From a virus, in the IMG/VR virus record IMGVR_UViG_3300021139_000007, positions 1 through 64,000 of that record: 64,000 nt of DNA. One strand, written 5' to 3'. Every line of letters starts with the position of its first letter. Position 1 is the first letter of the stretch. Under the pieces are notes generated by a model. The model searched no databases. It had not been told where the DNA came from and saw nothing but the letters and a program-made list of their open reading frames with translations. Of the stretch, positions 1 through 64,000 are shown one piece after another. The position numbers and the translations under genes are program-made.

Positions 1-127
1 TTTAAGGGGAAATTTGGGCTTTATTTTGGCTTTATGTTTTTGGGATAATTTTACTTATTCTTTTTTGCTTTTTTGTTTTTGTTTGTTGGATAGGAGGGGG
101 GTGTTAATTGTTTGTTGGGGAACATGA
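1..127. other. T/G-rich noncoding left end
   Basis: No credible gene lies in bases 1-304. The first 125 bases are strikingly rich in T and G on the plus strand, with T-runs at about 60-80 and G-runs at about 93-102. I see no clear repeat or known site here. It could be the edge of a linear genome, an intergenic terminator zone, or an arbitrary cut of a circular map; the sequence does not decide. Confidence 0.4.
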
Positions 128-155
128 AACAGAGGGATATTGATGTCCCTCTGTT
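128..155. terminator. 10-bp perfect hairpin, possible terminator
   Basis: AACAGAGGGA (128-137) is the exact reverse complement of TCCCTCTGTT (146-155), with an 8-base loop. The nearest plus-strand T-run (172-176) is about 17 bases downstream, so it is not a textbook intrinsic terminator. A direct repeat TTAGCGTA follows at 154-161 and 175-182. It may insulate the left-end promoter from upstream transcription. Confidence 0.5.
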
Positions 156-187
156 AGCGTATATAATGTAGTTTTTAGCGTAATTTA

Positions 188-261
188 TTTGGACATTTAC
201 TTAATTTTAATTTGGACAAACCTATTATTCTTGTCCAAATGTCCAAAAATAAATTTGGACA
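188..261. promoter_or_regulatory. Five-copy TTTGGACA operator cluster
   Basis: The octamer TTTGGACA occurs at 188-195, 211-218 and 254-261, and its reverse complement TGTCCAAA at 232-239 and 240-247. A further copy lies inside the next gene at 335-342. Mixed orientation and dense packing just upstream of a start are typical of binding sites for a dimeric or multimeric repressor. The last copy overlaps the -33 box of the promoter, so binding would block transcription. The encoded ribbon-helix-helix-like protein is the obvious candidate ligand, which would make it autoregulated; that link is inference. Confidence 0.65.
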
Positions 262-285
262 AATAAAAATGGTATGCTACATTTG
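254..285 (+). promoter_or_regulatory. Bacteroidota-type promoter for the left-end operon
   Basis: TTTG at 254-257 is followed after 20 bases by TACATTTG at 278-285. This fits the Bacteroidota TTTG-N19..21-TAnnTTTG consensus closely. Transcription would start near 292, leaving a leader of about a dozen bases before the ATG at 305. Confidence 0.65.
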
Positions 286-304
286 TAGCGACAATGAGTA
301 GTTT

Positions 305-700
305 ATGGCAAAAGTGAACCCAACAGGGATAAGATTTGGACAAAAAGCAAGTGATTTAAAAAAAAGATTAGAAATGTCTTCGTATCAAAAGTTAGTTAAT
401 TTTTTGGTAGAAAGATATTGGTGGGAAAATGAATTTAAAAAAGAACAGCCATTGTTAGATGCTAAAAAAAATGAACAGCTTAATCCTGTTGCGGTGTCTG
501 TAAATTTAGATGCCCCCATTGTTAAAAAGACTTCAATAAAAAGAAGTTATGAGCAATATGTTTCGTTAATAAAAAGCATGAAGGAAGACGGGTCTGATAC
601 TGATGAGTGGGTTAAGTTGACAATGGAAATAGATTCTGCCGAAAATTTGAATTATATTAATAAAAACAATTTAAAAGCATACATGAGTAGTGCTGATTAA
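305..700 (+). CDS. Ribbon-helix-helix-like DNA-binding protein
   Basis: A 131-residue basic/acidic protein. Its first ~45 residues (motif IRFG near 9-12, then a KKRLEMSSYQKLVNFLVERYW helix pair) resemble the short strand followed by two helices seen in RHH regulators and in small Bacteroidota plasmid and phage proteins that begin this way. The rest has no recognisable domain. It is the first gene behind a promoter studded with TTTGGACA sites, which supports a regulatory, perhaps autorepressing, role. A plasmid-type Rep or partition accessory is an alternative. The fold is called by eye from the pattern only. Confidence 0.5.
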   Translation: MAKVNPTGIRFGQKASDLKKRLEMSSYQKLVNFLVERYWWENEFKKEQPLLDAKKNEQLNPVAVSVNLDAPIVKKTSIKRSYEQYVSLIKSMKEDGSDTDEWVKLTMEIDSAENLNYINKNNLKAYMSSAD

Positions 701-714
701 AATAATGATTAGAT

Positions 715-831
715 ATGGACAAAGACAATCTTAGAACCTACATAGCAGCAACTGTTTTTATTGTTGCTTTATTTTCCCTTTGGTTTTGTTTGATAAAGGG
801 GATTATTGAATACTTAAATAATTGGCAATGA
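715..831 (+). CDS. Small single-pass membrane protein
   Basis: A 38-residue frame beginning MDKDNLRTYI. A hydrophobic stretch at about residues 8-30 (IAATVFIVALFSLWFCLIKG) is long enough for one membrane span. Its stop overlaps the next start in an ATGA at 828-831, the usual sign of coupled genes. No family recognised. A small inner-membrane protein acting early, for example in host takeover or superinfection exclusion, is possible but only inferred. Confidence 0.45.
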   Translation: MDKDNLRTYIAATVFIVALFSLWFCLIKGIIEYLNNWQ

Positions 832-917
832 GAAAAATTTATTGGGGGGGGGTATTTTTATTGTGTATCCTTCTTGTAGTTTACTTAGCTTTTAAAGGTT
901 TGTATATTGGTATTTAA
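828..917 (+). CDS. Tiny membrane peptide
   Basis: A 29-residue frame, MRKIYWGGVF at the start, almost wholly hydrophobic between residues 6 and 24, with basic residues at the N-terminus. It starts inside the stop of the preceding small membrane gene (ATGA overlap). A chance frame cannot be excluded at this length, but the overlap and membrane character are shared with its neighbours. Confidence 0.35.
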   Translation: MRKIYWGGVFLLCILLVVYLAFKGLYIGI

Positions 918-930
918 AACCATTTTAAAA

Positions 931-1050
931 ATGATAATTATGATTTTAGGAATTGTGATTTTTATATTATCACTTTTGGTAATTATTTTAATAGTAGCAG
1001 TAAAATATTTTGTTAATGCTGCTATTATAGATTTTAAAAAACTATTTTAA
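931..1050 (+). CDS. Small single-pass membrane protein
   Basis: A 39-residue frame opening MIIMILGIVIF, with a continuous hydrophobic segment at residues 1-24, then a short polar tail ending in KKLF. A second ATG lies at codon 4. It is the third consecutive tiny membrane-type gene in this leader operon. No homologue is recognisable by eye. Confidence 0.4.
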   Translation: MIIMILGIVIFILSLLVIILIVAVKYFVNAAIIDFKKLF

Positions 1051-1070
1051 TAATAAAAAAAACAAATAAC

Positions 1071-1655
1071 ATGAAATGGAAAAAAGAGTTTGTTGAGCAT
1101 TTAAGCGATGAATTACAAATTGCACAAATTAAGATTAGAGAATCTTTGTCTTCATGGCAAGGTTCACCGTTTAAGGATGAAAAGCCTAAACACCCTATCG
1201 AGTTGGTAAATGAAAAATACCCTGATGGGTGGTGTATTGCAACCTGTGATGAAGTTATTAAGGATATAAATAAATGTTATGATAAATGTTATGATGGAAG
1301 TGCTATTTATTATGGAGTTATTAGTGGTAAATGTTATTCAAGTTTCTTTTGCTCTAAAACCCTTATCCCAAAACAAGAGTACCTTCAATTAACTGGTCGT
1401 GAACCTTTGCAGCGTGATTGGACTGAAATCAAACACGAACCTACTACTATCCACATACAACTACCAAATGTTGAGCATTACGGCGGTAATACAAACCCGT
1501 TCCCCCCTATTCGTATCATTCAACATTATAACCTTTCATTTGAATTGGGAAATGTTATTAAGTACGTTCTAAGGGATAAGGGGAGCAAGGTAGAAGACTT
1601 GAAGAAGGCAATTGATTATTTGAATTTTGAAATTTGTAAATATGAAAATAAATAA
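1071..1655 (+). CDS. DUF3310-like protein with Cys-rich N-terminal part
   Basis: 194 residues. The C-terminal part (about 135-190) reads EHYGG, then IIQHYNLSFELGNVIKYVL, then EDLKKAIDYL. This is the arrangement of the DUF3310 family, small phage proteins of unknown function sometimes described as nucleotide-kinase-like; the usual form has a Tyr/His-rich start, GNVIKYVLR, and a K-rich DLxKAxxYL helix. The N-terminal ~120 residues carry a cysteine-rich stretch (CYDKCYDG, KCYSSFFCS) that may bind metal. The start at 1071 follows an A-rich stretch. Function unknown. Confidence 0.6.
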   Translation: MKWKKEFVEHLSDELQIAQIKIRESLSSWQGSPFKDEKPKHPIELVNEKYPDGWCIATCDEVIKDINKCYDKCYDGSAIYYGVISGKCYSSFFCSKTLIPKQEYLQLTGREPLQRDWTEIKHEPTTIHIQLPNVEHYGGNTNPFPPIRIIQHYNLSFELGNVIKYVLRDKGSKVEDLKKAIDYLNFEICKYENK

Positions 1656-1809
1656 CTTAGTTATTGAAGTGCAAGACGTGATAGTGATTGAAGAACAATT
1701 AAACTTTCCGTTCGTTGAAAACATTTGCATTCCTTTAAAAGATTGGGAAGCTATAAAAAATTATATAGATGAACAAATAAACAGTAAGGCTACTGACAGC
1801 CATAAATAA
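1642..1809 (+). CDS. Small hypothetical protein
   Basis: About 55 residues (MKINNLVIEVQDVIVIEEQ...). The ATG at 1642 is preferred over an alternative start at 1627: it sits after an A-rich stretch and overlaps the end of the upstream DUF3310-like gene by 14 bases, giving tight coupling. The sequence alternates hydrophobic and charged residues, suggesting a small alpha/beta fold. No family recognised. Confidence 0.55.
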   Translation: MKINNLVIEVQDVIVIEEQLNFPFVENICIPLKDWEAIKNYIDEQINSKATDSHK

Positions 1810-1811
1810 TA

Positions 1812-1970
1812 ATGAAATCAATAGTAGTAGGGATTATCTTAACCTTAATAGTAGTTCAATGTTTATTTCAGTTTAGCTTAGACACTAACAATGAAACAGG
1901 TGATATTATTGTTTGGTACAATTGGTTTGGTGAAAGAAGGTTTTTTGTTTTAATAGAAAAGTTATTGTAA
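1812..1970 (+). CDS. Small membrane-anchored protein
   Basis: A 52-residue frame. Residues 3-22 (SIVVGIILTLIVVQCLFQFS) form a membrane helix or uncleaved signal, followed by a short polar region rich in aromatic residues (VWYNWFGERRFF). Its stop TAA shares a base with the ATG of the next gene (1970), supporting a real, translationally coupled gene. Confidence 0.45.
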   Translation: MKSIVVGIILTLIVVQCLFQFSLDTNNETGDIIVWYNWFGERRFFVLIEKLL

Positions 1971-2116
1971 TGACACAAAAACAATATGAAAGAATATTAG
2001 CACGCTATAAAACAGAAATGTATATTTATCGTCTTGATATTGAGATTTATAATCGTACATTTTTTCTAATAAGGTGGTTTACTAAAAAACCTAAACCACC
2101 AATAGCTGATTTTTAA
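1970..2116 (+). CDS. Small basic hypothetical protein
   Basis: A 48-residue frame (MTQKQYERILARYK...), strongly basic and aromatic, ending with a Pro/Lys-rich TKKPKPPIADF tail. It overlaps its upstream neighbour by one base and is followed two bases later by the next gene. No recognisable domain. Confidence 0.45.
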   Translation: MTQKQYERILARYKTEMYIYRLDIEIYNRTFFLIRWFTKKPKPPIADF

Positions 2117-2118
2117 TT

Positions 2119-2313
2119 ATGACAAAAAAAGAACAGAAAAGTTGGGATAACACAATATCCCAACTTAAATCAAACAGATACGATAACATCCATAAGATAT
2201 TCAATGTTACAGAAGGATGGGCTTACATATCCTATAAGAAGTTTAGAATAAGAATAGACTACTCTATGAATTGGGATTTTATTAAAGGTATTTGTGAAAG
2301 GTTAGTTGATTGA
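2119..2313 (+). CDS. Small hypothetical protein
   Basis: 64 residues, Lys/Trp/Tyr-rich (SWDNTISQLK..., GWAYISYKKFRIRIDYSMNW), consistent with a small beta-rich fold. It is the last plus-strand gene of the left operon and converges on the GIY-YIG gene 25 bases away. No family recognised. Confidence 0.55.
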   Translation: MTKKEQKSWDNTISQLKSNRYDNIHKIFNVTEGWAYISYKKFRIRIDYSMNWDFIKGICERLVD

Positions 2314-2338
2314 TATTTTAATCACTTCGTGGCTTTTT

Positions 2339-2905
2339 TTATTTGTTATTTGAGAAGAATCTATTGGTAGCTAATTCTGAATTAGGATATTTTTGTTTGT
2401 ATTCTTCGATTGGTATTAGTGCTTTCCTTGCTTCTACTTTCGCCTTTAAATCATTGCTTGTTTGCTTTTCTTTCGGGAGATTTACATAGGCTTTCTTGTT
2501 CTTTTTTTGTTTTTTACTTCTATTTTTCTTATTAGGATAATTAGCCTTATTGTTTTTTGAAACGAAAATGTAAGTGCCACTTTTAGATGAGGTTACTTTA
2601 TCTTTCTCAATTTTATCTTCTAATGGGATTTCTCTAACAATGTTGTAGTCGCTTTTTTCTAAATTAGCTATGTGAAAAAACTCCCTCACTAACATTTCTT
2701 CTTTTGACTTAAAACCTTTTTCTACTTCCTGAAAAAGAAAGTTTTTTTCACCGTACCTCTTAAAGTCATAAAGCATTCCCCTGTTGCAATGAGTTCCATC
2801 ACGCAAATCCTTTAAATGCCAATTAATTCTATTGGGAAAGTTTGTAGTAGAACCTATGTAGATTCTGCCATTTTCAATATTTAAAATTCTGTAAACTACT
2901 AACAT
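2339..2905 (-). CDS. GIY-YIG family endonuclease
   Basis: 188 residues. The N-terminal ~95 residues carry the GIY-YIG fold in a variant form: VYRI at 4-7 and IYIGST about ten residues later, then an Arg (NRINWH) and a Glu (EEMLVREFF) in the expected places for the catalytic core. The C-terminal half is very Lys-rich (KKNRSKKQKKNKK) and probably binds DNA. It lies at the end of the minus operon where two transcription units converge, a common site for free-standing homing nucleases. It could also be a segregation-type nuclease without mobility. Confidence 0.8.
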   Translation of the reverse strand: MLVVYRILNIENGRIYIGSTTNFPNRINWHLKDLRDGTHCNRGMLYDFKRYGEKNFLFQEVEKGFKSKEEMLVREFFHIANLEKSDYNIVREIPLEDKIEKDKVTSSKSGTYIFVSKNNKANYPNKKNRSKKQKKNKKAYVNLPKEKQTSNDLKAKVEARKALIPIEEYKQKYPNSELATNRFFSNNK

Positions 2906-2921
2906 GATTATTTATTTTAAA

Positions 2922-2954
2922 TCCCCTACAATAGCATAAGACTAAAGTAGGGGA
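2922..2954 (-). terminator. Hairpin between GIY-YIG and Dam genes
   Basis: TCCCCTAC (2922-2929) is the reverse complement of GTAGGGGA (2947-2954), loop 17 bases. On the minus strand the stem lies just after the methylase stop and is followed by an A/T-rich run without a clean T-tract. ACAATA/TATTGT on the inside and outside offers an alternative pairing. It may end most transcription before the nuclease gene. Confidence 0.4.
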
Positions 2955-2961
2955 GTATTGT

Positions 2962-3969
2962 CTAAAACATTGATTGCTGTTTGTAATGTTTAAATTCAAA
3001 GTTATCCTGACCAATAGGTGCGAATAGTTTTTCCATAGGTTGATTAGAATGTTTTTGAGTGCCACCTTGTAAGGTGCTTTTTTGTTCAAATTTAAGTATC
3101 GGTACAAAGTCATCAGGTGCGTTGTATTCTGAAATGTAAATCTTATTAGTCTTACTTTTTTGTTTGCACCAATCCCAAAAATCATCGTGATTAAATCCAC
3201 CTTCTTTATATTCTGCTGTACCTTGATATGGGGGGTCAAGATAAATAATCGCATGAGAAGGTACATCAACTTCAAAATATTCTAAGTGCTGTAACCTTTC
3301 TAAGTGCTGTAACCTTTCTAAGTGCTGTAACCTTTCTAAGTGCTGTAACCTTTCTAAGTGCTGTAACCTTTCTAAGTGCTGTAACCTTTCTAAGTATTCT
3401 ACTCTTGTTAATGCTCCTAAGTGCTGCATCTCAAACTTTCCTTCTTTTAATATACGACCAATCTTTAATAGTTCAAGCCTTCTACTATCTAAATCATCTT
3501 TATTAAGAACGTCTTGAATGTAATTTTGTGGGATAAGACCTTCAATGTAACTGCTATCCTTATCTACGATTAACTTATGAGATGCGTACTTTAATGTTTC
3601 AAAGTCTTTGCCGAAAATATAAGATACTTGATTGTTGCCGAAAGACCAAACACATTGAACAAAACCTACATACCAATCATCGTATTTGTCGGGGTTTTCT
3701 GATACATCAAAAAACAAATCCCTATCAACGAATTTAGTTACTATGTCTTTAGGTAGCCTATCATACAAAACCTTATGGAGTAAAGCAATTACATATTTAT
3801 TTTTATCATTTGCAATCACATTCCACCCCTTACACATAAACTTTTCAGAAATAGCAAATCCACCACAAAATAAATCAGCTATTAGTTTACCATCGGGATT
3901 TAGCTTATGTATTGTGCTGTAAATCTTATTAGCAGACTTCCTTTTTGAACCTAAATACGGTATAGGCAT
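2962..3969 (-). CDS. DNA adenine methyltransferase, D12 class (Dam-like)
   Basis: 335 residues. It probably transfers a methyl group from S-adenosylmethionine to N6 of adenine in phage DNA. The start MPIPYLGSKR matches the conserved PYxGGK-type opening of D12 enzymes, motif I is DLFCGGF at about 34-40 and motif IV is LDPPY near 245. Between the specificity region and DPPY there is an unusual block of six perfect LERLQH repeats encoded by an 18-bp tandem repeat. Likely roles are protection from host restriction or control of replication or packaging. It is one of two methyltransferases in the same operon. Confidence 0.9.
   Translation of the reverse strand: MPIPYLGSKRKSANKIYSTIHKLNPDGKLIADLFCGGFAISEKFMCKGWNVIANDKNKYVIALLHKVLYDRLPKDIVTKFVDRDLFFDVSENPDKYDDWYVGFVQCVWSFGNNQVSYIFGKDFETLKYASHKLIVDKDSSYIEGLIPQNYIQDVLNKDDLDSRRLELLKIGRILKEGKFEMQHLGALTRVEYLERLQHLERLQHLERLQHLERLQHLERLQHLERLQHLEYFEVDVPSHAIIYLDPPYQGTAEYKEGGFNHDDFWDWCKQKSKTNKIYISEYNAPDDFVPILKFEQKSTLQGGTQKHSNQPMEKLFAPIGQDNFEFKHYKQQSMF
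3283..3390 (-). repeat. Six perfect 18-bp tandem repeats inside the Dam gene
   Basis: The unit TAAGTGCTGTAACCTTTC is repeated six times without change from 3283 to 3390, with a decayed seventh unit at 3391-3408. On the minus strand each unit encodes LERLQH, so gain or loss of units changes protein length by six residues without breaking the frame. The translated block is leucine-periodic and probably forms a helical or leucine-repeat spacer. Confidence 0.95.
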
Positions 3970-3974
3970 AATTT

Positions 3975-4244
3975 CTAAATATTAATTTCTAACTCTTTTA
4001 ATAAAGCAATATAGTATTCTAAGTAAGGGGAATTTTCTTTAAAAAGTAAGTTAGACATTGTTTCTACTAATCTATTTGAACTCTTTTTACCCATTACTTC
4101 ATTTAAGAACCTAAAGCTAAAATAATAATGTTTTGAACCTATGTAACAAAACAACTTGTTAATAATATCCCTACTAATATCTACATCAGCAAAGTATATT
4201 TCTATTCTTAGTAATAGCAACTGTGGTGTGGTTATTTTCTTCAT
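3975..4244 (-). CDS. Hypothetical protein, possible degenerate DnaA domain IV paralogue
   Basis: 89 residues beginning MKKITTPQLLLLRIEIYF. The opening resembles those of the two neighbouring proteins that look like DnaA domain IV (ITTPEALLIEICELIN and RTPSQLLEDVCKVF), and the overall length and helical pattern are similar. The GGRDHSTV signature is absent, so DNA recognition is doubtful. It overlaps the next upstream gene by four bases. Relatedness by duplication is inference from the shared start and position. Confidence 0.45.
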   Translation of the reverse strand: MKKITTPQLLLLRIEIYFADVDISRDIINKLFCYIGSKHYYFSFRFLNEVMGKKSSNRLVETMSNLLFKENSPYLEYYIALLKELEINI

Positions 4245-4537
4245 AACCCTAATCCTTTTTTTATTTTACCAATATTAAATAAAGTATCGTAGTCCTTTTC
4301 TTTTATTAGCTTAGTAACTCTTCTAGTTTGATTATTAATACTTGTTCTATCTCTATTTATTAAGTGGGGTATGATGACACTATGAAATCCATAATGAAAC
4401 TTACAAAAATAAGAATAGTAGTTTCTTGTCCTAGCTATTTCTTGTGATTTATTTTTGTCTTTTATTTGTTGTGTGGTTACTTCAAATACTTTACATACAT
4501 CCTCTAGTAGTTGTGATGGGGTTCTTTCTTTATTCAT
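4241..4537 (-). CDS. DnaA domain IV-like helix-turn-helix protein
   Basis: 98 residues. LEDVCKVFEVTTQQIKDKNK followed by EIARTRNYYSYFC matches the start of DnaA domain IV (a helix, a V-T-hydrophobic turn, then the basic RxxA loop). The later NRDRTSINNQTRRV occupies the place of the GGRDHSTVLHA signature but is degenerate. No AAA+ ATPase part is present, so it cannot be a full initiator. It may bind host DnaA boxes and compete with or recruit DnaA. Its neighbours are a methylase and a second, better conserved domain IV protein. Confidence 0.6.
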   Translation of the reverse strand: MNKERTPSQLLEDVCKVFEVTTQQIKDKNKSQEIARTRNYYSYFCKFHYGFHSVIIPHLINRDRTSINNQTRRVTKLIKEKDYDTLFNIGKIKKGLGL

Positions 4538-4539
4538 AA

Positions 4540-5298
4540 TTAAAATAATGTTTGTATTTTTTTTTGCTCTTCTATCCTTTTGTTTGCTATGTCAAAGTAT
4601 TTCTTTTCTTTTTCAAATCCTATGAAGTTTCTTTTAGTTTTCAATGATGCAATAGCTGTTGTGCCACTACCCATACAATTATCCAATACCAAATACCCTT
4701 CATTACTATACATTGTAATTAAATAGTCAAATAAATCTAATGGTTTTTGAGTAGGATGTTGAGATTCTTTAGTCCTATCACCGTTTGATATATCTATTAC
4801 AGATTGCGGCATATTTAGACCACCATTATCATACTTTCTATTTTCTTCTTTCATAGTAAATTTCCCGTAATTATCTCCATTAGTTGTCTGAAGTCTTTTA
4901 CCTCTTTTTCTTACTCCTATTGTTAGTATAGGGTTATAAGTTGGTTGACTTTTATAGAAAACGCATATATGTTCATGATTTCTCATTGGCTGTCTTTTTG
5001 CATTTAAAAACCCACTACCTAATGCTTTATACCAAATTAAATCATATCTAAATAAAGAACGATTAGAGTTAATTAAATCTGTTGTAAATGGCTGCATACC
5101 CATTAATAGTATAGACCCATTATCCTTAATAATACGCTCATATTGTTCCCATAGAGGTTCAAAAGGGATGACAATATCCCAAGCGTTCATAGTAGTCCCA
5201 AAAGGTAAATCACAAAGAATAATATCAACACTTTTGTCATCAATACGTTTCATTCCTTCAAGACAATCTTCATTATATATTTTATTTATATCAATCAT
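4540..5298 (-). CDS. DNA methyltransferase, N6-adenine/N4-cytosine beta class
   Basis: 252 residues. Motif IV is DLPFG at about 30-34, then an HPTQKP box near 191 and motif I DNCMGSGTT near 216-224. The order IV before I defines the beta class (N6_N4_Mtase family). The enzyme methylates DNA from S-adenosylmethionine; whether the target is A or C cannot be told from this. No restriction nuclease partner is adjacent, so it is likely an orphan protective or regulatory methylase. It overlaps the upstream domain IV gene by four bases and so is translationally coupled. Confidence 0.9.
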   Translation of the reverse strand: MIDINKIYNEDCLEGMKRIDDKSVDIILCDLPFGTTMNAWDIVIPFEPLWEQYERIIKDNGSILLMGMQPFTTDLINSNRSLFRYDLIWYKALGSGFLNAKRQPMRNHEHICVFYKSQPTYNPILTIGVRKRGKRLQTTNGDNYGKFTMKEENRKYDNGGLNMPQSVIDISNGDRTKESQHPTQKPLDLFDYLITMYSNEGYLVLDNCMGSGTTAIASLKTKRNFIGFEKEKKYFDIANKRIEEQKKIQTLF

Positions 5299-5783
5299 AC
5301 GTTATCAATTTTAATAGGTATAGGTTCACCAAAAATATTCTTAGGTGAAAGTAATTCAATCTTCTTTTTCATAGCTGCTATTTCAAATTCTTGTGACTTA
5401 ACTTTTAATCTAAGTACTTTTATTTCTTCTATTGCAGTATCGTACATCTTTCCCATTTGTTCCATTAAATTATCAGGAGATTCATTAAGTTCAAGTGAGT
5501 TAAATAAATACGTTAAATCATTCACCGTTTTAACGTCTTGTCTATCAAGATATTTTTTAACATTTTTTATATGATTAAATACTGTTGAATGGTCTCTCCC
5601 ACCCATTGACTTACCTAAACTTGCTGCTGAAAACTTATAGTATATATTACCAATGTAGGAAATATAACTCCTTATAATAACCAATTCATCTTTTCTACAT
5701 TCACTCTTAATTGATTTAATATCTGCATTTATTAACTCGCATATCTCAATCAATAATGCTTCGGGTGTTGTGATTATTTTCAT
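5295..5783 (-). CDS. Stand-alone DnaA domain IV protein with coiled-coil tail
   Basis: 162 residues. Residues 1-75 are a good DnaA C-terminal domain: ALLIEICELINADIKSIKS, a helix with SYISYIGNIYY, then SMGGRDHSTVFNHIKNV (about 57-73), the DnaA signature that contacts the 9-mer DnaA box. The ATPase domain is missing. The C-terminal part (about 95-150) is charged and heptad-like, suggesting a coiled coil for dimerisation. In this replication operon it may recognise DnaA-box-like sites or hijack the host initiator. The signature is clear; the role is inferred. Confidence 0.8.
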   Translation of the reverse strand: MKIITTPEALLIEICELINADIKSIKSECRKDELVIIRSYISYIGNIYYKFSAASLGKSMGGRDHSTVFNHIKNVKKYLDRQDVKTVNDLTYLFNSLELNESPDNLMEQMGKMYDTAIEEIKVLRLKVKSQEFEIAAMKKKIELLSPKNIFGEPIPIKIDNV

Positions 5784-6418
5784 TTCTCAAAATTTAAGTG
5801 ATACTTACTTTCTTGTACTCCTTCCTGTCCTTGATATTTATCGTTTGAACCTTCGCCGTATGCCACATTAACATCACCTTCAACACGATAAAAAATTAAT
5901 TGACATATTGGGATATTAGGGTAAATTCTTATAGGTTCTTGACAAGTAACTTCAAGCACAATTTTTCCTTTAAATTTCGGGTCTATAAAACCCGCAGTCT
6001 CATGTATCTTAACAAAGTACCTACCTAATGATGATTTGCCATCTACCCTAGCTGCAAGATTGCGACCTATTGTGATAGTCTCATTACAGGCGAATAGATA
6101 ACCTTTGTTTGGAATAAGTACAAAGCCTTTATCACCTATTGTAAACTCGTTGTATTCTTGGTTAGGGTTCTTGAGGTCTAGGCAGTCGTAATAAAAATAA
6201 CTATCACTTCTACCGTTTTGGAAATATAACTTTCCATAAACAACCCAATCAGGAAGTAAATTGAAATGCTTTACTATTACTTCCTTTCTCTTAAACGTCT
6301 TACAACTTGCCCCTAATGTCAAATCTACACTAGCAGGATTAACCTTGTAAGTGTTCGGTGTTATTACTATATTCCCTGCCTTCATTTCGTGCAGGATTGC
6401 GCTGTCTGATAGTATCAT
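5780..6418 (-). CDS. dcd: dCTP deaminase / dUTPase-superfamily enzyme
   Basis: 212 residues, about the usual length for Dcd. It would convert dCTP to dUTP (or dUMP if bifunctional) to feed dTMP synthesis for an AT-rich genome. GKSSLGR near 127-133 holds the catalytic-site Ser/Arg, HETAGFIDPKFKGK follows with the nucleotide-binding turn, and KYQGQ near 195 matches the conserved tail. The start MILSD and NPASVDLTLG are typical. It sits between the wHTH and the domain IV genes with a four-base overlap. Which of mono- or bifunctional activity applies is not visible. Confidence 0.85.
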   Translation of the reverse strand: MILSDSAILHEMKAGNIVITPNTYKVNPASVDLTLGASCKTFKRKEVIVKHFNLLPDWVVYGKLYFQNGRSDSYFYYDCLDLKNPNQEYNEFTIGDKGFVLIPNKGYLFACNETITIGRNLAARVDGKSSLGRYFVKIHETAGFIDPKFKGKIVLEVTCQEPIRIYPNIPICQLIFYRVEGDVNVAYGEGSNDKYQGQEGVQESKYHLNFEK

Positions 6419-6430
6419 AATCTGTTTTTT

Positions 6431-6805
6431 TTAGCTTTGAAATAAAGGTATTTGAACCAATCCTCCTAAGTTTTTATTGTTGAAAGTAGGTGCAATAGAT
6501 GTCTTTTCAACTTTGGATTCAGGTAATGTTATCCCAACTAAAGCCCTATGAACAAAAGCGTTTCTCCCTGATGGAGTTTTTCTTTTTTTATTTAATCTTT
6601 CTATCAATCCTTCGTTAATCATTTCCAACAACCGTCTTGAAATTTGGTTGTGTTCCATCCCTGCTTTTGAAGCTATTTCAGTATAAATCCCCTCACCTAA
6701 AATATTCAATGCTGCAAGTATCTTTTGAAAGTGTATTACTCTCATTTCTTTAGTCATTTCCCTATTTGCTTCTTTAGATGTTTCGGGGTTATTTCTCTTT
6801 CCCAT
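6431..6805 (-). CDS. Winged-helix DNA-binding protein
   Basis: 124 residues. IHFQKILAALNILGEGIYTEIASKAGMEHNQISRRLLEMINEG (about 23-67) is a helix-turn-helix with recognition helix HNQISRRLLEM, followed by a basic wing (KKRKTPSGR). MarR/ArsR-like winged helices of this size are common in phage replication operons as regulators or replisome helpers. No partner domain is visible. DNA binding is likely; its target is unknown. Confidence 0.65.
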   Translation of the reverse strand: MGKRNNPETSKEANREMTKEMRVIHFQKILAALNILGEGIYTEIASKAGMEHNQISRRLLEMINEGLIERLNKKRKTPSGRNAFVHRALVGITLPESKVEKTSIAPTFNNKNLGGLVQIPLFQS

Positions 6806-6816
6806 TTTCTTTAATT

Positions 6817-7038
6817 TTAGTGTTCATAAATTTGCTTCTCTGCATTCAAGTAATAAGGTATATTCCCATTTGTAAAATAAAACTCTTTGTCTTTTCCTGA
6901 CCTATCTTTACCTAAGTAAACAAAGGCTTTTTCTGACATCTTTAATCCTTTTGAATTTGTTTCTGTTTCCCTTTTAAAAACTAATTTCTGTTTGTTGTAA
7001 ATTATAACTAATGGAGTTATTGTTTTTTCATTTTCCAT
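6817..7038 (-). CDS. Small hypothetical protein
   Basis: 73 residues, rich in Lys, Glu and aromatic residues, with alternating hydrophobics (LVIIYNKQKLVFKR, YLGKDRSGKDKEFYF) that suggest a beta-sheet fold. No family recognised. It lies between the wHTH gene and an intergenic region carrying a 12-bp inverted repeat that may regulate it. Confidence 0.55.
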   Translation of the reverse strand: MENEKTITPLVIIYNKQKLVFKRETETNSKGLKMSEKAFVYLGKDRSGKDKEFYFTNGNIPYYLNAEKQIYEH

Positions 7039-7062
7039 AAACTTAATTTAAGGCTTAAATTT

Positions 7063-7113
7063 GGAACTTAATACACTAAGTAATACAAACACTCATTTTA
7101 GGTATTAAGTTCC
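7063..7113. repeat. 12-bp inverted repeat with candidate repressor half-sites
   Basis: GGAACTTAATAC (7063-7074) is the exact reverse complement of GTATTAAGTTCC (7102-7113), separated by 27 bases. The decamer core GGAACTTAAT recurs at 10730-10739 between the boxes of the repressor gene's promoter. That recurrence favours an operator. In RNA from the minus strand the same sequence would form a hairpin between two operon genes, so a transcription or decay signal is the alternative. Confidence 0.6.
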
Positions 7114-7125
7114 GAAATTCGTTTA

Positions 7126-7437
7126 TCAGAAAGGCAAATCTGAACAATCTAAATCATTTGTGTCTTGCTGACTTAATGGTTCTCCACTAAAGTTATTTTG
7201 ATTTGGTTTTATTTTCCCATTACCAAAATACACTTTGCCTTCTGAATCTGATTTTTCTTTTGTGCTATTAAGCTGCAAACTAAAATCTTTAAAGTCATCT
7301 TTGTTGTCATTACACCACCCTGTAAAATTGCAGTATATTTTACCATTACCTGCCTTACTAAAAGCACTATGACCTGCTTTTGCTTCTTTTAATAAATCGG
7401 TCAAACATATCGACCCGTTAATTCTAATTCTCTCCAT
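7126..7437 (-). CDS. Putative single-stranded DNA-binding protein with SSB-type tail
   Basis: 103 residues. The last residues, NDLDCSDLPF, form an acidic tail ending in DLPF, the hallmark with which SSB proteins bind primases, helicases and repair partners. Residues 1-75 (MERIRINGSICLTDLL..., KIYCNFTGWCND, DFSLQLNSTKEK, GKVYFGNGK) look beta-rich and could be a small OB fold, though diverged beyond certain recognition. It lies two genes from the primase-helicase. The tail is seen; the OB fold and function are inferred. Confidence 0.6.
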   Translation of the reverse strand: MERIRINGSICLTDLLKEAKAGHSAFSKAGNGKIYCNFTGWCNDNKDDFKDFSLQLNSTKEKSDSEGKVYFGNGKIKPNQNNFSGEPLSQQDTNDLDCSDLPF

Positions 7438-7466
7438 CTTGTTTTATTTGTTTAATTGTTAAAAAA

Positions 7467-7700
7467 CTATTTTTTATTAGGGATATTCTTTCTTATTTCT
7501 TCAATAAAATCATGTGCTTGTAAATCTGAATCAAAAATCCCAATCAAAGCCCAATCATCTTCAATTGTTTTGATTGTTAATGTTTGAAAGTTTGTTATAA
7601 TGTAATCTCTTACTTGTTCTATATGAAAACAATTTTGAGTTACTGAATAAAGGGCTACTGACTTACCCCCTATTTCTTTTTTTACAAATTCTAAATTCAT
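7467..7700 (-). CDS. Small hypothetical protein
   Basis: 77 residues with mixed alpha/beta pattern (SVALYSVTQNCFHIEQVRDYIITN, WALIGIFDSDLQAHDFIEEIRKN). The shape resembles small ferredoxin-like or nucleotide-binding folds, but no motif identifies it. It lies between the primase-helicase and the SSB-like gene, so a replication accessory role is plausible. Confidence 0.55.
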   Translation of the reverse strand: MNLEFVKKEIGGKSVALYSVTQNCFHIEQVRDYIITNFQTLTIKTIEDDWALIGIFDSDLQAHDFIEEIRKNIPNKK

Positions 7701-7719
7701 TTTTATTTATTTTAAATTA

Positions 7720-9600
7720 TTAAAAAGGGGCTTCTTCGTTATCGTTATACAATTCACTTTGAAATCCTATTTGACTTACATTGGAATGTTTTTCATTTTT
7801 TACATAAGGCAATCCTCCTTCTTTTTCTGAACAAGTTAAATAGTTATATTGTCTTGTCATTGTGTCAAACGTAAAACTTACCCATCCTTCCTTACCTTGT
7901 TCACTAAATCTAATTTTATCAATATAAACATCTACAATTTTCGTTTCTCTATTTCTTATTATAACCCAACCATTATCAGTTTGATTGTAAAAGTTTGCAG
8001 AACCTGATGCGTTGTATAATGTTAATCTTTGTGATGTGTCTGAATTGTTTTTCGATGAACCTCCTTGCGGTTTTGTCGGATGTACTACTAAAAAAATGTG
8101 TAGATTAAATCTCTTAGCAAATGCAGTAAGTTTTGTCATAAAATGGTTTACATAATTAGTTTCTGTAATCCCATGTGGCATTTGGTGTAATATCTTGTTA
8201 TAAGGGTCAATTATAACACCTTTTATACCGTATTTATTAACTAATTCCTCTAACTTTTTTAATATACCATCTAAAGAAATATCTATTTTACTTGTATCTA
8301 AAAGTTTGAATTTGTCAAATAATTCAATACTACATAAATCTAATAAATGCTTTGGTATTCTATGACTTGCATCCTTCCTAAATCCAAATGCTTTACCAAT
8401 AATTTTTTCAGACAATTTAGCATCGTGTAATTCTGTTGGCTGATTTTCAAAACTCAAAACTCCAAATCTCCAATTTTCTCTTACAGCTAAACTTGCAGCA
8501 ACGTAATCCAAAAATTCACTTTTACCACTTGAAGGTGGTGCTGTTATTAGTGTAACTAATCCACCTTGAAAACGAATGTAATTATCAAATCCTTGTATTC
8601 CACAAGGAGTGCCAGAAGGTATCCCATTTTCATATAAATCAAAAAGCCTGTCTTTACGTTCATTTTCGGAAATTAAACCTTCTATTGGTACTTGTGTAGC
8701 ATTTAATACTATTTCAGCCAATTTTGACGCACCTAATTTAACGAGAACATCATTTGCATCCTTACAATGAGTATCTAAGTTATTGAAATCAACAACCCAA
8801 CACCTATCTACACCAAACCTAAACATTAATTCATCTTTAAGTTTTCTTCCTGCTTCATCGTTATCTGTGGCAATTATTATTTTTTCTTTATTTAAAAAAT
8901 ATTCATAACAATTATCAACATACTTCAAATTACTATTTGCACCATTAGGTACGCTTACGCAATTATGAATACCTGCTTCATACATACTAAGACAATCTAT
9001 TTCACCTTCTACAATAACACATTCTTTAGTATCTTTTATTGCATCTAAATTATAAAATATTAATTCGGCATCTTTTTCAAGTTTCATATCCTTATTTGCA
9101 CCACGAAACTTTATATTTATTATTTCGCCATCTCTCATGTAATTGAAACATAAAACCTTTATTTCCTTTTTTGATTTTGGCATATACTCTAAAGATTCAG
9201 TTACATTAAATCGAAGTAAAGTGTTGTTAGATATTTTTCTTACATTCTCAAAATTTTCTAAAAAAGGTTTAGATAATTTTTCAAGTCTTGGAATAGGCAT
9301 TTTTATTTCCTTTGATTCACCCTCTAATTGAAAATTTGAATATTCAGCAACTTTTTTTACAGCATCAATAAAACCTAAATTTTCAGCATAAGCAACAAAG
9401 TCTATTGCATCTCCTGATTTTCCACAACCAAAACACTTAAATCTATTTTTACTTGGCTGTAAATGCAATGAATCTGATTTCTCATTATGAAAAATACAAC
9501 TTGTAACATAATTTGAACCTTGCTTTTTAAATTTTGTGTATCTATTGGCAATGTCAACAATATTTACTTCACTTTTTAATCTATCTAAATTGGTAAACAT
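7720..9600 (-). CDS. DNA primase-helicase (CHC2, TOPRIM and DnaB-like domains)
   Basis: 626 residues, built like phage T7 gp4 and mitochondrial Twinkle. Residues ~30-65 are the CHC2 zinc finger (CIFH... CFGCG). A TOPRIM domain follows with VEGEID near 198 and ATDNDEAG near 248. The C-terminal half is a RecA-type DnaB helicase with Walker A APPSSGKSE near 353-362 and Walker B VIIDPYN further on. It would unwind DNA 5' to 3' and lay RNA primers. No phage DNA polymerase is seen in the window, so it probably feeds the host polymerase or one encoded outside. Confidence 0.93.
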   Translation of the reverse strand: MFTNLDRLKSEVNIVDIANRYTKFKKQGSNYVTSCIFHNEKSDSLHLQPSKNRFKCFGCGKSGDAIDFVAYAENLGFIDAVKKVAEYSNFQLEGESKEIKMPIPRLEKLSKPFLENFENVRKISNNTLLRFNVTESLEYMPKSKKEIKVLCFNYMRDGEIINIKFRGANKDMKLEKDAELIFYNLDAIKDTKECVIVEGEIDCLSMYEAGIHNCVSVPNGANSNLKYVDNCYEYFLNKEKIIIATDNDEAGRKLKDELMFRFGVDRCWVVDFNNLDTHCKDANDVLVKLGASKLAEIVLNATQVPIEGLISENERKDRLFDLYENGIPSGTPCGIQGFDNYIRFQGGLVTLITAPPSSGKSEFLDYVAASLAVRENWRFGVLSFENQPTELHDAKLSEKIIGKAFGFRKDASHRIPKHLLDLCSIELFDKFKLLDTSKIDISLDGILKKLEELVNKYGIKGVIIDPYNKILHQMPHGITETNYVNHFMTKLTAFAKRFNLHIFLVVHPTKPQGGSSKNNSDTSQRLTLYNASGSANFYNQTDNGWVIIRNRETKIVDVYIDKIRFSEQGKEGWVSFTFDTMTRQYNYLTCSEKEGGLPYVKNEKHSNVSQIGFQSELYNDNEEAPF

Positions 9601-9618
9601 TAAATTAAATTTATTTTT

Positions 9619-10473
9619 TTAATAATCGTCATCTATTTTACCTTCTTGAAGTAGTTTAAAAAATTCTTCTCTAGTTGAAGCTAAATGACCATAACGTTCT
9701 TGCCAATACTCTTTTACACCTTCTTCGTAAACAACAGGTTTTGTAATTACCTTATTTGTTACTACATTTTTATTTGATGTTATTATTTCATCATTAAATG
9801 ATTTATTATTGAGGTATGTACTAGGGTCTTTTCTATAAATTTTATCAGGTTGTGCAATTTTATAATCAGGTATATGCTTTATAGCTAACTCCCTTTCATT
9901 ATCACTAAGAGACTGCCATTTCTTTTTTAACTTACCCTTTTCACCTACTTTTTTATCATACAAATCCCAAAAAACATCAAAAGATATATTTATATCATTA
10001 TCATTTACAGTAACATTTACATTATCATTTACATTAACAGCGACTGAAGCGATACCATCCGATACGGTGCGATTGTTATTATCACTATCCGATACTGTGC
10101 GACGTTTTTTATCGCTATCCGATACGGAATGATTTCTCTTCCTATCAATTATTATATTATCAGCTTCTTCTATTGTGATTTCGTTTGAAATAACTTTATC
10201 GTATAAGTCTTTATTCCATCTCTTTAGATTACCTAGCTTACCACCATCTGACTTTTGGTTTAACTTCCCTTCCCAATTTCTTAAATCCCTTTTAAGTTGC
10301 TGTTTAATTGGTTCAAAAGCAACTTTTAATAACCTGTCTTCCATTATAGGATTTAAGTCGTTTACATATTGAAGTATATGCTTTATTAATCTACCTGCTT
10401 CTTCATCGGTAAGTTCATCAAATGTTGTAATAAAATCACAGTAAAGGACAAACGATTTTTTATCTTTAGCCAT
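9619..10473 (-). CDS. Replication initiator-like protein (DUF6291 N-terminus)
   Basis: 284 residues. The start (SFVLYCDFITTFDELTDEEAGRLI, ~7-30) matches the DUF6291 type of phage N-terminal domain, and the C-terminal region FWDLYDKKVGEKGKLKKKWQSL resembles the C-terminal domain of phage replication and DnaC/DnaD-loader proteins. The middle (~114-165) is low complexity: a ten-residue repeat with SVSDSD, then Asn/Asp/Val-rich runs. The DNA encoding the repeats holds three iteron-like units, as in lambda O where the origin is inside the initiator gene. Its position next to the primase-helicase fits a helicase-loading role. Confidence 0.7.
   Translation of the reverse strand: MAKDKKSFVLYCDFITTFDELTDEEAGRLIKHILQYVNDLNPIMEDRLLKVAFEPIKQQLKRDLRNWEGKLNQKSDGGKLGNLKRWNKDLYDKVISNEITIEEADNIIIDRKRNHSVSDSDKKRRTVSDSDNNNRTVSDGIASVAVNVNDNVNVTVNDNDINISFDVFWDLYDKKVGEKGKLKKKWQSLSDNERELAIKHIPDYKIAQPDKIYRKDPSTYLNNKSFNDEIITSNKNVVTNKVITKPVVYEEGVKEYWQERYGHLASTREEFFKLLQEGKIDDDY
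9998..10132. other. Candidate replication origin: iterons plus AT-rich element
   Basis: A 16-bp unit ATCCGATACkGTGCGA occurs at 10057-10072, 10087-10102 and, with changes, 10117-10132, at an exact 30-bp period (about three helical turns). Beside it lies AT-rich DNA with a 12-bp direct repeat TTATCATTTACA at 9998-10009 and 10022-10033. Iterons next to an AT-rich unwinding element inside the initiator gene is the architecture of the lambda origin. The repeats also encode a ten-residue protein repeat, so a purely coding explanation remains possible. Confidence 0.55.
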
Positions 10474-10505
10474 TTTGAATACTTCTTAAAATTATTAATA
10501 TTGAT

Positions 10506-10697
10506 TTAAAAATCAGTTCCAAGTATTTCGTTAATTTTTGTTCTATTTTTTTCAGAAAGTTCACGTTCTTTACTAAATATCAAGGATATATGACTAGGAG
10601 AAAATTCTAACTTATCACATAGCCATTGCCTTTTAATACCTCTTTCTTTTAAATACTCGGATATTAAATCCCTTGTGTCTTTTTTTTCTTTATCCAT
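10506..10697 (-). CDS. XRE-family HTH repressor (C1/Cro-like)
   Basis: 63 residues from the ATG at 10697. RDLISEYLKERGIKRQWLCDKLEFSPSHISLIFSKER is a classic Cro/C1 helix-turn-helix with recognition helix SPSHISLIF. An upstream ATG at 10727 would add ten residues but lies inside the -7 box TATGTTTG, so the shorter start is chosen. It is transcribed away from the plus-strand early genes across a 125-base divergent region, the usual position of a phage master repressor. No oligomerisation or cleavage domain is present, so it is Cro-like in size. Confidence 0.8.
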   Translation of the reverse strand: MDKEKKDTRDLISEYLKERGIKRQWLCDKLEFSPSHISLIFSKERELSEKNRTKINEILGTDF

Positions 10698-10710
10698 TTT
10701 GTTATTTGTT

Positions 10711-10789
10711 TTTTGAAATGCAAACATAGGGAACTTAATCTTACAAAAGAAATTTATTTTTCTGAAATTATTTTTTCTTTATTTCAAAA
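10711..10789. promoter_or_regulatory. Divergent control region with inverted repeat
   Basis: TTTTGAAAT at 10711-10719 is repeated inverted as ATTTCAAAA at 10781-10789, flanking the space between the two divergent promoters. Half-copies (GAAAT/ATTTC) lie between them. These may be operator sites of the XRE protein. The AT-richness makes chance matches fairly likely. Confidence 0.4.
10721..10747 (-). promoter_or_regulatory. Minus-strand promoter of the repressor/replication operon with embedded operator
   Basis: On the minus strand TATGTTTG (10728-10721) matches TAnnTTTG. A TTTG (10747-10744) lies 15 bases upstream, a little short of the usual spacer. The decamer GGAACTTAAT (plus-strand reading, 10730-10739) fills the spacer and recurs twice near 7063-7113, suggesting autoregulation. 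This is the only good promoter seen for the minus operon that ends at 2339. Confidence 0.5.
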
Positions 10790-10797
10790 TACTTCCA

Positions 10798-10805
10798 TAC
10801 ATTTG
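10798..10805 (+). promoter_or_regulatory. -7 box of the rightward early promoter
   Basis: TACATTTG at 10798-10805 is identical to the -7 box of the left-end promoter. The -33 element is poor (TTTC near 10775), as expected for a promoter that might need activation. The start would be near 10811, about 12 bases before the first ATG. Confidence 0.45.
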
Positions 10806-10822
10806 TGCCAAAATAAAAGAAA

Positions 10823-11101
10823 ATGAAAAAAGATATAAGCGAGTTCAATTATATGTGGACTAAAATTGAAAGTAATTTCGATTGGCATAAAATAAAGTCA
10901 GTTATGTTTATTTTAGCTTGGAGTTATGATGAAAACCCAATTACTATACTTAAATTAAAAGAAAAAGCTAAAGATGTTTTACTAGAAGCCTTTTTTTTGG
11001 GAGAAGGTCAAATATCATCAGGTGGTTTTGTGGGTGAATGTACAGGAGAGGGGTTGCATCTTTCTTTTGTTGTAGAGGAAGTTTTTACAGGGGATTTTTA
11101 A
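10823..11101 (+). CDS. Hypothetical early protein
   Basis: 92 residues (MKKDISEFNYMWTKIESNFDWHKIKSVMFILAW...). The N-terminal half is predicted helical and aromatic; the C-terminal half is Gly-rich (GEGQISSGGFVGECTGEG). It is the first gene of the rightward operon opposite the XRE repressor, the position of cro or other early regulators, but it has no visible helix-turn-helix. No family recognised. Confidence 0.6.
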   Translation: MKKDISEFNYMWTKIESNFDWHKIKSVMFILAWSYDENPITILKLKEKAKDVLLEAFFLGEGQISSGGFVGECTGEGLHLSFVVEEVFTGDF

Positions 11102-11111
11102 ACTAAAAAAT

Positions 11112-11390
11112 ATGACACAAAAAAAAGCACAAGAAATCCCAATTAATCAATTGGAGAAAGACTTAAACACTTTTAAAGAAAAGTTTTACAAAAAAAAGAA
11201 CATAATGGATTACGGTACTTTTTTAGTTTACCATAGAATCCCTAATGGATTAACGACTCAATTAGTAGAAGAAGCTACTAAGTTAATACTTACTTCAAAA
11301 CTTAATTTAAGAGTAAAAAGTAATCGTGATGAAACAGGGAAGTTTGCAGATACTATCATCATCGAAGAAAATACCACAACAAAATGCTAA
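11112..11390 (+). CDS. Hypothetical early protein
   Basis: 92 residues. A Lys/Glu-rich N-terminal part (IPINQLEKDLNTFKEKFYKKK) is followed by HRIPNGLTTQLVEEATKLI. It overlaps the NinG-like gene by seven bases and so is probably co-translated with it, which suggests a recombination-related job. No family recognised. Confidence 0.55.
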   Translation: MTQKKAQEIPINQLEKDLNTFKEKFYKKKNIMDYGTFLVYHRIPNGLTTQLVEEATKLILTSKLNLRVKSNRDETGKFADTIIIEENTTTKC

Positions 11391-11953
11391 GAAATTCCAC
11401 CATAGTACCCAAGAAAAAGAAATGCAAGTGTGGATGCGGTAAGGAAGGTTATATTTTTTCTCATGGTATGATTAAAGAATGTTATCAAAGAAAAAATCCC
11501 CCAACACCAATAGCTAAATTCTCAAAGAAAAGAGAAGCAGAAGTATTTGGTGAGGGGGAGTGTTTTCAAAATTTAGTAAACGACCTAGATGTCCTTACTT
11601 CTAAAATTGTAAGAATAAAAAACGCAAGGATTGATGGTCAAGTTTCTTGTTTTGTTTGTGGCGTAGAAAAGCATTGGAAGAATATGCACAACTCCCACTA
11701 CATAGATAGAAAACATTTAGGACTAAGGTTTAGTACCGATAATTGCAAATGCAGTTGTCCTTCATGCAACTTATTACATAATGATAACAAAAAGCCTTAT
11801 ACTGACAAGTTAGAAGAAGAAAAAAAAGGTATAACTGAATACCTTATCGAACAATCAAGAATCCCCTACAAGTGGACTATTGGAGAGTTAAAAGAGTTAC
11901 GGCAGGAGTATCAAAGTCGATTAGTATTTTTAATGTTGAAGTTTAATAAATAA
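11384..11953 (+). CDS. ninG: NinG/Rap-like recombination endonuclease
   Basis: 189 residues. An N-terminal Cys cluster (CKCGCGKEG) precedes the NinG core: CFVCG near 89-93, then HNSHYIDRKHLGLRFSTDNC and CSCPSCN, an HNH-like zinc arrangement. Lambda NinG (Rap) cleaves branched DNA and Holliday junctions during Red recombination. No recombinase (Erf, RecT or Beta) is visible in the window, so it may act with host recombination or on replication intermediates. Length and motif order fit the family well. Confidence 0.85.
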   Translation: MLRNSTIVPKKKKCKCGCGKEGYIFSHGMIKECYQRKNPPTPIAKFSKKREAEVFGEGECFQNLVNDLDVLTSKIVRIKNARIDGQVSCFVCGVEKHWKNMHNSHYIDRKHLGLRFSTDNCKCSCPSCNLLHNDNKKPYTDKLEEEKKGITEYLIEQSRIPYKWTIGELKELRQEYQSRLVFLMLKFNK

Positions 11954-11992
11954 TGGCAATATAAGTATCAAATTAAGAAATATAAATTAACG

Positions 11993-12124
11993 ATGTTTAA
12001 AAAAATAATAAATAAGATTTTCGGATTTGGTGGTGATGAATTACCAAAAATATGCCCTAATTGTGGTGAAAGAAATTTCATAAGAGGTCATTGTCACTCA
12101 TGCGGGTATGATACTACTTGGTAA
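11993..12124 (+). CDS. Small zinc-ribbon protein
   Basis: A 43-residue frame. CPNCG and, 13 residues on, CHSCG form a compact two-knuckle zinc ribbon after a basic N-terminus (MFKKIINKIFG). Such micro-proteins often bind nucleic acid or RNA polymerase. It is too short for most gene finders; the four well-placed cysteines argue that it is real. Confidence 0.6.
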   Translation: MFKKIINKIFGFGGDELPKICPNCGERNFIRGHCHSCGYDTTW

Positions 12125-12160
12125 AAAAATACTAATAATAGATTTTATAAATTAAAATAG

Positions 12161-12190
12161 TTGAATATTTGAAAATAATTCCTATTTTTG
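12161..12190 (+). promoter_or_regulatory. Promoter of the glycosylation/late operon
   Basis: TTG at 12161-12163, a 19-base spacer and TATTTTTG at 12183-12190 fit the Bacteroidota consensus. Transcription from near 12197 would give a leader of about 125 bases before the first ATG at 12324. Confidence 0.55.
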
Positions 12191-12256
12191 TCCCGCTTAT
12201 TGATTTTCGTTATGTATAAAATTATTTACTTTATTAGCCCTCGACTTAGATGCGTT

Positions 12257-12311
12257 CCCCCCTTCATGGCGAAAACGATAAGCCTTCTATGTTCGGGGGT
12301 TAGTGTTTTTT
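12257..12311 (+). promoter_or_regulatory. Structured GC-rich leader with hairpin and T-run
   Basis: CCCCC (about 12257-12262) pairs with GGGGG (12295-12299). Inside, CAT (12265-12267) pairs with ATG (12289-12291) and GGC (12268-12270) with GCC (12282-12284), closing a loop GAAAACGATAA. A run of six Ts follows at 12306-12311. It lies between a promoter and the first gene of the operon, so it could be an attenuator, a regulatory leader or the end of a short RNA. Its base composition stands out from the AT-rich surroundings. Confidence 0.45.
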
Positions 12312-12323
12312 ATACTACTACAC

Positions 12324-13271
12324 ATGAGTAAGCAACGATTACTTTTTATAAAACAAGAATGCCTTAGTTACAGTTCAGTAGCTATGCTAAAGGCATTTCA
12401 AGACGTAGGGTATGATGTTCTTGATTTTGATTGGCAAAAGTGTAGGTTTGAAAATGGTATTGAAAAATTAAACGAGGAAGTAATTAGGTTATCAAAAGGA
12501 TTTTCCCCTGACGTTACTTTCGTTCATATTCAGTTGCCTAATGTTTTTACTACTGAAACTTTTAAAGCATTAGCAGAAAATAGTTTCGTAATTAACTTTA
12601 CAGAAGATGTAAGAGAAGATACAAGTTGGTACGAAGATGCTGCCCCACACATAGGACTTACTGTTTTTACAAACTTAGATGACGTAGAAAAGTTTAAGTC
12701 AAAAGGAATTGACAACGTTACATTCATGCCAACAAGTTACAATGACTTATGGTATAGACCAATGCCTAAAACTGAAAAGTATTATGGTGACATTGTTTTT
12801 GTCGGTAACAATTACTTAGGTACTAATCATAATTTCCCCAAGTCAAAAGAAAGGTACGACATGGTACAGTATCTTAAAAAAGAATTTGGAGAAAGATTTC
12901 AAGTGTATGGTTTGAATTGGGGTAAAGAAATAAAAATGCTAAACCCCGCACAATCAATAGAAGCATATAACAACGCTAAGATAGTCATTACACAAAACAA
13001 CTTTGAAAGAAAAGGTTATCAATCAGACAGGGCTTTTAATGCTATTGGGTGTGGTGCTTTTGTAATCGCACAGTACTTTGATGGAATAGAAGAACAATTT
13101 GATGGGAAATTATTTTGGTGGGATAACTTCTACAACTTAGCTGACATCTGTAACAACATACTCGATTCCCCTAAATACATAGAAAATGCTGCTGAAAAAG
13201 AAAATGAAGTAGTTGTTAATAATCATAGGTGGGTAAATAGATTTGATTACTTAAAACAGTTTATTAAATGA
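12324..13271 (+). CDS. CgeB-like GT-B glycosyltransferase
   Basis: About 315 residues from the ATG at 12324; a GTG at 12303 would add seven unlikely residues. It has the two-lobed pattern of GT-B enzymes related to CgeB (Glyco_trans_1_2): an N-terminal lobe with DVTFVHIQLPNVF, a linker DIVFVGNNYLG, and a C-terminal lobe with AYNNAKIVITQNNFERKGYQSDRAFNAIGCGAFVIAQ, where Glu/Asp and the GCGA turn bind the nucleotide-sugar. It is the first of a block of sugar-transfer genes. The acceptor (virion protein, DNA or host polysaccharide) is unknown. Confidence 0.8.
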   Translation: MSKQRLLFIKQECLSYSSVAMLKAFQDVGYDVLDFDWQKCRFENGIEKLNEEVIRLSKGFSPDVTFVHIQLPNVFTTETFKALAENSFVINFTEDVREDTSWYEDAAPHIGLTVFTNLDDVEKFKSKGIDNVTFMPTSYNDLWYRPMPKTEKYYGDIVFVGNNYLGTNHNFPKSKERYDMVQYLKKEFGERFQVYGLNWGKEIKMLNPAQSIEAYNNAKIVITQNNFERKGYQSDRAFNAIGCGAFVIAQYFDGIEEQFDGKLFWWDNFYNLADICNNILDSPKYIENAAEKENEVVVNNHRWVNRFDYLKQFIK

Positions 13272-13465
13272 CAGACAGAACAGCAAATAGTACACCTTGC
13301 TACATGGCACACATGATAGATGGAGAAATACCTTATTTTGGTGATTGTGAAGAATCTAAGAAATATGAAGGGAAAGTTTGTGATTGTGGTAAACTAAAAG
13401 TTATTGTAGAATATTGTGGGTGTCCTAGTTGCCCCGAAAAAACTAAATTTGTAGAGAATGATTAA
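13268..13465 (+). CDS. Small Cys-rich protein, possible zinc ribbon
   Basis: 65 residues with eight cysteines, including CDCG and, further on, CGCPSCPEK, consistent with a metal-binding knuckle pair. It overlaps the glycosyltransferase before it (ATGA) and the wHTH gene after it, so all three are likely co-translated. No named family recognised. Confidence 0.55.
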   Translation: MTDRTANSTPCYMAHMIDGEIPYFGDCEESKKYEGKVCDCGKLKVIVEYCGCPSCPEKTKFVEND

Positions 13466-14267
13466 TGGTAATGAGGAATACGATTTACAGAACGAAAATT
13501 TCGATATTTACGTTTCAAATACTTTATCAGAGATGACAGAGTATGAAAGAAATCTATTGCCTACTAAGTTAATGATGAAAATATGTACTAAGACAGGTAA
13601 TTTTAATTCTAAGAAAGGGAGTAAAATGACTTTTCTTGAAAAAATGTACGCTTTATGGAAAGCCAAAGGCAGAAGAGTTTATATAGTAGTTGAAGATGAA
13701 GAAAACGGATTGTCTCATCAAGAATTTCAAGAAATAAGAGAAAATATTACGAAATCTAAGAAATTACAAACGAAAACAGAAGACCCTTTTGAGAAAGCTA
13801 AGACAGAAAACTTTTTCGTACTTGGTACGAAAGAATTGTGCGATACTTTTTCGTATATGAACAAAATAAATTGCTCTAATTTTTTTAATTATCTTACGAA
13901 AACTAAAAATACTAATCCATCTAATATCGCTAAATTTAAAAATGAAGTAAATAGTATCGTTAGATTTATATGGAGATATGAAGCTATAAAGAAGAAGATG
14001 AATATGTCTTTACAGTTGTCAATGCCTGAATTACTTGTTTTATTGTACCTATATGACGGTCAATTAATGAAAAGTAGTACTATACACAATACTGTTTTCA
14101 AATATACTTATCAATCAAGTGCTACAAAGATGAAAGTAGCATTTAGTAACTTGCAACAAAAAGGATTAATAGTAAAAAGCGGTGTTTTCTCTAACGCAAA
14201 ATTAGCTATAACGGAACTTGGTAAAGAAAAAATAAACGAATTGCTTCCGAAAATATTAAATTTTTAA
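13458..14267 (+). CDS. Winged-helix protein, regulator or small-terminase candidate
   Basis: 269 residues. The C-terminal ~90 residues (LSMPELLVLLYLYDGQLMKSSTIH..., KMKVAFSNLQQKGLIVKSG..., LAITELGKEKINELL) form a MarR-like winged helix. The N-terminal part is Lys-rich with no known domain (MTFLEKMYALWKAKGRRVYIVVEDEE). It may control the late operon. No small terminase is recognised in the window and this DNA-binding protein lies upstream of the large subunit, so TerS is an alternative. Confidence 0.55.
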   Translation: MINGNEEYDLQNENFDIYVSNTLSEMTEYERNLLPTKLMMKICTKTGNFNSKKGSKMTFLEKMYALWKAKGRRVYIVVEDEENGLSHQEFQEIRENITKSKKLQTKTEDPFEKAKTENFFVLGTKELCDTFSYMNKINCSNFFNYLTKTKNTNPSNIAKFKNEVNSIVRFIWRYEAIKKKMNMSLQLSMPELLVLLYLYDGQLMKSSTIHNTVFKYTYQSSATKMKVAFSNLQQKGLIVKSGVFSNAKLAITELGKEKINELLPKILNF

Positions 14268-14325
14268 CGAAAAAAATTTAGTACCAATAAATAATACTAT
14301 TTTTACAAAAGAAATTGGTTAATTG

Positions 14326-14985
14326 ATGAAATTACTTTACAAATTTGCTTCACGTTCAAGACCCGAAAAGTTTTTTAAATGTTTAGATAACATTCAATCA
14401 CTTTCAAGGCATGATGAATATCTTATACTTTGTTCATTAGATAAAGATGACGTAAGTATGAATACACCCGAAGTAATTTCAAAATTAACCACATATAAAA
14501 AGGTACTACCTATTTGGGGAGAATCTAAAACAAAAACAGAAGCCATAAATCGTGATATAAACCTAATTAATGATTGGGATATTCTACTCAATCATTCAGA
14601 TGACATGGTTTTTACTAAAATAGGTTTTGATTTAGATATTATTGAAGCGTTTAAAGACTTCGATGGATTAGTACATTTCCCTGACCAAGTAGCCAAAGAA
14701 AAACTGATTACATACGCTATGATGTCTAAGGAATATTTTAATCAATTTGGTTATATTTATCACCCTTCTTTTATTTCTGTTTATAGCGATAATTATCAAC
14801 AGTACATAGCAAAAAAAACAAATAAATATAAGTTTGTTGATAAGCAAATATTAAGACACGAACACCCTATTTGGGGCTTTGGTATAGCAGACGAACTTAA
14901 TAAAAAGACGGAAGATAAGCGCACATACGAATTAGACCGACTTACATTTGAACGATTAAAAAAAGAATTTGATGAAAAAAATTAA
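14326..14985 (+). CDS. GT-A-type glycosyltransferase-like protein
   Basis: About 219 residues from the ATG at 14326 (a TTG directly before it is less likely). It reads as a GT-A fold: FASRSRPEKFFKCLDNIQ for the first nucleotide-binding strand and helix, then DWDILLNHSDDMVFTK where the SDD replaces the classical DxD metal site, and a later HEHPIWGFG region. Similar proteins sit in many phage sugar-transfer clusters. It overlaps the next gene by 14 bases. Donor and acceptor sugars cannot be read from the sequence. Confidence 0.65.
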   Translation: MKLLYKFASRSRPEKFFKCLDNIQSLSRHDEYLILCSLDKDDVSMNTPEVISKLTTYKKVLPIWGESKTKTEAINRDINLINDWDILLNHSDDMVFTKIGFDLDIIEAFKDFDGLVHFPDQVAKEKLITYAMMSKEYFNQFGYIYHPSFISVYSDNYQQYIAKKTNKYKFVDKQILRHEHPIWGFGIADELNKKTEDKRTYELDRLTFERLKKEFDEKN

Positions 14986-15553
14986 ACTATCTATACTCAT
15001 TCCCGTACATAAAATTCACGAATCATTATTCTTTACTTTGTATGAAAATTTAACTAATCAAATACAAAAAGAAAATGCTACTGATGAAGTAGAAATACTT
15101 TATCATATTGACAATGGTGAAATATCAACAGGGTCTAAAAGAAACGGTTTATTAGAACAGTCTAAAGGGGAGTATGTAATATTCCCTGATAGTGATGACG
15201 AAGTTCCTGATTATTACATTAGCGAACTTCTTAAAGCGTGTGAAAGTGGTGCAGATTGTTTTGGTATGAATGGTAAAATGACAACTGATGGGCATAGCGA
15301 AATATGTTGGGAACTATCAATGCACAACCCTAATTTAACTGTTACTAAAAATGGTAAACCTTTTTATTTGCGTTCAACAAATCATATTAGTGGTGCAAAA
15401 AGAGAATTAGCATTACAAGCAAAATTCCCCGACTTAAAGTTAGCAGAAGATAAGGGGTATTCACAAAAATTAATACCTCTTCTAAAAACTGAATTTAAAA
15501 TTATACCACCGATGTATCATTACAAATTCACAACAAAAAATAAATTGTATTAA
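14972..15553 (+). CDS. Family 2-type glycosyltransferase
   Basis: About 193 residues from the ATG at 14972. KLSILIPVHKIHESLFFTLYENL is the typical GT2 opening, GEISTGSKRNGLLEQSKGEYVIFPDSDDEVPDYY holds the metal-binding DSDDE, and NHISGAKREL with AEDKGYSQKL provides the later acceptor-side acidic (ED) motif. The protein is a compact GT2 catalytic domain with no membrane segment, so it acts in the cytoplasm on an activated sugar. It overlaps the gene before it. Confidence 0.8.
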   Translation: MKKIKLSILIPVHKIHESLFFTLYENLTNQIQKENATDEVEILYHIDNGEISTGSKRNGLLEQSKGEYVIFPDSDDEVPDYYISELLKACESGADCFGMNGKMTTDGHSEICWELSMHNPNLTVTKNGKPFYLRSTNHISGAKRELALQAKFPDLKLAEDKGYSQKLIPLLKTEFKIIPPMYHYKFTTKNKLY

Positions 15554-15555
15554 TT

Positions 15556-16272
15556 ATGGATAAGGAGTATGTAGTAAGTTTTGCTGATGGGTCAGGACAT
15601 TATGCCAAAGCAATGATGCGTTTAGAATTATCTTTAAAATCTGTATTTTGGACAAACGAGTTCCACATTTTTAAAGGTATAAATGACTATGCTCATATTG
15701 GTAGCCCACAACATAAGAACCAACCTGATAGTGTACCTTATGCTTTCAAGGCTTACTCAATAAAAAAAGCAATAGAAGAAGGCGCAAGGTATATTCTTTG
15801 GTGTGATAGTGTTATTTATGCAACTAAGGATATAACTCCTGTATTCAATCATATTAAAGAACATGGGTACTTATTATTTGATAATATAGGTTATTCTATT
15901 GGGGATTACACTTCGGATGATTGTCTAAGAAAACATGGCATGACTAGGAATGATTCATTTAATCATCCTATGATTATGGCTTGTGTTATGGGATTCGATG
16001 TTCAACACCCAATAGCGAAAGAATTTTTAACCAAATATATTGAAGCAGCATCAGATGGCGTTTCTTATCAAGGTAGTTGGAGTAATGATAATTTAGAAGT
16101 ATCATCTGACATGAGATGTAGAGGTCACAGGCACGACCAAAGCGTTGCATCAATTTTAGGTTACCAATTAGGTATGACTATAAATAATGCACAAGAAACT
16201 TTCTTTGCATATAATGAGCATAAAGGTAAATTAAAAATATCTGATACTGTTTGCCTTTGGAGTGGTCTTTAA
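15556..16272 (+). CDS. GT-A glycosyltransferase-like protein, paralogue 1
   Basis: 238 residues. YILWCDSVIYATKDI carries an aspartate motif where GT-A enzymes bind metal and nucleotide-sugar, and GHRHDQSVASIL near the C-terminus looks like the catalytic-base or metal-ligand segment of GT8-like enzymes. The next gene has the same pair of landmarks (IWLDAGTVI and SHRHEEAVLSTI), so the two probably arose by duplication. No membrane span. Substrate unknown. Confidence 0.6.
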   Translation: MDKEYVVSFADGSGHYAKAMMRLELSLKSVFWTNEFHIFKGINDYAHIGSPQHKNQPDSVPYAFKAYSIKKAIEEGARYILWCDSVIYATKDITPVFNHIKEHGYLLFDNIGYSIGDYTSDDCLRKHGMTRNDSFNHPMIMACVMGFDVQHPIAKEFLTKYIEAASDGVSYQGSWSNDNLEVSSDMRCRGHRHDQSVASILGYQLGMTINNAQETFFAYNEHKGKLKISDTVCLWSGL

Positions 16273-16281
16273 AATGATATT

Positions 16282-16953
16282 ATGAAAAGATGTATAATAA
16301 ATGTTTCTATTGGTGACGATGTATTTGTTAAGTTTCAAGACAGACTAATTAGTTATTGTAAAAAATACATACCTGATATAGATGTATTAACTTGGACACA
16401 AAAAATGCCAATAGGTTCAAAGCCACATAATGAATCAATGTATGGATTCAAAATGTATGCCTTTGAGGAAGCATTTAATATGGGTTATGATTCTGTAATT
16501 TGGTTAGATGCAGGTACAGTAATAAAAAAATCAATATTTCCATTATTTTCATTATTAGAAAAAGATGAAAATGGTGTTTTTACATTATATTCTGATGCTG
16601 ATTTATCTAATTATGTAAATGATAAAACAGTAAAATATTTTGATGTTTCTAGGGATGATATGGACAATCAAAAATCAAAACTTAATTATGGTTTTGTATT
16701 TGGGTTTACAAAAGAATCTGTTGCCTATAAAGAAATGATGATTGCAGAAAATTGTGGTCTATTTGGTACTTTTGAAGAAAATCAAAGAGATACAGAAATT
16801 AATTGCGGTGTTTTATATAATGGTAAATATGTGTCACATAGACATGAAGAAGCTGTATTAAGTACAATTATTCATAAAAGAAAAATACAAATATTCAATC
16901 ATAATGATTTTTATCACATGATATGGTTTGATAACGAAAGAAAATTAATTTAG
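16282..16953 (+). CDS. GT-A glycosyltransferase-like protein, paralogue 2
   Basis: 223 residues. SVIWLDAGTVIKKSIFPLF supplies the aspartate motif and SHRHEEAVLSTIIHKRK the C-terminal histidine segment, both aligned in order with the preceding gene. It lies one base upstream of the FkbM methyltransferase. A DxD-like site built as LDAG is somewhat unusual, so donor specificity may differ from true GT8 enzymes. Confidence 0.6.
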   Translation: MKRCIINVSIGDDVFVKFQDRLISYCKKYIPDIDVLTWTQKMPIGSKPHNESMYGFKMYAFEEAFNMGYDSVIWLDAGTVIKKSIFPLFSLLEKDENGVFTLYSDADLSNYVNDKTVKYFDVSRDDMDNQKSKLNYGFVFGFTKESVAYKEMMIAENCGLFGTFEENQRDTEINCGVLYNGKYVSHRHEEAVLSTIIHKRKIQIFNHNDFYHMIWFDNERKLI

Positions 16954-16954
16954 T

Positions 16955-17569
16955 ATGTACAGTCAAAATTCAGAAGAAAGAATAGTAGGTGATTATTTCA
17001 ATGGTGTAATAGGTACACTTTTGGATATTGGGGCTAATGATGGGAAGACTTTGAGTAATTCATTGTTTTTAATAGAAAAAGGATGGAGTGCTGTGTTAGT
17101 AGAACCATCACCTACAACATTTGGGAAACTTTCTCAACTTCATAAAGGTAACTACAATGTATTTTGTAAACAAGTAGCAATATCTGATTTTAATGGTGAT
17201 GCTGATTTTTTTGAAAGTGGGGAACATTTAGGTAATGGAGATACATCTTTACTTTCTTCTTTGGATAGCGAAGAAATAAAAAGGTGGAGAAATACAACAA
17301 CATTTGAACCAATAAAAGTAAGTGTTGTTGATTGGAATACCTTCTTAAACAACTCACAAATAAAGAAATTTGATTTTATTTCAATTGATGCCGAAGGAGT
17401 AGATATAACAATTCTAAAACAAATGAATCTAAAAGAATTAGGTTGCAAATGTTTAATAATAGAGTGGAACAGTATCCCGCTAAACAAAGATTACATTGAT
17501 GCAATAGTAATCATTCAAGGGTACAAGTTAATACATAAAAACGCAGAGAACCTTATATATGCAAAGTAA
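16955..17569 (+). CDS. FkbM-family methyltransferase
   Basis: 204 residues. The S-adenosylmethionine site is LLDIGANDGKTLSNSLFL near 22-39, followed by VLVEPSP and, later, FDFISIDAEGVDITILKQM, the order diagnostic of FkbM methyltransferases. These O-methylate sugars or small molecules, so after five glycosyltransferases it probably methylates the transferred glycan, perhaps capping it. Its end overlaps the terminase start by 11 bases, joining the sugar block to the packaging operon. Confidence 0.88.
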   Translation: MYSQNSEERIVGDYFNGVIGTLLDIGANDGKTLSNSLFLIEKGWSAVLVEPSPTTFGKLSQLHKGNYNVFCKQVAISDFNGDADFFESGEHLGNGDTSLLSSLDSEEIKRWRNTTTFEPIKVSVVDWNTFLNNSQIKKFDFISIDAEGVDITILKQMNLKELGCKCLIIEWNSIPLNKDYIDAIVIIQGYKLIHKNAENLIYAK

Positions 17570-19556
17570 AAAAATGGAAAAGGACGGTAACATAATACTT
17601 TTGAATGATGGGTTGTATGAGTACACTCCTCCTATTCCTATGCCTAAAGACGAAAGAGAAATACTTAACTATCAATATCCTAAAAAAGAACAAATTTGGC
17701 ATACTCCTAACTATCCTAAAATAAACCAATTAAAAGAGAAAGAAAAGGTAGAATTTATAACTAAAGAAAGGAATAGGTGGGCTGAAGGGGTGTGGTGTTT
17801 TATAGATGGGGAAGCAAAATACTTGACAGGTTTACATTACGAGCATCTTACTCTCAATCATTTTAATTCAAAGAAATTAGACTATTATGATGATGAAAGA
17901 TATATATTCTATTTTATAGATTTAGTAAAGAAATCTCCACAATGCGAAGGCGGTGTTTTCGTTAAACCTAGACGAGCAAAACTTACTACAATAATGTGTT
18001 CTCTATCTATTAGAGAGGTTTTATCAGACTTTTCTAATTATGTAACATTGCAAAGTGATACATTAGATAAGGCTCAAAAAAGCTACATGAATCCTATTAT
18101 AGATTGCTATGTAAGAAGACCTGAATGGGCTAGAGAAAAGTATTACGCCCCTAATGGTAAAAAGCCAAGAAAGTCATTAGAGTTAAACTCTAACATGATG
18201 CAAGAAGAAGGGGAAGAATGGTTAGGTGGTAAAATAAATGTATTCCCAACTATTGCTAAAGCTGTTGATGGATTGGAAGCAATAATGTCTGTAATAGATG
18301 AATTTTCTAAAATAGAAGGTGTTTCCCCTTATGAACTTTATGAAGTACTAAGAAAGGTTGTACAAAATTTTAGAAAGCAAGGAAAGATTTGGGCTTTATC
18401 TTCAAGTGGAGATAGTAAAGATGCGGTAAAAGCAACTATGGATTGGCATAAACTAATTGCCAATTCTAATCCATTGAAAGTAGATAAATTTGGTAAAACA
18501 GTTTCGGGGTTATGGAAATACTTTATTAGTGCGATACATTCTCAATATGTACCAAAAGAATTTACGAATAAATTTGGAATAGTTGATAAAGAAAAAGCAG
18601 AGGAATGGATTTGGAATGAAATAAGAAAATATCCAGAAGGTACAAAAGAGTATATTTATGCCCTTTATAAACTTCCATTGAAAGAAGAACACGCATTATT
18701 ATCTTCGGCAGTATCAAATCTTTTCAGTAAAGTAAGAATAAGTAGTAGATTGACTGACTTAGAAGCGATGTTGCCACATGAAAAGCCTTATGTAAGGGGT
18801 AAATTGGTAGAAGATAGCAATGGTAAGGTTTACTTTGAAAATGATAGTACAGGTTTATGGTTGTGGGCGGTTCATCCTTTTTTTTCGATAGAACATGACA
18901 TTGACACAAGGAATAGATTTAGACTTTATAACCAAGTAATGTTTCCCCCTGCAAACGTAGAAGGGTGTATAGGTTATGACCCTGTAAACTATCCTAAAGA
19001 GAATATAAAAAGTAGTAATTTTTCACAAGCATCATTGTTTGCAAGAAAGAAATTCGATTACTTTAATGGTGGTCAAGACGATTGCGTTGTAGCATTGTAT
19101 TTCGGCAGACCTGATGACCCGCATGACGTAAACAAAGAAGCAATGAAGGCGGCAAAGTACACAGGATTTCCTGTTATGCACGAAAGAAGCGTATCTCATG
19201 TTTACGAGGATTTCAGAGATAGTAATATGTTACCATTTCTAATGAAAGGTACAGATGGGCATTATGGTATAGTTACAAATACTAAAGTAATTAATGATGG
19301 TGTTGCTATGTTGCAATCAAGGTATTCAGCACCTAAAGATGACAATACAAAAGACCAAATAGATACATACCCTTTCGAGGATGGTCTTAGAAGTCTTAAT
19401 AATTTTGACCCTGCCAATACAACTCAATTCGATATTACCATGTCAGAAATAATGTGTGAACATGGTTTAAAACAAATAAGCTATACAAATGTAACGGATA
19501 ACAGTAATTCCCTTAAATTTGCCATTGCTAAAGAAATATTTGCACCAAGAAATTAA
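17559..19556 (+). CDS. terL: Terminase large subunit
   Basis: 665 residues. It powers DNA packaging by ATP hydrolysis and cuts the concatemer. A P-loop-like segment KPRRAKLTT lies near 136-144 (no canonical GK-T/S), Walker B VIDEF near 245-249 and the coupling motif WALSSSGDS near 280. The nuclease part includes GYDPV near 472 with an early acidic residue, then DDCVVALYFG and a late Asp (VINDGVAML). An internal ATG at codon 6 (17574) is an alternative start. Order upstream of portal and capsid is canonical. The length is at the upper end of the family. Confidence 0.87.
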   Translation: MQSKKMEKDGNIILLNDGLYEYTPPIPMPKDEREILNYQYPKKEQIWHTPNYPKINQLKEKEKVEFITKERNRWAEGVWCFIDGEAKYLTGLHYEHLTLNHFNSKKLDYYDDERYIFYFIDLVKKSPQCEGGVFVKPRRAKLTTIMCSLSIREVLSDFSNYVTLQSDTLDKAQKSYMNPIIDCYVRRPEWAREKYYAPNGKKPRKSLELNSNMMQEEGEEWLGGKINVFPTIAKAVDGLEAIMSVIDEFSKIEGVSPYELYEVLRKVVQNFRKQGKIWALSSSGDSKDAVKATMDWHKLIANSNPLKVDKFGKTVSGLWKYFISAIHSQYVPKEFTNKFGIVDKEKAEEWIWNEIRKYPEGTKEYIYALYKLPLKEEHALLSSAVSNLFSKVRISSRLTDLEAMLPHEKPYVRGKLVEDSNGKVYFENDSTGLWLWAVHPFFSIEHDIDTRNRFRLYNQVMFPPANVEGCIGYDPVNYPKENIKSSNFSQASLFARKKFDYFNGGQDDCVVALYFGRPDDPHDVNKEAMKAAKYTGFPVMHERSVSHVYEDFRDSNMLPFLMKGTDGHYGIVTNTKVINDGVAMLQSRYSAPKDDNTKDQIDTYPFEDGLRSLNNFDPANTTQFDITMSEIMCEHGLKQISYTNVTDNSNSLKFAIAKEIFAPRN

Positions 19557-19568
19557 ATAAACAATAAT

Positions 19569-19877
19569 ATGTCAAACGAAAGAAAGTTTAAGTTGATACC
19601 CCAACCTGAAATGGTTATTTTAGAAGAAGTAAAAGTAAAAGAAGTTACCGATGGTGGTATTGTTCTTTCTGATGAAGCTAAAGCAAGTCAGCAAAGAAAA
19701 CAAAACAGAGGTACTATCATTTGGGTTGGTTCTAAAGTTGATTGGCTTAAAGAGGGTGATTTTGTTTCTTTCTATAAAAATGCAGCAACACAACTAACCA
19801 TTGAAGGTGAAGAATTTTCAGAGGTTCACGAAGCCCATGTACTTTGTGTTATGGAAGGTGTTGTTAATAAAAACTAA
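19569..19877 (+). CDS. GroES-like co-chaperonin
   Basis: 102 residues, the normal length of Cpn10. LIPQPEMVILEEVKVKEVTDGGIVLSDEAK is the usual N-terminal strand and the mobile-loop region, then GTIIWVGSKVDWLKEGDFVSFYKN and the C-terminal EEFSEVHEAHVLCVM strand. Phage GroES homologues such as T4 gp31 direct host GroEL to fold the capsid protein. The position between terminase and portal, just before the head genes, supports this. No GroEL gene is in the window. Confidence 0.82.
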   Translation: MSNERKFKLIPQPEMVILEEVKVKEVTDGGIVLSDEAKASQQRKQNRGTIIWVGSKVDWLKEGDFVSFYKNAATQLTIEGEEFSEVHEAHVLCVMEGVVNKN

Positions 19878-19880
19878 AAA

Positions 19881-20570
19881 ATGAAAGACAAAAAAAAGGC
19901 TGCTTTCATCCCACACCCTGATAAGGTACTCATAAAGATTACCAAAGCAAGTATGGATGAAATATTCTACAAGAGAATAGTAAGGGATGATGGGAGTGAG
20001 GTTTCATTACTAAAAACAGTAGAACACAAAGAAGGGTTCGATTTGAAATTTACTCAAAACGTATCAATAGGTCATGTAGTAGCAATAGGAACAAGAGTTG
20101 ATGGAATACATCTTAATGACATTGTTATACTAGATTATTTAGCTTCAAACGATGATGGTAGTCTTATTGGATATATCAATGGTGATAGGTTTATTTCATT
20201 ATCAGCTAAAACGACATACCACGAAAAATCCGCAAAGCCCGACATGAATTTCAGAAAGGCTTATGTAAAAGGTGATTTTGATGAAATATCAAAGATACTA
20301 GGGGTTGTTAGAGGGAAAAAAATAATCGCATTAGACCCTTATGTAGTACTAGCACATGAATCAAATATTATTCAAATGGTATTGCCAAACGGAAGAATAG
20401 TTGAACGTGCTGAACCAATAGTAAGAAGAGAAGTTGTTTCAGGGGTAGGGTTTAAAGATGGAAGTGTTATTTATGTGAAAGATGAAGACCTTTTTGAAAG
20501 AAACATAAGCGATAAAGAGTTTTCTTTTGTATTTAATAAAGATGTTCTGTTAGAAAAAGTATCTATCTGA
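19881..20570 (+). CDS. Second GroES-like protein, enlarged
   Basis: 229 residues. The start AAFIPHPDKVLIKI parallels the Cpn10 first strand, and NVSIGHVVAIGTRVDGIHLNDIVILDYLA with GYINGDRFISL parallels its middle and end, with a long insertion where the mobile loop sits. The second half (from ~125) shows a weaker repeat of the same pattern (DPYVVLAHE..., VVSGVGFKDGSVIYVKDED), so the protein may hold two Cpn10-like units. It starts four bases after the first co-chaperonin. Function as a co-chaperonin or as a derived scaffold factor is inferred. Confidence 0.6.
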   Translation: MKDKKKAAFIPHPDKVLIKITKASMDEIFYKRIVRDDGSEVSLLKTVEHKEGFDLKFTQNVSIGHVVAIGTRVDGIHLNDIVILDYLASNDDGSLIGYINGDRFISLSAKTTYHEKSAKPDMNFRKAYVKGDFDEISKILGVVRGKKIIALDPYVVLAHESNIIQMVLPNGRIVERAEPIVRREVVSGVGFKDGSVIYVKDEDLFERNISDKEFSFVFNKDVLLEKVSI

Positions 20571-20575
20571 AATAT

Positions 20576-20610
20576 TTTGTACTAAAGACAAATATTATTT
20601 GGTACTTTTG
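20576..20610 (+). promoter_or_regulatory. Candidate promoter before the portal gene
   Basis: TACTTTTG at 20603-20610 fits the -7 consensus; TTTG at 20576-20579 is 23 bases upstream, slightly long. The start would be only about ten bases before the GTG at 20626. It falls in a 55-base gap, one of the few breaks in the head operon. Confidence 0.4.
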
Positions 20611-20625
20611 TAAAAAATACTTATA

Positions 20626-23187
20626 GTGGCACAGAATTTAACAGTTAAGGATAACCCTAAAGGTAAACCGCATTTTAACGAAAGAAGTACCTTTTGGTCA
20701 GACTTGCAATATATACCTGTTGAGTATAAAAACGAGTATTGGGCGGCACAAAATTTGTACTTTTTTAAGAAGAATGCAAGGTTATTTTTAGACCCTGCAA
20801 GAGCAAGACAATATCGTTCCACAGATGATTTAAAGTTAGATGATAAAGAATACAAGCAAATGTTCGACCCTATTACCCCAATGGGTAATGGTGGGACAGC
20901 TAATTATGTTGCGGCAGATTGGAAATCTAATCCTATTTATATTCACCTTAAAAATGTAGTTAAGGCAGAAATACAACGTACTTCAAAACAACTAGAGGTA
21001 AATCTAACTGACAAATATGCCCTTACAAGAAAGCAAAAGGATAGCCAAAAGATTTTTTATAGTAGATTGATGCGACAAGTAATCAATTCTGTTAATAAGG
21101 AATTGGGGAAGATGCCATTAACTGAAAGCCAAGACCCATTCAAATATATTGCATCCCAAGCAGTAGAATCAAATAAGAAAAAAGGTCAAGACCCCTCCCA
21201 AGAACAACAACCAAGTGAGATAACTTCAAACTTCAATGACATGATAAAAAATGCCATTGAAAGTGACCAAGACCTTGCATTGTATATGGAGTTGATTTAT
21301 AAAGGGGATTATGAAATAGCACTTGAAAAAGGTATTGACTATTACATGATGAACCTTAACAAATGGAATGAAAGGTGGAGTGATGAATTTATTGATGACA
21401 TAATGCACTTTAATAAGGCTTGTGGGGAATGGTACACCGACTTAGTTACAGGAAGACCCGTAATCGAAAGATTTGTGCCTGAACTTACATGGGTAAGTCC
21501 TTTCAAAAGAAAAGATGGTGAAGATTTGATGTATTACTTTACTGAATACAGCATAACATTTGCAGACTTCGTAAAGACTATTGGTGCTAACTTAGATAAG
21601 CAAAAATTAAAAGACGTATTTGAATACAATAAAACGCAAGGTTCTTGTCATGGATTTGATTGGTTAGATATGATAGACCGTCCTAATAGAATGATGGACA
21701 ATGCCATGATTAGAGTTGGTAGGGCTGCTTGTCTTACACAGGATTATGATGTAGATATGGATGCAGTAGTTCCTAACTATCCACAAACAACAGGTGATGG
21801 TACAGGTATTACATGGGAAACAGGTATGGATAAAGAACCTAAAATGCCACAAAGCACAAAGCATTACAATGTTTGGTACAGCTTCTATTATATCCCACCT
21901 ACAACACAAAGCCTAAGTAATGCAGATTACGCATGGCAAGCACAATTCATATTCGATATTAAAAAGAACCAAGACCAATTAAGGACAGGGGAAGATGGAA
22001 GATATTCAAAACCCCCTTTATTCATTTACGACAATGGCAAACAAGCATCATTTACTGATATGGTAATGGCTTATATGCCAAAAATAAATTACGCATGGTT
22101 TCAATATCAAAACTGTTTGGTAAACGATATTGAAGCTACTGTATTGAGTGATGAACTTATTGGTGGGTTATTGGGCGCAGTTGATGAATCAAATAAAATA
22201 TCAACAGGACTAGATGGAACGCCAACAGGCGGTAATGGGGTTGATGCCTACAAGGAACAATGGAGAATGATACGCCAAAGCGGTACAGGGTTCTTAAAAC
22301 TAACAGATAGGCAGGGCAATCAGATATTAGACCCTAATAAGCTATTTTTCCACATAAAAAACGGATTAATAGAAAAGGCTGAAAAGTACATGAGCCAAAT
22401 GATGTTATTGTACCAACAAATGACACAATCATTAGCTATGACAGATGCAAGGGAAGGTCAAGATACCAAACCTAGAACATCGGTAGCTGCAATAGAAGAA
22501 AGTTTAAAGGCATCAAATAACGCCACATGGTTTATACAAAAGGCTTATGAAGAATTATTAAAGACAGTAGCAGAAAGAATGATTCGCTATATGCTTGAAA
22601 TAATGAGAGAAGCTAAAGAGTATGGGTACACTAAGCGAAGGCAGGAATTTTTCGACATCGTTGGTGAAAGTTATGGGCTTTTGGTTGAAGGTCTTGAAAA
22701 TATCCCACCTGAAAGTATCGGTATGAACATAAACTATGTCGATAATACTGCTAAGAAGGATTTGGTATTTTCACTTGCAACAGAGTTGGTTAAAAATAAT
22801 CAACTTGATTTCAACTTGCTTTATTTATTAATGGGTGCAGACAATTGGAAGCAGTCAATGTGCCTAATGAGAATGGGAATAAAAAGTAAAGAGAAAGAAA
22901 AAGCACATCAGGAGGAACTTCAACATGAGCGACAAATGCAGCTACAGCAAGAGCAACAAAAATCAGCAATGATGATGTTACAAGCCCAAACACAAAGTAA
23001 GGTTGCAATTGACACCAATGTTATGAAATTGAAAGAGGAGTTGGAACAAGTCAAAGGTCAAATAAAAACGATGTCCCAATCAATGCTTCTCGACCAAAGG
23101 GGTGGAAATAAAATAAGCGAAGCAGAAGCTAAAGCAAGATTGGAAGAAGCCGCTAAAGAAAAAGCAAAGTTGCCCCCAATGCAATAA
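20626..23187 (+). CDS. Portal protein
   Basis: 853 residues starting at a GTG. It follows the terminase and co-chaperonins and precedes scaffold and capsid candidates. Its features are those of long podovirus portals: an early Asn/Lys-rich clip region (IHLKNVVKAEIQRTSKQLEVN), a long mixed wing and stem, and a C-terminal helical part. Residues ~760-840 form a Gln-rich coiled coil (QMQLQQEQQKSAMMMLQAQ) like an extended barrel. It forms the dodecameric ring for DNA entry. The call rests on position, length and pattern, not on a signature motif. Confidence 0.75.
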   Translation: MAQNLTVKDNPKGKPHFNERSTFWSDLQYIPVEYKNEYWAAQNLYFFKKNARLFLDPARARQYRSTDDLKLDDKEYKQMFDPITPMGNGGTANYVAADWKSNPIYIHLKNVVKAEIQRTSKQLEVNLTDKYALTRKQKDSQKIFYSRLMRQVINSVNKELGKMPLTESQDPFKYIASQAVESNKKKGQDPSQEQQPSEITSNFNDMIKNAIESDQDLALYMELIYKGDYEIALEKGIDYYMMNLNKWNERWSDEFIDDIMHFNKACGEWYTDLVTGRPVIERFVPELTWVSPFKRKDGEDLMYYFTEYSITFADFVKTIGANLDKQKLKDVFEYNKTQGSCHGFDWLDMIDRPNRMMDNAMIRVGRAACLTQDYDVDMDAVVPNYPQTTGDGTGITWETGMDKEPKMPQSTKHYNVWYSFYYIPPTTQSLSNADYAWQAQFIFDIKKNQDQLRTGEDGRYSKPPLFIYDNGKQASFTDMVMAYMPKINYAWFQYQNCLVNDIEATVLSDELIGGLLGAVDESNKISTGLDGTPTGGNGVDAYKEQWRMIRQSGTGFLKLTDRQGNQILDPNKLFFHIKNGLIEKAEKYMSQMMLLYQQMTQSLAMTDAREGQDTKPRTSVAAIEESLKASNNATWFIQKAYEELLKTVAERMIRYMLEIMREAKEYGYTKRRQEFFDIVGESYGLLVEGLENIPPESIGMNINYVDNTAKKDLVFSLATELVKNNQLDFNLLYLLMGADNWKQSMCLMRMGIKSKEKEKAHQEELQHERQMQLQQEQQKSAMMMLQAQTQSKVAIDTNVMKLKEELEQVKGQIKTMSQSMLLDQRGGNKISEAEAKARLEEAAKEKAKLPPMQ

Positions 23188-23200
23188 ATAACTATATTTG
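23170..23200 (+). promoter_or_regulatory. Promoter at the end of the portal gene
   Basis: TTG (23170-23172), 20 bases, then TATATTTG (23193-23200): a near-perfect Bacteroidota promoter that overlaps the last codons of the portal gene. It drives the candidate small RNA and perhaps the HNH gene. The 14-mer TATATTTGCATTGT starting here reappears inverted at 24719-24706. Confidence 0.7.
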
Positions 23201-23205
23201 CATTG

Positions 23206-23298
23206 TTAATTAGACGTTGACGGGCGTTTTATTATCAATGAATTTATTTGACCTTAATGGGGGATGCGCCGTCACGCTGAACCTGTTGAGGTCTTTTT
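23206..23298 (+). ncRNA. Candidate small structured RNA
   Basis: Between the promoter and the HNH gene lies about 93 bases that stand out as GC-rich. GACCTTAA (23250-23257) pairs with TTGAGGTC (23286-23293) with one G-U pair, enclosing GCG (23266-23268) with CGC (23275-23277), and five Ts follow at 23294-23298, which is a good intrinsic terminator. TGACGGGCG (23218-23226) could instead pair with CGCCGTCA (23267-23274), so two shapes compete. The 5' end is placed a few bases after the -7 box. It could be a regulatory sRNA or a leader of the HNH gene. Confidence 0.5.
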
Positions 23299-23304
23299 AG
23301 TTTT

Positions 23305-23610
23305 ATGGGTAGAAAGCCTAGCCCAAAACACACATTAGACAGAATTGATGTCAATGGGGATTATGAACCTACAAATTGTAGGTGGGCTACTCCTTTGGAA
23401 CAAGGTAGAAATACTAATTATAATATTTGGATAGAATACAAAGGAGTAAAAATGATACAAAGAGAATGGATTGATTTTTTACAGATAAACTCTAGTACTC
23501 TTTGGCGACTTAAAAAAACAATGACTTTTGGGGAAATAGTAAAAAAGTATTCTGTAATAAAAAATATAGATTATGATAATATTTTATTAAAAAAACACAA
23601 AAATAACTAG
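23305..23610 (+). CDS. HNH homing endonuclease, C-terminal part
   Basis: 101 residues. MGRKPSPKHTLDRIDVNGDY then NCRWAT and EQGRNTNY at residues 1-36 match the core of HNH nucleases whose usual form begins some 50-60 residues earlier with a TYxxWxxMxxRC region. That first part is missing: a TGA stop lies six codons upstream in frame and noncoding RNA-like sequence precedes it. It may be a truncated relic or a minimal nuclease. The rest has a helix-turn-helix look (IDFLQINSSTLWRLKKTM) that could bind the target. It ends overlapping the reverse-strand gene by four bases. Confidence 0.7.
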   Translation: MGRKPSPKHTLDRIDVNGDYEPTNCRWATPLEQGRNTNYNIWIEYKGVKMIQREWIDFLQINSSTLWRLKKTMTFGEIVKKYSVIKNIDYDNILLKKHKNN

Positions 23611-24287
23611 CTTTTTTTACTTGGCAAGTAAACGTGCTTTATATAGTCACGCCACGATTCGATATTTATTTTCTTATTTTCATCATTAAACATATCAAGC
23701 GACTTTTGTGTGAATGAAACTCCGAAGTCACTTTCTGTTTTAGAGTTGGTAGTTAAATAATCTTTTTCTATTTCAGCAATCATTTGTTGTGCATCTATCA
23801 TTTGCCTTTTTGCTGAATCCATTGCTTTCCCCCAATTTACAAAAGCCATGCCTTTCTTTTCTTCATCTACATCGGTTAGATTTGGGGAAGGTTGATTCAT
23901 AGTCATAGTATAAGAATCTCTTAAACGGGCGGAATGTCGGAAACGCCAATCGCTAAGTCTTTCTAAGAAATTCCCAATACATTCTAAAGAAGGTTCATGG
24001 GATAGGTTGATAAAGTCTTTTATAGTGGAATTTTTTAAGTCAGCCCCCAATCCTATCATTATGTTTTTGTTGTTGGTTATCCCATCTACTCTAGTGTCTA
24101 TCCACTTGCTATCATTATCATAGCCGTATATTATTGCAGCTATTAAAGTATTTTTAATTAAGTCTGATAAGGGGGTTTCTGTTATTTGTTCAAATACAAC
24201 ATGGAAGTTGTACTCCCTTAATAACTCTGTATTATCAGATTGTATGTTTATACTAATCTTCTTTGCTAACTCTATTGCTTTTCTCAT
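23607..24287 (-). CDS. Hypothetical protein of the reverse-strand island
   Basis: 226 residues, mostly helical and charged. I do not recognise a family. Features: LREYNFHVVFEQITETPLSDL, a Trp/Arg patch (LSDWRFRHSARLRDS), and a Gln/Glu-rich helix (AKRQMIDAQQMIAEIEK). It is transcribed against the head operon from its own TATATTTG box, which is how accessory morons in prophages are arranged. A role in host fitness or in blocking other phages is possible but unsupported by motif. Confidence 0.6.
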   Translation of the reverse strand: MRKAIELAKKISINIQSDNTELLREYNFHVVFEQITETPLSDLIKNTLIAAIIYGYDNDSKWIDTRVDGITNNKNIMIGLGADLKNSTIKDFINLSHEPSLECIGNFLERLSDWRFRHSARLRDSYTMTMNQPSPNLTDVDEEKKGMAFVNWGKAMDSAKRQMIDAQQMIAEIEKDYLTTNSKTESDFGVSFTQKSLDMFNDENKKINIESWRDYIKHVYLPSKKS

Positions 24288-24309
24288 ATTGAATATTTAA
24301 AAATAAGTA

Positions 24310-24317
24310 CAAATATA
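24310..24317 (-). promoter_or_regulatory. -7 box of the reverse-strand gene
   Basis: On the minus strand TATATTTG (24317-24310) is followed by TACTT; the same 13-mer TATATTTGTACTT begins at 52609 on the plus strand. The -33 region is weak. A start near 24303 would precede the ATG at 24287. The remaining sequence to 24454 is AT-rich with no gene seen. Confidence 0.5.
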
Positions 24318-24454
24318 ATATCAATCAAAAACATAAATATTAGCATTATAAAAGTATAAAATACAGATAAAATAAAAGGTACACCCTGACGACAAAAGTC
24401 ACATATTTTATATATAATCAGTAAAATAAAAATCACACATAATGTTATCATAAT

Positions 24455-24679
24455 CTATCTATTTCTTTTAGTTAATATACCTCTAGGTATTTCTATTGGT
24501 TCGCCATTTACTCTATCATAAGCAATAACGTTAACCCCTTTACATTTATCGCAAGGGCATCCACTTAGTTCTAGTACTTGTCTTGCTGAAAGACCATGTT
24601 CTTCTTTTAGCCTTATAAATTGCTTTTCTTCAAAAGGGCTAACTCTTAAATAGATTCTACCGTATTTCTGTTTACTCAT
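24455..24679 (-). CDS. Small Cys-containing regulator-like protein
   Basis: 74 residues from the ATG at 24679; an ATG at 24739 would lie upstream of the promoter's own -7 box and is rejected. KYGRIYLRVSPFEEKQFIRLKEEHGLSARQVLELSG resembles a ribbon strand with two helices (RHH-like), then CPCDKCKG may bind zinc. It is the second reverse-strand gene of the island and has its own promoter. Possible repressor of the accessory genes. Confidence 0.55.
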   Translation of the reverse strand: MSKQKYGRIYLRVSPFEEKQFIRLKEEHGLSARQVLELSGCPCDKCKGVNVIAYDRVNGEPIEIPRGILTKRNR

Positions 24680-24711
24680 AAAAGTTTTTGTCACACCTAT
24701 GTCCGACAATG

Positions 24712-24739
24712 CAAATATAGACATTTTAATTATATCCAA
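24712..24739 (-). promoter_or_regulatory. Minus-strand promoter at the right edge of the island
   Basis: TTG (24739-24737), 17 bases, then TATATTTG (24719-24712) on the minus strand. The extended 14-mer TATATTTGCATTGT is an exact inverted copy of the one at 23193-23206. Transcription would start near 24705, leaving about 25 bases to the ATG at 24679. Confidence 0.6.
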
Positions 24740-24799
24740 CTTTGTGTTCAGAAAGGTATTTTACCATCACGATGAATTTTCTCTCCCAAAAGTTTTTTT

Positions 24800-25840
24800 A
24801 TGTCAGATACAGCGAATAGTGCAATTGATAGTTTGGTATTAGATGCAGCAGCAAAAAATAACCAAGCAGTAGTTGAACCAATAGTTACGCCTACACCACC
24901 GCAAAACGAACCAACCCCACCTGCACCAAATAATGATGCACCAACGGATGACATTGCGGCTTTGAAAGCAGAATTAGAATTGCTTAAAAAAGAAAAGTTA
25001 GAAAGGGATAGCAACAAAGAGTTGTCACCCGAAGAAAAACAAAAGGAACAGGAACTTTATGAAGCAGAACTAATCAACTATGCTGTAAAGGAAGGGAAAA
25101 TGAAATTGGAAGACTTCGATAAATATAAAGAGGTCAGTAAAGCTAACGATGCAGATTTAGTTTTCAACGAATTTAAAAAAGAGTTCAAAGAAGATAACCC
25201 TGATATTGATGATGAAGATTTTGAAGATGAAGCTAGAAGGGAGTTTGAAAACAAAACAGGGCTAAACAGCGACAACGAAAAGGTTAAGGCAAGGGCAGAA
25301 GCGAGGATTAAGAAACAAGCGGAAGAAATTAGAAACCCTTTAAAGATGCCTTATGAAACAACAAAAAAACAATTTGAAGAAGAAAGGGATTTAAAAAAGA
25401 CTTTCCCTGATTTTTCTAAAAAAATAGAAGGTTTATCACAAGAGTTTATCCCTTCAAAATACGAGTTCTTTAAAACGAAAGATGGTGACGAAGATGTTTT
25501 AGTTGATTTGGATATTACAGATTCCGACAAAAAAGAAATTGCCGATACTGTTTCTAAAGAAATGACAAACCCCGAAATATACTTGTTATACAAGCAAGGT
25601 AAATTGGAAGAAATAAGAGATATAGCAAAAAGAAAAGCTGACAATCTTGTTTTTGAAAAATCTAAGGCACAAGGGCTTCAAAAGATAGCAAGTGTTTTTG
25701 AAACAAGAGGGAAAGCAAAGGCTTCAATCGGTGCTAAAAATTCATTCGCTTTAAATCAAAGTAAAAATTCATCAGCAGATAACGCTGTTGGACAAACAGG
25801 AAGAGAAGAGGTTTTAAGAAGTTTTGGAATAACACAATAA
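24800..25840 (+). CDS. Probable scaffolding protein
   Basis: 346 residues, very acidic and Lys/Glu-rich. A Pro-rich flexible N-terminus (VTPTPPQNEPTPPAPNN, ~28-50) is followed by long charged helices (LKAELELLKKEKLERD, DDEDFEDEARREFENKTG) and a basic C-terminal tail. Flexible acidic helical proteins directly before the major capsid protein are normally scaffolds. No protease motif is visible. It ends 17 bases before the capsid gene. Confidence 0.65.
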   Translation: MSDTANSAIDSLVLDAAAKNNQAVVEPIVTPTPPQNEPTPPAPNNDAPTDDIAALKAELELLKKEKLERDSNKELSPEEKQKEQELYEAELINYAVKEGKMKLEDFDKYKEVSKANDADLVFNEFKKEFKEDNPDIDDEDFEDEARREFENKTGLNSDNEKVKARAEARIKKQAEEIRNPLKMPYETTKKQFEEERDLKKTFPDFSKKIEGLSQEFIPSKYEFFKTKDGDEDVLVDLDITDSDKKEIADTVSKEMTNPEIYLLYKQGKLEEIRDIAKRKADNLVFEKSKAQGLQKIASVFETRGKAKASIGAKNSFALNQSKNSSADNAVGQTGREEVLRSFGITQ

Positions 25841-25857
25841 TTATAAAATAAGAATAT

Positions 25858-27309
25858 ATGGCAAATCTTAATGTCTTTTATAGCGAAGCGAGTTCATTCT
25901 CGATTGACCAACCAATAGCAGGTCAAACACCCTTAGCTATGTACGATAGTTTGAAACAGGCTGCTTTGCTTCCTGAAATCAGACAGACAAGAAGCGGTGG
26001 TGGAGCACAAGTTATCATGCCTTACGATGAAAAAACTCCCGAAGCGTTGTTTTCTCAAATGCAAGCTGCATTTGGCACAGAAACAAGAACTGCTAAATCA
26101 AGAGAATTTTATTGGTTAGAGTATGACAACTATGATTCATTGACTTTCGTAGTAGGTCAAGTAGCAGGTGGTGTTCCAGCAGCAGGTGTTCCTGTTACAG
26201 CTACAATTGCACCTTTAAGCCGTAGCCAATCAGGTAACTACACAAAACCAATCGAAGGTTTTTACGCATGGATTAAAGAGTTGAACAGACAACAAGTAAT
26301 CATTAGTGCTGTAAGCCCTTCATCCGACCAAGTAACACTAACTCCAATTAACGGTGAGGTTTTGAACCTTACTCAATATGGTCAATACACAATCATCATT
26401 GACCCATTACGTCATTATACATTGGGTGATACAAACAACATTGCTACTGATGGTTTGGTTCTTAACCCACCTACAATGTATAAGGCTTACGCCCAAAAGT
26501 TTGAAAAGGGTATTGCAGTAAACCAAGATGAAATTGACAACTACGTTTACACAAGGGAGTTCAAGGTTATCAAGGGTTTGAATACTCGTGGTGAAGCAGT
26601 TGATTACTTCTATGTACCTGCAATTCATGGTCAATTGGAAGCATTGATTCGTGATAACAAGAACTTGCAAACATTGTTCGGACGTAGGGATAATGGAAAC
26701 CAAAAAGGATTTGATGGTGTTGTTCCAACCGCAGAAAAATACGGTATGTTCAACGCAGGTTACGATATTTTCACAAACGTTTCATTGAAACAAATTTTGT
26801 GGGGTATGATTAAAACCCTTCGCAGAGTGAACGGTTGTAACTCATACACATTAATGCACGATTTCTTGTTTTGGATGGATTGGAGTGAAAGCATTGGTGA
26901 ATTGGTACAAGCATCTAAGCAATCATACAAGTATGCTTTGTTTGGAGAAGGTGGTACAGGTGCTAGAGATTTCAGCTACTTCTCTTTCAGTAAATTTGAA
27001 GCATTTGGATATGAGTTTATCCCTTATATGATTGATGCTTTTGACCACAGACGTTACGGTAACATTCTTGAATATTTTGCATTGTTAATGCCTAATGCCA
27101 AGTTTAAAGACCAAAAGGGCGATACAGTACCGTTCCTTACTTATGTTCACCTTGAAGGTGCTGAACCTGCCAAAGTGGATAATATGTGGAACTATGACTT
27201 TAGAAAACAAGGTGGTAGAACGTTAGACTTCTACGTTTCAACAACATACGGAATTGAAATCCACGCACCTACAAGATTAGGTATCTTAAAGAAAACATCT
27301 ACTCAATAG
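25858..27309 (+). CDS. Major capsid protein
   Basis: 483 residues. Position after a scaffold candidate, high content of Gly/Thr/Asn with few Cys, and a strong terminator directly after the stop fit a highly expressed HK97-fold capsid protein. The N-terminal arm (SSFSIDQPIAG...) and a long central helix region (FKVIKGLNTRGEAVDYFYVP..., LKQILWGMIKTLRRVNG) fit the N-arm and spine-helix order. No cleavage site is obvious. The upstream GroES-like genes may help fold it. Identity is by context and style. Confidence 0.75.
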   Translation: MANLNVFYSEASSFSIDQPIAGQTPLAMYDSLKQAALLPEIRQTRSGGGAQVIMPYDEKTPEALFSQMQAAFGTETRTAKSREFYWLEYDNYDSLTFVVGQVAGGVPAAGVPVTATIAPLSRSQSGNYTKPIEGFYAWIKELNRQQVIISAVSPSSDQVTLTPINGEVLNLTQYGQYTIIIDPLRHYTLGDTNNIATDGLVLNPPTMYKAYAQKFEKGIAVNQDEIDNYVYTREFKVIKGLNTRGEAVDYFYVPAIHGQLEALIRDNKNLQTLFGRRDNGNQKGFDGVVPTAEKYGMFNAGYDIFTNVSLKQILWGMIKTLRRVNGCNSYTLMHDFLFWMDWSESIGELVQASKQSYKYALFGEGGTGARDFSYFSFSKFEAFGYEFIPYMIDAFDHRRYGNILEYFALLMPNAKFKDQKGDTVPFLTYVHLEGAEPAKVDNMWNYDFRKQGGRTLDFYVSTTYGIEIHAPTRLGILKKTSTQ

Positions 27310-27337
27310 TAGATGTTTTCTTCCGAAAGTTTTTTTT
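27289..27337 (+). terminator. Strong intrinsic terminator after the capsid gene
   Basis: AAGAAAACATCTACT (27289-27303) and its exact complement (27308-27322) form a 15-bp stem with a CAAT loop; the capsid stop TAG lies in it. A run of eight Ts follows at about 27330-27337. The stem is AT-rich and the T-run is offset, so some read-through to the following head genes is likely. Confidence 0.75.
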
Positions 27338-27366
27338 GATGAATTTTTTAATATAAAACGAAGTTT

Positions 27367-28395
27367 ATGTCAGGATATGTAATCCATGCAGGTAATTACA
27401 CCCCAGAGAAAGTATTAATAAGCCATGTTGATAAAAGAACAGGTGAGCCAACAGGGGTAGATAGGTTTGAAGCCTATATCACAAATGGGGCGCAGTTAAT
27501 ACTCAATAGCTATATAGCATGGGGTAGAAGAATAAGGAACGATGAAAGGGATACAAAAACAGGCAAAGTAAAGAATGAAGCCTTTGAAAGAAGCCCAATT
27601 GAAATCACAGATGGTAAGTATCAAGGTGATATTGAGTTCTTAGAGTATGGTGACGTAAAAGGTCAATCTATTCATTGCAGGTATTTAACCCAAAGCCGTT
27701 CATTGGATTACGAGTATCAGACAAACGTTCAAAAAGTAAGGGTTGACCCCGAAGGAAAGGACGGAACTTCTTTTATAGAGTTGAGGACAGGAGAAAACAA
27801 GTATGATTATAAGAAGCAAGGTCTTTTGATAACTTACTTGAAAAATCATCCTCAAAACAGAGATGCCAAATCAAAGAATCCTGACCCTATTGTAAAAGGT
27901 CATGTATTTTGGGAAATGACAGACGAAATGGTTGATAAGACTTCAATAGATAAGATGGAAGCTGCCTTAGATGCAGGTTATTTTATCAAAAACTTATCAA
28001 ACGATACGCAAGGGATAAGAAACCTATTTGAAATAGTAGGGCAAAGAGAAGAGTTTGGAGAAACAAATAATTTGTCAAACGATTCTGAAATTTACAAAGT
28101 TCTTTTAAAATTCGCACAAGAAAAACCTAATGAATTTAATTCTTTAGTGGATGTGTTCAAACACAATTTTTCTGATGCAATTGAAATAGCTAAGTCTTTC
28201 AATGCTTTAGACCTTACAAAAGATGGAGTGATAGGATTCCTTCTTGAAGGTAAAAAGGTAATTGCATTTGAAGGAATTGAGGGTAAAGGAAACGCAATGG
28301 TTGAATATGTTTTCAATAATTACGCAACTGAAAAGGTTTACCCTAAAATAAAAGCCTTTATCACAATGACAAACAAGTTAAAAAGTACAAAATAA
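27367..28395 (+). CDS. Head-associated structural protein, unknown
   Basis: 342 residues (MSGYVIHAGNYTPEKVLISHVD...). No family recognised. The first half is beta-rich and charged; the second half (~200-340) is helical with repeated Phe/Lys/Glu (KVLLKFAQEKPNEFNSLVDVFKHN). Placement just after the capsid protein suggests a head-completion, vertex or protease/decoration role. Confidence 0.55.
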   Translation: MSGYVIHAGNYTPEKVLISHVDKRTGEPTGVDRFEAYITNGAQLILNSYIAWGRRIRNDERDTKTGKVKNEAFERSPIEITDGKYQGDIEFLEYGDVKGQSIHCRYLTQSRSLDYEYQTNVQKVRVDPEGKDGTSFIELRTGENKYDYKKQGLLITYLKNHPQNRDAKSKNPDPIVKGHVFWEMTDEMVDKTSIDKMEAALDAGYFIKNLSNDTQGIRNLFEIVGQREEFGETNNLSNDSEIYKVLLKFAQEKPNEFNSLVDVFKHNFSDAIEIAKSFNALDLTKDGVIGFLLEGKKVIAFEGIEGKGNAMVEYVFNNYATEKVYPKIKAFITMTNKLKSTK

Positions 28396-28406
28396 AAGTA
28401 TAAATT

Positions 28407-28958
28407 ATGGCTACAACATTTATGATTCCTGCGTACGCTATTTATAAAGATACGCATTTAATCAACCTTGAAGAAATAGGGATAAACGTTAGTAAGATTC
28501 AAGGGTACTCCCCTAGAGTTTGTTGGGTTAAACGCTACGTTGTAGCAGGTCAAAACCAAGTACAGGCGTTATTGACTTTTGAAGTTACATCAGCAGAGCA
28601 ATTAGATTCTAACACGCTTCAAGGTCTATACCTAGAAATAGGTGACAAGGGTGTTGTTATTGATTGTATCAGTATTGACAACTTCTTGAATGCAGCCGAT
28701 GGGATAAGTAATATTACCCCTAGATACTACGGAAATGGCGGTATCCCTGCATTTACAGCCCCTACACCAACTTGTTACACAATTACAAGATTGGATGATG
28801 CAAGTGCTTTTGCTCATGGTGTTGTATCGACTGATTATGTTAGTCAATATTTCGGAAACGTTAGTATGTACAGCCATATCACAGGTACTTCAATCTATAA
28901 GGTACAATCTTACACACCAATTGTTCCAATTGGAGGTGACGTAATTGGTACTTGCTAG
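28407..28958 (+). CDS. Putative head decoration or fibre protein
   Basis: 183 residues rich in Thr, Gly, Ile and Tyr with repeated beta-strand patterns (YKDTHLINLEEIGINVS, GNGGIPAFTAPTPTCYTITRLDD). A strong terminator follows directly, as after highly expressed virion proteins. In Bacteroidota podoviruses a decoration or head-fibre gene often follows the capsid gene, and this fits, but no motif proves it. Confidence 0.55.
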   Translation: MATTFMIPAYAIYKDTHLINLEEIGINVSKIQGYSPRVCWVKRYVVAGQNQVQALLTFEVTSAEQLDSNTLQGLYLEIGDKGVVIDCISIDNFLNAADGISNITPRYYGNGGIPAFTAPTPTCYTITRLDDASAFAHGVVSTDYVSQYFGNVSMYSHITGTSIYKVQSYTPIVPIGGDVIGTC

Positions 28959-28994
28959 TAGGTAACGAACAATACAAATAATTCCCCAAGTGAT

Positions 28995-29025
28995 AAAGGG
29001 TATCTCAATTGGGATACCCTTTTTT
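28995..29025 (+). terminator. Textbook intrinsic terminator
   Basis: AAAGGGTATC (28995-29004) and GATACCCTTT (29013-29022) form a perfect 10-bp stem with an 8-base loop, running straight into six Ts (29020-29025). It separates the capsid and decoration genes from the connector genes. Confidence 0.88.
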
Positions 29026-29042
29026 ATTAAAATTAATTTTTT

Positions 29043-29951
29043 ATGCCAAGTTTGCAGATTAACTCGACAAACATAAATACATTCAATTTTACAGCTTCAT
29101 TTGACATAAAGAATAAGCAGGTAATATTTAATGCAAGCGGAACAACTTATAATGGTGCTAGTGGGTCGGGTGACTTATATGTACAAGGTATTGCATTTTC
29201 TTTGATAGACCAAGATAATACACCTTTGGCGGTTATAGATTGGACTAACCCTCAATTGCCTACCCCTGCTACTAATGCTATTTATACACTTGACTTATCA
29301 AATGTAAACCTTGCTTATCTATTTCAAACTTATAGGATTGTAGGTGCGATAAAAGACCAAGACGGTACTGTTTACTCTACATTGCCTGTATTCAAGAAGG
29401 TAGTTCAACCTGACGGTATAATTGATGATGGAAGTATTGGTGGTATATTTCAACTCATTCCTGATTGTGTAAATGGTAATATCACATTAAAAGACTTAAC
29501 CCCCTATTATTACAATTATTTTTTGCCTACAACTATAACAAAGAATGGTTCTTTATTTTATCCAACAGGTACAATAGCTTCCGTTCCGTTTACTTATACC
29601 CCTTTTGTAAACAATTACGTTATTTCAGGAGAGTATAGGGTAAATAATACAAGTATAGCTACTTATGATTTCGGTGATGGGGTTTATGTTATTCTTACCT
29701 ATATAACAAGTTCCCCTTATCAAGTTGTTTGCAATCAATTAATGTCAACTATTCTTTGTTGCATTACAGATGTGCAAAATCAAATGAATAAGAATTGTGG
29801 CAATGCAATAGGGATGGCTGCTAAAGATAAATTAACAGCAGTAGTTGTACCTTTGATAGCAGGTTTTATTGCAGAACAAAGTGGAGTTGATGCTTCATAT
29901 CAAGTCGTTCAGATAAAGAAGATTTTAGGGTGTGATTGTGGGTGTCAATAA
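29043..29951 (+). CDS. Beta-rich structural protein
   Basis: 302 residues, Thr/Asn/Ile/Tyr-rich with strand after strand (INTFNFTASFDIKNKQVIF, GDLYVQGIAFSLIDQ) and a Cys-containing C-terminus (ILGCDCGCQ). It follows the decoration gene behind a terminator. It could be a head-fibre, a neck or a tail component. No named family recognised. Confidence 0.5.
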   Translation: MPSLQINSTNINTFNFTASFDIKNKQVIFNASGTTYNGASGSGDLYVQGIAFSLIDQDNTPLAVIDWTNPQLPTPATNAIYTLDLSNVNLAYLFQTYRIVGAIKDQDGTVYSTLPVFKKVVQPDGIIDDGSIGGIFQLIPDCVNGNITLKDLTPYYYNYFLPTTITKNGSLFYPTGTIASVPFTYTPFVNNYVISGEYRVNNTSIATYDFGDGVYVILTYITSSPYQVVCNQLMSTILCCITDVQNQMNKNCGNAIGMAAKDKLTAVVVPLIAGFIAEQSGVDASYQVVQIKKILGCDCGCQ

Positions 29952-29970
29952 TAAGATTAAAAATTAAAAA

Positions 29971-30708
29971 ATGGCTACAAGTAGGTGTTCATTAAATAAT
30001 ATGCTTCAAAGTATTCTTTCGGTTGCCAATGCCGAACAGAATATGGCTTTCCCTCCTCTAGTCTATCAAAACATTTACAATGCTGCATCTTCAATGCTTT
30101 TATCAAAATTGATAAATGAGTTCCCTACTTCGGCACAAAATGTTGATTTATTGCAACCTTTTATGGTTACAAGTAAAATACACGCAACAAATGGGTTTAT
30201 ACAATTACCTGACGATTACAGGAACTTATTAGGTAACCCAAGTGTAAACCTAAGACCTGATGGTAGTGATTGCGATGGAAGCGGTGGTGAAATAAAAACA
30301 GATGCACAATTTAGTAATGAAATATTAAAGGCAGGGTGCAAGTCAAGACCTTTGGTTATAGTAAATCAAAGCGAATGGGATTTGAAAACAACTTCAACGT
30401 ATCGTTTCCCAACAATAGACAACCCTATTGGTGCAATGTTTGGTCAAAATAAAATAAAGGTTTGTCCTTATGATTTACCAAGTGTAGAAGTAAGGTATGC
30501 ACAACAAGAAACAGAGTATATCTATGGTTATTTAATGCAGCCTGACGATACTTATATTTTCGACCCAACAACAACAGTTGATAGTATTTGGGGTTCTAAT
30601 GCCTTTGATAAATTATTCCCAATGATAGTATTTCTTTACAGCGAATATACAAGGGATAATTCATTAAGAGATTTTACAACACTATTAGCACAGAGAGGAT
30701 TTGTTTAG
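29971..30708 (+). CDS. Probable head-tail connector/ring protein
   Basis: 245 residues. An N-terminal helical part (MLQSILSVANAEQN, NAASSMLLSKLINE) precedes an insertion (YRNLLGNPSVNLRPDG...) and a C-terminal helix (FLYSEYTRDNSLRDFTTLL). Short helical bundle proteins in this position, three genes before a giant stabiliser-like tail protein, are typical ring or adaptor proteins that extend the portal. Inference from context. Confidence 0.5.
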   Translation: MATSRCSLNNMLQSILSVANAEQNMAFPPLVYQNIYNAASSMLLSKLINEFPTSAQNVDLLQPFMVTSKIHATNGFIQLPDDYRNLLGNPSVNLRPDGSDCDGSGGEIKTDAQFSNEILKAGCKSRPLVIVNQSEWDLKTTSTYRFPTIDNPIGAMFGQNKIKVCPYDLPSVEVRYAQQETEYIYGYLMQPDDTYIFDPTTTVDSIWGSNAFDKLFPMIVFLYSEYTRDNSLRDFTTLLAQRGFV

Positions 30709-30720
30709 TAACTTTGCTGA

Positions 30721-31038
30721 ATGAATACGTTCTTTATATTGATTAGCTTTTTGATATTCGTTATACTTCAATCATTTTTTATCAATGGGGTTAAGTACTC
30801 TATGGGTAAAGGGATGATTTTAGAGGGATTATCTAATTGGTTAAGAATTAAGTTAGGTGACTATTGGTTCAAGCCTTTTGGCGGGTGTGTAGCTTGTATG
30901 GCTAGTGTCTATGGTACTATTTCCTATTGGGCTGCAATATTACCTATCTTTGGGGCTAACGTTTATGAAATTGAAATTTGGATATTTGATATTTTTATTT
31001 TAGTTTCTATTAATTTTATTATCTACAAACAATTATAA
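30721..31038 (+). CDS. Small multi-pass membrane protein with CxxCM motif
   Basis: 105 residues, at least three hydrophobic segments (~3-22, 54-75, 86-103) and a conserved-looking loop FKPFGGCVACMASVYG between them. This Cys-x-x-Cys-Met pattern near a helix is seen in small phage membrane proteins of unknown function. A membrane protein amid virion genes may act in infection or exclusion rather than in the particle. Confidence 0.6.
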   Translation: MNTFFILISFLIFVILQSFFINGVKYSMGKGMILEGLSNWLRIKLGDYWFKPFGGCVACMASVYGTISYWAAILPIFGANVYEIEIWIFDIFILVSINFIIYKQL

Positions 31039-31701
31039 ATGTATATAAAACAATTATCGGAAGTACTTTTCACATTTTATAATAATGGGAAAAACGAAGC
31101 CACTAATCAGGCTTTGAAGCAAGAAGATATTGACCAATATACAAAGGTTGCCTTTGGAAACATAATGAGAAGGCTTTATTATACCGAAAAGAAAAACCAA
31201 CGGATTAATGAAAACTTCTTTGTTTCTACGATACTTTCTTCAATAACTTTCCCACTTTCAGATGCTACATCTAATGGGATGAGAAGGGCTGATATGAGTA
31301 AATTTGATTTGTATAGGCTTCCTGAAAACGCTCATATAGTAAATGTGTACCCTTTAGGTTGTGGGAACGAACAAGGTAAATCTTTATCACAAATTGCAGC
31401 AGGGGAAGAATATTTTTATTTAGGTGCAGAATATCGTTTCTTTAAATTCTTTACAATAAAAGGTAGAGGTATTAACACTTATAATATAGAAAGTTGTGTC
31501 AAGGAAGTTGAAGTTGAAGCAACATTCGACATTGCAGATGTAGATGTTAGTTTTGATATTTGTTACGATGTAGCTACAGAAGTATTAGGTGTCGCATTAA
31601 GATTGCCTGACTACCAAAAACAAGTTGATAATAGTTATAGTGAACCTCAAAAAGTGTTACGCCAAAAACTAGGCGCACCACAACAACCTAACTTAGAATA
31701 A
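31039..31701 (+). CDS. Probable connector/adaptor protein
   Basis: 220 residues, starting directly after the membrane gene stop. It shows mixed helices and strands (LFTFYNNGKNEATNQALKQEDID, EYFYLGAEYRFFKFFTIKGRG, FDICYDVATEVLGVALRLPDY). It overlaps the next gene by one base. Together with its neighbours it makes a set of ring-like adaptors before the tail. Assignment by position only. Confidence 0.5.
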   Translation: MYIKQLSEVLFTFYNNGKNEATNQALKQEDIDQYTKVAFGNIMRRLYYTEKKNQRINENFFVSTILSSITFPLSDATSNGMRRADMSKFDLYRLPENAHIVNVYPLGCGNEQGKSLSQIAAGEEYFYLGAEYRFFKFFTIKGRGINTYNIESCVKEVEVEATFDIADVDVSFDICYDVATEVLGVALRLPDYQKQVDNSYSEPQKVLRQKLGAPQQPNLE

Positions 31702-32849
31702 TGGCAAAATTAATACCGATAGAAACAGTTGTTGATAAACTTTGTCAACGTAATGAAGATACATTAAGGCGTAAAAAAGGTCTTTATCTATCCTTATGCG
31801 AGGAAGTGTGGAATGACTTGAATGAAGGGGTTTTAAGGATGGCAGAAAGAGTAAAAATACCAATAAGAGAAGTCTATCACATAAACAAAAGAACTAACTC
31901 AATTGATTTGCCTTGCAATGCACTTAGGGTTTGTTCTGTAAACGTAATAGACCATCATGGGAACTTTCATCCGATATACAGGAATGAAAGACTTACAGAT
32001 GACTTGGTAGATGTAGGTAATACTAGCATTTGCGAACATGGTTGTAGTCATAAACTTTGCAATACTATAAAGGGATATGAAGCAGTTACTTCTATAAAAT
32101 CTGACTTTTTACCTGACGGTAGCCCTATATCTTTTAATTGTACTGACAGAAAAGGTCTTTTAGATGGTTATTTTTATTCTGAAACACAATTCCCATTAAG
32201 AGTTTACATGAGTGGTGTTTGGACTGATACCATAAAGCAAACAGAATTAGTAAAACATTGTAAGTTAGAACTAGACGAAAAAGGGTGTATTAAAGATTCC
32301 CCTGAAAACATAGAAAACGTTTGCAATACTTGTGGCATAAAAAGTGATAACTATATCCCTTATGGTGGTTCTGCAAGTTGCCCACCTAAAGGTAGTCATG
32401 CAGAAGAATGGATTTACTATTGTAACAACAATATGGATTGGTTTAATACACAATGTGGGGGTTATCCAAGAGGTAGAAGAAATGAATTTAAGAACATATA
32501 CAACATTAGTGAATTAGGCAATAGGCTTATTTTCCCACATGATTTTGGATGGGATAAGGTCATGGTTAGGTTTTATTCAGACATTAGTTTACAAGACCTA
32601 CAAATACCTTATTTCGCAATGGAATGTTTTATGGCAGGACTACAATACTTCGCCACAACAAACAATGACAATAAGCAACAATTGGCAAAGATGTATGAAG
32701 CAAACTACTCTAAAAGAAAGAAAGGTTTATTCTTATATTTAAACCAATACAGAATCGCAGAATTAGCCGAAATAGTATCACCTCATGTATATGTACCATC
32801 ATATAATCAAGGTAACAGAGGTGTGTTTGGTGACTTTTATGGAATATAA
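31701..32849 (+). CDS. Probable connector/tail-tubular protein, Cys-rich
   Basis: 382 residues. Start and end are helical (IPIETVVDKLCQRNEDTLRRKK, FAMECFMAGLQYFATTNNDNKQQLAKMYEANY), as in ring proteins of short-tailed phages. The middle carries an unusual insertion with many cysteines (CEHGCSHKLC, VCNTCGIKS, CPPKG, YCNNN) that may bind zinc. It sits directly before the giant tail protein. Motif-level identity not established. Confidence 0.55.
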   Translation: MAKLIPIETVVDKLCQRNEDTLRRKKGLYLSLCEEVWNDLNEGVLRMAERVKIPIREVYHINKRTNSIDLPCNALRVCSVNVIDHHGNFHPIYRNERLTDDLVDVGNTSICEHGCSHKLCNTIKGYEAVTSIKSDFLPDGSPISFNCTDRKGLLDGYFYSETQFPLRVYMSGVWTDTIKQTELVKHCKLELDEKGCIKDSPENIENVCNTCGIKSDNYIPYGGSASCPPKGSHAEEWIYYCNNNMDWFNTQCGGYPRGRRNEFKNIYNISELGNRLIFPHDFGWDKVMVRFYSDISLQDLQIPYFAMECFMAGLQYFATTNNDNKQQLAKMYEANYSKRKKGLFLYLNQYRIAELAEIVSPHVYVPSYNQGNRGVFGDFYGI

Positions 32850-32861
32850 AAAAATTATTTG

Positions 32862-35800
32862 ATGCCCCAACAACAAGATAGCGTAAAGCCTTTATTTTTA
32901 AATTTAGATTCTTCTTTTGAAACAATGCAAAAGAACGAATCCCCATTTATAAAAGATTGGACATGGCAAATCAATGGGAATGCTAACCTCCCAACAGGTA
33001 CAGGTAACCCATCAGGAGAAGGACAAAATGAATTTGCACTTACACCTTCAAGGGGTAATCAACAATTAACTTCACCTGCACTACCATCAGGCTTCAATAA
33101 GTGTGTAGGTTCTTTTGAAAGCACACTAACAAAAGAAAATTATTATTTTAATTATAACGATAATGGTAATCATGGGATTTATGTAATAAGCGGTGATGAC
33201 TTATCTATTCAAAAAGTAGTTGTTGATTCAAACCTAAATTTTACAGAAGACCAAGAAAGCTACTTTTCAGAACATAGAGTTACGTTAAGAGTAAGGTATG
33301 ACGAAAACAAAAACATAATTGAAAAATATCTTATCGCAACAAATGGGAATAGATGGCAATTATGGATTGATGTTTTAGCTGCAATAGCAACAGATGGGTA
33401 TAATACTTCTTATTATACTTTACAGCCACCTTTATTTGATAGAAGGGAATTATTGGAATATCCTGTAAGACCACCTATGCAAGAAATTACGGCTGTGTCT
33501 TCATTTAATTCAGGATTAAATACTATTAACAATGTAGTTGATACTGCTTTTGAATTTTGTTATCAATTTGTATTAACTGATGGCAGGGAAAGTGTGGTTG
33601 CCCCTTTTTCTGTACCTTATATAATTCAAACAGAATCATTTTCTTCCAATAGTTCAATACTACCTAACGAGTGGATTCTTAAACTTTATGCAGGTAGTTG
33701 TTTAGTTGAAAAGATAAATATATTTTACCGATATACAAAAAAACAACAAGACGTAAATAGTTTTGTAACATGGAGTGATTGGTATTTATACGATACTATT
33801 TTTAAGTTTGGAACAAACATACCTAATCAATATTGGACAAGAACAAATGAGTGGGCTATACCAAACTATAACCCAGAAGTAACAGGATACGATTCGACTA
33901 ATAATATCCTTTCGTATGTATTTGATAATACTAAGTTGGGTCAAATAACAGACCAATCATTATTTGCATTGGTTCAATCAGGAATGCCAATTAAAAGCGT
34001 TGGATTAAGCGATTTAGGCGATTCTATACTATTAGGTAATAACCAATACGGTTATGATAATATCCCTACTGAAATAACTAATAAAATAAATGTTTCAGTT
34101 CAAGAGGGCGGCTCTAATGCTTGTGTAATACCTACAAAGAAAGTAAGACTATACGGAGTAGTAGTTGGAGGTGTAAGAGGTGTCGCAAACGATTATTTCC
34201 AAGTAGGTTATTATAATAGTGCGGATAGTATAGGGATGCGTATTGGTGGAGTTTTCCATGATGGTTCTATAGAATTAGACCAATCAGCAGATTTTAAAAT
34301 GACATTTGGGTCTAATGGAGAAAATAACGCTTATGTGTGTTATTTTAAAGGAACTCCATATTACTCGGTAGGAAAATGGTATCAAGTAAATTCAGATTAC
34401 TCTTTAGTACCAATATTGTCAAATTTAGATTATAGTAATGCAGGTACAAAGCCTTACATAAACAGCGTAATATCTAATGGTGGTTTTTTTGTTTGTGTAT
34501 TTGATTTTGAAGTTCCATCTGGCATATACATGGCTTGTATAGGTAGGCATAATGTTAGCCTAAATAATGACTTTAGAGGGCAAAGTAGTTATGTATTAGG
34601 TCTTACCACATCTACTTTAGTCAAAAGTAATGGTCATAATCCAAATACATTTTCAAAAGAAATGTATGTAGATTGCACAAGTACAGGTAATTATGACCAA
34701 TGGGGGAACACAAACGATTGTTTCCTTTTATTCACCCCTTTTACAATGGATTCTCCATTCCACTTTACAGAGGGTTATGTTAATGATGATAGGACACATA
34801 ATTCACCTTATGAATTATTGGCTACAGGAGTAGATGCAGGTTTTTTAAGAGGGGGAAGGATTACAGATAAAAATGGTTTTTATTGGAATCTTTGTGCAGG
34901 TAGTGGGGCAAATTCAAATACCCATTTATATGGGTGTTTCACTTGTGGTACACCTTCAACTATATCAATTACAGGAACTTGTGGTGGCGATGGGTGGTGC
35001 GTTCAATCGTTAGTTTATGTACAGGATATAGTTGGAATTTCTTACAATATAAACGTTAATACATTTTTATATACAATCAAAATAACTGATAGTACAGGTC
35101 TTATTCCATATTCTAATATAAGTGTGACATTAAGCGATGGTTCTACTAAAGCAACAGATGTAACAGGTAATGCTACATTTGTTTTTCATAATCCAAGTAG
35201 CAATTCAGCAAGAGGAAGTATAGGCAATGTAATGGTTTCCCAAAATTACATCATCATTAATGGTGCGAGTAATTTTGTTGTCACAGAAATAGGTTGCGGA
35301 TATATCTCTGGCGTAACATTACCTTCTTTAACTTGTTCTACTACTCAACAAACGATAGAGTATCCTACTTACCCACTTGCAGTAAACATAGTATTCAATC
35401 AATATACAAGTTTAAAGCAACAAGGTTCTTATTCAATAGGTGCTGTATTGGCTGACTTAGCAGGTAGGGTTACTTCTGTTCAAAAGATTACAGATATTGG
35501 AGTGCCATCATTTGTAAGTAGGCAAGATACTAAACCAACTTATTTTCAATGGACTTTGAGTAGTGGGCTAAACCTTAATACTTATCCAACAACAAAAGAT
35601 GCTGCTTATTTAGGTTTATTTGTAACAAAAGCAATAAACTATAAAAAGTATATTCAATGGGTAGGTGATAGTATCGTTTACTATAACGCTTCGGGTAATG
35701 TTGTTACTGATACAGCTTTAGCTACTTATTGTGCAATATCAATGATGTCTTTATTAGATGCGAACATAAAGAACAATCTAAATCTTTTAGCTACTTATCA

Positions 35801-37598
35801 GTTTCAACAAAACGATAGGTTAAGGGTTTATGACAATGGTAGTGGACAATTATTGAGTGCGGTAATAGATGTCCCAATTACAGGAACAAATTACAACCAA
35901 GCAGCAATAAATTCACAACTTATTGCACCCCCAACAAATACGGTTTTGCCTTCAACAACACCTACTGCAAGTAATGTAAATATTTTTGTTGAATACGATT
36001 CAAGATTTGACCAATTAAAGGGTAAAACAGGATTTTGGATTGAAATATATTCCCCTTCTGAAACAACAGAATTAACTCCTTTTTATCAAGCTGAAAGTCT
36101 AATTGGAATACCGACTAATACTCCAACTAAAACATTAGGGGTATCATGGATTCCTATTATAGATGGGGAACTTGCAATAGTAGATAATGGCACTACATAC
36201 AATCCAACAACAGGTTCTTTGAATTATTGGGATACTTATTTATTCCCAAGAAACATCGCTATACCCAATGCAGGTGTTCAATTTTTTAATCATCCTTTTG
36301 AAAGCCCTAATGTGACCGATACATGGGGGGTAAATGCTGCAAGTGGTGGACAACCAAATATCGTAAACCCTTATGCAAAACAAATGTTCTACTTAGATGA
36401 TACAATCAAGTCGGACGATTATATTAGTCAAGGGTTAAAGAATGGATTAGCTACATTCAGGGGAGAAAACAAAAAGACATTCAAAGGATACGGACGTGGG
36501 GGGATAGTCGCAATAAAAACCCACTACCAAGTAGTTTTCTTCCTTTGTGAAAATGATTGGTTTGTAACAGACTTTAACTTTAACTATGTTTATGCTAATG
36601 CACAAGGAGTACAAATAGCTAACTTAGACAATGCAATGGGAACACCTCACCAAAAAATAGGTGACAATTACGGTTGTTCTTATGGAGATACAAGTAGTAT
36701 TGTTTTCAATGACAAGTATGCTATTTGGCATGACAAAAGAAACGAAGGATTTATGATTTGTAACTTTAGTCAAGCATCGGATATTACGGACATACAAAGC
36801 GAAGGTAGGAGTTATGGCATAAAGTCATACTACTGCAAAAAATCCCTATTTGTAAGTTCATTCAATGAGACACATAACACTTCAAATAAGATAGACGTAC
36901 TTACAGGAATAGATATTGACTTGAATTTATTGTATGTGACATTCAGACCAAGAAGGAACAATAGCAATGACTTAATGACATTTGTAAACAATAGGAGAAA
37001 CTTGCAGATAAACTACCAAGAAACATTTGTATATAATATCAATGTTAAAAGGTGGGTTAGATTGGTAGGGTTTACTCCAGAAGGATACGGAACATTAAGG
37101 GGTAACAGTTCGGGTAGATTGATGCTTTCTTTTGCAGGTGGAGTACCTTATTTTCATGGTAACATTCAAAATTCATCCTTTTGTAATTTCTATGGTAAAA
37201 ATGTTGCACCTGTTTTGTCAGTAATAATAAACCCACATCCCGAATCAGAAAAGACATTGCAAAACATTTCATTGGATATAAACAATCAGCCTCTATGGGT
37301 TGACATGATTTACTCTAACTTGTTGAATAACTTTTCATACATACCCATAAACTACATGAAAGAAAAAGAAGGTCAATATTATGCACCTTTGCTATCAAAC
37401 ATGAACAGTTACTCTAACCCAAATACAAGGGATAATGACTTTAGGTCTATGCTTATTGATGGTGGGAAAATAAGGGGGGTATGGTTCTTGGTTAGGTTTG
37501 TTGCAGATTTGGCAAACATTGTAAACGGTACAAATGTTTATTCAGAATTGAATGACATATTTTATAAATATACTGTAACAGGAAATCAACATAAATAA
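32862..37598 (+). CDS. Giant beta-rich tail protein, stabilisation/hub-like
   Basis: About 1578 residues from the ATG at 32862 (a TTG just before is unlikely). The N-terminal part (PLFLNLDSSFETMQKNESPFIKDW) and the run of beta patterns that follow resemble the large propeller-like stabilisation proteins of crAss-like and P22-like podoviruses, which plug or extend the connector. A central Ig-like stretch lies near 750 (TVSLSDGSTKATDVTG-type pattern) and a conserved-looking C-terminal section ~1200-1400. No catalytic motif. Its size and place after the connector genes support a tail hub or muzzle role. Confidence 0.6.
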   Translation: MPQQQDSVKPLFLNLDSSFETMQKNESPFIKDWTWQINGNANLPTGTGNPSGEGQNEFALTPSRGNQQLTSPALPSGFNKCVGSFESTLTKENYYFNYNDNGNHGIYVISGDDLSIQKVVVDSNLNFTEDQESYFSEHRVTLRVRYDENKNIIEKYLIATNGNRWQLWIDVLAAIATDGYNTSYYTLQPPLFDRRELLEYPVRPPMQEITAVSSFNSGLNTINNVVDTAFEFCYQFVLTDGRESVVAPFSVPYIIQTESFSSNSSILPNEWILKLYAGSCLVEKINIFYRYTKKQQDVNSFVTWSDWYLYDTIFKFGTNIPNQYWTRTNEWAIPNYNPEVTGYDSTNNILSYVFDNTKLGQITDQSLFALVQSGMPIKSVGLSDLGDSILLGNNQYGYDNIPTEITNKINVSVQEGGSNACVIPTKKVRLYGVVVGGVRGVANDYFQVGYYNSADSIGMRIGGVFHDGSIELDQSADFKMTFGSNGENNAYVCYFKGTPYYSVGKWYQVNSDYSLVPILSNLDYSNAGTKPYINSVISNGGFFVCVFDFEVPSGIYMACIGRHNVSLNNDFRGQSSYVLGLTTSTLVKSNGHNPNTFSKEMYVDCTSTGNYDQWGNTNDCFLLFTPFTMDSPFHFTEGYVNDDRTHNSPYELLATGVDAGFLRGGRITDKNGFYWNLCAGSGANSNTHLYGCFTCGTPSTISITGTCGGDGWCVQSLVYVQDIVGISYNINVNTFLYTIKITDSTGLIPYSNISVTLSDGSTKATDVTGNATFVFHNPSSNSARGSIGNVMVSQNYIIINGASNFVVTEIGCGYISGVTLPSLTCSTTQQTIEYPTYPLAVNIVFNQYTSLKQQGSYSIGAVLADLAGRVTSVQKITDIGVPSFVSRQDTKPTYFQWTLSSGLNLNTYPTTKDAAYLGLFVTKAINYKKYIQWVGDSIVYYNASGNVVTDTALATYCAISMMSLLDANIKNNLNLLATYQFQQNDRLRVYDNGSGQLLSAVIDVPITGTNYNQAAINSQLIAPPTNTVLPSTTPTASNVNIFVEYDSRFDQLKGKTGFWIEIYSPSETTELTPFYQAESLIGIPTNTPTKTLGVSWIPIIDGELAIVDNGTTYNPTTGSLNYWDTYLFPRNIAIPNAGVQFFNHPFESPNVTDTWGVNAASGGQPNIVNPYAKQMFYLDDTIKSDDYISQGLKNGLATFRGENKKTFKGYGRGGIVAIKTHYQVVFFLCENDWFVTDFNFNYVYANAQGVQIANLDNAMGTPHQKIGDNYGCSYGDTSSIVFNDKYAIWHDKRNEGFMICNFSQASDITDIQSEGRSYGIKSYYCKKSLFVSSFNETHNTSNKIDVLTGIDIDLNLLYVTFRPRRNNSNDLMTFVNNRRNLQINYQETFVYNINVKRWVRLVGFTPEGYGTLRGNSSGRLMLSFAGGVPYFHGNIQNSSFCNFYGKNVAPVLSVIINPHPESEKTLQNISLDINNQPLWVDMIYSNLLNNFSYIPINYMKEKEGQYYAPLLSNMNSYSNPNTRDNDFRSMLIDGGKIRGVWFLVRFVADLANIVNGTNVYSELNDIFYKYTVTGNQHK

Positions 37599-37972
37599 TG
37601 AGTTACATAATTGAATATTGCCCACCTTTTGAGTTGTTTAGAATAGTACAGGCAGTTGTCATAGACAATAGGGCAACATTATTCCCCCCACCTGCCCCAC
37701 CATTGCCCCCAACAAGGTACAATGCAACAACAATACAAAACTACATAAATGAACAAGTGGCATTGGTTACTGACATGGTAGTAATGTATAAGATACTTAC
37801 TTTACAAGGTAATTTGGTAGGGTATTTTAGCTTAGAATTTATTGCATCATACAGCGTAACCAAACTACAACAACAAATAAGACCACAATGGCAAAATGAT
37901 TTGGCAACAATTAACGAATTAATCACTACTTTTGTAGCAAGTTATGAATGGCAGAATGACTTTTTGTTTTAG
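37598..37972 (+). CDS. Small virion-associated hypothetical protein
   Basis: 124 residues overlapping the giant tail gene by one base. It has a short proline run (LFPPPAPPLPPTR, ~29-41) and a helical C-terminal half (TIQNYINEQVALVTDMVVMYKIL..., LQQQIRPQWQNDLATINELI). No family recognised; coupling to the tail gene suggests a virion or assembly role. Confidence 0.5.
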   Translation: MSYIIEYCPPFELFRIVQAVVIDNRATLFPPPAPPLPPTRYNATTIQNYINEQVALVTDMVVMYKILTLQGNLVGYFSLEFIASYSVTKLQQQIRPQWQNDLATINELITTFVASYEWQNDFLF

Positions 37973-37985
37973 AAAATAGTTGTTT

Positions 37986-38483
37986 ATGGATGAAGTTTTA
38001 AATGTTGATTATGTAAAAAGGGATTCTGATAATAAACTCGATGCAATAGAAGTAGAAATGTTAGCGGTTGGGCAGCCGATAAATTGCCCTGTTGAACATA
38101 AGTTTATCGGTGGTTTATACATTAGGACTATCTTTATGCCAAAAGACTTTTTTTGCACTTCATTGATACATAACACAAATCATCCTTACTTCATTATGAA
38201 AGGTGATGTTTCGGTAATGAGTGAGGTAGGGGGGATAGAAAGGGTAATTGCCCCTTATATTGGGGAAACAAAAAAAGGCACTAGAAGATTTTTAAAAGTT
38301 AATGAAGATACTATTTGGGCTACTGTACATAAAACAGAAGTAGTACCTTTTGATGATTCAGAAAAAGAGATACTTTTGGCGGTAGATAAAGTGGCAGATG
38401 AAATTTTGGAAAGGCACGAAAACGTATATCTCTCACAAGAGATTAGAAACAATAAATTATTTACACACTCTTTAATAGATTAA
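37986..38483 (+). CDS. Cupin-like phage protein
   Basis: About 165 residues from the ATG at 37986. PKDFFCTSLIHNTNHPYFIMKGDVSVMSE, then GETKKGTRRFLKVNEDTIWATVHKTE, forms the two cupin boxes with His residues on the barrel. Phage genomes often carry a similar cupin beside tail and injection genes; its function is not known. Metal binding and a small-molecule or structural role are plausible. Fold confidence is good, function is not. Confidence 0.75.
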   Translation: MDEVLNVDYVKRDSDNKLDAIEVEMLAVGQPINCPVEHKFIGGLYIRTIFMPKDFFCTSLIHNTNHPYFIMKGDVSVMSEVGGIERVIAPYIGETKKGTRRFLKVNEDTIWATVHKTEVVPFDDSEKEILLAVDKVADEILERHENVYLSQEIRNNKLFTHSLID

Positions 38484-38486
38484 ACT

Positions 38487-39287
38487 ATGAGTTGGGTAGC
38501 AGTCGGTGTAGCAGGGGTTTCAGCAGCAACAGGTATAGCCAAATCTATTCATGGTGCTAATGAAAAGAAAAAGGCAGAGCAAGAACAAGCCAACCTAAAA
38601 CCTGCATTTTATAAAATACAGCAAGAATATCAACAAAATAGAGATATTGCAGCACAACAGGCAGAACAAGGTATGCCATCCGCACAAAGGGATTACCAAA
38701 CACAAGAATCACAACGTGGTTTAGGTGCAGGTATCGGGGCTACATTACAAGGCGGTGGTGATGTAAATAACATAGCAAGACTTTTACAAGGTTATAACCA
38801 ACAAGTAGGTGCAACAGCAGCAAGTGATGCACAAATGCACTTGGAAAACATTAATCGTTTCTTTGAAAGGAATAAGGATTTGGCAGGTCAAAAAACAATG
38901 CAATGGAGTTTGAACGAATACCAACCTTATGAAAGAAAATTAAACGAATTAAAGCAAAGGATGGCAGTAGGGGAACAAAACGAATGGGGAGGTATTAGTG
39001 ATGCCACAAGTGCAGCCGCAGCAGGTGTAGCAGGTTATCAAAATGCTAACCTAATGAGGACACCTAGAAGTGGTGATGTTTCGGAGGGCGATTATACGGG
39101 TGCAGCAAGACAAGGTAATCAATATGTCATACCTAATTCTTTAGGTAAAGTAACCCCATTAACAAAAGAAGCCCCACAACAACTCCCTTTACCTGTTGTA
39201 GCTAATTCTATGGGGAATATTGGTGGGATTAATTATGGTGGTGGTGGTGCAGGTTCTTTATATGACTACACACAAAAGCCACAATAA
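38487..39287 (+). CDS. Internal virion/ejection protein candidate
   Basis: 266 residues. A short hydrophobic N-terminus (WVAVGVAGVSAATGIAKSI) precedes a Gln/Ala-rich helical region (EKKKAEQEQAN, AAQQAEQGMPSAQRDY) and a Gly-rich tail. Small Ala/Gln/Gly-rich proteins of this kind are the ejected internal proteins of T7 and P22-like phages. It begins a run of three such genes of increasing size. Confidence 0.65.
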   Translation: MSWVAVGVAGVSAATGIAKSIHGANEKKKAEQEQANLKPAFYKIQQEYQQNRDIAAQQAEQGMPSAQRDYQTQESQRGLGAGIGATLQGGGDVNNIARLLQGYNQQVGATAASDAQMHLENINRFFERNKDLAGQKTMQWSLNEYQPYERKLNELKQRMAVGEQNEWGGISDATSAAAAGVAGYQNANLMRTPRSGDVSEGDYTGAARQGNQYVIPNSLGKVTPLTKEAPQQLPLPVVANSMGNIGGINYGGGGAGSLYDYTQKPQ

Positions 39288-39310
39288 AATAATTTGAATA
39301 AATAGTAATA

Positions 39311-40969
39311 ATGGCAAGTTCTGAACCATCTTTAAGTGAGATTTCAAATTTTGATAAAGACGCTAACCTAGTAAAAGGTAGTGCAGCCGTACCTATTGAT
39401 TTAAGTAGTGGCTTAAAAGGAGTATGGGATTTAGCACATGAAAAAGCACAATACGATTGGGCTAAATATCAGAATCATTTAAAGCAAGTATCTGATTATG
39501 CAGCAGGTCATCAACTTGACTATGCAGGGGTACGTTCTACTGATATTCCCCTAATATCAAAAATGGCAAATGAATACTATCAAGATATTGCAAGAGACCC
39601 TAAAAAACTTTCACAAATTGGTAATGACCCTAAATGGAATGAAATACAAGCTAAAGTAGGTCAAAGTAAACAACTTAATTCTTATGCCGATAAACAAAGG
39701 GAGTTTTTAGATAAGAACCCTCATTTATGGACTGATGAAAATAAAAGAAGGTATCAATCATTTATGGAAGGTAGCATTGACCAAAAACCTTCTGACTTCC
39801 AATTGGATATGCCTAAGACAATTGATATGCAAGGATTAGCAAGCAAAGTTCTTACAACAGTAGAACGTGGAGGAATCGGGAAAGCTAAACAATATGACCC
39901 TATGGGAGAAAGAGTAATGGAAGAAGTGACATTACCTAGTGGACAAAAAGAATCCATTTATAGTGGTCTTATTCGTTCAAAAAAAGGGGGTATAGAATTT
40001 GGTAAAGATGATTACATGAATATTGGGAATGCTTTATATTCAAGTGGTCAGCCAACGGGTCAAGGTTCTAAAGATTCTATACCCGAAGCCGCAACGTATA
40101 TGTATAGCCAATTGAAAGACGAAGAGAAACAATCCTATATTAAAAAAGACCCTAAGAATCCCCAAAAGGCTTATTTCATGGATGAATGGGAAAAGATGTA
40201 CAGAAAAGAGGGTGGTAAAGAAGATATTAAGGATGAAGTTGACCAATCTTACAAAAGAGACACGGAATTAATGTTGGCTGATAAAAGGCAAAGGCAAGCA
40301 GTTTACTTAAAGAACCTTGAATTTGGGCATTCGGATAAAGAAAAAAATGAAGCGGCTAAAGGGTTGATTAACATTGCAAAAGATGTATTGACGAATGTTG
40401 ATAAAAACTCTAACCCTATTTCAGTCGAAGGTGGTGAAGCAGAACCCGTTTTGTCTGTAACTAAAGCAATGAATAAGTTTTTCTTGAAAACAATAGAAGA
40501 AAAAGTTAAGGATAAAACAGATAAAGTAAGTGTAATTAAGACTACGATAGAACCTGATAAATATACAAGGACTAAAAATGGAGAAATAAGACCTTTGTAT
40601 TTTAGTAGATATACACAAGACGATTTAGACGAATGGGGGAAGAATAATCCCGATAAAGGTGAAGCCCCATTTAAGGTCGGGGATGTTAAAAAGCAAGGTA
40701 ATACTAAACTATTTACTTCGGGAGAACCTGTTACAACAAGTGACTTGATGACTAATATAGTAAAGGAAACAGGGAACGGGTCTAGTAAAAACAATTTGGA
40801 CGTATTGAAGCAAGCACAAGATATTTTAAATAAAGAGGGCGGTATTAATAAAGTAATAACTAAGAAGGTTATAAACAGAAGTGATATACCTGCTAAAGCT
40901 AAAGCCGCAAATTATTCTGTTAAAGAATACGAAGCATTATTAAAGAAAAACGGGGTTGAAATAAATTAA
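39311..40969 (+). CDS. Internal virion protein candidate
   Basis: 552 residues, hydrophilic and helical with many Lys/Asp/Gln (WDLAHEKAQYDWAKYQNHLKQ, AKVGQSKQLNSYADKQREFLDKN). No catalytic motif seen. It lies between the small ejection candidate and the 3876-residue polyvalent protein, the slot of the second internal protein in podoviruses. Assigned by order and composition. Confidence 0.6.
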   Translation: MASSEPSLSEISNFDKDANLVKGSAAVPIDLSSGLKGVWDLAHEKAQYDWAKYQNHLKQVSDYAAGHQLDYAGVRSTDIPLISKMANEYYQDIARDPKKLSQIGNDPKWNEIQAKVGQSKQLNSYADKQREFLDKNPHLWTDENKRRYQSFMEGSIDQKPSDFQLDMPKTIDMQGLASKVLTTVERGGIGKAKQYDPMGERVMEEVTLPSGQKESIYSGLIRSKKGGIEFGKDDYMNIGNALYSSGQPTGQGSKDSIPEAATYMYSQLKDEEKQSYIKKDPKNPQKAYFMDEWEKMYRKEGGKEDIKDEVDQSYKRDTELMLADKRQRQAVYLKNLEFGHSDKEKNEAAKGLINIAKDVLTNVDKNSNPISVEGGEAEPVLSVTKAMNKFFLKTIEEKVKDKTDKVSVIKTTIEPDKYTRTKNGEIRPLYFSRYTQDDLDEWGKNNPDKGEAPFKVGDVKKQGNTKLFTSGEPVTTSDLMTNIVKETGNGSSKNNLDVLKQAQDILNKEGGINKVITKKVINRSDIPAKAKAANYSVKEYEALLKKNGVEIN

Positions 40970-40974
40970 TAAAT

Positions 40975-43900
40975 ATGCCACAACAATTAGATGAATATGG
41001 TATCCCAATAAGGGGTAGTGAACAATCTCAACAAAAAGAAAGTTTTGATGAGTATGGGATTCCTATAAAAAAAAAAGCATCTACTACACAATCTACTTCT
41101 TTGGATGGTACAAAGCCTTCAAGCAATGGTGGTACGCAAACACCCCAATTAGCATCTCAATCAAAATCTACATTAGGAGGGGAAAGTAAGGATGTAGATT
41201 ATAAACCTTCGACTTCATTTTCAGATAGATTCCCTATTGCTAAAGATAAGTTAGGTCAAAATATAACCACAAACGGAATTTCAAAAGAAAGTACCGTAAT
41301 GACAACCCCTGCTTCTGAAATAGAGAAACAATCTAAATTAGAAGAAAAATCACTTAATAAGCAAAAGGTTACAGATGCTTTCGCCACAGCACAGAAAAGA
41401 GTTAATACTTTTTATGGTGTTTTAAGTGGGAAATTGCCATATACGGATATTACTAAGACCGATTTCATTAGTGGTTCAAAAGACCCGTCTAAGATACATG
41501 ACATAACCGATAGGGCTTATGAAGGAAATCTTACATTAGAAGATTTGAATACAATGAACATAGCTAATAAAGCTATGTTGGCAGAACCTCAAAAAACAGT
41601 AGATGCTTTGAATAGTATGGCTAAAAACATACGAAAGATAACTCAATTAGCTACAACAGAAACATCAATGCCATCTTTGATACAACTTAATGGGATTGAA
41701 CAAAATATAGAACGTCTACAAAATGAACGTTCACGATTAGAATTAGAATCGCAAACAAAGCAAGGCAACTATCCTAAAATGTTGGCTGATATAGATGCAC
41801 AAATAAAGCCTTTAAGGGAAAAAGAAGCATTTATAAAACATAGCCAACAAGCTATTTACAATACAAAATATGAGACTGAATACAAGCCTAACATCTTAAA
41901 AAATATTGGTGACTTAGACGAATTTGCCGAAATTTACATTGACCCAAAAACAAATCAAATTGACGTATTGGGTCAAGAAAGACTAAGGTCTATTACGGAA
42001 CAAACCATGAAAAAAGGTGGTTCTGATTTTACTTCTTTAGTACATGAAATGGGTACAGGTATATTGGATAGTAAAAATAATGTATCCCAAACAGGAGATA
42101 TAAATGTACAATTTAATGAAACGTCAAACAAACTGATTTCAGACTTAAATACAATGTTGCCAATAAAAATGGCAACAAAAAAATACAAATCAGATTACTC
42201 AAATAAATATCCTGAATTAAGTGGTTATTTAGATAGTTATGATAAAACTCATAATGCTATAAATTCTAAAGAGAAAGATGCGGCAAAAGAATTTGCTAAA
42301 ACTAGCGTTCATGCGGATGTACTTGCTTTGCAAGATAAATTCGACAATCAATTGCATCAAAACCCAAAAGCGAAAGAAATTTATTCTAAATGGGATGGGC
42401 AAGTAAAGTCTGGAATGGTTACCCAAGAAATAGCACAAAAAAACATTGAACGTGACTTAGAAAACGACAAGGATATATCAGTATTGCTAAAAGGAAGAAA
42501 AGAACAAGTTGATGCTATAAACAGGAAATATGCAGGGGCTTATCAAGACTACATCACAAGTGTTCTAAAGTCTAACAACCCAAATATAAACATATATCCT
42601 GATGGAACTATTGGTATAAAAGGAAAATCAAAAGAAGAGAGTAATAAGATAGTTGGTGATTACTACAAAGGACTGAATGACATATCTAACAAGACATTGC
42701 AAGACATTGGTAAAAAGAAAGGTGAAAATGCCGAAGAAATAGCTAATAGGCATGGATTGTTTTATACAGGATTGCATCAATCTACATTAAATATATTAAA
42801 TGGTACTTTTCAAGGGATGTTTAATGCTGTTGGGATAGGGGGTGATTATTCGAAATCTTTACAATCGGAAATGAGTGTAAATGATATTTCACCTTCAAAA
42901 ACAATACAAGAATTATCTAAACAAAAAGGTGTTACAGCATGGCTTAATCCTGACTATTTATCTTATCAAGCAGGTCTTAATACTCCTTTGATGCTTGGTG
43001 CTGCTGCTACAGGTTTTGCTACAGGTGGATTGGGCTTAATCCCTTCTACAATCGCAGGTGCTACATTTATGACAGGAGTTAATTTGGCTAACAGAGTATC
43101 TGAATTAAGTAATACAAAAGACGATTTTGGTAATAATATACCAACAGGGGAAGCCGTTCATATTGCAAATGTAGAAGCACAAACTCAATTCGCTACTAAC
43201 TTGTCTATGATGCTTTTGCACTCTAAGTTAGCAACTGGCGATGCAATAGCAAAACAAACTATTGGTAAATCATTGGCTACATTTGGTAAAGAACAAATAC
43301 CAAATGCCTTAATGATGGGGGCGCAAGGTTATTTAGGTGAAAAGGCGATGGCTAAGGCGAAAGGCGAAGATTATAACAAAAACTTTGCAGAATATATGCT
43401 ATCAGATGAAGGGTTGGCAGGTTTGTCAAGCATGACACCTTTCTTGATAATGGATGCTGCTAAAGTTATGAATAGTCATATAGGGGGAATAAAAACATGG
43501 AAAGAATTTTTAAAATCAACAGACGAAAGTTTTTTAAAGAACCAACAATATAATCAATCATTAAGACAATTACATACAGGTAACATTGAATCATGGATTG
43601 ATGCACAACAAATAAGGTTGTTTAATGGAGACTATTCAAATGAAGCAGAAAAAAACGAGTTGCAAAACAGTCTAAATTATAGCAAATCAATTTACAAAAA
43701 CTTAAAAGCTGCAAACTTATCAAATACTAATGTTAACGGTCTTTATGCCGCACACAATTTGGCTTTAGGGGATATTCATACAGAATATGCAAAGCAAAAA
43801 GGCGAAGAAAATAACACTACATTACAAAAGTATCACGAAGACGAAGCTAAAAAGTACAGAGAAGAAGCCTTTAAAACATTAAGTGGTGAAGGAAATTTCC

Positions 43901-46900
43901 ATTACATGGTTGATGCAACTGATAATCCTGTTTTCATAAGCGATAAGACATTGAAAACACTTACTGATAATGGTGAATTATCAGATTGGATGAAAAGAAA
44001 TGTAGTAAAAGATGTAGTAAAAAGTGATGACAAGCAATTTTCAACTAAATTCAAAGAACAATTAGCTGCAAAAGAAGCAGAACAAAAAGCATCACAACAA
44101 GAGAAAAAGACTACTACAACAGAAAAGCCAACAGAAGAACAAATACTAAAAGACATAAATGAAGGTAATTTAGTTACGTTTACATATAAGTCAAAAGATG
44201 AAGTACCTGATGTTTTTAAGGATAAAATATCAAGCGAAGGTAATGTCAATGGTGAGCAAGTAGTAAGGGTAACAGTACCTAAATCTTTAGCTGACTATGA
44301 ATTATCTAAAGGCACTAAAGATGGGACTATCCCAACAGAAAAGAAAACAGACAAGTATATAACTAAACCCGAAGATAACTTAGAAGGTAAGAAAATATAT
44401 TCTGATTTTGATGGAACTATTATTGATAACGAAACAGGCAAATTACTGCCATTTGGTGAAGAAGTAAAGCAAAGGATAGCTAATGGCGAAGATGTGACGA
44501 TTTTGACCCACAGCAAAGACGAAGAAGGAGAAGCAAAAGGTAGCAATCTTCAACGTATAGCTACTGCATTAGAAATCCCAATAGAAAAAGCAAAAGAAAT
44601 AGTAAAGGAAGATGTAAGCCCAACTGAAAAGATAGGATTAGCAAAAGATGGTGTTTTAATTGACAATAGTACAAGTGTATTAAACCAAGCAAAAGAAGCA
44701 GGTATAGAACATCACGATGCAGACAAATTTAATGGTAGAAAAAAAGAAGCGACAGAAGTAGCACAACCCGAAGGAGAAAAGGTAGTACCTAGTGAAACAG
44801 AAGTAGAAAAGACTACCCCAATAAAAGCAAAAAGTAAACTATCTAAATTTAAAGAAAAATTTGTTGATGCTAAAGTAGAAGAACCTAAAGTAGAAGAAAA
44901 AGTAGTTGATGAAAGAAAATCTAAGCAATTAGAATTAATAAATAAGACTAATCCTGCACCAAATGATTATAATACTTGGGTTAGGTCAGTAGATGATATA
45001 AAAACAGCAAAGGAAGTTTGGGATAATGTACCAGAAGGTGATGAAATGTACCCTGATTTTAAAAAAGATGCAATGAATAATGCACTTGAGAGTGGTGAAA
45101 TTGAAGTCTATTCAAGCTATCCAATAGAAGATGGTACTTTTATTACCCCATCAAAGGATGGTGCAGAAGATTATGCAGGTGGGAAAGGTAAACAGATATA
45201 CTATAAAAAAGTAAAATTAGAAGATGTTGCTTGGCTAGATGAAAGTCAAGGGCAATTCGCACCAATAAAAACAGAAACAACCAAAACAGAAAAAGTAGAA
45301 CCTACTACTACCAAAACGGAAACAACTACTACTGCATTAAAAGATGTCGAGAGTGAAATAACAGAAAAGGAATATAAAAAAGAATATCAATCTTTAATTG
45401 ATAAGAAAAAGTTATTAGATGAAAAAAGGGCTGAACTATTAAGAAGAAAGAAAAATATAACTCCAAGTGAATTTAAAACTATTTCTGATGAAATAGCAAA
45501 AGAAAGTGAAAGTTACGTTAATCAAATGAAAGAGCTTTCTTCTAAAAAAATAATTAAAAGCAACCAACCGCAAATTGAAAAAGTAGAACCTACTGTATCT
45601 AAGGAAGAAACACCTAAAGAAGAACCATTAAAAGAAACATACGATACAGGAAATAAACTTACTGATACTAAAGATTTAAAAGTAGGTGATTATGCAGCTA
45701 TTAAACACCCTAATGGAGTTACTTATGAAGGTAAAGTAACAAGCGTAGGTAGTAAGAATATTAAAATAGAAACAGAAAGTAAACAATACGGTAAACAAGA
45801 AATACAATTACCTAAAAATGATGTTATTGGTTTCTTTAAGCCTAAATTTCAAATAGAAACCCCCGAAACAGAACCTATATCAGAAATGAGAGATATAGTA
45901 AAGGACTATGTAGATGAAGGTATAACTAGCTTAGAAAAAATAAAAGACTTAGTTGCAGAAGAATTAGGTACAGATAAATATGCTGATACAGTAGAAAAGG
46001 CTTTTAATGAGTACACTAAAAAAGAAACAAGAAAAGATATTTCAGAAGCAGTAATAGAAAGAGTAGGTGTTGCTTTAAATAAAATGTTTAAAGGTGGTAC
46101 AGTAGAAACTTTAGGTACAAAAGAAATTAAGGCAAAGGCAAAAGAATTATCAAAAGGGAAACCAATTAAATATCAACTTGAAGATGGTACTAAGATTGAA
46201 GGTAATACTATGCCCGAAATAGTAAATGGGTTTTATTCCCCACTTGAAAAAACTATTAGTGAAACTAAATTCGATAAACTCCCTGCAAAACAATGGATAG
46301 AAAAATTTGCTAAAGGAGAAGAAGCAAAATGGACAGGATTAACAGATTGGTTAGGTAAACAAGAAGGGAGTGTATCTAAAGCAGATATTCAAAAATATCT
46401 TAAAGATAATAGAATAGAAGTAGTAGAGGTTGATAATAGCACAAAAGGGTCTAATAGATTTGTTTTATTAGATAATGAAGGATATAGTGTACATGGTGAA
46501 TCTGTTGAAGTAAATGGTAGTCCTAATAATTTTTTTGCAGACTATAATGATAATGAGATAAATGATTTTGTTTTTAAAGATGGGAGATATGTAAGCGAAA
46601 GTACTGGATTTGAATTAGAGCCATCAGATGACAATAACGATGGGTTGAAATATGGAGAAATCCAATTAGGTGGTAAATCAGATAATTACAAAGAAATACT
46701 TATAACTTTACCTAAAACTTATGAAAATTATAAAAAATTAACGACAGAAGGAAAACAATTCAATTCAACTCACTTTGAAGAACCAAATATAATCGCACAC
46801 CTAAGAATGAATACTAGAACCGATGCAGAAGGTAATAAGGTATTATTCTTAGAGGAGTTGCAAAGTGATTGGGGTCAACAAGGTAAAAAAGAAGGGTTTA

Positions 46901-49900
46901 AAGAAATACCTAATGCCCCTTTTGTTACTGATACTAACAATTGGACAAAACTAGCACTAAAAACGGCTTTAAAAGAAGCAATAAAGCAAGGTTCTGATAA
47001 AATTTCTTGGACAACAGGTGAGCAACAAAATGAAAGATACGATTTATCTAAAAAAGTAGATGAATTAAACTATTATAAAACAGAAAGTGGTAATTATCAT
47101 ATAACAGGAGATAAAGGAGGAGTATCTGTTTCAAGTGGTATTTATAAAGAAAATGAATTAGAGGGGATATTAGGTAAAGAAGTTGCTAAAAAAATAATAA
47201 ACAACGAAGGTGAAAACAAATCTAAGTATAATTCTGTTTTCGGTTATAATGATTATGGAGGTAATCAAGAATATAAATCGTTAACAGGTTCTGATTTGCA
47301 AGTAGGTGGTAAAGGTATGAAAGGGTTTTATGGTTCTCCAAAAGAAGGGAGTTTAGGTATAGTAGGTAATGTAGCTAAATCATTATTTAAACAAGAACCT
47401 AAGACGATAGAAATTAACAAATCAGATGTAGATGTTTCTAAAAGTAAGTTATATGATTTTATTGATAAGATGAACTCAAAATATAATTTACCTGAAAATG
47501 GTAGATTTAAGGTTTTAATTGAAAAAAATGGTACAGAACAAGAGATAGAAACTTACAAAAATTTGAGGAAAGAGTACCAAGATTCAAGTGAAAGACAAGT
47601 TGAATTAGGTAAACCTACAATCCAACACTCAATAGACATAACCCCCGAATTAAAAAAACAAGTACAAGAACAAGGGCAGCCTTTATTTATGAAAGATGCC
47701 GAAGGTAAGATATTAGGATTCACACATGATGGTAAAATTTATCTAAACAAAGATGAAATAAACCCTAATACCCCTATCCACGAAGCAGGACATATATGGG
47801 TAGAACACGCAAAAATAAACAGACCCGACATATACGAAAAAGGTATTGAACTTGTAAGCAAGGAAGGTAACCCATATTTAAAAGAAGTAAAAGAAAATGA
47901 CTTTTATAAAAAAGAATCAGACAAACTAAAAACACAAGCAGAAAGAGATGAATACTTTCAACATGAAGCACTAGCAGCAGCAATAGGGGATAAAGGCGCA
48001 CAATTCGTTACCGAAGCTAAAAAAGCATCTTTTAAAGATTGGTTAAATAACTTATGGGAATCAGTTAAAAAAGCAGTAGGGTTTGAAGGTATTTCAGCAA
48101 AAGACTTACAGAATTTATCTTTTGAAGACTTTGCAAAAAGAGCAGCAAAAGAAATTTTAGACGATACTACCAATTTTGGTAAGGAAACAAAAACAAAGAC
48201 AGATGAAGAAAAAAGTAAAGAAGCCGATGCCAAAACCGAAGGCAAAGGGAATGTAACTGAAAAAGAGGTGACAGTGGGGGGTATTGAAACTCCCCCACCA
48301 CCGATTACGCCAATTTTAGGTTTTGAAAACGTAGGTGGTGAAAGTGAAAAATATACTCAAATAAATAAAGCAACTCAATTACAAGAGGTTGCTGATTTAA
48401 AAGCAAGGTATGATGCACAAGGGGTAAAGGGATGGAGTGAAAGTTTACAGAATGGTCTAAATAGAGTAAAGTCAGAACATCCACATTTAGACCTTTATGA
48501 AGGTGCAAAGAAAGAGTTATATAAGCACCTATCAGACATAGGTAATGGCAGGGTTAGAATGGATGATGAAGACTTAGCTGTAATGTCATATCTAAAGAGA
48601 GAAACAGAACTAAGGATGGCAGCCGTTTCTGATTTAAGATTTAATGAAAATGAGTTAGTTTCTATTGCGGCAGAAAAAGATTACAATATTTTAAAAGACC
48701 AATTTGAGAATACTGTTTTAGCTATAAAAGAAGGTGGAACTACATTAGGTCGTTCATTGGTTTTCTTACAATCAATGTTAGGTTATAATTCAGATACGGG
48801 ATTAATTCTAAAAAGAGGTGAATTAAGAAAGGCGGCAGGTAGAGATTTGACTGAATCTGAATTAGAATATACTGCGAAAGATTGGGTAGAAGAAAGGGCT
48901 AGTCTAATAAAATCACAAGAAATAGAATTAGAAAAGACCAAGAAAGAATTTGAGAACAAGCTACAAAAAGAAATTTCTGAATTAAAGGCAGAAAAAGATA
49001 AAGAATCTAAGAAACAAGTTGTTAATGGAGGGAAAGTAAGCATATCTAAGCCAATTAGAGAAAAGGCTGCATCGGCATTAGAAGCTATTGCTAAAACATT
49101 AGATGAAAAGTTATCTGCTAAATTCCCCGAAGATTCTGATATTAAAAAATCAGGGGTTTCTTTTCAAAAATCTTTTTCAGATAGTATAAAAGAAATAGCT
49201 AAAGACCTTCGTAATAGTGATTTATCAGTAGCAGATATTATTTCTAAGGTAGTAAGAAAATTTGGTGGTGAAGAAAAAGAAAAGTTAAGTTCAGATATTA
49301 AGGATGAATTAAAGAAGTCAGGGATAGAACCTGATTTAGTAGATGAAAAACCGACAATAGAAAAGGCTTTTGATGCAATAAAAGATTTTTCTACAAATCA
49401 TGGTGTTAATGATATAACAAATGATATGGTAGGTAAAAAACTCATTGACAATTATATTAAAGCACATATTGATTTATTTGATGCAAAAGACATTTTGCCT
49501 AACGCATTGAATGAGTTAAAATCAGTATTGCCTAATATTGATGAAAATAAATTGAGGAGGGCTTATTTAAAGAAAGATGAATTTGCTATTAAGACTGAAT
49601 CTAAAATGAAGTCTGAAAAATCAAAAAAAATAATAGAATTAAATAATATAACTAAACTAGAAAACGACTTGAATGACATTAAGCAATTAAAAGCTATAAA
49701 GTCAACACAATTCGCATCCGATAGAGAACGTAGTGATTATGAGAAAGGATTAATAGCAGAGAAGGATGCGTTACTTAAAGAAAAGAAAGATAAAGCTGCA
49801 CAAGCTAAAAAAGAGTATCGTGAACTTGAAACAGAACGTAATAGGCAAATAAGAAAAGTAGAAGAGTTAAAAGAAAAGAAATATAAATTAGAACAAGGAT

Positions 49901-52605
49901 TAAGAGAAAAGAAAAATATTTCTCCTAAAATTGATACCCCAGAAATAGAATCGTTAAAAAAGCAAGTAGAAAAGGCAGACAAAGATTTGCGTGAGCAAGA
50001 AAATGCGACTAAAAAAGCAATAAGAGACGTTGAAAATAAAGCTAAAAAAATAGCACAATACGACAAAGACATTAAAGATATTTCAGAAAGAGGAGAATAT
50101 CTAAAAAGAAACATTGGGAAAAAAGTTCAGCAGATAGATAAAGACATTCAAAAGAAGCAAAAAGAGGTAGAAGATGCTTTAGCTGCTAAAGGATTAAAAA
50201 TTAGCAGAGATGATAAAAGCACAAAATCTTCTTATGAAAGTAGAGCTTCTATTCATAACAGTAGAGTAGATTCGGTTGTTAATGATTTCCAAAATAAAAT
50301 AGATGCCCTACAAAACAGTACTGATAAGGAATCTTTGAAGTATAAATCTATGCTTGAAAGAGTAAAAGAAAAATTATTGAAGTCGAAAATAGATTACAAT
50401 ACGGATGATAAGTTAGACCAAAGCAAAAAATTTGAAACAGCAGAAAAAGCAATGAAGTCTGCCTATGATGCTATTGATGACATAACTAAGTATGAAGATA
50501 AGTTAGCTATTAGAAAAATAATAGATTCTTATTCTAAGGATAAAGAAAAAGATGAACTAGCTATTAAATTAGAAAAGACAAAGAGAAAGTATCGTTCTGA
50601 CATAAAAGAACTTGATAGAAAAATATCATCAAAAGAATTTGATGAACCTAAAAAAGCAGAACCTTTTACAAAATACGATGCTGAATTGATTAGGTTAGAT
50701 AATGAGAGAAGGTTGAAGCAACAATTATTTCAGCAAGCTAAAATGAAAGCAGAATACAATAATAAAAGCAAGTTAAAAACAGCAGCGGAAGTCATAAGGG
50801 GTCTAAATGTATTAGGATTAATATGTAGATTTGGGACTTTAGGGAAAGTAGCCGTTTCAGCGACATTAAAACCACAGTTAAACTATTTAACCAAATATAC
50901 ATTAGGGAGGGCTTTTGACAATTTGCCATTTGAAACAACAAAGGCTATATCTAAAAGGGCTAAATTGGGTGGTGAAAGCAATTCTATTGAAACATTGAAG
51001 AAGTTACAAGAAGTAGTATTTAGGCAATATGGCGAAAGTGGATTAGCTGACATTGCATCAAAATCAAGAGATAAATTCGATTTAGCAGAAAGCAAGTATT
51101 TAGAAGCTAAAAAAGAATTAGATGATATTATTAATAAGTCCTCTAAAGAATATAAAGAAAAAGAGATTCAAGTTAATGAATTAAAAAAGAAACACGATAA
51201 AGCATTAGTAGAAGATTTGGGTAATAATGTTTATGATTTTATTGCAGGTTCATCTATCAAGGAATTTATGGAAGTAATACTCCATAGAGTAAATAAAATA
51301 GAACGTGAATTTGGGCAGATAACACAAGACGAAATGGGGTTGGATGAAAATAAATTATCATTGCAATCAGCAATGTACTTAATTGGGCTAGTTGGTAGAA
51401 CTCACTCCGCTTTAAAGAATTTTTCTGCACGTTCTGAATTTGCCGCAGGTTTTATAGCAAGACTAGAAGGTCATATAGAAGCAGGTACTCCAATAGATGC
51501 GAATAAAATACTAGAAATAGCTAATGAAAGTTACTTAGATTGGGAAAGGGGGAAATATTCCGAAAAAAACAAAGTTACGGAAGCATGGAACGATATAAAT
51601 AAAATGATAGCGAAAGATTATCCTGCCGTAGCTTACGCATTACAATTTGATGTAGCTATTACTCGTATTCCTAACAATATGCTAAAAGAAGTTGTAGTAG
51701 AATATACAGCAGGTGCTTTTGTTTCAGCATATAAAATGATAAAAGCCTATAAGAATGCCAAGAATGAAGCATTTGAACTAGGTTATACCGATAAAAAATC
51801 AGAAGAATTTAAAGAAGTATTAAGAGAAAGGCTAAATGAAATCCCCACTAAAGAAGCTGCTACAATAGCTAGATGTTTTAGAAAAGGTGGATTTGGATTA
51901 GGTATGTTTGCTTTGGCAGCAATAGGTGGAGTTTATTTTAATAAAGCTGCTTTCGGTGGTTTCCCGCATTTAGGTCAAAAAGAAGAAGACAAGAAAAAAG
52001 AAAGGATAGAAAAAATAACAGGGGATAATGATGTAAAAACAGGTCAAATAAGTATAGGAGATTTGACATTGCCAGAGTATGCTTCTAAGTTAATAGAACA
52101 TACACCTGCTTTTTACCCTGCTTTATTGGCATTGGATATGCACGAAGTGTATAGAGATAAAATAAGAAGTGGGGAAATGAAACCAACCGCAGCTAAAGAT
52201 GCAATAGTTTCAAATGTAGAACATTTATTAGAGAGTTCACCACAGATACAATTAGGTATGACTATATTAGCCCCATTAAAAGAAAGGTATCTACCTGCTA
52301 ATTACAAAATAGATGATACAGATGAACATGGAGAGCCAATGAAAAGAGTAATTCTTGAACCTAAAGATTATATAAAGGTGTTAAGTAACAAAAAGGATAT
52401 ACTTAGTGATTTTTGGTTCAAAAAAGCATCTTCTATTATAAGTAATAGTAAGAAAGAAAAAGCATCAATAGAAATCAATAAAAAACTTTCTGATGAACAA
52501 AAATCAGAAAAGAAAAAAGAAATAGACGTTCATGCAGATAAAATGATAGATAAAATATACGAAATGAACAAAAAGAACCCTAGTGGTAAAATGGGTGATA
52601 ATTAA
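40975..52605 (+). CDS. Giant polyvalent injected-type protein (HAD-like, LPD and zincin motifs)
   Basis: 3876 residues, the largest gene here. The N-terminus repeats DEYGIPI twice. A hydrophobic Gly/Ala segment near 665-705 may insert into membrane. A HAD-like region with DFDGT lies near 1142. WTGLTDWL near 1785 and LFLEELQSDWGQQGKK near 1955 with WTTGEQQNERYDL beyond belong to large polyvalent phage proteins. A zincin site HEAGHIWVEH lies near 2269. Long charged coiled coils (~2600-3250) and further hydrophobic segments (~3265, ~3640) follow. Such proteins are carried in the head and injected to act early. A phage RNA polymerase was considered; no such motif seen. Confidence 0.75.
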   Translation: MPQQLDEYGIPIRGSEQSQQKESFDEYGIPIKKKASTTQSTSLDGTKPSSNGGTQTPQLASQSKSTLGGESKDVDYKPSTSFSDRFPIAKDKLGQNITTNGISKESTVMTTPASEIEKQSKLEEKSLNKQKVTDAFATAQKRVNTFYGVLSGKLPYTDITKTDFISGSKDPSKIHDITDRAYEGNLTLEDLNTMNIANKAMLAEPQKTVDALNSMAKNIRKITQLATTETSMPSLIQLNGIEQNIERLQNERSRLELESQTKQGNYPKMLADIDAQIKPLREKEAFIKHSQQAIYNTKYETEYKPNILKNIGDLDEFAEIYIDPKTNQIDVLGQERLRSITEQTMKKGGSDFTSLVHEMGTGILDSKNNVSQTGDINVQFNETSNKLISDLNTMLPIKMATKKYKSDYSNKYPELSGYLDSYDKTHNAINSKEKDAAKEFAKTSVHADVLALQDKFDNQLHQNPKAKEIYSKWDGQVKSGMVTQEIAQKNIERDLENDKDISVLLKGRKEQVDAINRKYAGAYQDYITSVLKSNNPNINIYPDGTIGIKGKSKEESNKIVGDYYKGLNDISNKTLQDIGKKKGENAEEIANRHGLFYTGLHQSTLNILNGTFQGMFNAVGIGGDYSKSLQSEMSVNDISPSKTIQELSKQKGVTAWLNPDYLSYQAGLNTPLMLGAAATGFATGGLGLIPSTIAGATFMTGVNLANRVSELSNTKDDFGNNIPTGEAVHIANVEAQTQFATNLSMMLLHSKLATGDAIAKQTIGKSLATFGKEQIPNALMMGAQGYLGEKAMAKAKGEDYNKNFAEYMLSDEGLAGLSSMTPFLIMDAAKVMNSHIGGIKTWKEFLKSTDESFLKNQQYNQSLRQLHTGNIESWIDAQQIRLFNGDYSNEAEKNELQNSLNYSKSIYKNLKAANLSNTNVNGLYAAHNLALGDIHTEYAKQKGEENNTTLQKYHEDEAKKYREEAFKTLSGEGNFHYMVDATDNPVFISDKTLKTLTDNGELSDWMKRNVVKDVVKSDDKQFSTKFKEQLAAKEAEQKASQQEKKTTTTEKPTEEQILKDINEGNLVTFTYKSKDEVPDVFKDKISSEGNVNGEQVVRVTVPKSLADYELSKGTKDGTIPTEKKTDKYITKPEDNLEGKKIYSDFDGTIIDNETGKLLPFGEEVKQRIANGEDVTILTHSKDEEGEAKGSNLQRIATALEIPIEKAKEIVKEDVSPTEKIGLAKDGVLIDNSTSVLNQAKEAGIEHHDADKFNGRKKEATEVAQPEGEKVVPSETEVEKTTPIKAKSKLSKFKEKFVDAKVEEPKVEEKVVDERKSKQLELINKTNPAPNDYNTWVRSVDDIKTAKEVWDNVPEGDEMYPDFKKDAMNNALESGEIEVYSSYPIEDGTFITPSKDGAEDYAGGKGKQIYYKKVKLEDVAWLDESQGQFAPIKTETTKTEKVEPTTTKTETTTTALKDVESEITEKEYKKEYQSLIDKKKLLDEKRAELLRRKKNITPSEFKTISDEIAKESESYVNQMKELSSKKIIKSNQPQIEKVEPTVSKEETPKEEPLKETYDTGNKLTDTKDLKVGDYAAIKHPNGVTYEGKVTSVGSKNIKIETESKQYGKQEIQLPKNDVIGFFKPKFQIETPETEPISEMRDIVKDYVDEGITSLEKIKDLVAEELGTDKYADTVEKAFNEYTKKETRKDISEAVIERVGVALNKMFKGGTVETLGTKEIKAKAKELSKGKPIKYQLEDGTKIEGNTMPEIVNGFYSPLEKTISETKFDKLPAKQWIEKFAKGEEAKWTGLTDWLGKQEGSVSKADIQKYLKDNRIEVVEVDNSTKGSNRFVLLDNEGYSVHGESVEVNGSPNNFFADYNDNEINDFVFKDGRYVSESTGFELEPSDDNNDGLKYGEIQLGGKSDNYKEILITLPKTYENYKKLTTEGKQFNSTHFEEPNIIAHLRMNTRTDAEGNKVLFLEELQSDWGQQGKKEGFKEIPNAPFVTDTNNWTKLALKTALKEAIKQGSDKISWTTGEQQNERYDLSKKVDELNYYKTESGNYHITGDKGGVSVSSGIYKENELEGILGKEVAKKIINNEGENKSKYNSVFGYNDYGGNQEYKSLTGSDLQVGGKGMKGFYGSPKEGSLGIVGNVAKSLFKQEPKTIEINKSDVDVSKSKLYDFIDKMNSKYNLPENGRFKVLIEKNGTEQEIETYKNLRKEYQDSSERQVELGKPTIQHSIDITPELKKQVQEQGQPLFMKDAEGKILGFTHDGKIYLNKDEINPNTPIHEAGHIWVEHAKINRPDIYEKGIELVSKEGNPYLKEVKENDFYKKESDKLKTQAERDEYFQHEALAAAIGDKGAQFVTEAKKASFKDWLNNLWESVKKAVGFEGISAKDLQNLSFEDFAKRAAKEILDDTTNFGKETKTKTDEEKSKEADAKTEGKGNVTEKEVTVGGIETPPPPITPILGFENVGGESEKYTQINKATQLQEVADLKARYDAQGVKGWSESLQNGLNRVKSEHPHLDLYEGAKKELYKHLSDIGNGRVRMDDEDLAVMSYLKRETELRMAAVSDLRFNENELVSIAAEKDYNILKDQFENTVLAIKEGGTTLGRSLVFLQSMLGYNSDTGLILKRGELRKAAGRDLTESELEYTAKDWVEERASLIKSQEIELEKTKKEFENKLQKEISELKAEKDKESKKQVVNGGKVSISKPIREKAASALEAIAKTLDEKLSAKFPEDSDIKKSGVSFQKSFSDSIKEIAKDLRNSDLSVADIISKVVRKFGGEEKEKLSSDIKDELKKSGIEPDLVDEKPTIEKAFDAIKDFSTNHGVNDITNDMVGKKLIDNYIKAHIDLFDAKDILPNALNELKSVLPNIDENKLRRAYLKKDEFAIKTESKMKSEKSKKIIELNNITKLENDLNDIKQLKAIKSTQFASDRERSDYEKGLIAEKDALLKEKKDKAAQAKKEYRELETERNRQIRKVEELKEKKYKLEQGLREKKNISPKIDTPEIESLKKQVEKADKDLREQENATKKAIRDVENKAKKIAQYDKDIKDISERGEYLKRNIGKKVQQIDKDIQKKQKEVEDALAAKGLKISRDDKSTKSSYESRASIHNSRVDSVVNDFQNKIDALQNSTDKESLKYKSMLERVKEKLLKSKIDYNTDDKLDQSKKFETAEKAMKSAYDAIDDITKYEDKLAIRKIIDSYSKDKEKDELAIKLEKTKRKYRSDIKELDRKISSKEFDEPKKAEPFTKYDAELIRLDNERRLKQQLFQQAKMKAEYNNKSKLKTAAEVIRGLNVLGLICRFGTLGKVAVSATLKPQLNYLTKYTLGRAFDNLPFETTKAISKRAKLGGESNSIETLKKLQEVVFRQYGESGLADIASKSRDKFDLAESKYLEAKKELDDIINKSSKEYKEKEIQVNELKKKHDKALVEDLGNNVYDFIAGSSIKEFMEVILHRVNKIEREFGQITQDEMGLDENKLSLQSAMYLIGLVGRTHSALKNFSARSEFAAGFIARLEGHIEAGTPIDANKILEIANESYLDWERGKYSEKNKVTEAWNDINKMIAKDYPAVAYALQFDVAITRIPNNMLKEVVVEYTAGAFVSAYKMIKAYKNAKNEAFELGYTDKKSEEFKEVLRERLNEIPTKEAATIARCFRKGGFGLGMFALAAIGGVYFNKAAFGGFPHLGQKEEDKKKERIEKITGDNDVKTGQISIGDLTLPEYASKLIEHTPAFYPALLALDMHEVYRDKIRSGEMKPTAAKDAIVSNVEHLLESSPQIQLGMTILAPLKERYLPANYKIDDTDEHGEPMKRVILEPKDYIKVLSNKKDILSDFWFKKASSIISNSKKEKASIEINKKLSDEQKSEKKKEIDVHADKMIDKIYEMNKKNPSGKMGDN

Positions 52606-52608
52606 GAT

Positions 52609-52616
52609 TATATTTG
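52609..52616 (+). promoter_or_regulatory. -7 box between the polyvalent gene and the next operon
   Basis: TATATTTG at 52609-52616, followed by TACTT as at the reverse-strand island promoter. The -33 is not clear. A start near 52623 leaves about 16 bases to the ATG at 52639, the right distance for a leader. Confidence 0.45.
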
Positions 52617-52638
52617 TACTTTAAATAGAAGAAAGAAC

Positions 52639-53031
52639 ATGGCATTAGAAATACACATAAAGTCGGTAGATAGAAGTAAGATAAGAAACAACGATGTTGG
52701 AGATTATTTCTATGATGCTAATGGTGTTTTAAATATCTTAGTTGCAGAATTAGGAGATAAAAATAAAGAATCCCTTATTGCTATGCACGAATTATGGGAG
52801 GTGCTAACTTGCGAAGCAAATGGTATAACGGAGAAAGAAATAACAAATTGGGATGCCTATTGTGAAAAAGCTAAAGAAATAGGCACAATGAATGATGATA
52901 TTGAAAATGGCTTTAGGCATGATGCACCTTATCGAAAATTCCATACTCAAAGTACAGGGGTAGAATTACTTTTGGCAGCAGAGTTGGGTATTGATTGGGT
53001 TGAATACTCTAAATTAGTAGAATCACTATAA
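52639..53031 (+). CDS. Conserved phage HExxE protein of unknown function
   Basis: 130 residues. SLIAMHELWEVLTCEANGI contains an HExxE motif, and HDAPYRKFHTQSTGVELLLAAELGIDW near the end resembles a tail found in a family of phage proteins of the same size, where the opening usually reads as His-Glu-Leu-x-Glu. Possibly metal-binding, perhaps a zincin relative; activity unproven. Only ten bases separate it from the ATP-grasp-like gene. Confidence 0.6.
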   Translation: MALEIHIKSVDRSKIRNNDVGDYFYDANGVLNILVAELGDKNKESLIAMHELWEVLTCEANGITEKEITNWDAYCEKAKEIGTMNDDIENGFRHDAPYRKFHTQSTGVELLLAAELGIDWVEYSKLVESL

Positions 53032-53040
53032 ATATAAATA

Positions 53041-54309
53041 ATGGATAAATATAATTTAAAAGACCGTACAATACTTATTGAAGATTATGGCGGTTTTACA
53101 TATTTAGTAGAAGTTTTTGCAAAGTACTTTGGTACAGTATTGTATTATTCCCCTTATGAAAGTGAATTTGCAAGAAGCCAACCATTTATAGTAGGTACAG
53201 GAATCCCGAATGTAACTAGAATAGATAATGTTGATGACTATGAAGATAATGTAGATTTATTCTTCTTTACAGACCTTCATAAAGGGGCAAGGCAAAATAG
53301 ATTAAGAAGCGCAGGGAAGGCTGTATTTGGGTCAGGTAAAGTTCAAGATATAGAATTGTATAGAACAAAGTTAAAAACCTTGTTAAAGGACTTAGAATTG
53401 CCTGTAAATAAATATGAGGTTTCACATGGCTTTTCTGATTTAAAAAAGAAATTAAAAGGCAAAAAAGATGTTTGGGTAAAGTCTGACTTTTTCAGAGGAG
53501 ATTCCGAAACGTTTAGGTATGAGGATGATGAATGTGGGATAGATGCCTTGATGGATTTAGAAAGAGATTTAGGTATCAATAAAGAAAATGAAGATTTTAT
53601 AATAGAAGAACCTATAAAGGATGCAGTTGAGTATGGGTATGATGGGTTCGTTACAACGAGTGGTTTCCCGTCAAAAACTATTTTTGGAGTTGAGGTAAAA
53701 GACAGTAGTTATGCAGCAGTATTTACTGATTACGATAGATTGCCTAAAACAACTAGAGAAGCAAACGAAAAATTGTTACCTATATTCATTTCTGAAAATT
53801 ATAATGGGTGGTATAGTAGCGAAGAAAGGTGTACTAAAAAAGATTTCAGTTATTACTTAGATATTACAGCAAGGTTGGGAGAACCACCAACATCTTTAGC
53901 TTGTGAAATGTTTAAGGACTATCCTGTTTATTGTTGGGAGGTAGCCAATGGCATAGTCCCTAATATTGAATCAAAAGCAAAGTATGGAGTTCAGCTTATC
54001 ATAAAATCAGATAGGGCTATTGACCATCCACAAAGGATATTTTTCCCTAAAAAGTACAAGGATTTTGTAAAGGTAAAAAGCCTACACATTGATGAAGAAG
54101 GTAATTCAGTATTTGTACCCCAAAATACAGGAATGACTGAAATCGGTGCTATTGTTTATTATGGGAATACTTTAAAAGAAGCTAAAGAAGGTGTAATAAA
54201 GATAGCTAAAGAAGTAAGAGGATACGGTTTAAAGATAAACCTATCTGCCTTAGATGAAGCGGACTCGGTAGTTGCTAATTTAAAAAAATACGGGATAAAT
54301 ATTTTTTGA
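53041..54309 (+). CDS. ATP-grasp-like protein
   Basis: 422 residues. FIIEEPIKDAVEYGYDGFVTTSG and YLDITARLGEPPTSLACEMFKDY parallel the central and C-terminal ATP-grasp segments of glycinamide ribonucleotide synthetase-type enzymes, with VWVKSDFFRGDSETFR resembling the glycine/lysine loop. Such enzymes join a carboxylate to an amine using ATP. It is not a full PurD; the acceptor is unknown. It may ligate a residue to a phage or host product. Its partner may be the adjacent HExxE protein. Fold call is moderate. Confidence 0.6.
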   Translation: MDKYNLKDRTILIEDYGGFTYLVEVFAKYFGTVLYYSPYESEFARSQPFIVGTGIPNVTRIDNVDDYEDNVDLFFFTDLHKGARQNRLRSAGKAVFGSGKVQDIELYRTKLKTLLKDLELPVNKYEVSHGFSDLKKKLKGKKDVWVKSDFFRGDSETFRYEDDECGIDALMDLERDLGINKENEDFIIEEPIKDAVEYGYDGFVTTSGFPSKTIFGVEVKDSSYAAVFTDYDRLPKTTREANEKLLPIFISENYNGWYSSEERCTKKDFSYYLDITARLGEPPTSLACEMFKDYPVYCWEVANGIVPNIESKAKYGVQLIIKSDRAIDHPQRIFFPKKYKDFVKVKSLHIDEEGNSVFVPQNTGMTEIGAIVYYGNTLKEAKEGVIKIAKEVRGYGLKINLSALDEADSVVANLKKYGINIF

Positions 54310-54310
54310 T

Positions 54311-54850
54311 ATGAATAAAGTTATTTGGAAATCAGTTTTAGGATTTGAAGGTATATATGAAGTGTCTAATATGGGGCAAGTTAGATTGATTATAGATAGA
54401 AGTAAAAAGAAAAAATATGACATACTGAAAAGTACCGTAAATACTCATAATTACTACAGGATAAATCTATATAAAAAAGGTGTAAGGTACAGCAAGCTAA
54501 TACATAGATTGGTAGCAGAATCTTTCCTAATAAACGAATTTAACAAAAGAACGGTAAATCACAAAGATGGCAATCCTTCCAACAATGAATTAAGCAATTT
54601 AGAATGGGCAACAGATTCCGAAAACGTAAAACACTCTTTTGACTTTTTAAATAGAAGACCTACTTGTTTAGGTGTACATGGTAAAGAACACCCTCGTTCT
54701 AAAAAAGTAGTATGTGTTACTCTTGGTAAATCATTCGACAATGCTAGAGAAGCTGCAATACAAACAAATAGTTGTTATAAAAAAATATCACAAGTTTGCA
54801 ACGGACAAAGGAACACTACAAACAATTTAATATTCAGATTTGATATATAA
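54311..54850 (+). CDS. HNH homing endonuclease with NUMOD4 module
   Basis: 179 residues. WKSVLGFEGIYEVSNMGQVR (~6-25) is the NUMOD4 module, HRLVAESFL then VNHKDGNPSNNELSNLEWAT (~62-97) is the HNH_3 core with His-Asn-His-type ligands, and FDNAREAAIQTNSCYKKISQVCNG is a NUMOD1-like DNA-recognition module. The order is that of intact homing nucleases. It is a free-standing gene one base after the ATP-grasp gene; no intron splice boundary is seen. Confidence 0.9.
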   Translation: MNKVIWKSVLGFEGIYEVSNMGQVRLIIDRSKKKKYDILKSTVNTHNYYRINLYKKGVRYSKLIHRLVAESFLINEFNKRTVNHKDGNPSNNELSNLEWATDSENVKHSFDFLNRRPTCLGVHGKEHPRSKKVVCVTLGKSFDNAREAAIQTNSCYKKISQVCNGQRNTTNNLIFRFDI

Positions 54851-54884
54851 TAGGTAAAAGTTTAATTATACTTAACATGGGGAC

Positions 54885-54898
54885 GTGATTTTAATCAC
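54885..54898. repeat. Perfect palindrome in a 120-base gap
   Basis: GTGATTTTAATCAC is a 6-bp inverted pair with a 2-base centre; a larger TGGGG (54878-54882) to CCCCA (54924-54928) pair surrounds it. It may be a protein-binding site or part of a terminator for the homing-nuclease operon; no T-run follows closely. Confidence 0.4.
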
Positions 54899-54946
54899 AT
54901 AAAATTTGCATAAAAACAAAAAGCCCCAATATACAAGAAAATATAT

Positions 54947-54954
54947 TACTTTTG
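54947..54954 (+). promoter_or_regulatory. -7 box before the CHAP-like gene
   Basis: TACTTTTG at 54947-54954, with a start expected near 54961 and the ATG at 54971. The -33 element is weak. It would give the CHAP-like, small virion and exported fibre genes their own promoter. Confidence 0.45.
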
Positions 54955-54970
54955 ATTAAATTTTTGGAAA

Positions 54971-55510
54971 ATGACAATGCTTTCGGAAAGGTGCGTAGTG
55001 ATAGCAAGAGAATACTTAGAAGATAAGAACATAAATGACAGTAGGGAAATACAAGAGCCTATTTTCAATTCAAAACTTAGTTCTTTTAATTGGTCACCTG
55101 CTTTTGGTGCTGCTTCTGTTTTTTGTGAAATGGTTTGGAAGAAAACATTAGGCAGAGAAAATTCAGGAGAGTGGAGACAGTTGGATAGGATATTTTCCCC
55201 TTCACCTATTGCTACTCATGCTAACTTTAGAGGGTGTAGAGATTATAAGTCAGGAAATATACCCGAAGTAGGTGCTTTAGCAATTTGGAGACGTGGGAAT
55301 AGTTGGCAAGGGTCAATAGGTATAGTTTCAGAAGTTTCAGAAGATAAAGAAACGTTTTCAATAATAGAGGGCAGGGCTTTTGTAGGTAGCGAAAAGGAAG
55401 GGCTGATACAAGTATTAGAAAGCAAAGGGAAAAAGATAAATTTGCCCTTTAGAAACGACAAAGGAAACCTATTAGGGTTTATTTACATGAAGTACGAAGA
55501 AATTAGGTAA
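54971..55510 (+). CDS. CHAP-like protein lacking the catalytic residues
   Basis: 179 residues. The fold pattern is that of phage CHAP/TIGR02594-type peptidoglycan hydrolases: a helical N-terminus, FNWSPAFGAASVFCEMVW, then IPEVGALAIWRRGNSWQGSIGIVSEV and a late IIEGRAF strand. In active relatives the first block reads PWCAAF and the second GNSxWQGHVG. Here the catalytic Cys position holds Ser, Pro or Ala depending on alignment, and the His of WQGHVG is Ser. It may be a dead hydrolase reused as a wall-binding or virion protein. An alternative start lies at 54977. Confidence 0.6.
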   Translation: MTMLSERCVVIAREYLEDKNINDSREIQEPIFNSKLSSFNWSPAFGAASVFCEMVWKKTLGRENSGEWRQLDRIFSPSPIATHANFRGCRDYKSGNIPEVGALAIWRRGNSWQGSIGIVSEVSEDKETFSIIEGRAFVGSEKEGLIQVLESKGKKINLPFRNDKGNLLGFIYMKYEEIR

Positions 55511-55521
55511 CAAAAATAAAA

Positions 55522-55839
55522 ATGGGATTTGTAAGAATAATAGCAAAAACAGTTAATGGTAACATTTTAGAGTTCCCACAAACATTTGAACTAAATTGTT
55601 CTATACTAAAACCATTAGGTACAGGGGTAGTAAGGCAGTATGATGGTAAGGAATGTATTGTTGCAGTAAAGGTATTTTATATTCAAGCAGGAAATCAACT
55701 TTTAGGAACGCAGCAATTCCATACAATGAATGATTACATTAACTATGTAAACGCTAATTGTATTGCAAAAGAAACTTGTTACCTATCCTTAAATGGATGC
55801 TTTTTAAATCTAAACGGATGTTTAGTTAAATATAATTAA
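55522..55839 (+). CDS. Small hypothetical virion-type protein
   Basis: 105 residues, Cys- and Asn-rich at the C-terminus (CYLSLNGCFLNLNGC). Beta-strand-rich, without a signal peptide. It begins 12 bases after the CHAP-like gene. No family recognised; a small structural or tail-tip protein is possible. Confidence 0.5.
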   Translation: MGFVRIIAKTVNGNILEFPQTFELNCSILKPLGTGVVRQYDGKECIVAVKVFYIQAGNQLLGTQQFHTMNDYINYVNANCIAKETCYLSLNGCFLNLNGCLVKYN

Positions 55840-55841
55840 TT

Positions 55842-56375
55842 ATGCCTTGTTCAGTAGAACTTAATGATACATCTAAGATACCCATACTTACAGGGTGTCC
55901 TTCCGATAACGAATACTTTTTGGTTATCGGTGCTGCTAATGGTGCAGGTCAAGGTGGTTATGGTGTTAGAAGTTGGTTAGCATTACAACAATGTTTAGCA
56001 AGTGCAATTTCTTTCCCTGAAATAGATACAATAGTAGGTCAAGGCAATCCTGTAATTTTGCCAACAGGATGTACTTCTTATACAATAAATGCAAAGGTTC
56101 TACCAAAATCAGTAAAGTGTTTTGTAGATGGTCAAAGAATATTTCCCGTTGTATCAGACCAATTGTACATAGATATTCAATATTCTACTACCTTTGTCAC
56201 GATTTCATTCTTTAATTACTCAATAGATGATGAAACAGTAAATCTAGGGCTACAATATGGACAAAAAGTAATTATTGAATTTGCAGTATCAGGAAGTACA
56301 CCATTAGGGATAAATTTAACAACAGAAGATGGTTTTGACATAACAACAGAGGACGGACAAAACATAACAATTTAA
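55842..56375 (+). CDS. Small beta-rich structural protein
   Basis: 177 residues (MPCSVELNDTSKIPILTGCP...). It is Gly/Thr/Ile-rich, and its C-terminus repeats a short motif (LTTEDGFDITTEDGQNIT). A beta-rich adaptor or collar-type protein fits. Two bases separate it from its upstream neighbour. No family recognised. Confidence 0.5.
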   Translation: MPCSVELNDTSKIPILTGCPSDNEYFLVIGAANGAGQGGYGVRSWLALQQCLASAISFPEIDTIVGQGNPVILPTGCTSYTINAKVLPKSVKCFVDGQRIFPVVSDQLYIDIQYSTTFVTISFFNYSIDDETVNLGLQYGQKVIIEFAVSGSTPLGINLTTEDGFDITTEDGQNITI

Positions 56376-56383
56376 AATAAATT

Positions 56384-57793
56384 ATGAAGAAGATATTTTT
56401 AGCGTTTTTAATTCTAATTTCTGGTAGGGGTATTTCCCAAGTATCAATTTCCCAACTACCAACTTATACAGGAAGCCCTGTAGGGACATTTGTACCCTTA
56501 GTACAAGGTGGTTCTACTAAAAAAATAGACGGTTCTAAATTAGGACAAGTTTCTGATTCAACTAAAATACCATACTTAGCAAAGAATAATAACTTTACAG
56601 GTAATGATACTTTCCCTTCAATAGTTTGGGCTTCTAATGGTAGCGATACTTTAGCTACTCAAAGTTATGTAAGAAGTGTAGGTGGAGGAGGTGGAGGTTC
56701 TAATATTGATACTACTAGAATACCATTCCTTGCTAAAAACAACACTTTTACAGGGGATAATAGTTTTACAACATTAGAACTTAATTCTCTTACAGCAAGT
56801 TCAGTTATTAACTTAGGAGGATATGGGATTAATTCATTTTCTAATGATACATCTTTGTCTAGTTCACCACAATACAGTTTGCCAACTCAAAATGCAGTAA
56901 CAGGGTATGTAGGGAATCATGCTCAATTAAAATCAAACCTATCTAATGATGGGACAATGGCAGCTAACTCAACAACTCTTTATCCAACTCAACAAGCTAC
57001 TAGGACTTATGCAGCAGGATTAGTAGTAGGGTTATTAAATGATAGAGGTAGTTATAATGCAAGTAGTAATGTATATCCATCAACAGGGGGGAGTGGTACA
57101 GCAGGGGCAATTCTAAAAGGTGACATTTGGTATATTAATACAGCGGGAACTTTAGGTGGCACATCTGTTTCAGTAGGTGCAAGTGTGAGGGCTTTAGCCA
57201 ATAGCCCTGCACAAACATCATCAAATTGGGATATTCTTAATGTAGGATTAGGGTATGTTCCTGAAAATGTGGCAAATAAATCTACTAGCGTTTCTAGTGA
57301 TAGTGGGAGTACTACAAAATATCCGACAACACAATCGGTTGCAAGATATTCACAATCACTTAGTAATTTAGCTACTACTATTACGCCTTCTGATTCAAGT
57401 AGTAATACTCTTTATCCTTCTGTAAATGCAGTAAAAAGATATGTAGATTCAAATAGTGGTGTATTACCTTATAAAGTGTATAATGCGATTATTAGTGTTG
57501 ATGGTAGCGGTGTTACAGTTAATTCATCTTATAATACATTTAATGGCATTACTTTTAATTGGTATTTAGTAGGTAACGGGAGAATTGAGTTAACTTCAAG
57601 TTCATCTATTTTCACCACAAATAAGACATACTATTTTGGTCAAAGTTTAAATAATGGGGGTGTAATGTATTTAACTAGCCCTGAATTAAATTTTAATAAT
57701 CGTATATTTATAGATATTATAAAAGCTATTGATAATAGCCAAACATCTACACCAAGTGTAACATTCCCAATAGAAATCAGAGTTTACCCATAA
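56384..57793 (+). CDS. Exported fibre-like protein with Q-rule signal peptide
   Basis: 469 residues. KKIFLAFLILIS is a Sec signal core, and cleavage after GIS would expose Gln (GIS|QVSIS). The mature part opens LPTYTGSPVGTFVPLVQGG as in Bacteroidota phage fibres, then repeats an AKNN-FTG block twice (near 65 and 120) and YPTQ/SVARYS-type strands, ending in a globular region from ~350. It is the first of four genes in a row with such signals. A secreted fibre, adhesin or decoy is possible; a virion fibre with an N-terminal hydrophobic anchor is the alternative. Confidence 0.65.
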   Translation: MKKIFLAFLILISGRGISQVSISQLPTYTGSPVGTFVPLVQGGSTKKIDGSKLGQVSDSTKIPYLAKNNNFTGNDTFPSIVWASNGSDTLATQSYVRSVGGGGGGSNIDTTRIPFLAKNNTFTGDNSFTTLELNSLTASSVINLGGYGINSFSNDTSLSSSPQYSLPTQNAVTGYVGNHAQLKSNLSNDGTMAANSTTLYPTQQATRTYAAGLVVGLLNDRGSYNASSNVYPSTGGSGTAGAILKGDIWYINTAGTLGGTSVSVGASVRALANSPAQTSSNWDILNVGLGYVPENVANKSTSVSSDSGSTTKYPTTQSVARYSQSLSNLATTITPSDSSSNTLYPSVNAVKRYVDSNSGVLPYKVYNAIISVDGSGVTVNSSYNTFNGITFNWYLVGNGRIELTSSSSIFTTNKTYYFGQSLNNGGVMYLTSPELNFNNRIFIDIIKAIDNSQTSTPSVTFPIEIRVYP

Positions 57794-57812
57794 TAAATAT
57801 ACAAACAAGCAA

Positions 57813-59027
57813 ATGAAGATACTATTAACTATATTATTAAGTTTACTTTTGATAGTGGGGTTTTCTCAACAAATCCCTAATGGTAATCCTATCACTAATG
57901 CCCCTAACTCATGGGTATCTTATGGTTATACTAGAGATAGTGGTAAGATATTTATAGTAAGAGATACCTTTAATGCACGTTATCCAACAGTAGTAATGAG
58001 ACCTGATGGGATTCTTTGGAAAACATTAGGTAATGGTGCTTATTGGTACATGGTAGGTAGTTCAGCAATAGATACACTTCACTCTTTAGTTACTCATACA
58101 GCTTTAAATGACAGCCTTTTAAGATATTTAAAAGATACGGTATTTTGTCATTATGATACTGTTTTTTGGGAAAGGGGCGGTAGTACTTATTACATAAGAG
58201 TAGATACCTTTTCTTCTAATCCAACATTATATGGGGCTAACTTTGGTAAGTATGTTGCAGGTAATACCCCGAATTGGAAGGGACTTTCTTCAAGAGAAGC
58301 AATTATAGATGCCATAACACAATGTAACCATCCAAATTATATTTCACCAACTGTAACCATCAATAGTAGTACTTCATTTGGTAGTTATGAATATGGAACA
58401 AATTTAGGTTCTATAACACTAAGTAATACATTTGTGCCTAATAATGGGGGTAGTGATACTGCTAATGTTTATTATCAAAACAGTAGTGCTTTAGGAGGTA
58501 ATACCACCACTATATCATCATTGACATCAACTCAATATTTTTATGTAAATTCAGCATATCAACAAGGGGCTTGTATAGCTAACAATTGTGGCACAATAGA
58601 TTGTTACGGAAGAATAAATGCAGGGAATGTAAATAGTGGGACGAGTTCTTATTCTGTAGGTTATAGGCGTTATTATGGGTGGATAAGCGATACTACGGGG
58701 ATAACTACAGGAGGACAAGATGCGGCAATAAGGGCTGTTATAGATAGTACGCAATTTAGTGTATCTGCTTCTTTTGGAAGCTCGTTATCACCTATTAATA
58801 CGGGGAATCCTCCTAGTGGGTCTGCTTATTATATTTTTGGGTATGTAAGTACAAGCCCAACAATGAGTGATATTGTAATAAATGGTACTCCATTAGGCAT
58901 TAATGCCTTCAATGTAAATACTAGGTCAACATTTACTAATTCACAAGGAGTTACATTGCCTATAAGAGTGTATTACAATAAAAACAAACAATACGGTTCT
59001 TTTTCAGTTTATACAACATCTAATTAA
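57813..59027 (+). CDS. Exported fibre-like protein with Q-rule signal peptide
   Basis: 404 residues. KILLTILLSLLLIVGFSQ gives a strong signal peptide with predicted cleavage before Gln (GFS|QQIPN). The mature chain is Thr/Ser/Gly/Tyr-rich with repeated strand patterns (TISSLTSTQYFYVNSAYQQG). No internal Met offers an unexported start before residue ~60. It lies 19 bases after the preceding exported gene and its stop abuts the next start. Confidence 0.65.
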   Translation: MKILLTILLSLLLIVGFSQQIPNGNPITNAPNSWVSYGYTRDSGKIFIVRDTFNARYPTVVMRPDGILWKTLGNGAYWYMVGSSAIDTLHSLVTHTALNDSLLRYLKDTVFCHYDTVFWERGGSTYYIRVDTFSSNPTLYGANFGKYVAGNTPNWKGLSSREAIIDAITQCNHPNYISPTVTINSSTSFGSYEYGTNLGSITLSNTFVPNNGGSDTANVYYQNSSALGGNTTTISSLTSTQYFYVNSAYQQGACIANNCGTIDCYGRINAGNVNSGTSSYSVGYRRYYGWISDTTGITTGGQDAAIRAVIDSTQFSVSASFGSSLSPINTGNPPSGSAYYIFGYVSTSPTMSDIVINGTPLGINAFNVNTRSTFTNSQGVTLPIRVYYNKNKQYGSFSVYTTSN

Positions 59028-60956
59028 ATGAAGAAACTAATATTTATATTATCATTATTTTTATCATTATTTGCTAAAGGACAAGTAGTGTATAATGGAT
59101 TAGGTGGATATGTTCCTAATGGTAACTACGCAGGTTATTATGCCCCTTATATGCAAGGTGCAACAAAAATAGCTTACGACACAACAGCAAGAAACGCCAT
59201 CCCGTCTTATTATAGGGATACGTTAACTTTCATGTGTTATACAGTAGTAGATAGCTCTTTTTGGATATTGAGAGGAGGTATAGCTAATTCCAATTACAGC
59301 AAAATATCTACTTTCAGCAAAAGTTTTATTCCTTATAATGCAATATTACAAAATGGGAATAAATTTGGCGCAACAGAAATAATAGGAACTAACGACTATT
59401 ATAACGTTCAAATTAATAGAGGTGGGACACAGGCATTACTGATTGATACATTTGGATTGACCAATACAGCAGGTAACTTTAGGATAAATACGGGGTCGGG
59501 CAATGCTACCTTTTACGATTTCGGTGCTAGTCACACAATGCAGTTACCTAGTGATACCCCTTCAATTGCACCACCAATATTATACACAAACTTATTAGCT
59601 TATAAAAATGGGACTTTATATGTGAAAGACACGGCTACATCTCACTCATGGAATTATGGCAGGTTAGCTTATTACAGAGATTTAACGGGTTACGGGAACA
59701 CCTACTCCCAAGGCGTAACACCATCAAGTTCAAAAGTGTCAATCCCATTCTATAATGGCACGCATTCAATAAGTTATACTAATAACGCTGTAATGGATAG
59801 TGTCACGGGGGCTATATATGTCAATAATAAGAGGTTGGCGGATACAACAGATTTGGCTACAAGGTTAAAATATACTGATACAAGTGGGATGTTATTGGCT
59901 TATGGTACGGCTATTAATGGAAAACAAGCTACTTTGGTTTCAGGTACAAATATAAAAACCGTTAATGGAACAAGTGTTTTGGGTAGTGGCGATATTGCCG
60001 TTAGTGGAGGGCTTACAGGTGCAGGAACGGTATCGAGTACAGTAGTGCCATTGACAGTATGGAGTGCAACTAACAGCAAGGTAAGTAGTACAGGAACATA
60101 CGCAAGTTGGGATACTGTAAACCATAGACTAGGAATAAATAATACATCCCCTTCCTATAATTTAGATGTCACAGGAGATACTAGAATATTATCTACTAGC
60201 GGAAGTAATCAAGTTTTATTTCATGCGGGAGTAAGTGCAGCACCGTATATCAATTTATCCTATTCGGGGGTAGTTAATTTATTTTTAGCGGGAATCGGTA
60301 ACGGTACAAATGCAGGATTAGGGTTATATAACAGTAGTAATCTTACTCAATATTGCTCATTAAGTGCAGCGGATATATTAGGGAACAGTGGAATATTACA
60401 AATACAAGGCAATAGTTCAGATGCGTATGGTTCGTTTGGGTCGAGTAACGGGAAATCATCATATGTACGATTTACAGAATCGGGGGTGGGGTATAGAGGT
60501 TTAATAGGTTTTGCTGGCGGGTCGGGTAATCTTCAATTTAGGTTAGGGGCTAGCAATATGACTAGCGGCACTCAAACAATGACACTAGCATCTTCAACAG
60601 GTGCATTGTTATTAGGAACGGCTACTGATGACGCAGTTAATCTATTGCAAATTAATGGAAGTGCAAAAGCAACTTCATTTAATTCAAACGCAACACAAAC
60701 AACGGTAAGCGCATCAACAAGTGGAACGGTAATATTTAGTGAGCCTTTTGCAGGGAGTAGCTATAAAAAAGTTGTTATCTATTGTAATGGTGCAACAGGG
60801 ACTGCTAGTTATACTTTCCCTACTGCATTAACTTATACGCCTACAGTAGTTTCGACAAGCGGACTTGCAACAAGTTTAGTTACTTCAATAAGTACAACGG
60901 CGGTGACTGTTACGGGCGCAGCTTCAACAGGATTTTTAATTTTAGAAGGATATTAA
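59028..60956 (+). CDS. Exported large fibre-like protein with Q-rule signal peptide
   Basis: 642 residues. [18 protein letters not shown] predicts cleavage after AKG exposing Gln. The central part is modular ([17 protein letters not shown]) and the last ~110 residues ([48 protein letters not shown]) form a beta-rich C-terminal knob of the kind that ends Bacteroidota phage tail fibres. It starts at the base after the previous stop. The knob argues for receptor binding; the signal argues for export, which is unusual for a virion protein. Confidence 0.7.
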
Positions 60957-60958
60957 TT

Positions 60959-61339
60959 ATGAAAAAGTTATTTATTAGTTTGCTACTTATCGCAAGTTTA
61001 GGGGTTAAAGCCCAATATGTGCCAACAATAGACACATCATTTCACCCTGTTATTGATACTACCTTGCAAGGCATTACAGCGTGTCATATTTCGCCTATAA
61101 AGTCAGCGTTTAGCAATGATTCAGCTACTTTAATTTCAGTAGTTAGTGTAAGCGACAATTTAGAGAGTTTGGCGAATTTGAATTTTAGTTTTTTAAATGC
61201 GAATCAATCTGTAATAAAATCATTCACGTTTACTATTCAAGGTCAAAACTATGTGGATTGGAATAGTAACGTGTATTTATTCAAATTGTTTGCAACGTAT
61301 CTAAATAATCAATACGGAGTAAAATTAACATTCAAATAA
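60959..61339 (+). CDS. Small exported protein with Q-rule signal peptide
   Basis: 126 residues. KKLFISLLLIASLGVKAQ is a clear signal peptide with predicted cleavage VKA|QYVPT. The mature part is ~107 residues, beta-rich, with a possible metal or ligand pocket (DTSFHPVIDTT). It lies two bases after the large fibre-like gene. A fibre chaperone, an adhesin or an exclusion protein on the periplasmic side are all conceivable; none is shown. Confidence 0.65.
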   Translation: MKKLFISLLLIASLGVKAQYVPTIDTSFHPVIDTTLQGITACHISPIKSAFSNDSATLISVVSVSDNLESLANLNFSFLNANQSVIKSFTFTIQGQNYVDWNSNVYLFKLFATYLNNQYGVKLTFK

Positions 61340-61352
61340 ACAATAGTAAATT

Positions 61353-61589
61353 ATGACATGGCAGGAAATGGCAGCAATTAGTACGGTAGGAGTTGCAGGG
61401 GTAACTATTATAGGCTTTATTTTGGCGAATCACTCGAACATTCAAGTAAGACTTAAAGCTCTTGAAATTGAAGTTACGGGGTTAAAAGAAGCGCAAGAAA
61501 AGACTGATAGTAAGTTTGATAGGATAATGGATAAGCTCGAAAGTATATCAATAGCACTTAGTAATAAAGTGGACAAACATAACGGATAA
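61353..61589 (+). CDS. Membrane protein with coiled coil, XhlA-like lysis candidate
   Basis: 78 residues. One membrane span at ~7-27 (AISTVGVAGVTIIGFILANH) is followed by a charged heptad-like coiled coil (VRLKALEIEVTGLKEAQEKTDSKFDRIMDKLES). The architecture resembles XhlA-type lysis helpers (there with the membrane segment at the other end). It precedes a holin candidate and a spanin candidate. Confidence 0.55.
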   Translation: MTWQEMAAISTVGVAGVTIIGFILANHSNIQVRLKALEIEVTGLKEAQEKTDSKFDRIMDKLESISIALSNKVDKHNG

Positions 61590-61595
61590 AAACAA

Positions 61596-61619
61596 GGGCG
61601 AAAGTAGAAACCTTCGCCC
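61596..61619 (+). terminator. Hairpin after the XhlA-like gene
   Basis: GGGCGAA (61596-61602) pairs with TTCGCCC (61613-61619), loop ten bases. The following sequence is A/T-rich but has no proper T-tract, so it may slow or protect rather than stop transcription. Confidence 0.5.
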
Positions 61620-61634
61620 GTAATTATTAAGATT

Positions 61635-61952
61635 ATGATGTGGCAAATATATATCATAATAGTTAAAGTGGCTTACATTATATTTGCGATGTGGTTAGGG
61701 TTTCAAATTATAAATAATAAATTTATGCAAAGCAAAATTTTCACAGTAGGAGTTACCGATTTTTTACATGGCTTATTTATTGCCATTGTAGGTGCAGTCT
61801 TAACAGTTGTAAGCACTTCATTGAGTGCAGGGTCATTGACTTTTGATTACAAGGCGATTGGCACAACGGCAGCAATTGCAGGATTAAGCTATGTTAGTAA
61901 GAAGTTCCTAAGTAACAATCAAGGGGCTATTTTAACGCCTGATTCAAAGTAA
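61635..61952 (+). CDS. Holin candidate
   Basis: 105 residues (ATG at 61635 or 61638). Three hydrophobic segments (~4-26, 38-62, 72-90) with short charged ends (VSKKFLSNNQ) fit a class I-type holin. It would form holes in the inner membrane to trigger lysis and release the endolysin. Context supports it: a spanin candidate and a lysozyme-like gene follow. Confidence 0.6.
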   Translation: MMWQIYIIIVKVAYIIFAMWLGFQIINNKFMQSKIFTVGVTDFLHGLFIAIVGAVLTVVSTSLSAGSLTFDYKAIGTTAAIAGLSYVSKKFLSNNQGAILTPDSK

Positions 61953-62000
61953 TTAAGGACACTCAAAATACAGTCCTGATTCAAGATTGTAGTTCTTAAT

Positions 62001-62040
62001 CCCTCTACTCTTTGGAATTTGAGTAGGGGGTAATTTTTTT
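62001..62040 (+). terminator. Intrinsic terminator in the lysis region
   Basis: CCCTCTACTC (62001-62010) and GAGTAGGGGG (62021-62030) form a 10-bp stem with one T-G pair and a ten-base loop; seven Ts follow at 62034-62040. It separates the holin candidate from the DUF4406-like gene, so the later lysis genes may depend on read-through. Confidence 0.75.
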
Positions 62041-62044
62041 AAAA

Positions 62045-62356
62045 ATGAAAGTATTTATTAGCGGTAAAATTAGCGGACTATCTCAAAAAGAATACGAAAG
62101 TAATTTTTATGAAGCTGAATACTTTTTAAAAATTAGAGGTTATGAAGTAGTTAATCCCCTTGAAATATGCAAAGACATTCATATAGATGACTATGCAAAG
62201 CAATTAGGGCGTTGTATTGAGAAGCTAATTATTTGTGATGCTATTTATATGTTATCAGATTGGAAAGACAGTAAAGGGGCTATGATTGAGAATTATACGG
62301 CGGTAACGTTGGGCAAAGAAATAATGTTTGAAAGTGATGGATATAAAATGCAATAA
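62045..62356 (+). CDS. DUF4406-like protein (deoxyribosyltransferase-like fold)
   Basis: 103 residues. MKVFISGKISGLSQKEYESNFYEAEYFLKIRGYEVVNP and later CDAIYMLSDWKDSKGAMIE match DUF4406, a Rossmann-like family related to nucleoside 2-deoxyribosyltransferases. In phages it is thought to work on nucleosides, but the activity here is unproven. It overlaps the next gene by 20 bases. Confidence 0.75.
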   Translation: MKVFISGKISGLSQKEYESNFYEAEYFLKIRGYEVVNPLEICKDIHIDDYAKQLGRCIEKLIICDAIYMLSDWKDSKGAMIENYTAVTLGKEIMFESDGYKMQ

Positions 62357-62612
62357 AAAATACATATACACCACTCCCGAAAGTGTTATAAATATAATGC
62401 AAAAGTTTGGCTCAAAAGGTTTCAATAATACGCCTAATGGGCTATTCTATACAAATGATGAGCAAATGTTAGTTTTCAAAAAAGGTGAGGAGGTAACCTA
62501 TGAAAAATTAGGTAGGTCAGCAAGTTTTGAAACATTGAAAAATTTACAGGGATTGAGTGAGATGCCTAAATTACCAAACGTAATTCCGCATAAACTACCT
62601 TTTAAAATATAG
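62337..62612 (+). CDS. Hypothetical protein
   Basis: About 91 residues from the ATG at 62337; a TTG at 62328 is less likely. It is mixed alpha/beta (YIYTTPESVINIMQKFGSKG, MLVFKKGEEVTYEKLGR) without a known motif. Overlap with the DUF4406-like gene suggests a linked function. Confidence 0.5.
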   Translation: MDIKCNKKYIYTTPESVINIMQKFGSKGFNNTPNGLFYTNDEQMLVFKKGEEVTYEKLGRSASFETLKNLQGLSEMPKLPNVIPHKLPFKI

Positions 62613-62614
62613 AT

Positions 62615-63124
62615 ATGAATAAAAATAAAGATTACAAATATTGGCTATTAGCACTTTTACTATTTGCTCTAATCGGCTGCATGACAGACCGCACCGCAAT
62701 AATGAAAGTACTAACAAACCCTACTTCATTCGATAGCGTTGGGCGTGTTTATGAACACTTACACCCTTGTAGTAATGACACTATCATAAAGGGGAGTGAT
62801 ACGGCTTATTTACACGATACTACGGTTCAATCATTTTCGTTTGTTGATACAATCCATCATACTAAGCACGATACAACTATTATACGACTTAGCACACTTG
62901 CCACAATTCACGACACAATCGAGATAAGAGACAATCAGATATTAGACGATAACGTTAATCTAAGGTCAGCAAATAGCACGTTACAGGCTTTAAATTCAAG
63001 CAATAGTTTAGTGTTGAAGGAATGCACAACGGCAAAAGATAAATGGCAATTTTGGGCTATATTATTAGGCGTGGTTGCGTTATTGTTATTAGTTGCGTTA
63101 ATATTTAAAATTATAGTGCCATGA
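62615..63124 (+). CDS. Unimolecular spanin candidate (lipobox plus C-terminal membrane span)
   Basis: 169 residues. The N-terminus KYWLLALLLFALIGC ends in a lipobox with Cys22, predicting an outer-membrane lipoprotein. A Thr/His/Asp-rich strand-like periplasmic part follows (DTIIKGSDTAYLHDTTVQ...), and residues ~145-167 (WAILLGVVALLLLVALIFKI) form a membrane span. A protein fixed at both ends in different membranes is the definition of a u-spanin, which fuses the membranes in the last step of lysis. The neighbours are holin and lysozyme candidates. Two separate genes (o- and i-spanin) would be the usual alternative. Confidence 0.65.
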   Translation: MNKNKDYKYWLLALLLFALIGCMTDRTAIMKVLTNPTSFDSVGRVYEHLHPCSNDTIIKGSDTAYLHDTTVQSFSFVDTIHHTKHDTTIIRLSTLATIHDTIEIRDNQILDDNVNLRSANSTLQALNSSNSLVLKECTTAKDKWQFWAILLGVVALLLLVALIFKIIVP

Positions 63125-63360
63125 GAATAGTATTGCCAATTTTGTACAATGATTCAGGAGATATTTTACTTGAAAGTTTAGGTATTACAGTTGATACAGA
63201 ATTAGTAAATAAGCCTACTAAAAACTGCTATTTCTACAATATTGATTGTGTTCTGCCTTACGATAACGAAGGTAAAGAATATAGCGAAGTAGTTAGCGGT
63301 GGTAAGCATTTGATTTGTGCTTTATCACCTATTGAAGTAGATAAATTAATAAGTAAATAA
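63121..63360 (+). CDS. Small hypothetical protein
   Basis: 79 residues (MRIVLPILYNDSGDILLESLG...). It overlaps the spanin candidate in an ATGA, so the two are coupled. Beta-rich look, no motif recognised. Confidence 0.5.
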   Translation: MRIVLPILYNDSGDILLESLGITVDTELVNKPTKNCYFYNIDCVLPYDNEGKEYSEVVSGGKHLICALSPIEVDKLISK

Positions 63361-63361
63361 T

Positions 63362-63483
63362 ATGGAAGAAATAGTATAGTATATCAAATTTTCAAACAAG
63401 TAATAAAATATACTGTAATTGAAACTATTATAGGTATTGGATTAATTTATTTAATTTATGAATTATGTCAAAAACTAAATTAA
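63362..63483 (+). pseudogene. Small membrane protein broken by a 5-bp duplication
   Basis: From the ATG at 63362 the frame stops after five codons (MEEIV). If one copy of the tandem TAGTA TAGTA (about 63373-63382) were removed, the frame would continue as VYQIFKQVIKYTVIETIIGI and on to a 38-residue membrane protein ending at 63483. The 122-base length equals 39 codons plus five bases, as expected. This is a frameshift by duplication: a decayed or phase-variable gene, or a sequencing error. Confidence 0.55.
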
Positions 63484-63566
63484 CAACAAAAGAACTTATT
63501 GCAATAGCTTACTTTAATAGGATTATTAAAAACTATAAAAGAATACTTTTATTAAAAAAAATGTAA
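63465..63566 (+). CDS. Tiny basic protein
   Basis: A 33-residue, Lys/Ile/Leu-rich frame (MSKTKLTTKELIAIAYF...), overlapping the broken gene before it. It may be a small helical membrane-active or nucleic-acid-binding peptide. Real coding is uncertain. Confidence 0.35.
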   Translation: MSKTKLTTKELIAIAYFNRIIKNYKRILLLKKM

Positions 63567-63574
63567 TAAATTTG
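63567..63574 (+). promoter_or_regulatory. -7 box before the last small gene
   Basis: TAAATTTG at 63567-63574 is followed by TATGG. The -33 is not clear. Transcription would start near 63581 and cross the hairpin at 63605-63633 before the gene at 63651. Confidence 0.45.
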
Positions 63575-63604
63575 TATGGTACAATAAATCAATAGTATTT
63601 AGTT

Positions 63605-63639
63605 GCCATACAGTATTACGAGTATTGTATGGCTTTTTT
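63605..63639 (+). terminator. Intrinsic terminator or attenuator
   Basis: GCCATACA (63605-63612) and TGTATGGC (63626-63633) form an 8-bp stem followed by six Ts (63634-63639). An earlier TGTATGG (63573-63579) could pair with the same CCATACA, giving a switch between terminating and non-terminating forms for read-through transcripts. Confidence 0.7.
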
Positions 63640-63650
63640 ATTTATATATT

Positions 63651-63797
63651 ATGAGTTCTGTAAAAATATGTCATTGCGAACAATGTAAAGGCGTAAAAAG
63701 CAAACGGCACAAAGCAAGGCGTAAAATCAAAAGAATGTTATCAAAGAAAAGAAGGACATTAAAGGAAGGTGAAGTATTTAATTTTTATTATGCGTAA
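63651..63797 (+). CDS. Small basic Cys/His protein
   Basis: 48 residues from the ATG at 63651; an upstream TTG at 63603 lies in the hairpin and is rejected. KICHCEQCKG may be a zinc knuckle; the rest is strongly basic (KRHKARRKIKRMLSKKRR). It probably binds nucleic acid. Confidence 0.55.
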   Translation: MSSVKICHCEQCKGVKSKRHKARRKIKRMLSKKRRTLKEGEVFNFYYA

Positions 63798-63800
63798 ATT

Positions 63801-64000
63801 ATGACAAGGAACAGTTACCCCGAAAAGCCTGTAGTTGCGTTTGTTTCAGCAGCTATTGACAAGCAAAAAATAATAGACATACTAAAATTATCTGATTGTA
63901 GCGCAGAGATTAAACGGTCAGCATTCATAATAATGCGTAACGAAACAGGAAACTTCCACAGCGTAATCAATGGCGTAAATACAAGCGGAGTACAGGCAGA
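63801..64000 (+). CDS. Lysozyme-like endolysin or transglycosylase, 5' part only
   Basis: The gene is cut by the window edge after about 66 codons. AFIIMRNETGNFHSVINGVNTSGVQA contains the RNETGN motif with a catalytic-type Glu, then a Gly-x-Gln that resembles the early part of phage lysozyme-like or transglycosylase domains, which usually continue with a GxxQxD region. No signal peptide. It is the fourth lysis-type gene in this region. Confidence is limited by truncation. Confidence 0.55.
   Translation, partial: MTRNSYPEKPVVAFVSAAIDKQKIIDILKLSDCSAEIKRSAFIIMRNETGNFHSVINGVNTSGVQA

What the first reader, a model, noticed from the sequence alone, without database searches (positions are those of the whole stretch)
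56384..61339. Four consecutive phage proteins exported under the Bacteroidota Q-rule
Four genes in a row (469, 404, 642 and 126 residues) each begin with a Sec signal peptide predicted to be cut just before Gln (GIS|Q, GFS|Q, AKG|Q, VKA|Q), as in many Bacteroidota secreted proteins. Three resemble tail fibres, one with a typical fibre knob. Virion proteins are normally not exported, so this could be a secreted receptor-blocking or decoy system, an envelope-displayed exclusion system, or a virion-assembly route through the periplasm. This is the best candidate here for an undescribed system.
Basis: partly seen in the sequence, partly recalled or inferred. Interest (0 to 1): 0.85.

Follow-up and report, generated by a model that had tools for sequence, protein, structure and literature searches.

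The report
Phage tail fibres carrying export signals
Four neighbouring genes in this Bacteroidota phage encode tail-fibre-like proteins that all start with a signal telling the bacterium to export them, and because related proteins with the same signals are recorded in purified particles of other phages, these viruses may finish their tails with parts that took a detour through the periplasm, a route not described for tailed phages.

Summary
In detail: four adjacent ORFs (469, 404, 642, 126 aa; 56384-61339) each start with a clear Sec signal peptide followed by Gln. In the 64-kb window a rule-based caller, even without a Gln bonus, finds no other SPase-I-type signals; the only further call is a spanin lipoprotein.

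It is more than one locus. The same SP|Q cassettes (1-5 genes, next to lysis genes) recur in unrelated environmental phages and Mucilaginibacter prophages. The 642-aa protein's C-terminal knob also ends ordinary fibres without signals.

The strongest evidence comes from isolated Cellulophaga phages. In phi10:1, phi19:1 and phi18:3, eleven SP-bearing fibre/spike proteins are annotated as virion structural proteins "based on experimental MS/MS". One pectate-lyase spike domain is a virion protein with a signal peptide in some C. baltica phages and without one in others.

Best explanation (about 0.55): host-recognition fibres/spikes exported by host Sec, cut before Gln, matured in the periplasm, and joined to tails when lysis mixes compartments. 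No T9SS sorting domain or lipobox was found, so surface decoy or exclusion roles before lysis are less likely. Export, cleavage and late joining are inferred, not shown. Prior art found: five Q-rule phage proteins of unknown function in Porphyromonas.

The parts
56384..57793 (+). SP|Q fibre-like gene 1 (469 aa); signal peptide 56384-56437 (18 aa, ..GIS|Q). Its C-terminal ~130 aa (PYKVYNAIIS...IRVYP) recurs in relatives
   Evidence: non-SP homologue of the C-terminal part in Flavobacterium phage elemo (30% over 100 aa, E=6e-6 in a single comparison)
57813..59027 (+). SP|Q fibre-like gene 2 (404 aa); signal peptide 57813-57866 (..GFS|Q); 5 Cys in the mature part
   Evidence: positional counterparts with nearly the same SP in L007/L015 (393 aa, C-terminus also shared) and L012/L013 (322 aa)
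59028..60956 (+). SP|Q tail-fibre-like gene 3 (642 aa); signal peptide 59028-59081 (..AKG|Q)
60690..60953 (+). C-terminal fibre knob of gene 3 (88 aa, ..[22 protein letters not shown])
   Evidence: 63-89% identical to knobs on SP-bearing and SP-less fibres
60959..61339 (+). SP|Q small protein (126 aa), last gene of the cassette; signal peptide 60959-61012 (..VKA|Q); predicted beta4-alpha fold; function unknown
   Evidence: family of 6, 34-69% identity, SP kept in all; pLDDT 75; no Met codon after the SP, so no ATG-started cytoplasmic form
55842..56375 (+). Last gene before the cassette, no signal peptide (177 aa); candidate docking/adaptor protein (inference from position only)
   Evidence: a similar C-terminal motif (TFVTI(S/T)FFNYSID..GLQYG) ends the 265-aa protein at the same place in L012/L015
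55522..55839 (+). Small non-SP protein (105 aa) upstream of the cassette
   Evidence: position only
54971..55510 (+). CHAP-like peptidase/endolysin candidate (179 aa)
   Evidence: Pfam CHAP E=2.4e-5, just below the curated cut-off
61353..61589 (+). Holin-like gene: one transmembrane segment plus coiled coil (78 aa)
   Evidence: sequence reading; only weak hits
61635..61952 (+). Holin-like membrane protein (105 aa)
   Evidence: sequence reading; similar protein at the same place in L005
62615..63124 (+). Lipoprotein with C-terminal transmembrane segment, unimolecular-spanin-like (169 aa, lipobox LIG|C)
   Evidence: similar proteins near the cassette in L003-L006, L011, L012

Best explanation
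The four genes are the host-recognition module of a tailed Bacteroidota phage: three fibre/spike subunits and one small companion protein, made as Sec precursors. The host Sec system moves them across the inner membrane, signal peptidase I cuts them before Gln, and host glutaminyl cyclase caps that Gln as pyroglutamate. They fold, and perhaps become O-glycosylated, in the periplasm while heads and tails assemble in the cytoplasm. When the neighbouring holin genes open the inner membrane, cytoplasmic particles and periplasmic fibres mix and the fibres dock through their mature N-terminal anchor domains before the spanin opens the outer membrane. Shown: conserved SP|Q N-termini, cassette position next to lysis genes, kinship with ordinary fibres. 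Shown by deposited annotation: virion location of cassettes of the same design in three other phages. Inferred: actual export, cleavage, capping, and joining at lysis.
For: (1) Signal peptides confined to this cassette plus a spanin in the window; in whole or partial contigs of relatives they lie mostly in the fibre cassette and spanin, with a few other lipoproteins and small SP|Q genes. (2) The same design recurs in phages whose upstream tail genes differ (L005, L011, L012, L014) and in Mucilaginibacter prophages; N-terminal anchors differ between phages but each keeps its own SP|Q. (3) Virion location: phi10:1 gp091-094, phi19:1 gp101-104 and phi18:3 gp085-087 are annotated 'structural protein, annotation based on experimental MS/MS proteomics analysis' and all 11 start with signal peptides. 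Other SP|Q proteins of phi10:1 (23531-23845) and phi19:1 (22972-23331) lack that flag. (4) Natural swap: the pectate-lyase spike domain (aa ~117-774) sits behind an SP|Q anchor in phi10:1/phi19:1/phi19:3/phi13:2/Ingeline and behind an SP-less anchor in phi14:2 (44% identity, MS/MS virion protein) and phi17:2/phi4:1 (49%), all Cellulophaga phages. (5) Same with the gene-3 knob: of 38 non-redundant knob fibres, 17 of 23 in SD-less contigs have SP against 4 of 15 in SD-using contigs (Fisher p=0.007); +1 is Gln in 19 of 21. (6) No T9SS domain, no lipobox on the four. (7) Gene 4 has no Met after its signal, so no ATG-started cytoplasmic isoform. (8) Weak: the Bacteroidota O-glycosylation motif D[ST][AILVMT] is enriched 1.85x in SP+ SD-less fibres (control D[ST][other] 0.79x), not in SP- fibres (0.67x and 0.80x) (per-protein p=0.015); Mucilaginibacter exported proteins 1.30x, others 0.90x.
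Against: The MS/MS statements are annotation lines in GenBank records; the primary paper could not be read, so co-purification of abundant exported proteins cannot be excluded and mature N-termini are unknown. No such data exist for the window phage, and no sequence homology between its four proteins and the Cellulophaga cassette proteins was found, so the link is one of design and position. Several Bacteroidota phages do without SP on their fibres: crAss001, phi14:2, phi38:1, 11b, FCL-2, elemo, B124-14, P12002L, P12024S, 6H. The glycosylation motif is depleted (0.37x) in the Cellulophaga SP proteins, so that line is not general. Tailed-phage fibres normally attach in the cytoplasm, and joining two compartments at lysis has no precedent known to me.
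Confidence: 0.55

Rival explanations
1. Exported but not virion parts: the proteins are released at lysis as free fibres or depolymerases that strip or mask surface glycans (clearing the way for progeny or blocking re-adsorption to debris), and the virion MS/MS detections are co-purification.
For: SP|Q is consistent with real export. Cassettes move between phages with different tails, easier if no docking is needed. Some members are enzymes or lectins: pectate lyase and Laminin_G_3, E=4e-20.
Against: Eleven cassette proteins in three phages carry the MS/MS virion flag while other SP|Q proteins of phi10:1 and phi19:1 do not. After the two large tail proteins, phi10:1 and phi19:1 have no other annotated fibre or spike candidates. 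SP-less homologues of the same spike domain are virion proteins.
Confidence: 0.18
2. Dual targeting: the signal peptide is used inefficiently, so part of the protein stays in the cytoplasm and builds virions while the rest is exported and acts as a decoy or depolymerase.
For: Would explain virion detection without a two-compartment joining step.
Against: The signals look strong (long h-regions, charged n-regions). Most cassette genes lack an early internal ATG and gene 4 has none. An uncleaved hydrophobic N-terminus would need to be tolerated in the fibre anchor.
Confidence: 0.14
3. The N-terminal hydrophobic segment is not a working export signal in infection: it is a membrane tether or a remnant from host secreted fibre-like genes, and the proteins assemble in the cytoplasm.
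For: Capture of N-termini from host secreted proteins is plausible; Bacteroidota chromosomes encode many secreted fibre-like proteins (own knowledge).
Against: Gln sits at or within 1-3 residues of the predicted cut in nearly all cassette proteins and at +1 in 19 of 21 dereplicated fibres; a remnant would not be expected to keep n-, h- and c-regions across so many different anchors.
Confidence: 0.1
4. Envelope-displayed superinfection-exclusion or receptor-blocking system.
For: Export signals; phage-encoded exported blockers exist elsewhere (own knowledge, e.g. the T5 Llp lipoprotein).
Against: No lipobox and no T9SS sorting domain on the four proteins, so no predicted way to the outer surface before lysis; late-gene position by the lysis genes; virion flags of cassette counterparts.
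Confidence: 0.03

Closest known systems
Cellulophaga phage phi10:1 / phi19:1 (Assiduviridae) and phi18:3 (Pachyviridae) distal tail cassettes (gp091-095; gp101-104; gp085-087)
   Same: Consecutive SP-bearing fibre/spike genes with Gln at or near the cut, at the end of the structural block; members annotated as MS/MS virion proteins
   Different: No sequence match to the window's proteins was reported in the phage-record searches with P0001 and P0003; no companion of the gene-4 type identified; signal peptides not mentioned in the records
Ordinary fibres sharing the gene-3 knob (L009/L042, 557 aa; L010/L050, 1000 aa)
   Same: C-terminal knob 63-67% identical
   Different: Ordinary N-termini without signal peptide
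Porphyromonas gingivalis phages (proposed Nixviridae) with five Q-rule proteins of unknown function (PMC10367356)
   Same: Phage genes predicted to use host Sec and the Q-rule
   Different: Described there as unknown proteins that might modify the outer membrane; not linked to fibres or virions in the text read
Flavobacterium phages elemo and Cellulophaga phage phi38:1 (nearest isolates by terminase)
   Same: TerL 22-29% identical; elemo has the same kind of giant structural gene and a homologue of gene 1's C-terminus
   Different: Their fibre genes lack signal peptides

Membership tests
Sec / signal peptidase I substrate following the Bacteroidetes Q-rule | Positive n-region, hydrophobic h-region, small residues at -3/-1 | tested here: met
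   All four, with and without Gln bonus; SignalP not available
Sec / signal peptidase I substrate following the Bacteroidetes Q-rule | Gln at mature +1 | tested here: met
   4/4 in the window when the Q-rule is used as a prior; without it the best cut shifts 1-3 residues in three of four
Sec / signal peptidase I substrate following the Bacteroidetes Q-rule | Actual cleavage and pyroglutamate formation | not testable with these tools
   Needs N-terminal proteomics
Tailed-phage tail fibre / tailspike | Homology to known fibre domains | tested here: met
   Gene 3 knob shared with SP-less fibres; gene 1 C-terminus with an elemo protein; the L005 knob fibre matches PHROG tail spike and virion structural families. 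Gene 2: shared cassette position and part of its sequence only. Gene 4: not shown
Tailed-phage tail fibre / tailspike | Present in the virion | tested here: inconclusive
   Not known for this phage; cassette counterparts flagged MS/MS in three isolates
Tailed-phage tail fibre / tailspike | Trimeric, N-terminal anchor plus variable C-terminal receptor domain | tested here: inconclusive
   Anchor conserved and C-terminus swapped in Cellulophaga spikes (Nekkels vs phi10:1: first 132 aa 95.5% identical); trimerisation not testable
Type IX secretion (T9SS) cargo | Conserved C-terminal sorting domain | tested here: not met
   No Pfam match at E<=1 for such a domain in any of the four
Surface lipoprotein receptor blocker (T5 Llp type) | Lipobox Cys at the cleavage site | tested here: not met
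   All four have Gln, none Cys, at the cut
Superinfection exclusion / decoy system | Blocks adsorption or infection when expressed | not testable with these tools
   Needs experiment

The most novel reading that the evidence does not exclude
A two-compartment assembly route for tailed phages: heads and tails form in the cytoplasm, while the whole host-recognition module is exported by host Sec, matured in the periplasm (pyroglutamate, perhaps O-glycans), and joins the particle at lysis. The route would be an exchangeable cassette used by several Bacteroidota phage families. SP-bearing knob fibres in four SD-using contigs (L040, L044, L045, L058) would extend it to other phyla.
Probability: 0.5. 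Interest if true: 0.92.

Novelty: new variant of a known kind. Interest (0 to 1): 0.76.

Why it matters
Tailed-phage assembly is taught as wholly cytoplasmic. If a large group of Bacteroidota phages builds its receptor-binding parts in the periplasm, then host range, phage engineering and heterologous fibre production for this phylum need export, signal-peptide cleavage and glutaminyl cyclase, and fibre glycosylation becomes possible. It also gives a sequence handle, SP|Q next to lysis genes, for finding the host-range proteins of poorly annotated Bacteroidota phages. The question can be tested directly with isolated Cellulophaga phages, perhaps by re-searching existing virion mass-spectrometry data.

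Tried and rejected
PHROGs and Pfam on the four proteins: nothing significant. Knob against PDB sequences: nothing. AlphaFold of gene 4: modest model (pLDDT 75), no PDB hit at E<=0.001, four hits at that level among uncharacterised uncultured-phage proteins, two of them short (79-83 aa). AlphaFold of gene 1 C-terminus: too poor to search (pLDDT 50). Gene 2 as a probe in viral contigs found no relative, though a positional counterpart appeared in loci found with other genes. Alignment A1 was too diverse for a collection scan. The 483-aa protein at 25858-27309 (capsid candidate by position): no match in phage records. O-glycosylation motif: supportive in freshwater/soil-type phages, opposite in Cellulophaga, so kept only as a weak line. 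Rejected: chance or mis-called starts; T9SS display; lipoprotein receptor blocker. Literature searches found no description of exported tailed-phage fibres, but the library lacks most subscription papers, including Holmfeldt 2013.
Full report
WHAT IS THERE. The window is bases 1-64000 of a 69,289-base IMG/VR virus record. It carries a terminase related to those of Flavobacterium elemo and Cellulophaga phi38:1 phages (22-29% identity), a structural block with a 1579-aa protein (weak crAss muzzle-domain hit) and a 3876-aa protein, then a CHAP-like protein, two small non-SP genes, the four genes of the finding, two holin-like genes and a unimolecular-spanin-like lipoprotein. All four N-termini are textbook Sec signals followed by Gln. 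A rule-based caller over every six-frame ORF >=60 aa finds only these four plus the spanin lipoprotein; without its Gln bonus and at threshold 3.9 it finds the same five. On 400 kb of a Mucilaginibacter genome it of 309 genes as SPase-I type, 73% of them with +1 Gln. Adjacency by chance is about 8e-5. The exact cut depends partly on using the Q-rule as a prior.

IT IS A RECURRENT CASSETTE. Probing viral contigs with genes 1, 3 and 4 gave relatives with the same layout: one to five SP|Q genes, then in most cases a u-spanin-like lipoprotein. L007/L015 has all four; L012/L013 has five including a Laminin_G_3 lectin; L003/L004, L005/L006 and L011 have a knob fibre plus the gene-4 homologue. The genes upstream of these cassettes differ, so the cassettes travel between different tails. 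The gene-4 family keeps its SP while identity to the window copy falls to 34%. In contigs of relatives SPs lie mostly in the fibre cassette and spanin, with a few other lipoproteins and small SP|Q genes. Two Mucilaginibacter genomes and a Bacteroidetes MAG hold cassettes of this kind; one prophage has three paralogous SP|Q fibres.

THE SAME KNOB WITH AND WITHOUT SIGNAL. The 88-aa knob that ends gene 3 also ends fibres with ordinary N-termini, e.g. L009 (557 aa, next to a terminase-like and a portal-like gene) and L010 (1000 aa). In 38 non-redundant knob fibres, SP presence goes with lack of Shine-Dalgarno motifs, a Bacteroidota trait (17 of 23 against 4 of 15; Fisher p=0.007), and 19 of 21 SPs have +1 Gln. 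SD-lack was estimated from few genes per contig, so the host split is rough. Three SD-using contigs (L040, L045, L058) still carry SP|Q fibres, so the trait may not be limited to Bacteroidota.

VIRION EVIDENCE FROM ISOLATES. GenBank records of Cellulophaga phages flag proteins found by virion MS/MS. In phi10:1, gp091-094, in phi19:1, gp101-104 and in phi18:3, gp085-087 carry that flag and start with signal peptides. Other SP|Q proteins of phi10:1 and phi19:1 are not flagged. The phi10:1 gp093 spike domain is found behind the same SP|Q anchor in phi19:1, phi19:3 and phi13:2, behind another SP|Q anchor in Ingeline, and behind SP-less anchors in phi14:2 and phi17:2/phi4:1; the SP-less phi14:2 form is also MS/MS-flagged. 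In Nekkels the first 132 residues including the SP are 95.5% identical to phi10:1 while the rest is replaced. So the SP belongs to a conserved anchor, and neither receptor-binding domain nor host species dictates export. The primary proteomics paper was not held, so these flags are taken from the records. The Cellulophaga cassettes resemble the window's in design and position, not in detectable sequence.

WHERE WOULD THE PROTEINS GO. No T9SS sorting domain and no lipobox, so the predicted destination is the periplasm. Gene 4 has no Met after its signal, so an ATG-started cytoplasmic form is excluded for it. The genes lie directly before the holin-like genes. The simplest scheme consistent with both export and virion location is joining at lysis, when the inner membrane opens. 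This step is inference.

GLYCOSYLATION HINT. The published Bacteroidota O-glycosylation motif D[ST][AILVMT] (own knowledge) is enriched 3.2x in the four proteins and 1.85x in SP+ SD-less knob fibres, but not in SP-less fibres with the same knob (0.67x and 0.80x), while D[ST] followed by other residues is not enriched in the SP+ set (0.79x). Per protein the difference is modest (medians 1.41 vs 0.64, p=0.015). Mucilaginibacter exported proteins show 1.30x, others 0.90x. In Cellulophaga SP proteins the motif is depleted, 0.37x. I treat this as suggestive only.

LIMITS. Not all Bacteroidota phages do this: crAss001, phi14:2, phi38:1, 11b, FCL-2, elemo, B124-14, P12002L, P12024S and 6H fibres have no SP by the same caller. 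SignalP was not available. No experiment shows export, cleavage or late docking.

COMPARISON WITH KNOWN. The literature at hand mentions five Q-rule proteins of unknown function in P. gingivalis phages (cited again in PMC10653852) but nothing on exported tailed-phage fibres. The proteins are therefore best filed as tail fibre/spike-like proteins (genes 1 and 3 by homology, gene 2 by position, gene 4 unassigned) made by a variant, apparently undescribed route.

Noticed in passing
L002:8974-9579 (record position 64974-65579, just beyond the window): A fifth SP|Q protein (201 aa), a DNA/RNA non-specific endonuclease (Pfam Endonuclease_NS E=6.6e-29): a phage-encoded exported nuclease.
   Followed up: partly
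40975-52605: A 3876-aa protein (11.6 kb gene) at the end of the structural block; elemo Flavobacterium phages have a giant structural gene of similar size.
   Followed up: no
32859-37598: 1579-aa protein with a sub-threshold match to the crAssvirus muzzle C-terminal domain (E=0.0018), suggesting distant kinship of the tail to crAss-like phages.
   Followed up: no
L040, L044, L045, L058: SP-bearing knob fibres in contigs that use Shine-Dalgarno motifs: exported fibres may occur in phages of other phyla.
   Followed up: partly
L034 / G001:C8 around 170-178 kb (Mucilaginibacter sp. L196): Prophage with three paralogous SP|Q fibres sharing the mature start QGTWLGVTG or QETWLGVTG: a possible inducible test system and possibly a fibre-switching array.
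   Followed up: no
G003:10798-11286 and G004:15646-16116: Another SP|Q gene of about 160 aa outside the fibre cassette in two related phages; function unknown.
   Followed up: no
L031 (contig CAIPPE010000042.1): A contig binned as Methylococcaceae carries an SD-poor SP|Q fibre cassette of Bacteroidota type; probably a misbinned phage contig.
   Followed up: no
Cellulophaga phages phi10:1, phi19:1, Nekkels, phi19:3, phi46:3, phi13:2, phi18:3, Ingeline: SP|Q fibre/spike cassettes are shared across three phage families (Assiduviridae, Pachyviridae, Duneviridae), i.e. apparently exchanged horizontally.
   Followed up: yes
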